Source of the DNA: Planctomycetota bacterium
GTDB lineage: Bacteria > Planctomycetota > Phycisphaerae > WQYP01
NCBI GenBank assembly: GCA_021808105.1
Contig: JAKBCC010000018.1
Location: 1 to 43,110 of the forward strand
Direction: 5' to 3'
DNA: 43,110 bases
Part shown: piece by piece, positions 1-43,110 of the stretch
Position numbering within the stretch: position 1 is the stretch's first letter
Layout of the letters: each line of letters begins with the position of its first letter
The notes under the pieces: model-generated
Told to the model about the DNA's origin: nothing
The model's database searches: none
Seen by the model: the letters and a program-made list of their open reading frames with translations, nothing else
Translations under genes and position numbers: made by a program

Positions 1-519
1 ATCACAGCGGGGAATATTTATACGGTTTCAGCGGTTTTGTCCCCAACATCTGGAGCCACTGGGAACTGGCTTGCCATGGGCTTTCTGGACGGCGGCAGCT
101 TGTTCAACAACCCCACGAAGACATCGGGCCCTTGGATGCTGTTGACGGATGCTGGCCAAACTCAAACTTTTGGCGGGCCGGGAGTCAATAACCAATATGC
201 AGCGGGCACCACAAACGGCAACGTCACTGGCGGCACGGCCGAGGTGGTATTGAACACCAGCAGCGCACAATGGACAACGCAGTGGCTTTACGAGGCTCCG
301 AGCGCCACCAGCTTTACATCTCTGGGCACGTACACCTATGCCGCAGGTGCAAATCCGACCACTCTGGGCGGAGTTGGAATCGCCGACTATCAATCTGCGC
401 CAGGTCAAATACAGAATTTCCAGTTTACGTCCGTGGCAACACCGGAACCGGCTACCTTCGGGATTTTTGGAATTGGCATTGCGGGGTTGCTGCTTTTGAA
501 GAAACGCCGCACGGCCTGA
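1..519 (+). CDS. PEP-CTERM sorted surface/exported protein, C-terminal part
   Basis: The gene is cut by the left edge of the window: the frame is open from base 1 and ends at TGA 517-519. The visible 172 residues are rich in Gly, Thr, Ser and Asn, as in a secreted beta-sandwich protein. The C-terminus is a textbook PEP-CTERM signal: the motif TPEPATFG, a hydrophobic stretch (IFGIGIAGLLLL), then a basic tail KKRRTA. In this family an exosortase recognises the tail and processes the protein at the membrane, so it probably ends up at the cell surface or in the matrix. The globular part is not recognised. A strong terminator follows 60 bp downstream, so this is the last gene of its transcript. 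Confidence 0.8.
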   Translation: MTAGNIYTVSAVLSPTSGATGNWLAMGFLDGGSLFNNPTKTSGPWMLLTDAGQTQTFGGPGVNNQYAAGTTNGNVTGGTAEVVLNTSSAQWTTQWLYEAPSATSFTSLGTYTYAAGANPTTLGGVGIADYQSAPGQIQNFQFTSVATPEPATFGIFGIGIAGLLLLKKRRTA

Positions 520-577
520 TGGCTGCGGTAAGCTGAAAATAGCTCAGGCTTCCAGGCCCTGTGGGTGTTGAAATCAC

Positions 578-614
578 AAGGCCCGACCGCGACTGCGGCG
601 GTTGGGCCTTTCTT
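578..614 (+). terminator. Intrinsic terminator after the PEP-CTERM gene
   Basis: The arms 578-590 (AAGGCCCGACCGC) and 598-610 (GCGGTTGGGCCTT) pair over 13 bp with one G-T wobble around a 7-nt loop. The right arm runs into a short T-rich tail (CTTTCTT). The position, 59 bp after the stop codon, fits factor-independent termination of the upstream gene. Confidence 0.75.
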
Positions 615-710
615 AACACGGCGGCAGTACCGATGCCCAGGGGTCGCCTGTTTTCGATCCGCCCCGCAGTCGAGTTTCTTAATCGGTTGAGACCGACATA
701 GGAGTTTACC

Positions 711-1595
711 ATGAAACGTCGCGGCTTCACCCTTATCGAGCTATTGGTGGTGATCAGCATCATCGCCCTGTTAATCGCACTGCTGTTGCCCGCATTGGCG
801 GCGGCTCGCGTGCAGGCTCTGCGCATTGAATGCGCGGCAAATATAAGATCGCTTTCCCAGGCCGTGGTCGAATACGGTCAAAGCAACCGCGACAAGTATC
901 CGGAAAGCAATCTTACCAATTGGTCCTATGGCGGACTGGGATATTATCAGAATAACTATGAACCATGGGGCCTGGCGGAGCTTTACTCCACTCACATATT
1001 AACCAATCCTGCGTTCATGTATTGCCCGCAGTCCGGCTTCTTCGGGGCACAGGGGCCTTTTGCCAACCTGACATATCCCGCGACGGCCTATTTGCCCGAT
1101 GCGGTGACGCAATACATTGCTTTGGGTTCCCAAAACACCATCAACAATTGGGCAACACACTTAAATTGGTATGAAGTCTATTCCAGTTACTGCTATTGGT
1201 ACCAGCGTCCCAATGCCGTAGAGACTCTTAGTAACGCCTATTCACCGCCCGGAACCTGGCCCACCAAGGGGTTGGTCATCAACCCCGTAACCGAGCAGGT
1301 GAATGTTAATTACAACTACATCACCAACCCGGCGGTCGCCTACACACAAACACCAACCAGCCCGGGAGCGACCATTTTAATTACTGACCTGACAGCCTCT
1401 TACCGTGGTTCGTTTACCACATTTTATTCCAGCGGCTATGGCCGATCCTCTAACTCCCTTCTCAGCAACCACATGGACGCCGCAACCGGTGCACCCGATG
1501 GTGCCAATATTGGTTATGCCGACGGTTCAGTGTCGTGGCTGCCCTTCGGAAAATTGGTGGTTGGCTCAACGTATCTGAATGACTATTGGAACTGA
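711..1595 (+). CDS. Type II secretion pseudopilin-like protein (prepilin N-terminus, H-X9-DG class)
   Basis: This 294-residue protein opens with a type III prepilin signal: short basic leader MKRRG, then [20 protein letters not shown]. Prepilin peptidase should cut between G5 and F6, and Glu sits at mature position 5. The helix continues into [23 protein letters not shown], a common planctomycete pattern. Near the C-terminus, [22 protein letters not shown] matches the H-X9-DG tail of these expanded families (the spacing here is eight residues). The middle is Tyr/Asn-rich, as in an extracellular globular head. Start ATG 711 has GGAG at 701-704. Such proteins are numerous in Planctomycetota and are thought to be surface or pseudopilus components; the specific function is unknown. 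Confidence 0.85.
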
Positions 1596-1734
1596 TCCGT
1601 ATACGCGTCAACACGCCCGCCCGGACGCCTGGAGCACGGCAATTTTCCGGGCATGGCCGAAATAACGCTAAATCAGGCGTAAATCACAATGTTTTTTACC
1701 GTCGCGTCAAGAGCCTGCCAGAGATTCTTTTATC

Positions 1735-1816
1735 GTGCGTTCCACCACCGGCAGAGCCGGCGGCTTTGTGAAGCTTTCCCGCACGGTGCGTTGCCAGGAA
1801 ATATTGCCACGCCCGG
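1735..1816 (+). repeat. REP-like dispersed intergenic repeat, copy A
   Basis: The core CCACCGGCAGAGCCGGCGG folds into a short hairpin, and outer GTGCG/CGCAC segments can pair around it. The 80-bp stretch, ending GGAAATATTGCCACGC, is closely matched at 32334-32406 and more loosely at 8912-8982. Copies A and C also share GCCGAAATAACG upstream (about 1655 and 32269), so the full unit may be about 150 bp. Confidence 0.7.
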
Positions 1817-1919
1817 AGCTTGTCCAAGTAGTGCCCGGGATTGCGATGGCGTGCTTTTTGTACCCCCCACTGCAGCGCGGCTTTACCATCGTGTTAAGGT
1901 ACGCGTTGTCACGATCTGT

Positions 1920-2003
1920 AGAGCACCGGATGATTAATCCGGTGGTTGATCCAGTGCCGCCAACGAACCACCGGGTTACCACCACGGTGCTCTCTAACCA
2001 CGA
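1920..2003. repeat. Large imperfect inverted repeat
   Basis: Two nested pairs of arms are visible: AGAGCACC (1920-1927) with GGTGCTCT (1996-2003), and CCGGTGGTT (1939-1947) with AACCACCGG (1976-1984). Weaker complementarity continues outside to about 1903 and 2015. The structure could form a long stem-loop in RNA or a cruciform in DNA. Its role is unknown. Confidence 0.55.
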
Positions 2004-2115
2004 CGCGCCCGCGCTTACCGCCTTTTGAAATTGAAAGTAACTGCTACAATCAGGCAAACCGAATTTCCTTTTATTCCTTCAAGGCCCATGACATGCAACC
2101 TCGGAGCAGACATCA

Positions 2116-5100
2116 ATGAAAAGAATAATGGCTTACCGCAAAATTACATATAGTCTTTTGGCATTGTTTTTCTGTGCCGCTCATCCGTGTCTTGCGGCCC
2201 CAGCGGCAGTCAACATTGCGCCAACGGCCCTGCGGTGCGACTATTCTGTACGCCCATTGGGAATTCAGAGCTCCCACCCGCGCCTTGGCTGGCAACTGAG
2301 CGCAGATTGGACCAGCCTGACCGGCTTGCGCCAAACTGCCTATCAGATTTTAGTGGCCTCCAGCCGCGCAACATTACTGGCCAATTCCGGCGATCTTTGG
2401 AACTCACTCAAGGTGTCGTCCAATCAGTCTGTGAACATCCGCTACGCCGGTCGGCAACTGGTGTCCGGTCAGCGATGCTGGTGGAAAGTGCGCGTGTGGG
2501 GTGCATCCGGCCACGCTTCCGCGTGGAGCAAGCCGGCATTGTGGACGATGGGACTGCTGACCAGAAGCCAATGGCATGCCCGATGGATTTCCGCACCGCG
2601 GCCCATGTCCGGTGCAGCATTGCAACATCTTTCCTGGGTTTGGCTGCCGGGCGTTGGCATTAACGCTCCGGTGGGGAGCGTTTACTTCCGCAAAATTATT
2701 TATTTGCCACCCGGTCAAATCCTCACCAAGGCACAGTTCGATTTAACCGCTGATAATAATTTCCAGTTATTCATCAATGGCAAATTCGCCGGTGCCGGAA
2801 TGCATTGGCGCATCATGCAGCGAATCAATGCTATGCCGCTTCTACACCCGGGCCGAAATGTTCTGGCAATTTTGGCGACCAACGGCGGAACGTCACCAAA
2901 TCCTGCGGGATTATTTGGCCTGCTGACGATAACCCCGCGCAACGGAAAGCCGCAGACCGTGCCCGTCGATACAACTTGGAAAATTTCCCGCGTGCGGAGG
3001 CCGGGCTGGAAAAGTTTGCAATTTAATGCTGCGGGCTGGAAAAACGCTGCGGTGATTGCCGCCTATGGCAGCGGCCCGTGGGGCAAAGTGAGACCGCCGA
3101 TGACCGGATTGCCGATGTTTCGCCATACCTTAACCGTTGATAAACCGATCGCCCATGCCGTGGTGTATATTTCCGGTCTGGGGCAATATAAATTGTTAAT
3201 AAATGGTCATAAAATCGGGCACGATGTCATGCAACCCGCCTGGACCGATTACCGCAAGGTCGTGGACTACAACACCTACACGGTCACGCGCCGGTTGCAT
3301 CGCGGCAAAAACACTCTGGGCGTCATGCTGGGGACCGGAATGTACGACAGCGCCGACTTTCCGGGCCGATACAACCATGCCCCGGCGAGTTTTGGCCCAC
3401 CGAAAATGATTATGCAGTTGCACATCACGTTCAAAGACGGAACATCGCAAAATATTGTCAGCAGTAGCCAGTGGCGCACGGCACCGGGGCCGATTACATT
3501 TTGTAATGTCTATGGCGGAGAGGATTACAACGCCCTGGAAGCTGTTCCCGGCTGGGATAAGCCGAAGTTTAACGCATCGCATTGGCATTATGCCGTTGAA
3601 ACGCATGGCCCGGGCGGCGTGCTGACGGCACAAATCGCTCCGCCGGTAAAGGTCATGCAGGTCTATAAACCCGTTCGCGTCACGCATCCACGAACGGGAG
3701 TAAGCGTTTATGATCTCGGCCAGAACATGGCAGGCCGATTTGTTATCAAGGCTCGCGGACCGGCGGGTTCGCAGCTTGTTGTGTATCCTTCGGAATTATT
3801 GCATCCCGATGGCACGCAGTGGCAATCCTGCGCGGGGCCAATATGGTGCACGTATACGCTCAACGGTAAAGGCGTGGAGACATTTCATCCACTATTTTCC
3901 TATTTCGGCTTTCGCTATGTGCAGGTCAACGCCGCACCAGCACCCAATTCCACTGTTCTACCGGTGGTATTGGCGGTGACCGGTCAGGCCACGCATACCT
4001 CGGCCCCGACCATTGGCCGTTTTGCATGCAGTAACAAACTGCTAAACCAGATTCATCACCTGATCACCATGGCCATGGTCAACAACATGGTCAGCATCAT
4101 CACCGACTGCCCTACACGGGAAAAAACCGGTTGGCTGGAGGATACGTACCTGGCGGGGCCGGGGATTATGGACAATTATTTCGTGCCGAAGTTGTACGAG
4201 CAAACGGCGGACAATATGCGTATTGCACAGCGGCCCAACGGCATGGTCCCCGATTTCGCCCCGACCTACTTCAATTATTCCAACGGGTTTATCGATTCCC
4301 CGGAATGGGGTAGTGCTGCAATTCTGGATCCCTGGCTGACCTACCAGTTCTTCGGGGACAAACACATATTGTCGCAAAATTATCAGATGATGATCCGCTA
4401 CGTGCTTTACCTCAAATCACGGGCACACAATGATATTATTGCCTATGGCTTAGGCGACTGGTACGACCTTGGCCCGCGGGCACCAGGGGTGGAGCAATTA
4501 ACCGGCATCGGTGTAACGGCCACGGCAACATGGTACCGTGATTTAACCACGCTGGTAAAAATCTCCCATATATTGGGCCACCCTCATGCCGCAGCGCATT
4601 TCGCCGCCGAGGCCAAACAGGTCCGAGCGGCATTCAACCGAAAATTCTACCATCCGGCAACCGGCCAATATGATCGCGGCAGCCAGTGCGCCAATGCCAT
4701 GGCCCTGGCAACCGGGCTGGTGAAAAAAGCCGACCGGAAACAAGTGTTGTTAAACCTCATCGCCAACATCCATGCGCATGGTGATCACACCACCGCAGGC
4801 GATATTGGATTTCACTATGTCGTACAGGCCTTGACCAATGCTGGACAGGCACAATTGCTCTACAAAATGGCCACGCAAACCACGCCGCCGAGCTACGGCT
4901 ACCAGCTTGCCCACGGCGCAACATCATTAACCGAAGCCTGGGATGCCCTGCCGCAGGATTCTCAGGACCACTTCATGCTGGGACACATTGAACAATGGCT
5001 TTTCCAAGGCCTGGGCGGAATCCGTCTGGATATGGCCCGCAAGCCTGGACGGCAGTTGGAAATACGGCCGGCGATTGTCGGAAATCTCAGATGGGTGCGT

Positions 5101-5364
5101 GTGAGCTACGATTCCGCGATGGGGCGCGTTGTCAGTCACTGGCGGCATGTTGGTAATCGAGTGACGATGCACGTCGTTATTCCTCCCAATGTCACAGCCT
5201 GCGTCTATATTCCGACACGAAACGCGACGATCGTGCGTGTGAACGGTCAATTGCTGTCCGCCGCAGGCTTGGAAATTGTGCATGGCCGTACCCCACACCC
5301 CGAAAGTGTAATCTGTCAGGTTCCCTCGGGAAGCTATCGCTTCAATTCATTTATTTCGCCGTGA
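2116..5364 (+). CDS. Secreted alpha-L-rhamnosidase, glycoside hydrolase family 78
   Basis: This 1082-residue enzyme has a signal peptide (about residues 1-27, ending CLAAPA), so it acts outside the cytoplasm. It would release terminal alpha-L-rhamnose from plant or algal polysaccharides. The family layout is visible: an N-terminal Ig-like region (about 30-145), a further beta-sandwich, the rhamnosidase N domain from about F335 (ISGLGQYKLLINGHKIG), a jelly-roll region, then the alpha/alpha barrel. DCPTREK at 664-670 followed by GWLED matches the family's catalytic stretch. D664, E669 and D676 have the same spacing as Asp567, Glu572 and Asp579 of Bacillus RhaB. SLTEAWD places the second acidic residue at E940. 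ATG 2116 is preferred over ATG 2128 because GGAG lies 9 nt before it. The gene is convergent with a GH79-like gene. Confidence 0.93.
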   Translation: MKRIMAYRKITYSLLALFFCAAHPCLAAPAAVNIAPTALRCDYSVRPLGIQSSHPRLGWQLSADWTSLTGLRQTAYQILVASSRATLLANSGDLWNSLKVSSNQSVNIRYAGRQLVSGQRCWWKVRVWGASGHASAWSKPALWTMGLLTRSQWHARWISAPRPMSGAALQHLSWVWLPGVGINAPVGSVYFRKIIYLPPGQILTKAQFDLTADNNFQLFINGKFAGAGMHWRIMQRINAMPLLHPGRNVLAILATNGGTSPNPAGLFGLLTITPRNGKPQTVPVDTTWKISRVRRPGWKSLQFNAAGWKNAAVIAAYGSGPWGKVRPPMTGLPMFRHTLTVDKPIAHAVVYISGLGQYKLLINGHKIGHDVMQPAWTDYRKVVDYNTYTVTRRLHRGKNTLGVMLGTGMYDSADFPGRYNHAPASFGPPKMIMQLHITFKDGTSQNIVSSSQWRTAPGPITFCNVYGGEDYNALEAVPGWDKPKFNASHWHYAVETHGPGGVLTAQIAPPVKVMQVYKPVRVTHPRTGVSVYDLGQNMAGRFVIKARGPAGSQLVVYPSELLHPDGTQWQSCAGPIWCTYTLNGKGVETFHPLFSYFGFRYVQVNAAPAPNSTVLPVVLAVTGQATHTSAPTIGRFACSNKLLNQIHHLITMAMVNNMVSIITDCPTREKTGWLEDTYLAGPGIMDNYFVPKLYEQTADNMRIAQRPNGMVPDFAPTYFNYSNGFIDSPEWGSAAILDPWLTYQFFGDKHILSQNYQMMIRYVLYLKSRAHNDIIAYGLGDWYDLGPRAPGVEQLTGIGVTATATWYRDLTTLVKISHILGHPHAAAHFAAEAKQVRAAFNRKFYHPATGQYDRGSQCANAMALATGLVKKADRKQVLLNLIANIHAHGDHTTAGDIGFHYVVQALTNAGQAQLLYKMATQTTPPSYGYQLAHGATSLTEAWDALPQDSQDHFMLGHIEQWLFQGLGGIRLDMARKPGRQLEIRPAIVGNLRWVRVSYDSAMGRVVSHWRHVGNRVTMHVVIPPNVTACVYIPTRNATIVRVNGQLLSAAGLEIVHGRTPHPESVICQVPSGSYRFNSFISP

Positions 5365-5718
5365 TTTGAAGGCTACGGCCCAGCCAGAGCCTACCGCCGA
5401 TGCCCCATTGCTTACACTGGCGGTGCACAGGGCCGCACGCGAATGTTTCCCCGTTATCCATCTTTATTCATCTTTGTTTATCCTTGGCTTCAATGTTTTG
5501 ACCTGTGCGGCTCAATCAGCGTTGGCAACAGTCTTGTTGAAGTAACTACAGCCATTTTGCGGTGGTGCCATCAAGCCATCTGGTGTCAAGCCATCTGGCC
5601 GATCCACTGCAAAATCCGACCGCTTCAACCTGTATGGTGGGACCGAGTGAACGCGGACAGGCTCCTATACTTACTTTTGAATCTCACTACCGCCCCTGCG
5701 GGGCAACTTGCGACCGAT
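5365..5718. other. Convergent intergenic region, no gene seen
   Basis: These 354 bp separate the 3' ends of the GH78 and GH79 genes. They contain a 13-bp direct repeat TCAAGCCATCTGG (5571-5583 and 5586-5598) and a small GC hairpin GCCCC-TGC-GGGGC (5692-5704) near the end of the minus-strand gene. Neither has a T-tract. Reading frames here lack a ribosome site and resemble no known family. Confidence 0.5.
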
Positions 5719-7221
5719 TTATTTTCCGGGAGAAGGCATCACCACAACGGATATTGAATACGGTTTTACGACCAGCGGCGCACTGGCGTGAACCTGCCGC
5801 ACGAATGATGGCTTGCCAACCAAGCGACCATTTTTGCCTCCGTCAAATGTCAACCCGTCAAGTTTTACACCATACTCAGCGGAGATGCTCGGGCCCGTCA
5901 GGGTGTAGTGGCGAAGATGTTTCCCGGCGGGGAAATTCAACCGCACTTTCGTTGGGTGGCTGCTTTTATTGATAATCGCAATTCGCACCATGCCGTCGGC
6001 AGCCCTGGCGGCCCATATTTTTACATTCAAATGCGTATGATATGTTACGGGAATCAGTCGCGCGCGATTCTGGATCGTTCGAGCAAACGCCAACATGCCG
6101 TAGAATAATGGCCGCACCCGCAAGGGCTGATGCGGATGGAAATACACCGGATCATAATTGCCGGGAAATTGATCAAACCCCTCTGATAAATGTATGTTCA
6201 CACCCGCCCCGCCGACGTAAGCTATTTCAAAAAGCGTATCGGCTCCCCACAACGCGGAGGCGAACGTGTTACTCACTCCGAGCTTGCCACCGTTCCATGC
6301 GGAGTTCATTTCACCATAACGCACCGGGATGTGGTATGGCTTGGCGGCAGCCAGCGACGGAAGCATAAGATGGGCAAAACTGGTGGCGGAAGCATTTTTC
6401 AATAAATTGGCGATGCTGCAAAACACCGGGGATCTGGGATTTTTGACGGTCGCCCCGGTGGGATAGCGATGCAGCGAAACAATACCAAGCCGACGGTGTT
6501 CCAAGGCAATAAACCTCGGAATGTCGCGCAACCAGCCGCCGCCAAAGGCCGGCCCTTCGATTTGTTGCCCATTGGCCAGATAGGGTCTGATGGCGTTGTA
6601 ATAGCGTGTCCAGCGCTTGAGATACAGGGCCAAGGTGTTGTGCTGCCAGATACCGCCAAAGCGATGGAAGAAATCCGGTTCATTGCCGATTTCATAGCCG
6701 GCGATATGCCGGTTGCCAATGATCCGTCGGCACGCTTGCACAAGTTTTATGGCCAAATTGGGGCGATTATCCCCGAGGTTTAAGCCGATGACGTATTTGC
6801 ATCCGGTCCGGGCGGAAACCGTGGCCAGCAGTCGAAGCATATTATTGGTAATGTTGACATGGACAAATTTCGGCAAGCTATGATTCCGGGGCAGATTGTA
6901 CGTAGACTCATCCTGGGAATTGCCGCCAATGCGCAGTAACGGAGGGCCGTTGTAGCGTGCCAGCAGTTTAATCAGGCCAATCATGGTCGCCTGCCGTCCA
7001 TAGCGCGGCGTAAAAAGCTGATTGACCAGCGGCCACTCAATGGAAAATCCCAAGTATGATTCTGGAATCGTGCGCCCCGCGTTATGAAAGCCAATAGCGG
7101 CGGATATCGCCGACGACTCAACAGGTTTGGCGGCGTGTTCTTGAGCATTCCCGGGCACGCAATAGAGCAGAGTTGGGGCCGCAATAAACAACATACCGAT
7201 CCATTGACAGTTCTTTTTCAT
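5719..7221 (-). CDS. Secreted glycoside hydrolase, GH79 (beta-glucuronidase/heparanase) type
   Basis: This 500-residue protein starts with a signal peptide (about 1-26). The fold signature is a GH79-like TIM barrel: GFSIEWPLVNQLF near residue 58, LLRIGGNSQDES (95-106), YEIGNEPDFF with the predicted acid/base E181, and RYGEMNSAWNGG with the predicted nucleophile E304. A C-terminal beta domain of about 100 residues follows (VRIAIINKSSHPTKVRLNF...). Family members remove glucuronic acid from proteoglycans, arabinogalactans or similar glycans; the exact substrate cannot be read from the sequence. ATG 7221 has GGAG 6 nt upstream. It lies 153 bp downstream of the HEAT/STN-like gene on the same strand and faces the rhamnosidase, which suggests a joint role on a glycan containing rhamnose and glucuronic acid. 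Confidence 0.82.
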   Translation of the reverse strand: MKKNCQWIGMLFIAAPTLLYCVPGNAQEHAAKPVESSAISAAIGFHNAGRTIPESYLGFSIEWPLVNQLFTPRYGRQATMIGLIKLLARYNGPPLLRIGGNSQDESTYNLPRNHSLPKFVHVNITNNMLRLLATVSARTGCKYVIGLNLGDNRPNLAIKLVQACRRIIGNRHIAGYEIGNEPDFFHRFGGIWQHNTLALYLKRWTRYYNAIRPYLANGQQIEGPAFGGGWLRDIPRFIALEHRRLGIVSLHRYPTGATVKNPRSPVFCSIANLLKNASATSFAHLMLPSLAAAKPYHIPVRYGEMNSAWNGGKLGVSNTFASALWGADTLFEIAYVGGAGVNIHLSEGFDQFPGNYDPVYFHPHQPLRVRPLFYGMLAFARTIQNRARLIPVTYHTHLNVKIWAARAADGMVRIAIINKSSHPTKVRLNFPAGKHLRHYTLTGPSISAEYGVKLDGLTFDGGKNGRLVGKPSFVRQVHASAPLVVKPYSISVVVMPSPGK

Positions 7222-7374
7222 CGTTTACTCCACATTGACGAACGAGATGATATTATTTCCTGGTTTGCATTGCCATTGCCGTCAGTGACGCCGCCGGGAT
7301 CAGCCATGCGCAGTGGCGGCCTGATCAAAGTTTGCTCCCTTGCCGTATCCAAAGAGTCACGCGGAATAACCCAC

Positions 7375-8745
7375 TTACGGCATAGGAATATTTTTCAGAT
7401 TCAGTGGAATCTGCAGGCTTTGCTGCCGGGTGAAAACGTCCATGCGAAATTCAGCGGGCTTGCCTCCCATGACGTTGACGCTATATGTCATGCCTTGCGG
7501 GCCACCTCCGCCGCCGCTCCAACCGTTGGCTTGAATAGTGCGGCCGCCGGCGGAAATAATGGTGGCGGAGTTCACCTGTCCAAGCTGGTTCATGATATTC
7601 TGCAGATTTGAATTCGGGTTGTAGGCACCGGTGGGTTGGAGAATGCGGTAGGCAAAGTGCCACCCTCCAGGTTGGCCGGTGCAGGGACCAACGGAGATTT
7701 TTATTCCATCGATGGATGCGCTGACCGCTCCTTTAGCTTTGAATTTCAAATCCAGGACTTTCCTGTGCCACGATATAATGGCCGGGATGTATCCTTTTAA
7801 TTCGGTGATGGCCGTTCCCGGATGGGGTGGCCATTGCAAGGGAATGTTGAAATTCGCCACGCCACCCATCTGACTGCCGCCATACCAAATATTGCCGGGC
7901 GTGGGGGTCATAAGGGAATTGCCATGGTTATCTAACGCTTTGGTCACCACGGCCTGCTGAATTTGCAGGGGGCCTGTTTTTCCGGGAATCGACAGCAGCA
8001 CCGCCTGAATATTAAATGTTTGTGCCGCAGAAGGCCCGGACGGCATAAAAGTTACGCTGCGGTTATAGGTGACGCTTTGCGCCGTAATAGCGAAGCCGCC
8101 TTCAATATCAATGCTGTGCCCTTTGCCCAGCACACCATTTTGTATCAGCGTCAATTGCTGTGGATTACCATAATAGCCTGGCGAGGGAGAAACGCCGGTG
8201 AGAACCGCCAGTTTCTGCATGACTTGCCAGAACGGCACTTTATCAGCATGAATGGTGACCTGCGGCATCATGCCCTGAGTGCCGTTGACAAAATTGGGTA
8301 TCGTTCCCGCCTGCCGACATACGCGGTCAAATGCCTCTTCGGCAGAAATATCTTCAGCATTTAAGGTAATCAGCGGTCCCCGCAGAAGATCGGCATGGGC
8401 GATGTGCCGCAGACTTTGGCGCAATACATGCCGCATCTCCGGCGTGGTCAAGCCCGCCAGAGCTTTTTTCATTTCCGGCACGGCGGCATCACCCGCGGCA
8501 GACAAGTTTTTGGCGGCGGCGTGGCGTATCGAATAGCGGTGGCTGCCCAATTGCAGAATCCAATGCTGGATATCTTTTTGGCTGGGCTGACTCAACGCGG
8601 GCTTGGCGGAGGTCGGCAACAGGCCCGCCGCGGGTGCCGCGCAAAGATTACAACTCACAAAAGCTGTAAGCGCGGACACACATAAAATAGCAATCCATAA
8701 TTCAGTACCTGTACCGCCGCTCTTTTGGAACACTTGCTTAAGCAT
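7375..8745 (-). CDS. Secreted HEAT-repeat/STN-like protein of unknown function
   Basis: This 456-residue protein has an N-terminal hydrophobic segment (about 16-38, ending CAAPAAG) that looks like a signal peptide. Residues about 56-120 resemble a HEAT-like helical repeat (DIQHWILQLGSHRYSIRHAAAKNLSAAG). The next part, LNAEDISAEEAFDRVCRQAG...VTIHADKVPFWQVMQKLAVLTG, resembles the small STN/secretin N domains in which a beta-alpha module is followed by a 'what happens when' style of ligand surface. The C-terminal half is beta-rich with a Gly-rich stretch (WSGGGGGPQG). Start ATG 8745 has AAGGAG 7 nt upstream. No catalytic motif is visible. It is probably an exported lineage-specific protein, possibly co-transcribed with the GH79 gene. 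Confidence 0.65.
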   Translation of the reverse strand: MLKQVFQKSGGTGTELWIAILCVSALTAFVSCNLCAAPAAGLLPTSAKPALSQPSQKDIQHWILQLGSHRYSIRHAAAKNLSAAGDAAVPEMKKALAGLTTPEMRHVLRQSLRHIAHADLLRGPLITLNAEDISAEEAFDRVCRQAGTIPNFVNGTQGMMPQVTIHADKVPFWQVMQKLAVLTGVSPSPGYYGNPQQLTLIQNGVLGKGHSIDIEGGFAITAQSVTYNRSVTFMPSGPSAAQTFNIQAVLLSIPGKTGPLQIQQAVVTKALDNHGNSLMTPTPGNIWYGGSQMGGVANFNIPLQWPPHPGTAITELKGYIPAIISWHRKVLDLKFKAKGAVSASIDGIKISVGPCTGQPGGWHFAYRILQPTGAYNPNSNLQNIMNQLGQVNSATIISAGGRTIQANGWSGGGGGPQGMTYSVNVMGGKPAEFRMDVFTRQQSLQIPLNLKNIPMP

Positions 8746-8911
8746 CCGCGCACTCCTTCGTTAATCCTTGATTGATCAGGTTTATTGATAATCGGCGGCA
8801 CGATTTTGCCAGCCGTAATGCCTTGATGATAAACGGTGCCCGTACCTGCGGCAAACGGTGAGCTTTCCGTATGGCATACGCCGTGCGTTGGGGCGGCCGT
8901 GTCCCGTTAGC

Positions 8912-8982
8912 GGGCGTTATACCACCGGCAGAGCCGGCGGCTATGTGATGTTTTCCGGACGGCAGGGTCACGCGGAAATAGT
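8912..8982 (+). repeat. REP-like dispersed intergenic repeat, copy B
   Basis: ACCACCGGCAGAGCCGGCGG followed by CTATGTGA matches the cores at 1735 and 32334, and GGAAATA occurs at the expected distance. The flanks are more diverged than in copies A and C. A small hairpin CCCG-TTAG-CGGG lies directly upstream (about 8903-8914). Confidence 0.6.
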
Positions 8983-9011
8983 GTCAGTGTCACGAGCATG
9001 GAACCCAACCA

Positions 9012-9060
9012 ACTATCCGCGAAATCCGCGGTCCTTTTTACAGTCCATTTTGAATACTTA
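9012..9060 (+). repeat. TATCCGCG-type dispersed repeat, copy 1
   Basis: The sequence has TATCCGCGAAATCCGCGG, then CCTTTTTA, and ends in TTTTGAATACTT. The same order of pieces occurs at 17376-17433 and 19837-19893, where one more TTATCCGCG unit is inserted. All three copies lie in gaps between genes. Confidence 0.65.
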
Positions 9061-9563
9061 CTGCGTCCCCGTTTCCCTTCGTATGGCATACCACTCATAT
9101 CTACAACTCATTACCTCACAAGCCGCGCGATAAACAACCGAGGGCTTGGCGCGCCGGGGAAGGCCGGTTCTTCGGCGCGATCCGGTTTGCGTTCACACCG
9201 CCCCATTCCGGCCCACGCCCCCCATGGCAAATGGATCGTCCGGTGGCACGCCCGCAGGACGGCTTTCCGTTCTTCGGCGGTGCCTCCACGGAAAATCCTG
9301 CTTTTTTCGGAATTTTGCCTCTGCTATCCCCCTCCGGTACGCAGTTCCCCATAAGCGCTGAACCGGTGACACAGGAGCCGGCCCAACTCCTTGCTATACA
9401 TGTAGTTATGTTTGCTTGTACCGGCGGACGGTGGTCTATAAAACGGGCCTTTTTACCAGCGCGGGGGGCATAACTTACAGCCGTAAAAAATTCTTTTTGG
9501 GGTTCGGTGTCGCGCGTCAAATTCCCTTAAAATCATGCTTTTTTGTACGGCGACGCCCGACCC

Positions 9564-9585
9564 CAATACGCAATATTGCGTATTG
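9564..9585. promoter_or_regulatory. Perfect 22-bp palindrome, possible operator
   Basis: The half-site CAATACGCAAT is followed directly by its exact reverse complement, ATTGCGTATTG. Perfect palindromes of this length are typical of dimeric repressor sites. It lies about 300 bp before the giant gene, and no promoter is evident next to it, so the role is a guess. Confidence 0.45.
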
Positions 9586-9791
9586 TATCGGACCTTGGAC
9601 CAGGTTACATTTCAACCTGACCGGCTTGTTGAAGGCCTGTCTAGCCTCTGGCGTTGCCCATGCGAGGCCACGCTGATTATGGATGCGCATGAACCTGTCG
9701 CACGCCATAGCTTGGTAACGGCGGCCTGATCTGAGGCTGGCCGGTTGTGAGAAAGGGAGCTGCACATCGCGGCTTTCCAGTTGATAGTTAG

Positions 9792-9828
9792 CCCGAGGCG
9801 GTACGACCTCTAGACGTACCGCCTCGGG
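9792..9828 (+). promoter_or_regulatory. Strong leader stem-loop before the giant exoprotein gene
   Basis: The arms 9792-9805 (CCCGAGGCGGTACG) and 9815-9828 pair perfectly over 14 bp around a 9-nt loop. The hairpin ends 55 bp before the start codon and has no T-tract, so it does not look like a simple terminator. It could stabilise the long mRNA or control expression. The ribosome site GGAGG (9871-9875) lies outside the stem. Confidence 0.5.
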
Positions 9829-9883
9829 AACAGCGCAAGGAATATATTTTCATCAGCCAGAGATACTACGGGAGGACATCAAC

Positions 9884-12800
9884 ATGTTTATTGCTACCCA
9901 ACGTCGGAAATCCTGCCGGGCCCTAAGTCTTCTTGCCGCTGCCGCGCTGATGGCGTGCGGTGTCGCGCAAACCGCGCCAGCCGATACGACTGCGACTTGG
10001 AACGGAGCTACAGGTGACTGGACCACTGCAGCGGACTGGTCAAGCAACCCCAACTATCCGGATAATGGTGCGCCCGCAGGCGTGCTTTATGATGTCATCA
10101 TTGATTCCGCTGGTACCGGTGCCTATACGTTAGGTCTGGACAGCACCGCCGGCATTTCGGGCACCGTCAACGTCAACAGCCTCACAATCGACAATGCGAA
10201 TGCCACCCTGGACCAAACCAGCGGCACGCTGGACCTTGCCCAGCTGCCGGGTGGCACAACAAGCGGTGCCTTCGATATTCAGGCAGGCACCTACGATCTC
10301 AATGGAGGCACCCTTGCAGATGCCGTACTCACCATTGGGACCGCAGGAAGCTTCGCTGATAGCAACGGCACGCTGCAGAACGTGACTCTCGGCAGCGATC
10401 TGACCATTTCTTCAAGCAGCGGATATGTCTACGTCGCCAATACCCTGGCCAATCCACTGGGGTTGGATCTCAATGGCCATAGCGTCAACATTACCGGCAA
10501 TGGGAGGCTTATATACCGAGATGCCCGCAACACCACCACCGGCCAATACCTCGGTGACAGCATCAACGGCGATGTCAACCTCAGCGGGAACGGCTCTAAT
10601 ATTTCCGTCGGCAATGGCGGCCTGACCATTGACTCCGGGGCCACTGTTACGGCCTCCTCCGGCAGCTACAGTCGCATCATGCTCAATAACCTGACCAACA
10701 ACGGCACCATCGCCGTCAACAACCAAACCTCCCTTAGCATTAACTCAAATCTCACCAACAGCGGCACGGTGGCCATCTCCGGCAGCAACAGCGTGCTTAC
10801 CCTCAATGGCACCTGGACCAATACCGGAACCATCGAAGCGGATTCCAATGCCACTATCGCCGCCACCGAGACTATCAATCTGGGGGGTAGCTTCAGTTCA
10901 TCGGACATAAGCCCGGGGGGCAGCGGAACCGGCGGAACCGTTACCGCCAATGGCGCAACGGTCAATATTACCGGCACGCTCAACAACACCGGCAACACGT
11001 TGACCTTCAACAGCGGCACCGGGGTGTGGAACCTAAGCGGCACCATCGAAAACGGCACGCTCAACGCCGCCAACCAGAGCAATGGTGCATCCTGCCTTAG
11101 CATCAACTCCGGCACGCTGCAGAACGTGACTCTCGGCAGCGATCTGACCATTTCTTCAAGCAGCGGATATGTCTACGTCGCCAATACCCTGGCCAATCCA
11201 CTGGGGTTGGATCTCAATGGCCATAGCGTCAACATTACCGGCAATGGGAGGCTTATATACCGAGATGCCCGCAACACCACCACCGGCCAATACCTCGGTG
11301 ACAGCATCAACGGCGATGTCAACCTCAGCGGGAACGGCTCTAATATTTCCGTCGGCAATGGCGGCCTGACCATTGACTCCGGGGCCACTGTTACGGCCTC
11401 CTCCGGCAGCTACAGTCGCATCATGCTCAATAACCTGACCAACAACGGCACCATCGCCGTTGACAACCAAACGTCCTTCGACATTAGTTCAAATCTTACC
11501 AATAACAGCCTCGTGCAGGCCACGGCCGGGGCCAGCCTCGACCTCGGAAGCTTGACCACCAACAGCGGCACGGTGGCCATTTCCGGCAGCAACAGTGTGC
11601 TTACACTCGGTGGCACCTGGAGCAATACTGGAACCATCGAGGCGGATTCCAACGCCACTATCGCCGCTACCGAGACTATCAATTTTGGGGGCACCTTCAC
11701 TTCTTCGGCCGTAGGCTTGCAGTCCAGCGGAACCGGTGGAACCGTTACCGCCAATGGCGCAACGGTCAATATTACCGGCACGCTTGACAACACCGGCAAC
11801 ACGTTGACCTTCAACAGCGGCACCGGGGTGTGGAACCTAACCAGCAGCGGCACCATCGAAAACGGCACGCTCAACGCTGCCAACCAGAGCAACGGTGCCT
11901 CTTACCTTAACATCAACAGCTACGGCACGCTGCAGAATGTAACCCTCGGCAGCGATCTGACCATTGCAAGCAACGGATACGTCTTCATCGCCAATACCGC
12001 CGCCAATCCGGTGGGGTTGAATTTCAATGGCCATAGCCTCAATTTTACCGGCAGCGCCGCGCTTCGTTACCAAGACGCCCGCAACAGCGGCAGCGGCCAA
12101 TACGTCGGCGACAGCATCAACGGCGGGGTTAACCTCAGCGGGAACAACTCCGGAATTACGGGCGGCCAAGGCGGCCTGGCCATTGACTCCGGGGCCACCG
12201 TTACAGCTTCCTCCGGCGGCAACAACTCCATCCAATCCAACGGTGCCCTGACCAACAACGGCACCATCGCCGTTGACAACCAAACGTCCCTCGACATTAA
12301 TTCAAATCTCACCAACAGCGGCACGGTGGCCATCTCCGGCAGCAACAGCGTGCTTACCCTCAATGGCACCTGGACCAATACCGGAACCATCGAGGCGGAT
12401 TCCAATGCCACCATCGCCGCTGCTGAGACCATCAATTTTGGCGGTACCTTCACTTCATCGGCCGCAGGCTTGCAGTCCAGCGGAACCGGTGGAACCGTTA
12501 CCGCCAATGGCGCAACGGTCAATATTACCGGCACGCTTGACAACACCGGCAACACGTTGACCTTCAACAGCGGCACCGGGGTGTGGAACCTAACCAGCAG
12601 CGGCACCATCGAAAACGGCACGCTCAACGCTGCCAACCAGAGCAACGGTGCCTCTTACCTTAACATCAACAGCTACGGCACGCTGCAGAATGTAACCCTC
12701 GGCAGCGATCTGACCATTGCAAGCAACGGATACGTCTTCATCGCCAATACCGCCGCCAATCCGGTGGGGTTGAATTTCAATGGCCATAGCCTCAATTTTA

Positions 12801-15800
12801 CCGGCAGCGCCGCGCTTCGTTACCAAGACGCCCGCAACAGCGGCAGCGGCCAATACGTCGGCGACAGCATCAACGGCGGGGTTAACCTCAGCGGGAACAA
12901 CTCCGGAATTACGGGCGGCCAAGGCGGCCTGGCCATTGACTCCGGGGCCACCGTTACAGCTTCCTCCGGCGGCAACAACTCCATCCAATCCAACGGTGCC
13001 CTGACCAACAACGGCACCATCGCCGTTGACAACCAAACGTCCCTCGACATTAATTCAAATCTCACCAATAACGGCCTCGTGCAGGCTGCGGCCGGGGCCA
13101 GCCTTAACATCGGAACCCTGACCAACAACAGCGGTGCAACGGTGAGCGCCCAAGGTGGCACGGTGGATGTTACGGGCACAACGGGCAACACCGGAACCAT
13201 TGCGAGCAGCAACGGCGGGACGCTGCAGATCAGTACCGGGAAACTGAGTAATTATTCCAGCGGTACGCTGACTGGCGGCATCTACATCGCCGCCGGCGGC
13301 ACGTTAACTATCAGCGGTGCCGCAATCACGACCAATGCCGCTGATGTTACCCTCAACGGGTCCGGCTCGGTCTTTGCGCAGATCAGCCCGCTGGCGGTGA
13401 ACCAGGGTGAATTTCGTGTACTTGGCGGACTGAATTTCACAACGCAGGCTGGCTTGGATAACCAGACCGGGGCCTTGCTGCAGCTTGGCGGCGGAACTTT
13501 CGGCATTACCAGCGGCAGCTTGACCAACGAGGGAACTATCCAGGGTTTCGGAACCGTTACCCCGCAGGTTACCAATACGGGTACCATCGAAGCTACCGGC
13601 GGCACGCTGGCGCTTTCCGCCGGAGTGCTGGATCCGGGCGTCACCAGTACCCTGCAAAGCGATCCGGGTGCCACGCTTAACCTAAGCGCTGGAACCGCCG
13701 GCCTGACTCCCGGCCTGCTGATCAACAACGGCAATCTCACGCTGGGAGCCAACAACGTCACCGTGAATGCGGATTATCAGAACGCTAATTTCGGCAGCGG
13801 CAATAGTTTTAATGCCCTGGCCAATGTCAGTTCCACCGGCGGCAAAATACTGTCCGCCGGTAATGCCGATATTGCTGTTACGGGAAATGTCACCCCAACC
13901 AGCAGCACCGCCGGCCTGTTGACGTATACCATGGCTTTCGGCGAAATACACTCCAACAGCACCGCGACCCTGACTTATCAGATTGAAAATTCGGGAACCA
14001 CCGGCCCCACGATCCGCGGGGCCATCCAAACGGATGTCAATGGCGGCACCCTCACCGACGCCCGGTTAGGTGGGGCGGGTGCCGCAGGCGGCAACTTCAG
14101 CGTGCCGATCGGGCAGTCCGCAGCGTTGCCAGTCGCCTTCAATCCCAACGGACAGGACGGCCCGCTTTCCGGTCAGGTGGTGCATCTGGAGGGCAATTTC
14201 CCCAACATCCATCAGGCCAATATCACTATTACGGGAACCGCATTTAACCTGGCCGTTGCAAGTGTATCACCCACCACCACGAATGTCGGGGATGTGCGTG
14301 TCGGCGCTGCAATAGCGGAGAATATCACGGTGCAGAACACCGCCCAGGCGGATGGCTTCTCGGAAAGTCTCAACGGCCAGCTTGGTGCTGGAACAGGTAA
14401 TGCAGTGACCAACGGCGGTACGTTCAACGCGCTGGCTGCCGGAGCGACACTGACCCCGGTCAATACGCTGACCATCGGGCTGAACACGAGTACCGCGGGC
14501 GACTTAAGCGGCTCGGCCGCGCTGGCTTTGCAATCCGATGGCACCGGCATTGACACGCTGGGAAAGACAAGCCTGACTTCACAGACCATCACCATCAACG
14601 CCGCCGCATACAATTTGGCCGTCGGCACAGTTAGCAGCCCCACGACGATCAACCTCGGTGACGTGCGTGTGGGCGATGCAGTAGCGCAGAATATCACGGT
14701 GCAGAACAGCTCCGCTGCGGACGGGTTCTCGGAAAATCTCGATGGCCAGCTTGGCGCTGGAACTGGTAATGCGGTAACCAACAATGGGACGTTCAGCGCG
14801 CTGGCTGCCGGAGCGACGCTGGCCCCGGCCAACACGCTGACCATCGGACTGAACACGGGCACGGCAGGCAATTTAAGCGGCTCGGCCGCGCTGGCTTTGC
14901 AATCCGATGGCACCGGCATCGACACGCTGGGCAAGACAACTCTGAATTCACAGACCATCAATATCACCGCTGCCGCATACAATTTGGCCGCCGGCACGAT
15001 TACCAGTCCAACGACGATCAACGTCGGCAATGTGCATGTCGGGGATACGATAGCACAGAACATCACGGTACAGAACACCGCCGCCGCAGATGGCTTCTCG
15101 GAAAATCTTGATGGCCAACTTGGCGCTGGAACAGGTAATGCCGTAACCAATGGCGGTACGTTCAGCGCGCTGGCTGCCGGAGCGACGCTGGCCCCGGCCA
15201 ACACGCTGACCATCGGGCTGAACACGAGTACAGCGGGCAACTTAAGCGGCTCGGCCGCGCTGGCTTTGCAATCCGATGGCACCGGCATTGACACGCTGGG
15301 CAAGACAGCCTTGGCTTCACAGACCATCGATATCACCGCCGCCGCATACAATCTGGCCGCCGGCACGATTACCAGTCCGACTACGATCAACCTTGGCATC
15401 GTACATCCAGGCGACGTGGCCGAGGAGGCATTGACGGTGCAGAACGCCGCACCAGCCGGCGCATTTTCGGAGGGTCTCGACGCCCAATTTGGCACGCTAT
15501 CGGGCAACGCCATGACCAACGGCGGTTCAGTGGCCCTGCTGTCGGCGGGTGGCTCCAACAACAGCTCACTGGTCGTCGGCGTTAACACCACCACGGCCGG
15601 GGCCAAGACCGGCACAGCGCAGGTGGAGATGCAATCAGACGGCCAGGGTACCAGCGGGCTGGGCAAGACCGTATTGGCAAATAGTCCTGTCACCATTAAC
15701 GTTAGCGCGCAGGTCAATAATTATGCTGCGGCCCTCCTGCTTCTTGGAACACATTCCACCGGCGCTTCGCTGACTGAAAATTCCTCGACACTCTATACGT

Positions 15801-17125
15801 TGGACTTGGGAACCGCCATTCAGGGAAAGACCAATCTGGCGGCCCTCCTGCAGATTGAAAATTCGGCCATCGGTCCCGCGGACACACTGGCCGGTAATTT
15901 CAATACTTCCAACGCCGCAGCGTTCAGCCTGTCGGGCTTCGGCAGTTTCAGCAATATTGCGGCGGGGACTTCAAACAGCAATCCCATCGTCAGCCTCAGC
16001 AACGCCAATACGGGCAATTATTCGGGATCTATCACATTGAATCCGTTCAGCCAGAATAGCAGCGGCTACAACGGCGCGTTAAGCCCCATTACCATTGATG
16101 TCAGCGGTTCGGTTGTCTTGGCTGGAGAACTTATCTGGGACCGCGCCGGGACCAGCCCGACAGCACCCGCCGACGGCTTTGGAACGTGGAACACGGCGTC
16201 AGGGCTTTGGTCCAACGGAGCATCCGATGCGGCTTGGAACAATTCGGCTGACAGCACCGTGACGGCGACCTTTGGTGCCGACAATGGTGTCGCGGGGACA
16301 GTAACATTGGGGGCCGCCGTTCAGGCCGGTGGATTGACGTTCAATCCTGCTACCAGCAGCCATTATACTATAGCGGGCAGCGGGTCGTATACCCTGGAAC
16401 TCACCGGCGCAGCCGTTACCGCCAATGCCGCTGCGACGTTGTCTGCGGAAACCACATTTGATAAAGGTCTGACCCTTAACGGCGGCAGCACCTTAACGCT
16501 GGCCGGGAATGACACACTCAATGGCCCAACGACGATCCGGGCAGGCGCAATCACGCTGGCGGCCGGCGGGAAGATTACCGGCACATCCGGTTTGGTCATT
16601 GCTCCTGGCGCAGCGCTTAACTTGGATAATGTCAATGCCGGCAACGGCGTGACGATCGACTATGGTTCCGGCACCAGTCCGAACAGCACGATCCAGGGGT
16701 ACATCGCCAGCGGCGCCATTACAGCTCCAACCGGTTACGCAGTGGGGTATGCCGATGGAGCCGATGGAGTAGTCGGCGGGTTAAGCGCCGGACAGGAAAA
16801 GATCATGGCAACGTTGCCCGGCGATGCCAATCTGGCCGGCGTGGTCAATAATACCGATTTGGCCTTAGTGCTGAACAATCTGAACCAGAGTTCGGGAGGG
16901 CTTTGGACAAAAGGGGACTTCACGGGCAGCGGAACGGTTACCAATGTAGATTTAGCAACTGTACTAAGCAACCTGAATCGCAGCCTCTCGACGACATCAA
17001 CTACCGTCTCCGCCTCCGCTGCGGCTATCAGTTACAGCAGTGTACCTGAACCGACGGAGCTGGTACTGCTGTCAATAGCCGGTGCGCTGGCGCTGTTGCG
17101 GCGTCGCGGATTGTCGAAGCCGTAG
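9884..17125 (+). CDS. Giant secreted repeat protein with dockerin-like segment and PEP-CTERM tail
   Basis: This 2413-residue protein begins with a signal peptide (about 1-32) and ATWNGATGDWTTAADWSS, a typical start of autotransporter-like planctomycete exoproteins. Residues about 162-1083 are four tandem blocks of roughly 250-270 residues built of short beta-helix-like strands (NSGTVAISGSNSVLTLNG...), beginning at residues 162, 410, 681 and 932. Residues about 1453-1944 are four copies of a 122-123-residue Ig-like module (NLAVGTVSSPTTINLGDVRVGD...). A region like the autotransporter-associated beta-strand repeat lies near 2140. The C-terminus has two dockerin-like repeats (GDANLAGVVNNTDLALVLNNL and GDFTGSGTVTNVDLATVLSNL, about 2313-2375) and then a PEP-CTERM signal, VPEPTELVLLSIAGALALLRRR (PEP at 2388-2390). 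GGAGG lies 8 nt before ATG 9884. It is probably a surface or matrix protein of adhesive or structural type; no enzyme motif is seen. Confidence 0.88.
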   Translation: MFIATQRRKSCRALSLLAAAALMACGVAQTAPADTTATWNGATGDWTTAADWSSNPNYPDNGAPAGVLYDVIIDSAGTGAYTLGLDSTAGISGTVNVNSLTIDNANATLDQTSGTLDLAQLPGGTTSGAFDIQAGTYDLNGGTLADAVLTIGTAGSFADSNGTLQNVTLGSDLTISSSSGYVYVANTLANPLGLDLNGHSVNITGNGRLIYRDARNTTTGQYLGDSINGDVNLSGNGSNISVGNGGLTIDSGATVTASSGSYSRIMLNNLTNNGTIAVNNQTSLSINSNLTNSGTVAISGSNSVLTLNGTWTNTGTIEADSNATIAATETINLGGSFSSSDISPGGSGTGGTVTANGATVNITGTLNNTGNTLTFNSGTGVWNLSGTIENGTLNAANQSNGASCLSINSGTLQNVTLGSDLTISSSSGYVYVANTLANPLGLDLNGHSVNITGNGRLIYRDARNTTTGQYLGDSINGDVNLSGNGSNISVGNGGLTIDSGATVTASSGSYSRIMLNNLTNNGTIAVDNQTSFDISSNLTNNSLVQATAGASLDLGSLTTNSGTVAISGSNSVLTLGGTWSNTGTIEADSNATIAATETINFGGTFTSSAVGLQSSGTGGTVTANGATVNITGTLDNTGNTLTFNSGTGVWNLTSSGTIENGTLNAANQSNGASYLNINSYGTLQNVTLGSDLTIASNGYVFIANTAANPVGLNFNGHSLNFTGSAALRYQDARNSGSGQYVGDSINGGVNLSGNNSGITGGQGGLAIDSGATVTASSGGNNSIQSNGALTNNGTIAVDNQTSLDINSNLTNSGTVAISGSNSVLTLNGTWTNTGTIEADSNATIAAAETINFGGTFTSSAAGLQSSGTGGTVTANGATVNITGTLDNTGNTLTFNSGTGVWNLTSSGTIENGTLNAANQSNGASYLNINSYGTLQNVTLGSDLTIASNGYVFIANTAANPVGLNFNGHSLNFTGSAALRYQDARNSGSGQYVGDSINGGVNLSGNNSGITGGQGGLAIDSGATVTASSGGNNSIQSNGALTNNGTIAVDNQTSLDINSNLTNNGLVQAAAGASLNIGTLTNNSGATVSAQGGTVDVTGTTGNTGTIASSNGGTLQISTGKLSNYSSGTLTGGIYIAAGGTLTISGAAITTNAADVTLNGSGSVFAQISPLAVNQGEFRVLGGLNFTTQAGLDNQTGALLQLGGGTFGITSGSLTNEGTIQGFGTVTPQVTNTGTIEATGGTLALSAGVLDPGVTSTLQSDPGATLNLSAGTAGLTPGLLINNGNLTLGANNVTVNADYQNANFGSGNSFNALANVSSTGGKILSAGNADIAVTGNVTPTSSTAGLLTYTMAFGEIHSNSTATLTYQIENSGTTGPTIRGAIQTDVNGGTLTDARLGGAGAAGGNFSVPIGQSAALPVAFNPNGQDGPLSGQVVHLEGNFPNIHQANITITGTAFNLAVASVSPTTTNVGDVRVGAAIAENITVQNTAQADGFSESLNGQLGAGTGNAVTNGGTFNALAAGATLTPVNTLTIGLNTSTAGDLSGSAALALQSDGTGIDTLGKTSLTSQTITINAAAYNLAVGTVSSPTTINLGDVRVGDAVAQNITVQNSSAADGFSENLDGQLGAGTGNAVTNNGTFSALAAGATLAPANTLTIGLNTGTAGNLSGSAALALQSDGTGIDTLGKTTLNSQTINITAAAYNLAAGTITSPTTINVGNVHVGDTIAQNITVQNTAAADGFSENLDGQLGAGTGNAVTNGGTFSALAAGATLAPANTLTIGLNTSTAGNLSGSAALALQSDGTGIDTLGKTALASQTIDITAAAYNLAAGTITSPTTINLGIVHPGDVAEEALTVQNAAPAGAFSEGLDAQFGTLSGNAMTNGGSVALLSAGGSNNSSLVVGVNTTTAGAKTGTAQVEMQSDGQGTSGLGKTVLANSPVTINVSAQVNNYAAALLLLGTHSTGASLTENSSTLYTLDLGTAIQGKTNLAALLQIENSAIGPADTLAGNFNTSNAAAFSLSGFGSFSNIAAGTSNSNPIVSLSNANTGNYSGSITLNPFSQNSSGYNGALSPITIDVSGSVVLAGELIWDRAGTSPTAPADGFGTWNTASGLWSNGASDAAWNNSADSTVTATFGADNGVAGTVTLGAAVQAGGLTFNPATSSHYTIAGSGSYTLELTGAAVTANAAATLSAETTFDKGLTLNGGSTLTLAGNDTLNGPTTIRAGAITLAAGGKITGTSGLVIAPGAALNLDNVNAGNGVTIDYGSGTSPNSTIQGYIASGAITAPTGYAVGYADGADGVVGGLSAGQEKIMATLPGDANLAGVVNNTDLALVLNNLNQSSGGLWTKGDFTGSGTVTNVDLATVLSNLNRSLSTTSTTVSASAAAISYSSVPEPTELVLLSIAGALALLRRRGLSKP
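10367..11460 (+). repeat. Tandem DNA repeat inside the giant gene, first pair
   Basis: Positions 10367-10716 and 11111-11460 are identical over 350 bp by direct reading, with an offset of 744 bp (248 codons). The sequences diverge at once on the 3' side. Identity at silent positions shows recent duplication or gene conversion. Confidence 0.9.
11713..13068 (+). repeat. Tandem DNA repeat inside the giant gene, second pair
   Basis: Positions 11713-12315 and 12466-13068 are identical over 603 bp by direct reading, with an offset of 753 bp (251 codons). This pair is of the same block type as the first pair but is clearly diverged from it, so two separate recent duplications or conversions are implied. 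Confidence 0.9.
14240..15715 (+). repeat. Four tandem modules of about 123 codons in the giant gene
   Basis: The modules begin at 14240, 14606, 14975 and 15344 (residues 1453, 1575, 1698 and 1821). Each opens with A(F/Y)NLA and continues with a (V/I)G.V..GD segment and ITVQN or LTVQN. The first three are very similar (DGFSENLDGQLGAGTGNAVTN); the fourth is diverged. They look like Ig-like or ASH-like beta-sandwich modules. Confidence 0.8.
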
Positions 17126-17573
17126 TCGCAACCCTCCTTTAGCCATAAGAAAAGGTGACAGCCGTCGATTCGGCGATCGGCTGTGGAAACAACGGGTGCC
17201 GAGCAAGTTTATGCGCTTCATTTAGCGCCAATAGGCTCGGCACGCTGCGGTCGGAGATGGTGCCAACTGTGGATCGAGGATTGAACTGAGTTCACCGTGG
17301 CATGATCCGTTGGCCATTTAGCCTGCCGGGCGGCGCAGGCAGTGATTTACCGCATTGAGCATGAAAGCCAAACATTTATCCGCGTTATCCGCGAAATCTG
17401 CGGTCTTTTTACCCCCCCTCATTCTGAATACTTGGAGCCTGTCCGCGTCGGAAACTTTGCCGGCAATTGTTACGTAAGGCAACATTCTCTATAATTCGGT
17501 TTAATCCACCGTGTACTGATACGCCAAGTCGGCGGACACGGACGGGGCGGGATTTTTTACGAAAGGTTATCTG
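17126..17573. other. Intergenic region after the giant gene: stem-loops and a dispersed repeat
   Basis: No gene is seen in these 448 bp. A stem ACAGCCG/CGGCTGT (17158-17184) and a 9-bp inverted repeat GTGCCGAGC/GCTCGGCAC (17196-17204 with 17235-17243) follow the stop codon and may end transcription, although neither has a T-tract. Copy 2 of the TATCCGCG repeat is at 17376-17433. GAAAGG at 17561-17566 is the ribosome site of the SDR gene. Confidence 0.5.
17376..17433 (+). repeat. TATCCGCG-type dispersed repeat, copy 2
   Basis: TTATCCGCG occurs twice in a row, followed by AAATCTGCGG, TCTTTTTA and CTGAATACTT. It is the fullest copy of the family and matches 9012-9060 and 19837-19893. Confidence 0.65.
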
Positions 17574-18341
17574 ATGAAACTGCAAAACAAAGTAGCGATT
17601 GTTACCGGGGCGGCCACAGGGATTGGTCAGGGCATTGCCATCCGTCTGGCCAAAGAGGGGGCGGCCATTATGGTGGATTATGTCGGCAAACCGGGGGCGG
17701 CGGATGCCACGCTAAATGCCATTAAATCAGCGGGGGGAAAGGCAATCGCCGTAGCGGCTGATGTGAGCAATCCGCAACAGGTTCAGGCGATGGTGGATGA
17801 AGCGGTTAAAACCTTTGGCAGTCTGGATATTCTGGTGAACAACGCGGGCATCGAATTCAAACACCCTTTTGTAGAATTTCCGGTTGAACAATTTCAGAAA
17901 ATTATATCCGTCAATTTGATCGGCCCCTTTGTGTGTGCACAAATTGCAGCGCGGCAAATGATTAAGCAGGGTAAGGGCGGACGGATTATCAATATTTCTT
18001 CGGTGCATGAGGACCTGCCCATGCCCACCAACGCTCCTTATTGCGCTACCAAGGGCGGCATACGAATGCTCACGCGCACCATTGCGGTGGAACTTGCGCC
18101 GCATAAAATCACGGTCAACAATATTGGCCCTGGTGCCATCTTCACACCCATTGATGCGGATATTGAAGCCAACAAGGCTTTGGAAGATGCTCTGATGGCG
18201 GAAATTCCGCTGGGCCGTTGGGGCCGGCCGGAGGAAGTGGCCGCTCTGGCAGCATTTTTGGCATCGGATGAAGCAGGCTATTGCACCGGCTCCACATTCT
18301 TCATTGATGGCGGAATGCTGCGGCAGGCCGGGGCGCTTTAG
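17574..18341 (+). CDS. Short-chain dehydrogenase/reductase (glucose 1-dehydrogenase-like)
   Basis: This 255-residue protein is a classical SDR, a soluble NAD(P)-dependent oxidoreductase of standard length. The nucleotide-binding motif TGAATGIG is at 11-18, NNAG at 89-92, the catalytic Ser at 142/143 (NISSVHE), and the YxxxK pair at Y156 and K160. The C-terminal IDGGM segment is also typical. The overall pattern (LGRWGRPEEVAALAAFLASDEAGYCTGSTFFIDGG) is closest to glucose 1-dehydrogenases and related sugar or polyol dehydrogenases; the substrate cannot be fixed from sequence. An acidic residue, D35, after beta-strand 2 would favour NAD. ATG 17574 has GAAAGG upstream. The PhoD-like gene follows after 32 bp and is probably co-transcribed. 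Confidence 0.88.
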   Translation: MKLQNKVAIVTGAATGIGQGIAIRLAKEGAAIMVDYVGKPGAADATLNAIKSAGGKAIAVAADVSNPQQVQAMVDEAVKTFGSLDILVNNAGIEFKHPFVEFPVEQFQKIISVNLIGPFVCAQIAARQMIKQGKGGRIINISSVHEDLPMPTNAPYCATKGGIRMLTRTIAVELAPHKITVNNIGPGAIFTPIDADIEANKALEDALMAEIPLGRWGRPEEVAALAAFLASDEAGYCTGSTFFIDGGMLRQAGAL

Positions 18342-18373
18342 ACCGCCCGTTGCGCCGGGAGAATACGTCAGCG

Positions 18374-19765
18374 ATGGTTACTGCGATTCATGGGCATTAC
18401 AACCCTCGGCCGAGGATAGCCTTGACTGGGGTATTTCGGTTTAGTTTCTGCACCGTTGTGATGGTGCTTTTGCTTTTTATCTTCCCTGTGCGCCGCGCCT
18501 GGGCAGTGCATGTGGTGGCCGGGCCGGTGGCGGGCAGTATCACGCCTGATTCAGCGCGCGTATGGATTCAGTTAAGCACCAGCGATCGGGTCAAGGTGCG
18601 GTGTTTTGACGTTTCCACCGGCAATCAGGTTTCGGCCATGGGTACCACCGTGCTGGGGCCGCCGCCGTTTATTGTCAGCGCTGCGCTTAATGATTTGCTG
18701 CCGGATCATGATTATCGCATTACACTTCTGGTCAACGGGCACCCCGTGCCGCTGCCGCTGCCGCAACTGATCATTCACACCGTGCCGGCGTATGGATCCT
18801 TCATGCCGGTGCATGTCGCATTTGGTTCGTGTGCGAATACAGCGGTCTATCCTGTTAAAGCCATCTGGAACAGCATCGCACAACTTCAGCCGCAGGCCTT
18901 TATTTTCGCGGGTAATTCATCGTATCTGCCCCGGCGTGTAAGCCAATTTCCATATACATATATTCATGCGTATACTTTTATACTTTCACGGTATGATCAA
19001 GCGCGGATGTTTGGCCCGTTGCGACGCTTATTCAGCGTCTGTCCTGTATATGCCACATGGGATGATCGCGATTTCGGCACGCCGCACGCGGATTCGTCTT
19101 TCGTATTCCAGCATGATTCATTTCTGGCATTTGAACAGTTCTGGCCCAATCCGGGCTACGGCAGCGGCGCTGTCCTGGGGGCCTTCTGCCATTTCCGTAT
19201 TTCAGATGTTGCGTTTTATCTGCTTGATGACCGGAGTTTTCGCGTTAATCCGACCGCTAAAACGCCGGGAAAAATGCTGGGCGTCAGGCAGTTGGCATGG
19301 CTAAAGCGGCATTTGCTGGCCAGCAGCGCAACCTTCAAAGTCCTGGTGGACGGAGATCAGATGCTGGCGGATTATCCCGGGCATGAAAGCTGGGGGAACT
19401 TTCCACGGGAACGACGCAACTTTATTCACTGGATTTTCAGCCACAATGTTTCAGGCGTGGTGTTTTTAAGCGGTCATCGGCGCTTTGGTGAGTTAACGCG
19501 CCGAAAGGCGAATCCAAATGGCCTGGATCAATATCCACTTTACGACCTGACCAGTTCCTCGCTGGCGGCACGGCCCGTTCCGCCACACCAGATAGTGGCA
19601 TGGCCCAACGCGCAAAGACTGGGCGCTCCAATATTTGAACATAACTTCGGATTCATTAACGCCGGGGGCCCACCCGGCAATCGGCATATTACACTGCAAC
19701 TGCGAAACGCCCAGGGCGTCATTGTGCTTTCCAAAACCATCCTGGCCCGGAGCCTGTCCGAGTAA
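18374..19765 (+). CDS. PhoD-like phosphatase-family protein with diverged metal site
   Basis: This 463-residue protein has a hydrophobic N-terminal segment (about 20-44) and is probably exported or membrane-anchored. It has the PhoD layout: an N-terminal Ig-like domain (VAGPVAGSITPDSARVWIQL), FGSC at 150-153, a WDDRDFG segment (229-235), and YPLYDLTSSSL near the C-terminus. Several residues expected to bind metal are changed. The usual GD of the second motif reads FAGNSSY (N181), WDDHD is WDDRD, and the usual SGD.H motif reads SGHRRFGEL (366-374). The Cys and Tyr ligands are kept. It may have altered or lost phosphatase activity. ATG 18374 is chosen because GGGAG lies 12 nt before it; a TTG at 18350 in the same frame lacks a ribosome site. 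Confidence 0.75.
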   Translation: MVTAIHGHYNPRPRIALTGVFRFSFCTVVMVLLLFIFPVRRAWAVHVVAGPVAGSITPDSARVWIQLSTSDRVKVRCFDVSTGNQVSAMGTTVLGPPPFIVSAALNDLLPDHDYRITLLVNGHPVPLPLPQLIIHTVPAYGSFMPVHVAFGSCANTAVYPVKAIWNSIAQLQPQAFIFAGNSSYLPRRVSQFPYTYIHAYTFILSRYDQARMFGPLRRLFSVCPVYATWDDRDFGTPHADSSFVFQHDSFLAFEQFWPNPGYGSGAVLGAFCHFRISDVAFYLLDDRSFRVNPTAKTPGKMLGVRQLAWLKRHLLASSATFKVLVDGDQMLADYPGHESWGNFPRERRNFIHWIFSHNVSGVVFLSGHRRFGELTRRKANPNGLDQYPLYDLTSSSLAARPVPPHQIVAWPNAQRLGAPIFEHNFGFINAGGPPGNRHITLQLRNAQGVIVLSKTILARSLSE

Positions 19766-19812
19766 TGCGGGATTAGAGAAGAACAACATTTCTCTTCGCC
19801 GCCAATTCCGCA
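19766..19812 (+). terminator. Possible terminator stem-loop after the PhoD-like gene
   Basis: Immediately after the TAA, TGCGGGATT (19766-19774) can pair with AATTCCGCA (19804-19812), and AGAGAA (19775-19780) with TTCTCT (19790-19795), giving a long stem with a one-sided bulge. No T-tract follows, so termination is only probable. Confidence 0.4.
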
Positions 19813-19836
19813 TTGACCCTCACCCAATTCTACATG

Positions 19837-19893
19837 TATCCGCGTTATCCGCGCAATCCGCGGTTCAATCCCGCTGTGATCGTAGATAAAATA
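19837..19893 (+). repeat. TATCCGCG-type dispersed repeat, copy 3
   Basis: TATCCGCGTTATCCGCG is followed by CAATCCGCGG, and the copy ends in AAATACTT. It lies between the convergent PhoD-like and pntB genes. The middle part differs from the other two copies. Confidence 0.6.
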
Positions 19894-20017
19894 CTTGCCC
19901 TACACTTCATCACAGCTCGAAATTAAGGTACGCGGTGAGGTGGTGCGGCAGAGCCGGTTTGGATAGACGCCCTCTCCTGAATATCAGTGTCACAGCGCGA
20001 TGGGGCTCTCACAACTG

Positions 20018-21457
20018 TCACAGCTTTTCCAACTCGGCGATGATGTCCAGCATGGCTTTCTTGCCGTCCGCGAAATACATCAGACAATTTTTGGCGGCAA
20101 ACAGCGGGTTGGGTATGCCGGCAAAACCGGGGCTGAGGCTGCGTTTGATCACGATGACCGTCCCGGCTCTATCCACATTCAAAATCGGCATGCCCGCAAT
20201 GGGGCTGTTGGGATTGTCCCGCGCATCGGGATTCACCACATCGTTGGCGCCGTTGACAATGACGACATCGATATTTTCAAATTCGGGATTTATCCGGTCC
20301 ATTTCCAGAAGATGATCATAGGGAATATCAGCTTCCGCCAACAGCACGTTCATGTGCCCCGGCATGCGCCCGGCAACCGGATGAATGCCAAACTGCACAT
20401 CAACCGATCGTGATTCCAGCAGTTCATACAATTGCCCCGCCGCGTGCTGCGCCTGTGCAACCGCCAAGCCATATCCCGGCACAATGGCCACACGGCGGGC
20501 ACCGTCCAAGATGGCCGCCACTTCTTCGGCGTTGACGCTTTTAATATTTCCGCCGTAAATATCATCGGATTTTGCCGCCTTGTTGGCTTGCACCTGGCCA
20601 AAAAGAACATTAATAAAGGACCGGTTCATCGCCTTGCACATGATCATGGAAAGAATAAAGCCGGAAGATCCTTCCAGCGCCCCACCGATAATCAGGAGTT
20701 TGTTATTGAGCACAAAGCCCATGGCGGACGCTGAAAGGCCGGCGTAACTATTAAGTAATGCAATGACCGTGGGCATATCCCCGCCGCCGATTGGCAATAT
20801 CAGCATCACCCCAAAAAGCAGACACAGCGCAATAAAAATCGGGAAAATAATCGGGTTGCCGGGAATCACAACGACCAGGGCACCGGCGATGACGGAGGCG
20901 ACCAGGATGGAAATGCTGGCGACATTCTGAAACGGATAATTCATCGGCTGCGTGGGCAATATTTCCTGCAATTTACCCGCCGCGACAAGACTGCCGGTAA
21001 AGGTCAGATAGCCCAGGAGTGTTTCAAATCCGATGGCAATAAGGGTGGATGTCCCCATGGATGACCTGTGGGCATAATATTCCGCGGTTCCCACCAACGC
21101 CGCCGCCAAGGCTCCAAAGGCGTGAAATAGCGCAATCTGCTGGGGGACGGCGGTCATGGGAATTAAACGGGCCATGGGAACCGCAACCGCAATGGCGACC
21201 GCGAAGGCGATAAAAATCCAGTCATAATGCCGCACTTCGGGCAGAAAAAGCGTGGCGATAATCGCCGCTGCCATGCCAATTTCCCCAGCCAACACGCCCC
21301 AGCGGGCGGTTTTGGGCGAACTTAGCCACTTCAGCGAGAGGGCAAAGAGCATGGCTGCGGTCAGATAGATCAAAATGACATACGCCGGCATGGCCTGGTG
21401 GCGGGGTAAGAAGCTGCCGGCGGCGATGACTGTCAGGGTAAAACCGGAACTTATCAC
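20018..21457 (-). CDS. pntB: NAD(P) transhydrogenase subunit beta
   Basis: This is the membrane and NADP(H)-binding subunit of the proton-translocating transhydrogenase, which passes hydride between NADH and NADP+ using the proton gradient. The N-terminal two thirds are hydrophobic membrane helices; the C-terminal 180 residues are the NADP-binding domain III with PGYGLAVAQAQHA, FGIHPVAGRMPGHMNVLLAEADIPYD and the VNGANDVVNPDA stretch. The frame opens upstream with a TTG at 21475 that has no ribosome site. GTG 21457 has GGGAG 6 nt before it and is preferred, giving 479 residues. Even so, the protein has about 20 more N-terminal residues than E. coli PntB. Third gene of the pntAA-pntAB-pntB set, 51 bp after pntAB. 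Confidence 0.93.
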   Translation of the reverse strand: MISSGFTLTVIAAGSFLPRHQAMPAYVILIYLTAAMLFALSLKWLSSPKTARWGVLAGEIGMAAAIIATLFLPEVRHYDWIFIAFAVAIAVAVPMARLIPMTAVPQQIALFHAFGALAAALVGTAEYYAHRSSMGTSTLIAIGFETLLGYLTFTGSLVAAGKLQEILPTQPMNYPFQNVASISILVASVIAGALVVVIPGNPIIFPIFIALCLLFGVMLILPIGGGDMPTVIALLNSYAGLSASAMGFVLNNKLLIIGGALEGSSGFILSMIMCKAMNRSFINVLFGQVQANKAAKSDDIYGGNIKSVNAEEVAAILDGARRVAIVPGYGLAVAQAQHAAGQLYELLESRSVDVQFGIHPVAGRMPGHMNVLLAEADIPYDHLLEMDRINPEFENIDVVIVNGANDVVNPDARDNPNSPIAGMPILNVDRAGTVIVIKRSLSPGFAGIPNPLFAAKNCLMYFADGKKAMLDIIAELEKL

Positions 21458-21508
21458 AAGGTGCTCCCATGGCAAGAAAATTAAGAGACCGACAGGCTGG
21501 CACGACTA

Positions 21509-21802
21509 TTATTGAGACTTGCGCTTCTTAAACATCTTGAGCATACGATCCGTCATTAAAAAGCCCCCCACCACGTTGATCATGGATGCCGTCACGGCGA
21601 TGGTGCCCAGCACCACGACCATGGTGGTATTGTGCCCCGCACCCGTTACGACAATGGCTCCCACAACGGAAATTGCCGAGATCGCATTGGTCAGCGACAT
21701 CAGCGGCGTATGAAGCTGGGGCGAAACGCGCCGCACCACCTCATAACCCAGAAAAGCCGCCAGCGCGAAAACAAACAAATTCGATTCCAGTGATGAATTC
21801 AT
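21509..21802 (-). CDS. pntAB: NAD(P) transhydrogenase subunit alpha, membrane part
   Basis: This 97-residue protein is the small membrane subunit that is fused to the C-terminus of PntA in E. coli but separate in Rhodospirillum-type enzymes. It has three hydrophobic helices with the conserved core [27 protein letters not shown], followed by [29 protein letters not shown] and a basic tail. It joins PntB in forming the proton channel. ATG 21802 has GGAG 8 nt upstream. The gene lies between pntAA and pntB on the same strand. Confidence 0.93.
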
Positions 21803-21893
21803 AATTGTATCTCCAAGAACTCACGCATTATATATGTTCACGAGCTGAACTTTGCGAATTTTTATGGCCTGCCCTCAACGACTGTCCGGCGGA

Positions 21894-23084
21894 TTATCCG
21901 ACACCCGCCACAGCCTGAGGCACTTCCAGCACCGGCAGTTCCAACAGCTCACGCACCCGCTGATTAATAATGACGCCATCACGCATGACCAGCATCTCGC
22001 GCGTAATTTGATCCTGCATATCCAACTGGCATTGCCCATTTTTGATCAGATGTTTAAGTACATTGGCAATGTTATTGGCATACATTTGACTGGCGTGAAT
22101 CGGCAGCGTGGCCGTGAGATTTGTCGGCCCCAGAATCGTTACATCGTGATAAGTAACGATTTCGTCACCGCGTGTCAGGGCGCAGTTGCCCCCGCGGACA
22201 GCCGCCAGATCAACGATAATGGAGCCGGCTTCCATTGCGGCAACCATGTCTTCGGAAATCAGAACCGGGGCTTTTTTCCCCGGCACCGCGGCGGTGGATA
22301 TGACGATATCCGCTTCGCTGACGCTGTGGGCCATGAGTTCGCGCTGCCGCTGCTGTTCCTCAGCCGTCTGCTGCCGGGCGTAACCGGCTGGCGTTTGCGC
22401 TTCAGCGGCCTGCATGGGCAACTCAATGAATCGGGCACCCAGGCTTTGCACCTGCTCCTTGACTGCGGGCCGTACATCAAACGCACTGACTTGCCCCCCG
22501 AGTCGCCGGGCCGTGGCAATCGCCTGCAAACCCGCAACGCCCGCTCCGATGACAAACACCTTGGCCGGTGTGATTGTTCCGGCCGCGGTAATCATCATGG
22601 GGAATATTTTTCCGAGTTTTTCCGCCGCGATCAACACTGCCTTGTACCCCGCGAGGCTGGCCATGGAAGATAGCGCATCCATGCTTTGTGCACGGGTAAT
22701 CCGCGGCACCAGTTCCATAGCCAATAAGGTCGCACCGCACTGGGAAAGTAGCTGCATCGCGGGCTTATCAGTCAGTGGATCGGCAAAAGCAATGATATGA
22801 ATGCCGCGTTTTACCGCCGCCAAGTCCGGGCCTTGCACTTCCGGATGTGATCCCAATGCGTGGACCTGCACCAGAATATCCGCCTGTTTAAGCAGTTCGG
22901 TGCGATCAACCGAGAGATGCACACCGGCCTTTTCGTAAGCCGCATCTGTGAATCCAGCCGCAACCCCGGCCCCAGGTTGAATGTGAACTTCCAGTCCCAG
23001 CTTCACCAGGCCGGCCGCTGCCGCAGGCGTCAGCGCCACCATCCGTTCGCCGGGAAAATTTTCTTTTATTGCAGAGACGATCAT
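21894..23084 (-). CDS. pntAA: NAD(P) transhydrogenase subunit alpha, NAD-binding part
   Basis: This 396-residue soluble subunit binds NAD(H) at the membrane complex (domain I). It starts IKENFPGERMVALTPAAAAGLVKLG, typical of the PntA/alanine dehydrogenase fold, and carries the nucleotide motif GAGVAGLQAIATARRLGG and the segment AFDVRPAVKEQVQSLGARF. The frame is open for 39 more codons upstream, to 23201, but that extension would overlap the metallophosphoesterase gene and has no family resemblance. ATG 23084 gives the normal family length. Its ribosome site is weak (GGAA). The split alpha subunit (pntAA plus pntAB) is the bacterial three-gene arrangement. Confidence 0.93.
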   Translation of the reverse strand: MIVSAIKENFPGERMVALTPAAAAGLVKLGLEVHIQPGAGVAAGFTDAAYEKAGVHLSVDRTELLKQADILVQVHALGSHPEVQGPDLAAVKRGIHIIAFADPLTDKPAMQLLSQCGATLLAMELVPRITRAQSMDALSSMASLAGYKAVLIAAEKLGKIFPMMITAAGTITPAKVFVIGAGVAGLQAIATARRLGGQVSAFDVRPAVKEQVQSLGARFIELPMQAAEAQTPAGYARQQTAEEQQRQRELMAHSVSEADIVISTAAVPGKKAPVLISEDMVAAMEAGSIIVDLAAVRGGNCALTRGDEIVTYHDVTILGPTNLTATLPIHASQMYANNIANVLKHLIKNGQCQLDMQDQITREMLVMRDGVIINQRVRELLELPVLEVPQAVAGVG

Positions 23085-23178
23085 AACGGGATTTCCATAT
23101 CTACAAAGGTATAATGATTCCGGTTCGGCTTTTTTGCAAGCCAGCGTAGCGGCCATCTGTGATAGGGCCGTCATTAAC

Positions 23179-23964
23179 TCAACGCAGATCGGTCCACACA
23201 ATAGATTCCGCAGAATTCTCGCGGCTGGTCCGCAGCGTCAGCATCATCACCTGCGGCGGACAGAACAGCCGCAAACGCAGTCCCGCCTTGCCGATGCCGC
23301 GATTCACGATTAACCAGGTATCGGCAATGCGATTTAATCCTGTGCACAGATTCGGCGGAAGCACATCATGCCCGATGATCGGACTGCCGTCCGGGTAGCA
23401 TATCTGCCCGCCATGGGTATGGCCGGCCAGGCAAACATCCACGCCGGCGGCGGCAGCGGAATGGATAAGATCCGGATAATGCAGCAACATAAGCTTAAAA
23501 TCGTTGCCCAGCACGTTCTGCAGGGCTGCGGGGATATCGGTGTCGCTGCGCCGATGCTGGGCGATGCCAATCAGGGCCAGGCGTTGTCCGGAGCGTTCAA
23601 TAATCACCGACTCATTGACCAGCATCACCGCCCCTCCAGCCGCCAGTGCCGGCCCAAGCTCAAGCGAATCATGATTACCGAGAATAAAGTATGTTCCCAG
23701 CGGGGCATGAATAGCGGAAATCAGTCGCTGAACATTGGGCAGGCTCTTTTTCCATTTCCAACTGCGGTGCCCCAGATCACCGGTGATGACCGCCAGATCG
23801 GGTTTCAGCGGCGCAATATGATCGCTCCATTGCTGCAACTCGGCGGTCCATTTTGTAATGTGCAGATCAGAAAGATGCAAAATACGTATGCCGTCAAACG
23901 CTTCGGGCAAGCGGTCCAGTGCCAGTTCAAGATGTTCCACTTCAGCCAAAGTCGCACCCCGCAA
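23179..23964 (-). CDS. Calcineurin-like metallophosphoesterase (YkuE/YaeI type)
   Basis: This 261-residue protein has the full dimetal phosphoesterase signature in order: LSDLH (D33, H35), TGD (D63), LGNHDS (N97, H98), LLHYPD (H162) and AGHTHGGQ (H182, H184). The arrangement and size match the YkuE/YaeI group, often linked with membrane lipid or phosphodiester hydrolysis, but the substrate here is unknown. No signal peptide or membrane anchor is visible with this start. The start is uncertain: TTG 23964 follows GGAG by 14 nt, and a second TTG five codons later has GGGG 7 nt before it. The stop lies 94 bp upstream of the pntAA start, so the genes may be co-transcribed. Confidence 0.85.
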   Translation of the reverse strand: MRGATLAEVEHLELALDRLPEAFDGIRILHLSDLHITKWTAELQQWSDHIAPLKPDLAVITGDLGHRSWKWKKSLPNVQRLISAIHAPLGTYFILGNHDSLELGPALAAGGAVMLVNESVIIERSGQRLALIGIAQHRRSDTDIPAALQNVLGNDFKLMLLHYPDLIHSAAAAGVDVCLAGHTHGGQICYPDGSPIIGHDVLPPNLCTGLNRIADTWLIVNRGIGKAGLRLRLFCPPQVMMLTLRTSRENSAESIVWTDLR

Positions 23965-24022
23965 CGCTGCGCATTATTCTCCGGAAACCATTTCCAGTCG
24001 CACGCTGCATAACTTACAGATT

Positions 24023-24050
24023 CTATACCGCCAAAGTGTTGGCGGTATAG
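24023..24050. promoter_or_regulatory. Perfect 11-bp stem-loop between two minus-strand genes
   Basis: The arms CTATACCGCCA (24023-24033) and TGGCGGTATAG (24040-24050) are exact reverse complements around a 6-nt loop. It lies after the VOC gene and before the metallophosphoesterase gene on the minus strand. There is no T-tract on either strand. It could act as an mRNA end, a processing site or a protein-binding site. Confidence 0.4.
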
Positions 24051-24082
24051 TCAACAACTTGGACGGCTCTCGAAATGATGGA

Positions 24083-24490
24083 TTAGCTCAGCAGTGGCCC
24101 GCGCATCCCGGCGGGCATGGGCTGGGGCCATTGCGTAGGCCACGCTTGGTTAATTTCCGCTATTTCAATGTAGTTGTTATCCGGATCAAAAATGATAAAT
24201 CGCCGCACCCCCCGATACTCCCGATCCGGTCTGCAGGGCACGCTCCGCGATTCCAGATATTTACGAGCCAGTTCCAAGTCCGCCACCTGCAGGCAAAGAT
24301 GTTCTGTGGTTCGCGGCGGCAACGGATTCGCGTGCGTCAGGTGAATCTGTTGGTCCCCTACCGCGTACCACGTGCCTTGAAAATCAAACCAATCCGGCCG
24401 TGGAACTTCCATCAAGCCCAGAATTTCGGAGTAAAATTTCCGCGATTGAGCTACATTGGAGACCCACAGCGTGACATGTTGAATAGCCAT
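24083..24490 (-). CDS. VOC-superfamily protein (glyoxalase/dioxygenase fold)
   Basis: This 135-residue protein has the paired beta-alpha-beta-beta-beta modules of the vicinal oxygen chelate fold: MAIQHVTLWVSNVAQSRKFYSEILGL at the start, EHLCLQVADLELARKYLESR in the middle, and RRFIIFDPDNNYIEIAEI at the end. Probable metal ligands are H5, the His of EHLCLQV and the Glu of YIEIAE. The family includes glyoxalase I, dioxygenases and fosfomycin or bleomycin resistance proteins; nothing here points to one activity. ATG 24490 is preferred over ATG 24535, because the extra 15 residues are not part of the fold and GGGGA lies before 24490. It is 82 bp after nth. Confidence 0.8.
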   Translation of the reverse strand: MAIQHVTLWVSNVAQSRKFYSEILGLMEVPRPDWFDFQGTWYAVGDQQIHLTHANPLPPRTTEHLCLQVADLELARKYLESRSVPCRPDREYRGVRRFIIFDPDNNYIEIAEINQAWPTQWPQPMPAGMRGPLLS

Positions 24491-24572
24491 GGCACCGATT
24501 CCCCGCCGTTCGACTGGCCCTGATTTTTCTAGCATCTACTACTCTGCTTTCATACTATCAGCATCGCTTTAA

Positions 24573-25298
24573 TTAACTCTTTCTCCCGGTCATTTGGCTC
24601 TGCCGGGCCGCTTGAAACGCCGAGGGACACAATCCGGCCAATTGGCATCTTTCACACGCGGGCTTACGCGCGGCACACACCGCTCGCCCATGCGCAATAA
24701 GCAGATGGGAAACAAGCGTCCAGTCGCTTTGGGGAATTAGTGACATCAGATCTGTCTCCACTTTTTCCGGGTCATCATGCTGCGACAATCCCAAACGCCG
24801 TGCCAGACGTCCCACATGCGTATCGACCACCACACCAATCTGCTTGCCAAACGCATTGCCCAATACCACATTGGCGGTTTTACGCCCCACACCCCGAAAA
24901 GCCGTAAGCTCTTCCATGGAATTTGGCACCTGCCCGCCATGAGCTTCGACAAGCTGCCGAGCCGTATGCTGAATAGACTTAGCCTTCGCCCGAAAAAACC
25001 CGGTGCTTTTAATAATGTCTTCAATATGAGAAATATCCGCAGCAGCCAATGAGGCGGCATCGGGAAATCGCCTGAAAAGTATCGGCGTAACCATATTGAC
25101 GCGCACATCCGTGCACTGCGCGGAAAGAATTGTGGCGACCAGCAACTCCAAAGGGGACTGATGAACCAAAGCGCAATGCGCATCAGGGTACATTTTTTTC
25201 AATAAGGCCAGAATCTGATCACAGCGCTTTCGCCGGGCCGCAGCGGTTTCCCGGAACTTTTTTTTTAGCCCGTCCCTTTTTATCATGAAAGCGTCCAT
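24573..25298 (-). CDS. nth: Endonuclease III (DNA glycosylase/AP lyase)
   Basis: This 241-residue enzyme removes oxidised pyrimidines and cuts at abasic sites in base excision repair. The helix-hairpin-helix is FRGVGRKTANVVLGNAFG with catalytic Lys140, and the catalytic Asp is in VVDTHVGR (D159). The C-terminal [4Fe-4S] cluster loop is intact: C208-x6-C215-x2-C218-x5-C224. The frame is open upstream to 25529, but the added 77 residues are unlike the family and contain a promoter-like sequence. The start is therefore ATG 25298, or ATG 25286 four codons later; neither has an ideal ribosome site. The protein has about 15 residues more at the N-terminus than E. coli Nth. Confidence 0.93.
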   Translation of the reverse strand: MDAFMIKRDGLKKKFRETAAARRKRCDQILALLKKMYPDAHCALVHQSPLELLVATILSAQCTDVRVNMVTPILFRRFPDAASLAAADISHIEDIIKSTGFFRAKAKSIQHTARQLVEAHGGQVPNSMEELTAFRGVGRKTANVVLGNAFGKQIGVVVDTHVGRLARRLGLSQHDDPEKVETDLMSLIPQSDWTLVSHLLIAHGRAVCAARKPACERCQLAGLCPSAFQAARQSQMTGRKS

Positions 25299-25430
25299 TC
25301 CACCGCGATTTTTCGATTCTTTCGCACGCCTGCTTGCGCGGCAACATGCGCCAGCTTTTTGCCCCAAGGCCGCAAACACGCCGCAGCCAGTTAGCTTTTG
25401 GGCATCCGACGCATGGGAGCGTGAGAAAGC

Positions 25431-25459
25431 ATTATAGGATTTATCCACATTCTTTGCAT
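25431..25459 (-). promoter_or_regulatory. Probable promoter of nth
   Basis: On the minus strand a perfect -10 box TATAAT (25431-25436) lies 17 bp after a weak -35, TGCAAA (25454-25459). The predicted start of transcription is near 25424, giving a leader of about 125 nt before nth. Confidence 0.5.
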
Positions 25460-25461
25460 AT

Positions 25462-25487
25462 CGCCGATGTATGTCGCCGATGTATGT
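25462..25487. repeat. Tandem 13-bp direct repeat above the nth promoter
   Basis: TCGCCGATGTATG occurs twice with no spacer (25462-25474 and 25475-25487), directly upstream of the proposed -35 box. Spacing of 13 bp is not a full helical turn, so binding of a regulator to both copies is uncertain. Confidence 0.5.
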
Positions 25488-25530
25488 TGACTTATGGCGG
25501 CAGGTCCAGCTTGAACTAACGCCAGCCACT

Positions 25531-28500
25531 TCAAGGCTTGGCGGCTTTCACCGGCACCAGCTTCAACGGCGGAATTTTCAGCGGTACATCCGTCACGCCG
25601 CCGGGGAGGGGCGGTACCGTGAAGGTGCCGTCAACTGTGCCGATGGTTTGGTCGGTAGAACCGAACTGCATGGGCACCGTGACGGCTGGATTGGCCGCGA
25701 TCGCTGTAACTACGTATGTTCCCGGAACCACATCATGAATGGTGAAAGTATTATTTGCGTTGATAACAAAGGGATAATCGTGGAGCTGCGTTCGCCTCCA
25801 TAATTGATAGCGCGCAAAGAAGGCCTTGCCGGCAGCGGTAGCGAAAAACTTGTTAAACCACTGGGATTGCTGCGCATCAGTGCCGTGCTTTACACTGGCC
25901 GGAATGGGCCAAGTTAGGGGCTTGGTTTCGGCGTCGGCCATCTCGAAATACCAGCCGCGAAATGCCGCCAGCGATTGAGGAACTGCGATGCGCCCCTCCA
26001 CTGTTCGCCCAACGCCTCCCAGCGTTACCTTAACAGTTGTCCCGGGCGGGACGGTAACGGGGCAGCCCAGCGCTCCCGATTCACCCGCCATCGGGCCTGA
26101 AATCCGCATTTGGACGGATGCTTTGCCAGCGGGAAAGCGGGAAATCTTGAATCGGCCGCCCGAATCTGTCCGAGCCGTCACCCACCATGAGACGCCGGAG
26201 TAAGAGGCTCCAGGTTTGGAATCCAAGCGGATATCGCAATAGGCGAGAATTTTTTTATTGGCTCCCGGCTTGGTGCCAAATAGCAGCAGGCCCTGAATAT
26301 GCCCCCATTTCGTCAGGTGGATAGTGCCTGACTTGGGCATCTGTGATCGCGATAAAACAGCGGAACCCGATTTGTCGTAAACGACAATCTGATAATTTCC
26401 CCGCTGCGGCTCAAAATTCATCCGGCCATCCGCCCGAGTCCGGGTTGTGCTGTCGCCTTGGGTCTGGTTCCACGTCGTTAAATGAATCGTGGCATTTTGA
26501 CCCGCCGGAATCAATATCGCTTTGGCCCCCGCAGCAGGCGACCCGTTGGGATTCAAAACGTTTGCCGTGATTTCCGGCGCGACGGTCAGTCTGAACACCA
26601 GATGAACTGTTGGTTTATTATTATGAAACAGTCGGGAAACTGCGGGACGATAGCCCGGTGCCGCGATGCGCAGCGCATAGCCCGCGCGCTGCGTGGGCAA
26701 GGTATAAATGAAGTGCCCATCACCAGTGATTTTTTTGGGATACATCCGGTCCCAGGATATTTGCATCCCACCCGGCACGTTAGCAGCTGTAGATGCAAAA
26801 ACACAGCCGCGAATAATTGTGAATTTATCAACCGGTTTACTGGTGAGGGCATCCACCACGGTACCGTTAACACGAACTGCGTAGTGTAAGGTGACGACAT
26901 TGTCGTGGCTATTGGCTTGAACGGGAGCACGCATTCTGGAGGCGTAGTTGTTGTCCAACACCTCCACGAGAAGTTTGCCTGCCGGGGCGCTGTACCATGT
27001 GAACCTGCCCCGGCTGTCCGTGTTCATCTGATGCATAATGGTGCGGCACCCCCGCCATGTGTCGATGAGAACCGTCGCCCCTGCCAATGGTTGGCCAACC
27101 GGATTGACAACACGCCCAACCAGTATTTGCGGCCGGGGAAGTTTCAGCGCAATTTCACGGGGTCTTGAACCCATGATAAATTTCAACAGCATGGGACTGC
27201 AGCCCTTGGATATTGCCGTGACAACCACCCGCTTACCCGGCTTGGCTGCAAAAGCAAATTGCCCCTTGGCGTCGGTGGTCATCGCCGGCGGGGTGTTGGA
27301 TCCCCAGATATCTGACCCGATTACTACGCGGGCACCGGCAATCGGCGCATTGTTCTGTCCCACCACCAGTCCTTTAACCATTTCGCCCCGTTGGAGAACG
27401 GAAATGGCCGTGCCGTTGCGCAGCTTAGTCAGATTCGAGACAAACGGCATGAAATTGTTAGTATTCCGTACATATTGGTAATCCCACACGCCTACGCCGA
27501 TGTTCTTAACGCCGGTCGCCGGGATCCCATCATAATGCCACGCACCGTCCCTGTTTGTCCGCAGATTGATCGGCACGACAAAAGGCTTTTCATGGGGTGC
27601 CTCCGCTTTGGCGTTGATCCAGAGCATAACGTGCGCACCGGCAATAGGATGACCCGCATCATCCACGACGCGCCCGGAAATTCTGGTGCCGCGGGGCATG
27701 GCCACGGTAAAGCTTGAGGGGATTTGCGTTGGGTTGCCGTTGTGCGAGCCCCAGATAAGTTGCTGCCAAACGTAATGCCGCGCCTTGAGGAAAATCTGCA
27801 GCCACGCTGAACGCGCCCGCGGCAGCGCGACGTTCGCACGACCGTGCGCGTCCGTAACGGTTTCAGTGCCACCGCCAAAGTCTACCTGAGAATCCACTTT
27901 CACCCCCGCCAGGGGCTTGCCGGTTTGCTTGTCGATAACAGTGAGTTCCATGGTTTTGCGCCCCTGGGCGGGCGGTGCTGCCATTATATCCATCGCGGGC
28001 ACGGTCTTAACCGCAGGCACGCGCTTCGGCGCGGGTACCGGTGGATCAGCGGGCTTCGCAGTTTTCACCCGCACAAGCTTCAGCGGCGGAATTTTCAGCG
28101 GCACATCCGTCACGCCGCCGGGGATGGGCGGCATCGTAAACGTCGCCTTCGCAACTGCGAGAGGAGGAATCATAGGAGATGCCATCATAGGTGTCGGTTT
28201 TCGACCGTCGAGAACGGTCACGTACACTCGGTATTTCCCAGGCACGACATCAGGAATGAGAAAATGGCCGTCGGGCTTGACGATGAAAAAGTAGAATTCC
28301 CCGTGCGTCTTTGCCCAGCGATCATCATTGGAGATCCAAGTCTTCCCCGCAGGCGTCTTGAGAAATGTCCGCATCCATCTATTTTGTACTGCGTTGGTGC
28401 TGGCTCGAACATCCTTGGGAAATGGTAAAGGCGGGCCTTTTATTCCGGCCTGGGCCACGCCGAAGTGCCAATGGCGCCTGCGTGCGAACGCCGACGGAAT

Positions 28501-30500
28501 AATCACTCGACCCGTCACGCATCGTCCCTTTCCTCCGAGCGTAACATCACTGGTTTTCCCGGCTTGTACCCTGATCGTATCATTGAGATTACCGCCATGC
28601 GTAAAGGCTGTCATACCGCTGCCCGGCTCCCAGATAATCAGCCGTACCGATGTTTCACCCGCTGGTAGTTGTTTGCAGACAAACTCACCCTTTGAATTCG
28701 TTTTTATCAGGCGGGACCATAGGATCCCTTGAAAAACGGGTAGGTACTTGCCAGCCGGCGAATCGACCACGACGGTCTGCCCAGGCGCAGTCTCGGAACC
28801 GAACAGCAGTCGACCATGGACATGGCCCCAGGGCAACAACCGCACGACCTTCGATCTTGAAAATCCGGCCCGTGTAACGACCGCATAGCCATCGTGATCA
28901 CGTATTGCTACCTGAAAATTACTCGCCTGCGGCGGAAAACTCAGCAGGCCGTGGTGGTCGGCAACGCGGCTTATATTCCCTTGCGGCAATGCAAACGGTC
29001 GGAATCCTATGGTGGCACCCTGGCCCGCGGGTACCAGCAACGCCTTTGCCCCGGCTGCGGGAGCGCCATCCGGATTCAAGATGGCCGCGGTAATAGTCCT
29101 TGCCGGCCTGAGCTTGAAGTGCAGGTAGACATTCCGCACATTGCTGTTAAACAGTTTGGAATCCGCAGGGCCGTAGCCGTTGGCTTCGATCCGAATCTCG
29201 TACATGGGGAATTGACCAAATGGCCGATATACAAAATGCCCATCACCGACAACATTTTGCGGAGATCGCGTGTTCCAGAAAACTTGCGGTGCCCCGCCCG
29301 GACTGGCCGGAGCTGATCCGAACCCGCCGATCACGCGAAATTTGTTGATCGGCTTACCGGTCCCGGCATCAACCACTGTGCCATGCACGGTGACCTGGTA
29401 TCGCAGTACAACACGGTTCTTGGAGCCTGCGTGGATTGGAATGTCCATTGCGTAGGCGTAGCCAGGGGCCTGCGCATTAACAAATATTTGCCCGCCAGGT
29501 GCGTCGTTCCAGAGAAAACGCCCCTGGTAATCCGATCGCATGGTATGCATCAGCGTGCGGCAGTCGCGCCACCGATCGGGGTATACCAAGGCCCCAGGGA
29601 TCGGTCGACCCGAGGGTCCGACCACCTTTCCGGTCAGTAGCCGCGGTGCCGGGAGATTGATCAAAAGCTTAGATGGTTTTTGTCCGGCATTGAACCGTAT
29701 GAGACGCGGTCCGTAGCCCTTTGCGGTGGCCGTTACGAATACCAATCGGTAGGGTTTTACGGCGAAGGCAAAGCGTCCAAGTTTGTCCGTCACCAGTGGC
29801 GACGGCACGTTCGTGGCAATGCGATCCATTCCCAGCACAACCTTCGCCCCCGCAACCGGTTTTCCATCTCGTCCACGGACTACCCCATGCACCATGACGC
29901 CACGTTGGAGTGTGTATACCGCCCGGCCGTTGAGGAATGTGCGGAGATCCTTAAATTTCCGTAGTGGCACATATCCGCTGAACGCTCCTGTCTGGTGCAA
30001 GCTGCCCCACACGTAATTATAATCCCATACGCCCAGGCTAATTCCCTTCAGACGCCCCACCGGAACGCCCGCACAATGCCAAAATCCCTGGGCGTCAGTC
30101 ACTGTCGAGATCGGGTAGGCGTCTATTCGCTCTAAGGATGGCGTCTGCGGACCAGTGTCCCACCAAACTTGAACGTGCGCACCGGCAATAGGATTTCCCA
30201 GATCATCGTCCACACGGCCTGAAATGGTTTTACCGCGCCACATCTTAACCGTGTAACGCGCCGGTATCCGCGTGGCCGCAGAGTTTTGAGAATTCCATGA
30301 TAATTCCATCGGTACGTAGGAGGGTTTCTCGATCTGAAGGTTAAGGATGGAAGTCGGGGACGCTTTCAGCAACGGGATATCAACAATCCCGCGCACGGAG
30401 GTTCGCAGCATAGAGCCGTTCCATAATATTACTTTTACCCACGCCAGCGGTTTGCCGGTTTGCTTGTCAATCACAGTGAGTGTCATGGTTTTGCGCGCTG
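25531..30500 (-). repeat. Internal duplication in the M56 fusion gene
   Basis: The segments of about 30500-28040 and 27963-25531 encode the same series of modules. Both start RKTM(T/E)LTVIDKQTGKPLA and both end PPLPGGVTDVPLKIPPLKLV. The end regions are still close at the DNA level (compare 28070-28125 with 25550-25603), while the middle has diverged. A Pro-rich linker (PADPPVPAPKRVPAVK) joins the two halves. Confidence 0.8.
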
Positions 30501-31758
30501 GAGCCGTCGCGGCGGCCCGTGTATTGCCGGGATGCGAGCTTGGCAATGGAGGACTCGCTTGCAGATGCAGCGCGGCACAAGACGCTACGACCAGCGTACC
30601 GCCGATCAGCATTCCTACCGCCAGCCTCACTCCTATGGGGCGGCGGTTTTTGCGATCATCTAAAATTGCCGCGATGCGGCCTTTCAGTTCCGAAGGCCGG
30701 GCCATGGCCAAGGTTGCGGGAAGCGGCGGTGATAGCGCGGCGGAATGCAAACTGCGAGCGATGGCTAATAAATTTTCCGCATAGTCTGTCGGTGCTGTTG
30801 CGCAACGCAGCACTGCGTCGTCGCAGGCCCGTTCACATTCGCTGCGCAAACTCCGCCAGCCCCACCATACCAACGGATCCGGCCAATGCAGTATGCAGGC
30901 AATCAGGCCGCAGAAGAGACTGGCACAATCCCATCGTGCCACATGAGCGAACTCATGGAGCAAAACGGTCCGCAATTTTTCACGTGGCCACGATTCTGCC
31001 GCAGTGGGCAGTAGCACACACGGGCGAAAAACCCCGTGTGCCAACGGAATACGCAGGTTTTCATCCAGTGCAATGCGGGTTGGCCGACGTAACTTAAGCT
31101 CATGGCAAATTTCGCCCGCCAGCTGCGCAATGGGACCAGTCGAAATTGTTCGCGCCCGCGCAAGCCGCCGAGCCACGCTCAAATGGCCGATTAACCCGGC
31201 CAAACCAATAGCGATCACGCCTATCCCCCAAATCGCCAAAAGCAGCACTGGCCAGTGATTGGCCATTCGGTGCCATGTCATCGCGGCCAACCCGCCTGTC
31301 TTGGCGGCTGGGGCAACAGCCGTAGTATCGCGGTGCGGGGCCACAACTGCTGCACTCTGCGGTGCAGCCACCACACCCGCCGTCTTGCGGAGTCGCGGCA
31401 TGGCATGACGATCAGCGGCTACGCCAACGGTTCCAACGGGAAGCGGACGAACGGCAGTGGCATGGACCGACAAGCTACGCAGACGCAACGCCGGCAAGTT
31501 CACCGGGGCAACGGCTGTAATCCGCGGCAGAATCGGAAGCCGGAGCGTGGGCACTTCTGCCGAGAGCATCGGCAACACCAGCACACCGCACAGGGCAATC
31601 GCCCATACCAGATGGCGCGCCGCAGCCGAGGTTTTGCGCATGGCGGCGGTAATCAATCCGGCGGCGAACATTATTACGGTGCCCTTGATCAGAACATCAC
31701 CAAGAACAGCAAGCAGTTCCAATGACAATGAAGTTCCGGGAAAATCATTTGCGATCAT
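25531..31758 (-). CDS. BlaR1-like M56 membrane protease fused to a giant carboxypeptidase-regulatory-like repeat region
   Basis: This 2075-residue protein begins like BlaR1/MecR1: membrane helices near 15-39 and 51-70, another near 170-190, then the zinc peptidase domain with HEFAH (H268, H272) and the third ligand region SECERACDD (E307). A last helix (about 378-397) leads into about 1650 residues of Ig-like carboxypeptidase-regulatory-like modules (VIDKQTGKPLAGVKV, ISGRVVDDAGHPIAGAHV, LVGRVVNPVGQPLAGATV and others). These replace the penicillin-sensing domain of BlaR1 and should lie outside the cytoplasm. The C-terminal region is an internal duplication. By family analogy the protease inactivates the BlaI-type repressor after sensing a signal. 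ATG 31758 is chosen over GTG 31776 because GAGGAG precedes it by 8 nt; the start overlaps the repressor gene by 14 bp. Confidence 0.85.
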   Translation of the reverse strand: MIANDFPGTSLSLELLAVLGDVLIKGTVIMFAAGLITAAMRKTSAAARHLVWAIALCGVLVLPMLSAEVPTLRLPILPRITAVAPVNLPALRLRSLSVHATAVRPLPVGTVGVAADRHAMPRLRKTAGVVAAPQSAAVVAPHRDTTAVAPAAKTGGLAAMTWHRMANHWPVLLLAIWGIGVIAIGLAGLIGHLSVARRLARARTISTGPIAQLAGEICHELKLRRPTRIALDENLRIPLAHGVFRPCVLLPTAAESWPREKLRTVLLHEFAHVARWDCASLFCGLIACILHWPDPLVWWGWRSLRSECERACDDAVLRCATAPTDYAENLLAIARSLHSAALSPPLPATLAMARPSELKGRIAAILDDRKNRRPIGVRLAVGMLIGGTLVVASCAALHLQASPPLPSSHPGNTRAAATAPARKTMTLTVIDKQTGKPLAWVKVILWNGSMLRTSVRGIVDIPLLKASPTSILNLQIEKPSYVPMELSWNSQNSAATRIPARYTVKMWRGKTISGRVDDDLGNPIAGAHVQVWWDTGPQTPSLERIDAYPISTVTDAQGFWHCAGVPVGRLKGISLGVWDYNYVWGSLHQTGAFSGYVPLRKFKDLRTFLNGRAVYTLQRGVMVHGVVRGRDGKPVAGAKVVLGMDRIATNVPSPLVTDKLGRFAFAVKPYRLVFVTATAKGYGPRLIRFNAGQKPSKLLINLPAPRLLTGKVVGPSGRPIPGALVYPDRWRDCRTLMHTMRSDYQGRFLWNDAPGGQIFVNAQAPGYAYAMDIPIHAGSKNRVVLRYQVTVHGTVVDAGTGKPINKFRVIGGFGSAPASPGGAPQVFWNTRSPQNVVGDGHFVYRPFGQFPMYEIRIEANGYGPADSKLFNSNVRNVYLHFKLRPARTITAAILNPDGAPAAGAKALLVPAGQGATIGFRPFALPQGNISRVADHHGLLSFPPQASNFQVAIRDHDGYAVVTRAGFSRSKVVRLLPWGHVHGRLLFGSETAPGQTVVVDSPAGKYLPVFQGILWSRLIKTNSKGEFVCKQLPAGETSVRLIIWEPGSGMTAFTHGGNLNDTIRVQAGKTSDVTLGGKGRCVTGRVIIPSAFARRRHWHFGVAQAGIKGPPLPFPKDVRASTNAVQNRWMRTFLKTPAGKTWISNDDRWAKTHGEFYFFIVKPDGHFLIPDVVPGKYRVYVTVLDGRKPTPMMASPMIPPLAVAKATFTMPPIPGGVTDVPLKIPPLKLVRVKTAKPADPPVPAPKRVPAVKTVPAMDIMAAPPAQGRKTMELTVIDKQTGKPLAGVKVDSQVDFGGGTETVTDAHGRANVALPRARSAWLQIFLKARHYVWQQLIWGSHNGNPTQIPSSFTVAMPRGTRISGRVVDDAGHPIAGAHVMLWINAKAEAPHEKPFVVPINLRTNRDGAWHYDGIPATGVKNIGVGVWDYQYVRNTNNFMPFVSNLTKLRNGTAISVLQRGEMVKGLVVGQNNAPIAGARVVIGSDIWGSNTPPAMTTDAKGQFAFAAKPGKRVVVTAISKGCSPMLLKFIMGSRPREIALKLPRPQILVGRVVNPVGQPLAGATVLIDTWRGCRTIMHQMNTDSRGRFTWYSAPAGKLLVEVLDNNYASRMRAPVQANSHDNVVTLHYAVRVNGTVVDALTSKPVDKFTIIRGCVFASTAANVPGGMQISWDRMYPKKITGDGHFIYTLPTQRAGYALRIAAPGYRPAVSRLFHNNKPTVHLVFRLTVAPEITANVLNPNGSPAAGAKAILIPAGQNATIHLTTWNQTQGDSTTRTRADGRMNFEPQRGNYQIVVYDKSGSAVLSRSQMPKSGTIHLTKWGHIQGLLLFGTKPGANKKILAYCDIRLDSKPGASYSGVSWWVTARTDSGGRFKISRFPAGKASVQMRISGPMAGESGALGCPVTVPPGTTVKVTLGGVGRTVEGRIAVPQSLAAFRGWYFEMADAETKPLTWPIPASVKHGTDAQQSQWFNKFFATAAGKAFFARYQLWRRTQLHDYPFVINANNTFTIHDVVPGTYVVTAIAANPAVTVPMQFGSTDQTIGTVDGTFTVPPLPGGVTDVPLKIPPLKLVPVKAAKP

Positions 31759-32149
31759 GGCGTTTTCTCCTCGCACGAGCCTGGGCGATCATGTCCGACA
31801 TTTCATCGAGCTGTTCATCTGACAAGGTGGCATCTGAGCCGTCCAGCAGCGCTGCGACGGTTTTGGAGGTCGAACTGTCAAAAAAGGTTTCTACGAGGCG
31901 TCGCAATGCCGACTTGCCCGCTTCGGTGCGCGCCTGCTGCGGCATGTAAATGTATTTCCCATCTTCGCAGCGATGCTGCACGTGTCCCTTTTCCTCGAGA
32001 ATGCGCAGCAAAGCCCGCACCGCAGAGTAGCCAGGTGCGTCGGGAAGTGAGGCTCGCACCTGCGCTACCGTCGCGTGGCCACGGGCATAAAGAATATCCA
32101 TGATCTGCCGTTCCCGGCGACTTAAATGCGTGGTCGTGTGAGGCTTCAT
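31745..32149 (-). CDS. blaI: BlaI/MecI/CopY-family transcriptional repressor
   Basis: This 134-residue protein has the N-terminal winged helix of the family: LSRRERQIMDILYARGHATVAQVRASLPDAPGYSAVRALLRILEEKGHVQHRCEDGKYIYMPQ. The C-terminal helical part (KSALRRLVETFFDSSTSKTVAALLDGSDATLSDEQLDEMSDMI) is the dimerisation and cleavage region. Relatives bind palindromes as dimers and are cut by a partner M56 protease. ATG 32149 has GGGAG 5 nt upstream. Its last 14 bp overlap the start of the M56 gene, which suggests coupled translation. No beta-lactamase gene is present, so the controlled genes are unknown, but the operon itself is a likely target. Confidence 0.92.
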   Translation of the reverse strand: MKPHTTTHLSRRERQIMDILYARGHATVAQVRASLPDAPGYSAVRALLRILEEKGHVQHRCEDGKYIYMPQQARTEAGKSALRRLVETFFDSSTSKTVAALLDGSDATLSDEQLDEMSDMIAQARARRKRHDRK

Positions 32150-32180
32150 AGCACTCCCGGTATTACAGAAAACATAACTA

Positions 32181-32196
32181 TGCTAAAATTTTAGCA
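32181..32196. promoter_or_regulatory. Perfect 16-bp palindrome over the -10 box, probable BlaI operator
   Basis: TGCTAAAATTTTAGCA is an exact palindrome that covers the -10 box and the expected start of transcription. A repressor dimer bound here would block RNA polymerase. It lacks the TACA/TGTA form of the staphylococcal bla operators, so the family match is by position and symmetry. Confidence 0.6.
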
Positions 32197-32216
32197 CGTT
32201 AGACGAACGGTGTCAA
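32188..32216 (-). promoter_or_regulatory. Near-consensus promoter of the repressor-protease operon
   Basis: On the minus strand a perfect -35 TTGACA (32211-32216) is separated by 17 bp from the -10 TAAAAT (32188-32193). Transcription should start near 32181, about 30 nt before the repressor start codon. Confidence 0.75.
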
Positions 32217-32333
32217 GCCGTGTCGCGCCATTGATGCTGTCCGGGGCGTGGACATTCTTGCTGGGGTGCCGAAATAACGGTCGATCACACCGCCTGCTCC
32301 AATGGCAGCGGGGTGCGATCAAGGTGCGTTCCA

Positions 32334-32406
32334 CCACCGGCAAAGCCGGCGGCTATGTGAAGTTCATCCGCACGCCCCTGTGACCCGGAAATATTGCCAC
32401 GCGGGC
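32334..32406 (+). repeat. REP-like dispersed intergenic repeat, copy C
   Basis: GTGCGTTCCACCACCGGC is followed by AAAGCCGGCGGCTATGTGAA and, further on, CCGGAAATATTGCCACGC. By eye roughly four in five bases match copy A at 1735-1816. The core folds into a hairpin with an A-rich loop. Confidence 0.7.
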
Positions 32407-32495
32407 GTTTACCGGTTGTATCCCCTGAACTCTTGCATTGGCGGGCGATTGCGTCTATGTTCAAGGCGGTCGGGGCGTGTTATGGGGGTAACATT

Positions 32496-35400
32496 ATGGC
32501 GGTTCAATTTGTGATGGGTCGTGCGGGAACGGGCAAGACGCGATTTTGCGTGGATGCACTTTCTGCCGCTTCGCACGCGGATCCGCTGGGGCCGCTGTTG
32601 CTGTGGGTTGTGCCGGAGCAGGGAACATTCATGTCCGAGCAACGGCTCGTTGCCAGTGCATCGCTGGCGGGAAGTTTCCGTATTCGGGTGGTGGGATTTC
32701 GGCGACTGTGCCGATTTCTTGCCGAGGAACTGCATCTACCCCTGGGGCCGGAACTCTCCCCGATAGGCCGGCAATTGTTACTGGCACGGGCGGTGCAGCG
32801 ATGTCGGGGAAATCTGATCGCCTATCATCAGGTAGCGCATCTGCCGGGGTTTCTGGCAACTCTGGATCGCACGCTTAGGGAAATTATGCAAGCCGGGCAA
32901 AGTTCCCAGGATCTGCGTGCGGCTGCCGAGAGAATGCGGTCCGGTGCTACGCAACGTAGCGATCATATTGGAGCCGGCGTACTGGCGGATAAACTTCAGG
33001 ATTTGGCATGGTTGCTGGAAAGCTGGGACAGCGTCCGGCCGGTCGGGGCCATTGATGCCGACATGCTTCCAGGAATTATTGAAAATGCTCTGGTGAACGA
33101 CCGCCGGTTACACAATATACGTATATATGTTGATGCATTCAGTTCCATGAGCGTGATGGAAATCCGACTTTTATCGCTGCTGGCCAAATCCGTGCAGGAG
33201 ATGTCCATAACGCTGCTGGGCGATCCGGCCAGTCCGGTTTTTACCAATCCGGCTGCTGTCCCGGAACCGCTGGGCGTATTCCGCCGCACGGAACGGTTGT
33301 TTCAACGACTGATGCGGCAATTTCAGTTATCCGGTGTAGTCGTGGAAAAGCCCATATTTTTGCGCACGCCCCACCGCTTTGCCCGCGCGGGTGCCCTGGT
33401 CCATCTGGAATCGCAATTGTTTACCAGCCGACAGCACCGAACACCGCCCGTTTCTTCCCAAAACGCCGTGACCTTGCTTTCCTGTGCGTCCCCGGAAGAG
33501 GAAGTACTTTGCGCGGGCCGAAAAATACGATTGCTGGCCGCCGGAGGAATGCGTTACCGGGAAATCGGGGTCGTTGTCAGCGATTTAGGCCGGTATGAGA
33601 AGTTGATCAATACCATCTTTCCAAGCCTGGATATTCCCTATTTTCTCGATGAGCGCCAAAGTCTGAAATTTCATCCGCTGATCGAATTGTTGCAGGCTCT
33701 GGCCGCGCTGATTCAGAATAATTTTGCCCGTCGAGACTTACTATCACTGGTAAAAACCTCTCTGACCGGCATCACCCGTTCCGATGCGTACAATCTCGAG
33801 AACTATTTGCTGGCGCACGGCATTGAGCGCGACACGCTCAAATCCGATTGGACCTGGGAACAATTGCCGACCGAAAACGACGGCAACCGGCCAACGGCGA
33901 TGGAAGCGGAAATCCTGAATTCGGTCAACGCGGCGCGAAATAAATTGCACCGCGCCCTGGAGCCTTGGATCACGCTGCATTCCGATCCGCAACAATCAAG
34001 ACCCGTTGCCCAATACGCCCAAGCCATCATAACACTACTTGGCTCCATGCGGGTCGCGCCAATCATGGAACAGTGGATTGCGCAGGCCACCGCTCAGGGC
34101 GCTATTGAACAAGCGCAGATTCACCAGCAAGTCTGGTCCCAATGCAGCGAGATGCTCCAGGAAATGACCCGGGTAAAATTGGAACACACCCAAACGTCAT
34201 CGGAATTCTTCGAATTATTGCAAACCGTGCTGGAAAATTTAACCCTGGGGCTTATTCCACCAGCGGTGGATCAGATCCTGATAAGTTCCGCACAGCGGTC
34301 CCGTCATCCGGAACTAAAAGTCGTGTTGATCATGGGGGCATTGGAAACGCTGATGCCAAAAGCCGCTGCGGAAGACAGCATGATTAACGACGCCGATCGA
34401 CGCCGACTTGAGCCGATATTCGGTGATGCTCTGAATGCCGATACATCGCAAGATTTTATAGAAGCCGCATTTTTTGATTATGTCGCCATGACGCGTCCCA
34501 GCGAGCAATTACTAATCAGTTATCCCGCCGCCGATGCCGAAGGGCGAAAGACCGCCCCAAGTGTCTACATAGCCCGATTGCGCGATCTGTTTACGGATGT
34601 CCACATTCAACAGCTTGAATCCACCGATATCCACTGGCCGGATTTTTCCGCGCTCGACGAGTTGATCCGCTGGGTTCTCCTGGCCAGGGAGGATGTCGGT
34701 CTGGGGCGATCTCAGCGGGCGAATGGGCTTTCAGCCGAAGCGGCGCAACAGTGGCTTAATTCACAGACCGACCCGGCCATTGCTCAACGCTGGCACCATG
34801 CACTGGATTCAAAGAAGCGGCGGCATATTGCACCTCTGCCGCGGGACCTGGGCCGGTTCGCGTGCGGCCCGGCCACAATAAGTGTAAGCGAATTGGAAAC
34901 CTACGCGGCGTGCCCCCTGCAGCATTTTTACAGCTATACCCTGCGTTTGCGGGCGCGGCCTGAATGGCAAATCGATGCGCGCAGTCTTGGCCTGATGTAT
35001 CATCATGCTCTGGATCTCTTTTACCGTGCGGTCATTAACGGCTCGCTGGCGTGGCCGGACTGTGAACGAGCCGATTTTGAAAAAGCGCTGACCAAGGCAA
35101 TTGCGGAAAGTACTGAAAATCTTTCCGCTCATGCCATTGCCGATGCGTTGGAGATCCAGGCCATTGTCAAACCTTTACATCGGCAACTGGCGGTTATTCT
35201 TGAGGCACAACGCCGGGCCGCACAGGGCAATAACTTCCGCCCCGCCGCAACGGAATTGCGGTTTGGCAGTTTTTCCAATCGTGAGTCAGCCGCCGGGGAT
35301 TCAGCCGCGCCGGCACTCCCGGCGGTCACATTAGATCCCGCCAATGGGTCGCTGGAACTGCGCGGCAAAATTGACCGCGTGGATCTTGACCCAGCCGGAA

Positions 35401-36038
35401 ATGCCATGCTTGTTGATTACAAGTCCGGAGGAAAGAAATTCAATCTGGGAAAATTTGTGCACGGCCTGGATTTACAATTAGTGGCCTACCTGCTGGCCGT
35501 GCGTAATGCCACCCTCAACGGCGCGGGCCCGCTGCACCCGATCGGTGCATTTTATTATCCTTTGCGCCCGGCGGAAATTCCGGTTCACCCTGCCCCCGGC
35601 GAAGAGCCGCTGAATGCAAACGATCCGGCATACTATAAAACATGCAAACCGGACGGCCCGTTTGATAACCTGGCCATTCCATCATTGGATTCACGGGTCC
35701 AACGCGGAACTTCCAGCGACTGGTTCAAGATAGCGCTGAAACAAGACGGCATGCCTCATGCCGGTAGAAACGATGGATTGAATCATCCCTTATTTTCCGC
35801 GATGCTGGAATCGGGGTTAACAACCATGCGATCCATAACCCGGTGCATGGAGGATGGAAACATCGCCCCCTCGCCTTATAAGACCGGAAAGTTAATCCCC
35901 TGTTCCACCTGTGAATACAAAAGCATTTGCCCATTTCCACGTCAGGGCGGTCCATTCCGCAACCTGGATACGAACCATGACAACGCAATAAAAGTTTTGA
36001 CTGCCATGGCCCAACCCGCAAGCGCGGAGGCCCAATGA
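32496..36038 (+). CDS. addB: AddB-type subunit of the ATP-dependent helicase-nuclease
   Basis: This 1180-residue protein is the AddB partner of a double-strand break repair helicase-nuclease. It starts MAVQFVMGRAGTGKT with a Walker A motif at 8-15. The C-terminal nuclease domain has GKIDRVDLDPAGNAMLVDYKSGG (D974, K976), and the iron-sulfur cluster cysteines are complete: C806 in AACPLQHFYSY and C1136-x2-C1139-x5-C1145. ATG 32496 is preferred because a GGGGG run lies 6 nt upstream and because the 34 extra codons of the longer frame run into a dispersed repeat. The stop codon overlaps the addA start by 4 bp (ATGA), so translation is probably coupled. Confidence 0.92.
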   Translation: MAVQFVMGRAGTGKTRFCVDALSAASHADPLGPLLLWVVPEQGTFMSEQRLVASASLAGSFRIRVVGFRRLCRFLAEELHLPLGPELSPIGRQLLLARAVQRCRGNLIAYHQVAHLPGFLATLDRTLREIMQAGQSSQDLRAAAERMRSGATQRSDHIGAGVLADKLQDLAWLLESWDSVRPVGAIDADMLPGIIENALVNDRRLHNIRIYVDAFSSMSVMEIRLLSLLAKSVQEMSITLLGDPASPVFTNPAAVPEPLGVFRRTERLFQRLMRQFQLSGVVVEKPIFLRTPHRFARAGALVHLESQLFTSRQHRTPPVSSQNAVTLLSCASPEEEVLCAGRKIRLLAAGGMRYREIGVVVSDLGRYEKLINTIFPSLDIPYFLDERQSLKFHPLIELLQALAALIQNNFARRDLLSLVKTSLTGITRSDAYNLENYLLAHGIERDTLKSDWTWEQLPTENDGNRPTAMEAEILNSVNAARNKLHRALEPWITLHSDPQQSRPVAQYAQAIITLLGSMRVAPIMEQWIAQATAQGAIEQAQIHQQVWSQCSEMLQEMTRVKLEHTQTSSEFFELLQTVLENLTLGLIPPAVDQILISSAQRSRHPELKVVLIMGALETLMPKAAAEDSMINDADRRRLEPIFGDALNADTSQDFIEAAFFDYVAMTRPSEQLLISYPAADAEGRKTAPSVYIARLRDLFTDVHIQQLESTDIHWPDFSALDELIRWVLLAREDVGLGRSQRANGLSAEAAQQWLNSQTDPAIAQRWHHALDSKKRRHIAPLPRDLGRFACGPATISVSELETYAACPLQHFYSYTLRLRARPEWQIDARSLGLMYHHALDLFYRAVINGSLAWPDCERADFEKALTKAIAESTENLSAHAIADALEIQAIVKPLHRQLAVILEAQRRAAQGNNFRPAATELRFGSFSNRESAAGDSAAPALPAVTLDPANGSLELRGKIDRVDLDPAGNAMLVDYKSGGKKFNLGKFVHGLDLQLVAYLLAVRNATLNGAGPLHPIGAFYYPLRPAEIPVHPAPGEEPLNANDPAYYKTCKPDGPFDNLAIPSLDSRVQRGTSSDWFKIALKQDGMPHAGRNDGLNHPLFSAMLESGLTTMRSITRCMEDGNIAPSPYKTGKLIPCSTCEYKSICPFPRQGGPFRNLDTNHDNAIKVLTAMAQPASAEAQ

Positions 36039-39000
36039 ACGATCCCATCCATGCGACAAATCAAACGCAGACTCTTTCGTTCACCGCCGCGCAGCGATGC
36101 GCCATCGCCCATCGTCGCGGAGAAATGGTGGTGCTGGCCGGAGCTGGATCAGGGAAAACGGCGACGCTGGCCCGGCGTTGCGCGGAACTTGTAACAGCTA
36201 CCCCCGAAGGCTGCAATGTACGCGAACTTCTTGTGCTGACATTCACACGGGAAGCCGCTGATGAAATGCGCAGCCGCATTGCTCGTGTCCTGCGGGAGAC
36301 AGCCGACGGCCAGACCGCCCCTGATCTTTTTCAACATCTGCATCAGCAGGCCGCTTCCGTGGACACGGCACAAATCAGCACGTTTCACGGCTTTTGCAAT
36401 TGGGCGGCAAAAACCTGGTTTATGTTCTGCCGGGTTGATCCGAGATTTACCTTACTTAATGAGCATGAGTCCGCCATGCTCCAGACCGATGCGTTACAGG
36501 AGACAGCCCGACTCTTTATGGCATCCGACCATCCGCAGCACAATAATTTTGTTGAAGTATTTGATTTGTACGCCGGCGCATCACCGGCAAAACTGGAAAT
36601 GCTTATTATGCCAATTTTGCGGGTCATGCATACCATCGTGGATCCTGAAGCGTGGTGCGCCAGGGCGGCCGGCAACGGGAGTGCTGAAATACAGGACGTT
36701 CTTACCACTTTTATTCAACAGAAAGCACGTCGCTCGGAGGAACTTGCCCTCATGCTGGCGGCCGGTGCCGATGAAGCGCGACTCTTTCAAGCCGATGGCA
36801 AAAAGTTAATGTTCAGCGGTCTTACCGAGGCGGCAATGGCGGCTAAACAATCGGCTGAAGCATTAGACGCTGATGGTGCCGCCGGATGGACAAAGGCACG
36901 CAATTATTTGGCAAGCGTAACATTTGCTGCCCAGATTCGGCTGGGCGATGGTGATGATAAGTCGCAGGCGGAGCACTTCAGAGACGGAATGTACAAGCCT
37001 CTGAAAGAGGCGTTTACCCAACTGCGCAACGAATTGGCCGGTTCGGATATTACGCAGTTGCAGGCGCTTGAAACCACCAGTCGCAAGCGTGTTGCCGCAT
37101 TTCTGGCGTTTGCCAATGCCGTGCAGCAGCAGTATCAGCGGGCGAAGAAATGGCGCCGCCAGTTGGATTATTCAGATCTGGAACGCACACTTCTGGCCGG
37201 CCTTTCAGAGCCGGGCAACCCGCTGCAAGCCCTGCTGCATCAGCGCTTTCGACATATTCTGGTCGATGAATATCAGGATATCAATCCCGTGCAGCAACGG
37301 CTTATTGAATTGCTCTATCGCGGGGAAGCCGGCTCGCGTGGATTAATGCCCGGCTCACTATTTGGCGTAGGGGATGTGCTGCAGAGCATTTACAGCTTTC
37401 GCGGGAGCGAGCCGAAAATACTCCATGATATGGCCGGCCATCTGACCACGGCCGGGCAGGGCGACAAAATTATTACCATGCGGGAGAATTACCGCACCGT
37501 GCCGGCATTGGTGGATGCGCTAAATGCAATCATTGCACCGATGCTGCAAATGGTTCAGCAGGAGTCCCCGCCCACCGGAATTAATATGGCGGAACTTGCC
37601 CCACTGTATCATGGCCGCAAGCCGCCGGTATCCCCCTGTTTTCCGGGAATACCCGTGGAACTACACGTTTTAACGGCATCAAAGAATGATCCGCATGCCA
37701 ACGCCGATGACGAGGACAACGGCAGCCCGGCGGATGCGAACGATGCATTCAACGAAATGCAGGCCGACGAACTGGAAGCCACCAGAATCGGCCAGCTTAT
37801 TGTTCAAATGCTGCAAAGCTCACGCAAGGTCGGCCCGGAGTTGCGCCCGCTGGAATTAAAAGATATCGCCATACTTCTGCGCGCGCCCGGCCAGCGGGCA
37901 CCGCATTATGTGCGGACACTGGGCGCTATGGGCATTTTCGCTAACGCGGCCCTGACGACCGGCTTTTTTGAATCCAGTGAAGTGCTGGAGGTACTGGATA
38001 TTTTGCGCGTGCTGGATAACCCGAAACAGGATATCGCGCTGGTGAGCGTGTTAATCGGGCCTATTGGCGGATGCACCATGGCGGACTTGGCCTATATCCG
38101 CAAAAATGTCCCGGACTCCATCCCGTTTCATCAGGCGGTGACCGACTTCGGGCAGAAAAACCATACCGATGCCGCTGCGGCCGCACTGGCCGGGAAAATC
38201 ACTCATACCATGGCCAAACTGGAACAGTGGCGATCAGCCATGCGCGCTGAAACACTGGTCAACGCCTTGTCCCGAATTATGCAGGAAGCCGGTTTGCTGA
38301 ATCAGGCCGCCGCCATGGTCGGCGGTCGTCAGCGTCTGGCTAATTTACGTCTGCTGCAGCAGCGGGCGATGGAGTTTTCCGGTTTTGAATTACAGAGCCT
38401 GGCCCGATTCGTCAACTTTTTCGAGCGCTTGCGCGAAGAGCGAGACCTGGGTGAGGCGGCCCCGCCGGCCGGCAATGCGGTACGGATCATGTCCATCCAT
38501 GGCAGTAAGGGACTGGAATTTCCCGTCGTTTTTGTGGCGGGTCTGGGAACGGCATTTAATAAACGTGATCTTCAACAACAACTGCTGGTAGACCGCGACA
38601 AAGGCATTGGCCTTAAGATTCTGGATGCCAATGGCGTTCTGGTGCAGGATTCGCCGGGCCGCAGGGTGCTGGCCGAAGAGAAATTGGGAAAGCTTCTTCA
38701 GGAAGAGGCACGCTTACTTTATGTGGCGATGACACGAGCCAGAGATCAACTGATCCTCATTGGAAGAATGCCGGAATCCGCGGTGGAGAAATGGTCGCAA
38801 ATACGCTTGCCTGACGCCGCGAAAAAAAAGGAACGCACCCCTGCATTAAAACCCGCCAATTGCCCATTGGCATGGCTGGGACCCATTTTCAGCCAATATG
38901 CGAACCGGCAACCTGCCAACGCAACCGGGCCGCTCCTGGCGCTGCATGTGGTGCCTGAGAGCACACTGAATTCTCCTGACACCCAGCGCCCCCATAGCCC

Positions 39001-39859
39001 TGCGCCAACCGACGCTGCCGGAAATGTTACTGATGACAGCGTGGCCCATACAGAAGCGGTGAACCCCAACACCGAGGCCTTGAACGCCATGTTCAACCGT
39101 ATCACGCAGCCCTACGCCCATGAGCAATTAACGCGCGTTGCCGCGGTCGCCAGCGTCAGTCGGCTTAAGTCCATGCGTAACAGCGACATTGACTCGCCCT
39201 CAATTATCATCGACGCGCCGCCGAGCGCACAGTTGGAATTAACTGCGGATCATTCGGGCATAAAAGTTGGATTGATCATGCATCGTGTTGTTGAGTGGTT
39301 GGACTTTCAGCGCACCAGTGAGGATTTATTGGGGGCCGCGTTAGCTGAACTGGTAACGCAGGGCCATTTAACGCCGGAGGAATTGACGCTGGTTGATGAG
39401 CCGGCGCTGCGCTGGTTCTTCAGCAGCGAGTTGGGGCAACGCATGAGGCTAGCCGCGAAACAAGCCTCCCGTCATCACCAACTGCTGCGGGAATTAAGTT
39501 TTCTCTGGTCGCTGCCCGCGATGCAGGCGGCCGGCCTGAACCCGACTACCCTGACCGGTTCAGGTGTTGCACAACGCTCTAATTCCAATCTCGGCCCCGT
39601 AAAATCGCATACCGGAGGTCTGGATACCATGCTGATTCGCGGCACCATTGACGCCTTATTAATTGAACCCGATGCGCTGGAAATCATCGACTACAAAACC
39701 GATGCCGCCGTCTTCATCCCCTCCCGTCTGCCAGCCTATCAGCAGCAAGTACAGTATTACGCCTCCGCCGCCGCCGACATCCTCAAAACCCCCGTTCACC
39801 GCACCTCGCTGGTATTTTTTTCCACCCGACAAATTGTCTCCTGGACAGTGTCCCAGTAA
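36035..39859 (+). CDS. addA: AddA-type UvrD-family helicase-nuclease subunit
   Basis: This 1274-residue protein is a superfamily 1A helicase with a C-terminal nuclease. Visible motifs: Walker A AGAGSGKT (35-42), LLVLTFTREAADEMRSRI, TFHGFC, the Walker B motif VDEYQD (D411, E412), GVGDVLQSIYSFRGSEP, MSIHGSKGLEFPVVFVAGLG, and YVAMTRARDQLIL. The nuclease motif is IIDYKTD (D1219, K1221). Together with AddB it would resect double-strand breaks to start recombination and degrade foreign linear DNA. The ATG sits inside the addB stop (ATGA). The stretch between about 950 and 1060 is low-complexity and variable. Confidence 0.93.
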   Translation: MNDPIHATNQTQTLSFTAAQRCAIAHRRGEMVVLAGAGSGKTATLARRCAELVTATPEGCNVRELLVLTFTREAADEMRSRIARVLRETADGQTAPDLFQHLHQQAASVDTAQISTFHGFCNWAAKTWFMFCRVDPRFTLLNEHESAMLQTDALQETARLFMASDHPQHNNFVEVFDLYAGASPAKLEMLIMPILRVMHTIVDPEAWCARAAGNGSAEIQDVLTTFIQQKARRSEELALMLAAGADEARLFQADGKKLMFSGLTEAAMAAKQSAEALDADGAAGWTKARNYLASVTFAAQIRLGDGDDKSQAEHFRDGMYKPLKEAFTQLRNELAGSDITQLQALETTSRKRVAAFLAFANAVQQQYQRAKKWRRQLDYSDLERTLLAGLSEPGNPLQALLHQRFRHILVDEYQDINPVQQRLIELLYRGEAGSRGLMPGSLFGVGDVLQSIYSFRGSEPKILHDMAGHLTTAGQGDKIITMRENYRTVPALVDALNAIIAPMLQMVQQESPPTGINMAELAPLYHGRKPPVSPCFPGIPVELHVLTASKNDPHANADDEDNGSPADANDAFNEMQADELEATRIGQLIVQMLQSSRKVGPELRPLELKDIAILLRAPGQRAPHYVRTLGAMGIFANAALTTGFFESSEVLEVLDILRVLDNPKQDIALVSVLIGPIGGCTMADLAYIRKNVPDSIPFHQAVTDFGQKNHTDAAAAALAGKITHTMAKLEQWRSAMRAETLVNALSRIMQEAGLLNQAAAMVGGRQRLANLRLLQQRAMEFSGFELQSLARFVNFFERLREERDLGEAAPPAGNAVRIMSIHGSKGLEFPVVFVAGLGTAFNKRDLQQQLLVDRDKGIGLKILDANGVLVQDSPGRRVLAEEKLGKLLQEEARLLYVAMTRARDQLILIGRMPESAVEKWSQIRLPDAAKKKERTPALKPANCPLAWLGPIFSQYANRQPANATGPLLALHVVPESTLNSPDTQRPHSPAPTDAAGNVTDDSVAHTEAVNPNTEALNAMFNRITQPYAHEQLTRVAAVASVSRLKSMRNSDIDSPSIIIDAPPSAQLELTADHSGIKVGLIMHRVVEWLDFQRTSEDLLGAALAELVTQGHLTPEELTLVDEPALRWFFSSELGQRMRLAAKQASRHHQLLRELSFLWSLPAMQAAGLNPTTLTGSGVAQRSNSNLGPVKSHTGGLDTMLIRGTIDALLIEPDALEIIDYKTDAAVFIPSRLPAYQQQVQYYASAAADILKTPVHRTSLVFFSTRQIVSWTVSQ

Positions 39860-39984
39860 ACGTCCACAAGGATTAGCTGCGTCCATTTGCGCCCGAGGCA
39901 CCCAATAAAGCCGCTGTGAAAGCCATTATCCCAGGTCGGAATTCCAGGCGATTATGTGCTCTAAAACCAAGGGCAATTTATGCC

Positions 39985-41068
39985 TCATGCACTCCAAAGA
40001 GCCAGCTTGCCGGCAGTGGTTGCTTTCTGTTTCCGCGCAGCGTTAGTCTTGCGCCGGCTTGATTCGCCAAAGAGACTGTCATAGGTTGCTTGCGTGCCGA
40101 GTTCATTCGCTAAAAGCCGAAGACTCAGCCGGGCCAGCAGGTCAACGGTAATGGGGCGTTTGGAATCCCAAAAGACATAGGAACTGAAAAACGCCCTTGC
40201 GATGTCGGAATTCAAAAGATCGACCAGGTAGTCTGCGGCAGCTTGTGTCGGGCATGGCAAAAAGTAGCAGGTGTCATCCAGAACAAACGGCTTCCCATCG
40301 GCGGAACCGATACTGACGAAATTAAGTTTCTTATAGAAGCCGGAAATGGCGACTTTCCATGGACTGAACGAATAATCGCCCACGCCAAAAATCGAAAACC
40401 TGGACTTGCCACGATAAATGGAACTTTTCCGGCGCTTGAATAAATCGGCGTGTGCTTGCAGATAATTCCAGGTCAGAGGGGCGTAGTCTTCGATGATGGA
40501 AGTGTCATCCCCGACTCGCCTTTGCGGTACAAGCATCCAACGCCCGGAAAATTTCGCGCTGCCACCGGCGATTTCGGAGCTTTTGAGCATCGGAAACAGG
40601 TATGTATCTTCCAGGCTTACCAGTTCAGCAAGCCCGTTGCGATATTGACCATCGTGCCGACGCAACTCCATGACCCTGGAACAGTCGTGCTTAATACCCG
40701 ATCGCCAGGCGGGACGGTCGTCGCCCTCGAGATGGCGCCAGCGACGATGCATATCGAGGTCAGCGATGAGCGTGCCATCCTGATAGGCAAGCGTGCCGCT
40801 TGCCCCGTGCACTGTGAGGCCCGGGTAAACCGTCGCCGTCTGATTCGTCGATTGAGAACCAAATTGGATCACCAGCAGGGACGCCTGCACTGCCGCCCTG
40901 AAGTGGTAATCAGCGTCGATTTTATAAATGGCGGCGTGTTTGACACTCAGATCCAAGCTCCAACAGTGCGCAAGAATCTTGCGCGCAACAGCGGTTTTAC
41001 AAAGCATGGCCAGTTAACCCAACTGGCGTTTGAAAGTCGCCGAACTCAACTATTTCTCTGGTTTTCAC
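39985..41068 (-). pseudogene. Internally deleted N6-adenine DNA methyltransferase remnant
   Basis: Two pieces of one enzyme are visible in different frames. The first, from GTG 41068, reads MKTREIVEFGDFQTPVGLTG and then stops; EFGDFQTP is the typical opening of large N6-adenine DNA methyltransferases. The second, from ATG 41007 to the stop at 39985 (340 residues), reads MLCKTAVARKILAHCW... and continues with a probable DNA-recognition region (FGVGDYSFSPWKVAISGFYKKL, DDTCYFLPC, LLNSDIARAFFSSYVFWDSKRPITVDLLARL). The whole cofactor-binding core, including the NPPY-type catalytic motif, is missing between them, and the frame shifts by +1 at the junction. The most likely reading is a deletion of several hundred bp. 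The 340-residue frame could still be translated, but as a methyltransferase it would be dead. Confidence 0.75.
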
Positions 41069-41269
41069 GACCGCACACTCACTAGCGAAGTTTTCTTATG
41101 CCCTCTACCTGTCCGGCTTTTTCTATTATACGGCTGTATTGTAATCGCCACTGGAGGGCGTTGGAAATCGTCAGATATCCTTGGGCCTACCCGATAAATC
41201 CCCCTCCGCGCTGGCACGCTGCCGTCGGTTGCCGTATCTTAATTCGCTGTAGGAATACTTGGAGTGGCT

Positions 41270-42565
41270 ATGACAACACATATTGGATTGCTGGGATGCG
41301 GAACGGTCGGAGCGACGGTGGCGGAGATGCTGCTGACCGAGAAAGCGCTGCTGGCCAAGCGATCCGGACAGTCGCTGGCTTTGAAGCGGATTTTAATTCG
41401 GGATACGGCTAAAACCCGGAATAACAAAATTCCGGCGAATTTATTTACCACCAATCCGGATGATATTCTCAATGATCCGGACATTCAGATTGTCGTGGAA
41501 GTCATGGGCGGCGTTGAACCGGCGAAAGCGTTCTCCCTGCGGGCTGTTAAATCCGGGAAGTTACTGGTAACCGCCAATAAGCATCTGCTGGCGCTGCATG
41601 GGACGGAAATATTTCGCGCCGCGGCTAAAGCCAACTCCTGCGTCTGCTTTGAAGCTTCCTGCGGCGGAGCTATTCCCATTGTTCTGGCACTGACTCGCGG
41701 GTTGATCGCCAATGAAATTGATCAGGTCGTCGGAATTGTCAATGGGACATGCAATTACATTTTAAGTGAAATGAGTTCCGCCGGTAAAAGCTACAGCACC
41801 GCCTTAGCCGAAGCCCAGGCCGCCGGCTTTGCCGAGCCTGATCCGACACTGGATGTCACCGGCGGAGATAGTGCTCATAAACTGGCCATTCTGGCGTCGC
41901 TGGCGTTCGGGACCCATGTGCCATTTGACCAGATTCATGTCAGCGGAATAAATACCATTGACGATATGGATTTGCGCTATGGCCTGGAATTGGGCTACGT
42001 ATGCAAACTCCTGGCGATCGCGGAAAAACACGGCCATGGCATTTCCCTGCGGGTACACCCTTCGTTTGTTCCGCAGAAACATCTGCTGGCCAATGTGAAT
42101 GGGTCATTTAATGCCATTGCCGTCGTCGGCCATGCCAGCGGCCAGACCATTCATTATGGTCGCGGAGCCGGAGGAAAGCCCACGGCCAGCGCCATCATCG
42201 CAGACATTGTGGAAGCGGCCATGGGAACCGCCCCACTGCTTTTCAAGCAACTGCCGCTGCTGACACGGCGCAGTACCGCCGGCGTTATTCCAATTCAAGA
42301 TGTGTCATCCCGGCATTATTTAAGGATGATGGTACAGGATAAACCGGGAATGCTGCATCAGATTACCGGCATACTTGGTAAGCTGGGCATTTCCTTGGCC
42401 GCGATGGTGCAACATGAAGCCCACGAGGATCAATTTGTGCCCCTGGTAATTATGACGCATGAAGCACCGGACGGCAAAGTGACCGAGGCTACCGCCAAAA
42501 TTGACCGCCTGCGCGGCATACGCGGCCAGACCCGGCACATTCGGGTCATCGATCCGCCGCCGTGA
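41270..42565 (+). CDS. hom: Homoserine dehydrogenase
   Basis: This 431-residue enzyme reduces aspartate semialdehyde to homoserine, the branch to threonine and methionine. The NAD(P) site GLLGCGTVG is at 6-14, the substrate region has GIVNGTCNYILSEM and DPTLDVTGGDSAHKLAIL with the catalytic Asp and Lys, and a C-terminal ACT domain (LRMMVQDKPGMLHQITGILGKLGISLAAMVQHE) suggests feedback control by an amino acid such as threonine. ATG 41270 has GGAG 5 nt upstream; the in-frame GTG at 41264 lies inside that ribosome site and is unlikely. The ApgM-family gene follows after 78 bp. Confidence 0.95.
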   Translation: MTTHIGLLGCGTVGATVAEMLLTEKALLAKRSGQSLALKRILIRDTAKTRNNKIPANLFTTNPDDILNDPDIQIVVEVMGGVEPAKAFSLRAVKSGKLLVTANKHLLALHGTEIFRAAAKANSCVCFEASCGGAIPIVLALTRGLIANEIDQVVGIVNGTCNYILSEMSSAGKSYSTALAEAQAAGFAEPDPTLDVTGGDSAHKLAILASLAFGTHVPFDQIHVSGINTIDDMDLRYGLELGYVCKLLAIAEKHGHGISLRVHPSFVPQKHLLANVNGSFNAIAVVGHASGQTIHYGRGAGGKPTASAIIADIVEAAMGTAPLLFKQLPLLTRRSTAGVIPIQDVSSRHYLRMMVQDKPGMLHQITGILGKLGISLAAMVQHEAHEDQFVPLVIMTHEAPDGKVTEATAKIDRLRGIRGQTRHIRVIDPPP

Positions 42566-42643
42566 GCTGTTGCGGATCGCCTCATCGCACGGGTCGCCGT
42601 GTTAGAATATTGTTGATAGGAATTAGGAATCGAAAGCAACACC

Positions 42644-43110
42644 ATGAAATATGCCATTATCATTCCCGACGGAGCTGCCGACGCCCCGATTGCCGAACTG
42701 GGCAATAAAACGCCCCTGGAAGTTGCCTGTAAACCCAATATGGACGCAGCCGCCCGCAACGGTCGCATTGGTACGGTTCGCACCACACCGCCGGATTTCA
42801 GCCCGGGCAGCGACGTTTGCACGCTATGCCTTCTGGGGTATGACCCGGCACAATATCATCCCGGCCGTGCTCCGCTGGAGGCGGCGGCAATGGGCCTGAA
42901 ACTCAACGCCTCAAACTGGGTTATGCGGTGCAACTTCGTCACCATTATTGATGGAAAAATGGTGGATCATTCCGCCGGACATATCAAAGACAACGAAGGC
43001 CGCACGCTTTTGCAGGCGGTCACAGACGCCGTAGGAAGCGCCAGCGGAGTGACGTTTCACCCGGGCGTAAGTTATCGCAATTTAATGACGCTGGCCGGCA
43101 CGGATTTAAG
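42644..43110 (+). CDS. apgM: ApgM-family phosphoglycerate mutase or proposed homoserine kinase, N-terminal part
   Basis: The gene runs off the right edge; 155 codons are visible. MKYAIIIPDGAADAP carries the metal-binding Asp of the alkaline phosphatase superfamily, and FSPGSDVCTLCLLGYDP carries the nucleophilic Ser of the cofactor-independent (archaeal-type) phosphoglycerate mutase family. PGRAPLEAAAMGL and NFVTIIDGKMVDHSAGHI are also typical. A bacterial subgroup of this family that sits beside threonine genes has been proposed to be a homoserine kinase (TIGR02535). The position 78 bp after hom fits that role better than glycolysis, but the sequence alone does not settle it. The ribosome site is weak. 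Confidence 0.85.
   Translation, partial: MKYAIIIPDGAADAPIAELGNKTPLEVACKPNMDAAARNGRIGTVRTTPPDFSPGSDVCTLCLLGYDPAQYHPGRAPLEAAAMGLKLNASNWVMRCNFVTIIDGKMVDHSAGHIKDNEGRTLLQAVTDAVGSASGVTFHPGVSYRNLMTLAGTDL

Follow-up and report, generated by a model that had tools for sequence, protein, structure and literature searches.

A probable BlaR1-type signaling pair in a planctomycete with a large modular ectodomain in place of the penicillin-binding sensor

The proteins BlaR1 and MecR1 are familiar as sensors of antibiotics. The locus described here raises the question of what a pair from the same repressor and protease families would signal when the protease carries a giant outer region of another kind. The window, which is the whole stretch of 43,110 nucleotides that was analyzed, is contig C205 of a 3.86-Mb genome (216 contigs, 94.6% complete). 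On its minus strand, blaI comes first and is followed by the M56 gene, whose ATG lies inside the end of blaI (Table 1). The preliminary description had proposed a BlaI-type repressor paired with a giant M56 protein, and the family matches confirmed both partners: the repressor matched Penicillinase_R (PF03965) with 83.9 bits (cut-off, 22.6), and the M56 domain matched PF05569 with 95.1 bits (curated Pfam cut-off, 31).

Table 1. Positions of the features of the BlaI-M56 locus in the window
Feature	Positions	Strand	Basis or remark
M56 receptor-protease, 2,075 aa	25531-31758	-	ATG at 31758, stop ends at 25531
Peptidase_M56 domain, residues 166-365	30664-31263	-	E=5.5e-27
HEFAH zinc/catalytic motif, residues 268-272 (H268, E269, H272)	30943-30957	-	
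ERACD (gluzincin EXXXD, third zinc ligand E309), residues 309-313	30820-30834	-	
Ectodomain block 1, residues 417-1262 (CarboxypepD_reg-type modules)	27973-30510	-	
Ectodomain block 2, residues 1263-2075, more conserved block	25534-27972	-	
BlaI/MecI-type repressor, 134 aa	31745-32149	-	PF03965 E=1.3e-23
Overlap of blaI and M56 gene, 14 bp	31745-31758	-	sequence
Putative operator, 16-bp palindrome TGCTAAAATTTTAGCA	32181-32196	.	conserved upstream of blaI
Sigma70-type promoter TTGACA-17-TAAAAT	32188-32216	-	11/12 consensus matches; -10 box inside operator

Single sequences gave no match to solved structures in the PDB, and profiles were required. A profile of eight repressor relatives matched the solved MecI structures 1sd6 and 1okr (E of about 1e-14) and the BlaI structure 1sd4, and the match spanned both the DNA-binding and the dimerization parts. 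Cleavage of S. aureus BlaI occurs at Asn101-Phe102 in the dimerization domain; Ala-Leu aligns with this scissile pair in the window BlaI, with the P1' residue still hydrophobic. The best NCBIfam match of the repressor was to the CopY-type copper repressors (39.4 bits), but this score is far under the cut-off of 121.95, and no copper transport gene was seen adjoining the repressor gene. The dN/dS ratio of the repressor was 0.12 against each of two congeners (G007 and G003). The 14-bp overlap given in the preliminary description was found again, and since the two genes overlap, the arrangement implies that they are probably co-transcribed as one operon.

The M56 peptidase had also been described as keeping HEFAH and the Glu region, and we found both motifs at the BlaR1 spacing, with the third ligand lying +37 residues beyond the final His of HEFAH as in 84 of 97 sequences, the window's included. 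The BlaR1 signature is H201EXXH and E242XXXD, and Asp210, Tyr261 and Arg294 are further residues named in BlaR1 (PMC9834060); by our own reading of the alignment, D277, Y326 and R361 of the window protein align with these three. Using a profile of 19 M56 parts, we found BlaR1 (8exs/8exp) with E=6.8e-21 over BlaR1 residues 78 to 328, and the comparison of sequences with 8exs points to a BlaR1-like transmembrane protease architecture. The AlphaFold model of the M56 part, built with three sequences, had a mean pLDDT of 39.5 and was too poor for an independent test of this architecture. The NCBIfam BlaR1 equivalog NF000326 scored 76.9 bits, in the M56 part only, against a cut-off of 400. The autocleavage loop differs, and we counted this, together with Ala-Leu at the position of the BlaI cleavage site, against a BlaR1-type reading. 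The M56 part is 65% identical between the window and G003, and its dN/dS ratio was 0.23 against G007 and 0.24 against G003.

We then analyzed the outer region, for which about 1650 residues of carboxypeptidase-regulatory-like modules had been claimed in place of the BlaR1 sensor. The claim held: the ectodomain comprises residues 417 to 2075 (1,659 aa), with nine stretches of CarboxypepD_reg (PF13620; 224.6 bits, cut-off 32.3). It consists of two tandem blocks of about 820 residues that are 43 to 44% identical over about 800 residues, a tandem duplication that the preliminary description had missed. Since the last hydrophobic helix (about residues 377 to 400) corresponds to TM4 of BlaR1, the modules are presumably periplasmic. 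Between the window and G003, block 2 shows 70% identity and a dN/dS ratio of 0.17, and block 1 only 44 to 49% identity; the C-terminal 352 residues had a dN/dS ratio of 0.22 against G007. The ectodomain is thus under purifying selection (dN/dS, 0.17 to 0.22), as are the repressor and the M56 part.

Structure prediction of the modules, as suggested in the preliminary description, gave for block 2 a chain of beta sandwiches (AlphaFold mean pLDDT 67.9, pTM 0.42). A Foldseek search with this model returned strings of pilin, SpaA-like and macroglobulin-type domains with a best E of 5e-11. Since the TM-scores were only 0.05 to 0.27, the search supports the predicted module class alone and no overall shape of the ectodomain. 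The modules, which are prealbumin/Ig-like, share their fold class with the CarboxypepD_reg/SpaA/prealbumin-like strings of surface proteins and pilins, but in the window they form part of a transmembrane protease that is paired with a repressor. A hidden C-terminal beta-lactam sensor, the finding that would have spoken against the earlier reading, was rejected: residues 417 to 2075 had no Pfam match to a transpeptidase or beta-lactamase family and no NCBIfam sensor match, the SxxK/SxN/KTG triad of penicillin-binding proteins is absent from the window protein, and no PBP-like fold was found in the comparison of the predicted structure, an all-beta tandem. The class D-like C-terminal sensor of BlaR1 and MecR1, with its SxxK, SxN and KTG motifs, is therefore not recognizable in the window protein.

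The length of the ectodomain varied among orthologs, with about 0.4, 1, 2 or more blocks. The G022 and G017 orthologs have one block against two in the window, and the G003 ortholog has two blocks, a partial third and one in-frame TGA. The G007 ortholog, a frame of 747 aa with a large in-frame ectodomain deletion, retains about 350 ectodomain residues, including the C-terminal end. Among the loci read, the two-block duplication was found only in the window and G003. The compared genomes are draft assemblies, so that any single difference in length may have arisen during assembly. Since orthologs differ several-fold in ectodomain length, much of the ectodomain may be stalk. The earlier proposal of a large ligand outside the cell, possibly a protein or a polysaccharide, found no support in the form in which it had been made. 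Because the C-terminal end is retained in the shortest form, the distal block or the C-terminal module would be the likeliest sensing part.

When up to three mismatches were allowed, the palindrome TGCTAAAATTTTAGCA matched nowhere else in the window (0.09 expected by chance), and it is identical upstream of blaI in two congeners, G003 and G007 (loci L087 and L088). Variants of it lie upstream in loci L022, L089 to L093 and L106, and the corresponding position is occupied by variants in G022, G017, the C204-type paralogs and the G015/G039 pairs. In several of the variant-bearing pairs a second operator copy lies upstream of the -35 box, and the window has none. The promoter layout of the window is repeated in orthologs. 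The palindrome overlies the -10 box, which the preliminary description had missed, and both congeners have it unchanged; the operon therefore very probably represses itself, with repression at the dyad. Of 99 upstream regions, 9 had a dyad on the -10 box, compared with 0.2 in shuffled sequence; most other pairs lack this form, which thus belongs to the window's lineage.

The palindrome had been expected to reveal the regulated genes, and this expectation failed: no convincing operator-controlled gene was found besides the pairs' own promoters in the three congeneric genomes and the seven-genome search. At three mismatches, the genome-wide search gave 16 sites against 13 for the control, which is no excess. 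The pattern GYTAAWATWTTARC had six matches in seven related genomes, five at BlaI-M56 promoters and one inside leuB (G007:C105); it was derived from BlaI-M56 promoters, so its recovery there was expected, and the informative part is that it has no other intergenic sites. Palindrome sites with two mismatches and the extra degenerate-pattern sites in C184 and G007:C105 (leuB) were rejected as targets, all lying within reading frames.

Two more BlaI-M56 pairs, also missed in the preliminary description, lie on contigs C204 and C200 of the genome. The C200 pair has a different outer part. The C204 pair is again of the CarboxypepD type, but its M56 gene lacks the HEXXH motif through an in-frame deletion of 699 bp that leaves the frame open; the deletion lies between short TGGCT-GCGGC repeats and may be an assembly error, and the ortholog G007:C314 is intact, with HELTH. 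The loss of the protease core in C204 and the in-frame TGA in G003 suggest that the system is not strictly maintained.

To place the window pair, we surveyed 120 genomes of the class, 72 of which had M56 genes at the threshold used. Among the matches listed, a BlaI gene lay directly upstream of the M56 gene in 138 of 150; ten of these 150 frames had at least 2,000 aa, and the median frame was 917 aa. In the loci read in detail, which were chosen for long frames, BlaI was upstream in all 99. The comparison of the gene pair across planctomycete genomes, also proposed in the preliminary description, thus upheld the pairing and showed the window pair to be not unusual. CarboxypepD_reg was found in 23 of 96 ectodomains among the matches listed, which also included TPR, HEAT, LRR, EF-hand, secretin, SLBB, ankyrin, SecDF P1 head and redoxin/thioredoxin families; laminin-G and beta-helix outer domains occurred in single proteins each. 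No antibiotic-sensing domain was recognized among the matches listed for the loci read, and a rare transpeptidase-type member is possible. Large M56 receptors in which no penicillin-binding domain is recognized are common in the class, and the window pair is no oddity. Other pairs of the class (e.g., L098, L102, L121, L089, L090 and L091) share the chassis and gene order, and several have CarboxypepD_reg ectodomains, some of similar length; most, however, have other or unrecognized outer domains (TPR, HEAT, LRR, ankyrin, laminin-G, beta-helix, secretin or redoxin). On the M56 tree, in which many branches are weak, a minimum of 12 changes is required to explain the distribution of the window-type ectodomain, and well-supported branches force 8 of these. 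Since the average in shuffles was 18.3, this ectodomain is partly clustered on the tree, yet it has been gained or lost repeatedly. No dedicated study of non-beta-lactam BlaI-M56 pairs in planctomycetes was found in the literature searched. The receptor set with exchangeable outer parts is large and apparently undescribed, and M56-CarboxypepD_reg fusions may well be listed in public domain databases.

Taken with the BlaR1-BlaI and MecR1-MecI systems of staphylococci and B. licheniformis, the window pair has the same repressor family, an M56 protease with HEXXH and EXXXD whose protease part can be aligned with 8exp/8exs, paired genes and an apparently self-controlled promoter. It differs in having no penicillin-binding sensor and a 1,659-residue CarboxypepD_reg-type ectodomain instead, and no beta-lactamase or PBP gene in its operon. 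The staphylococcal BlaI/MecI operator is of the TACA-TGTA type, but the conserved window dyad is the AT-rich TGCTAAAATTTTAGCA. The chassis is BlaR1-like in parts and order, and very probably in mechanism. The receptor does not fall under the definition of a BlaR1, since a search for the sensor that defines that group found none. We therefore consider that the window pair is probably a BlaR1-type transmembrane signaling pair with a swapped ectodomain. Of the earlier claim of a signal-transduction pair not for beta-lactams, the BlaR1-type pairing and the lack of a beta-lactam-binding domain stand, and we infer from these that the signal would be something other than a beta-lactam.

In the proposed mechanism, a dimer of the BlaI-type repressor on the -10 box would keep the operon low. 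A periplasmic or cell-surface event at the modules would alter the cytosol-facing M56 domain, which would then cleave BlaI in the dimerization region, and the operon would be derepressed. The distal block or C-terminal module would do the sensing, with the variable blocks at least partly stalk.

On the other hand, the receptor itself may be the product. The loop would then be a closed positive feedback whose sole induced product is the giant protein, the module chain being a surface fiber or adhesin made on demand with M56 and BlaI as its private switch. The restriction of convincing operator sites to the pairs' own promoters in three congeneric genomes, the likeness of the ectodomain, by fold search, to strings of modules in pilins and adhesins and its variation by whole blocks are consistent with this idea. 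However, BlaI operators can be degenerate, so that weaker sites would escape a search giving 16 against 13 sites at three mismatches, and metagenome-assembled genomes are incomplete; we regard the idea as unlikely.

A sensor of cell wall or beta-lactam stress, whose modules would recognize fragments of peptidoglycan or associate with a penicillin-binding protein as partner, the pair still reporting wall damage, would fit the BlaR1-like chassis, and a peptidoglycan fragment is reported as the trigger of the B. licheniformis system (PMC3305447). The window protein, however, has neither the motifs nor the fold of a PBP, no resistance or wall gene was seen in the operon, and the ectodomains of its relatives are very diverse, which makes such a sensor distinctly improbable. 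Even less probable is a decaying or passive surface protein, an M56-repeat fusion that no longer signals in a pair persisting by chance or linkage. The protease deletion in C204, the TGA in G003 and the large in-frame ectodomain deletion in G007 would be expected of decay, but the window copy has intact motifs, dN/dS ratios of 0.12 to 0.24 and an operator identical in three species.

With its conserved operator and a compact operon of only two genes, the chassis lends itself to direct testing in a laboratory reporter strain. A broader idea, which we put forward only tentatively, is that planctomycetes use BlaI-M56 as a general plug-in platform for receptors, with a role like that of histidine kinases or sigma/anti-sigma pairs, in which a repressor-cutting membrane protease takes exchangeable outer domains; in the window's branch the repressor would control nothing but its own receptor, so that a giant surface protein would induce itself. 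If these pairs signal as proposed, penicillin sensing would be one specialized use of a broader receptor platform.

Genes for NAD(P) transhydrogenase subunits and endonuclease III flank the BlaI-M56 pair, together with an AddAB-like helicase pair assigned by eye. The neighbors of the ortholog in the congener G007 resemble these genes, whereas those of the G003 ortholog do not. A perfect 13-bp tandem duplication (TCGCCGATGTATG) lies immediately 3' of the receptor gene and upstream of the endonuclease III gene. Elsewhere in the window, a 2,413-aa reading frame with internal repeats, three copies of a 369-bp unit, had no Pfam match and is possibly a large repetitive surface protein.

The same genome carries a second, paralogous BlaI-M56 pair. 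Its M56 gene has lost 233 residues, the HEXXH motif among them, by an in-frame deletion with short direct repeats at its ends. The remaining reading frame is still open, and dN/dS against the intact ortholog is 0.25. The C-terminus of another ectodomain, 91% identical to this locus in nucleotide sequence, was found at a contig end and represents either an additional copy or a strain variant.

Features in the window and at other loci
Feature	Location	Strand
2,413-aa frame	window 9884-17125	+
369-bp unit (three copies)	window 14286-15397	
Flanking genes, one side of pair	window 20018-25301	-
13-bp duplication	window 25461-25487	
Flanking genes, other side	window 32394-39859	+
Paralogous pair (L022)	G000:C204 181-2757	-
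Ectodomain fragment (L095)	G000:C201 10170-10746	-
Ankyrin-array receptor	L092:3354-6086 (G015:C33)	
Receptor, 2,551-aa ectodomain	L150:3011-10663 (G104)	
Receptor, 2,238-aa ectodomain	L170:1166-7879 (G104)	
Secretin- and LysM-matching receptor	L120:1880-6610	

Among the other M56 receptors surveyed, one contains a long ankyrin-repeat array, which should be periplasmic. The two long ectodomains of genome G104 matched no Pfam family at E<=1e-8. Of 57 M56 ectodomains, 8 matched the Pfam Secretin family, and these matches suggest that such receptors may reach the outer membrane.
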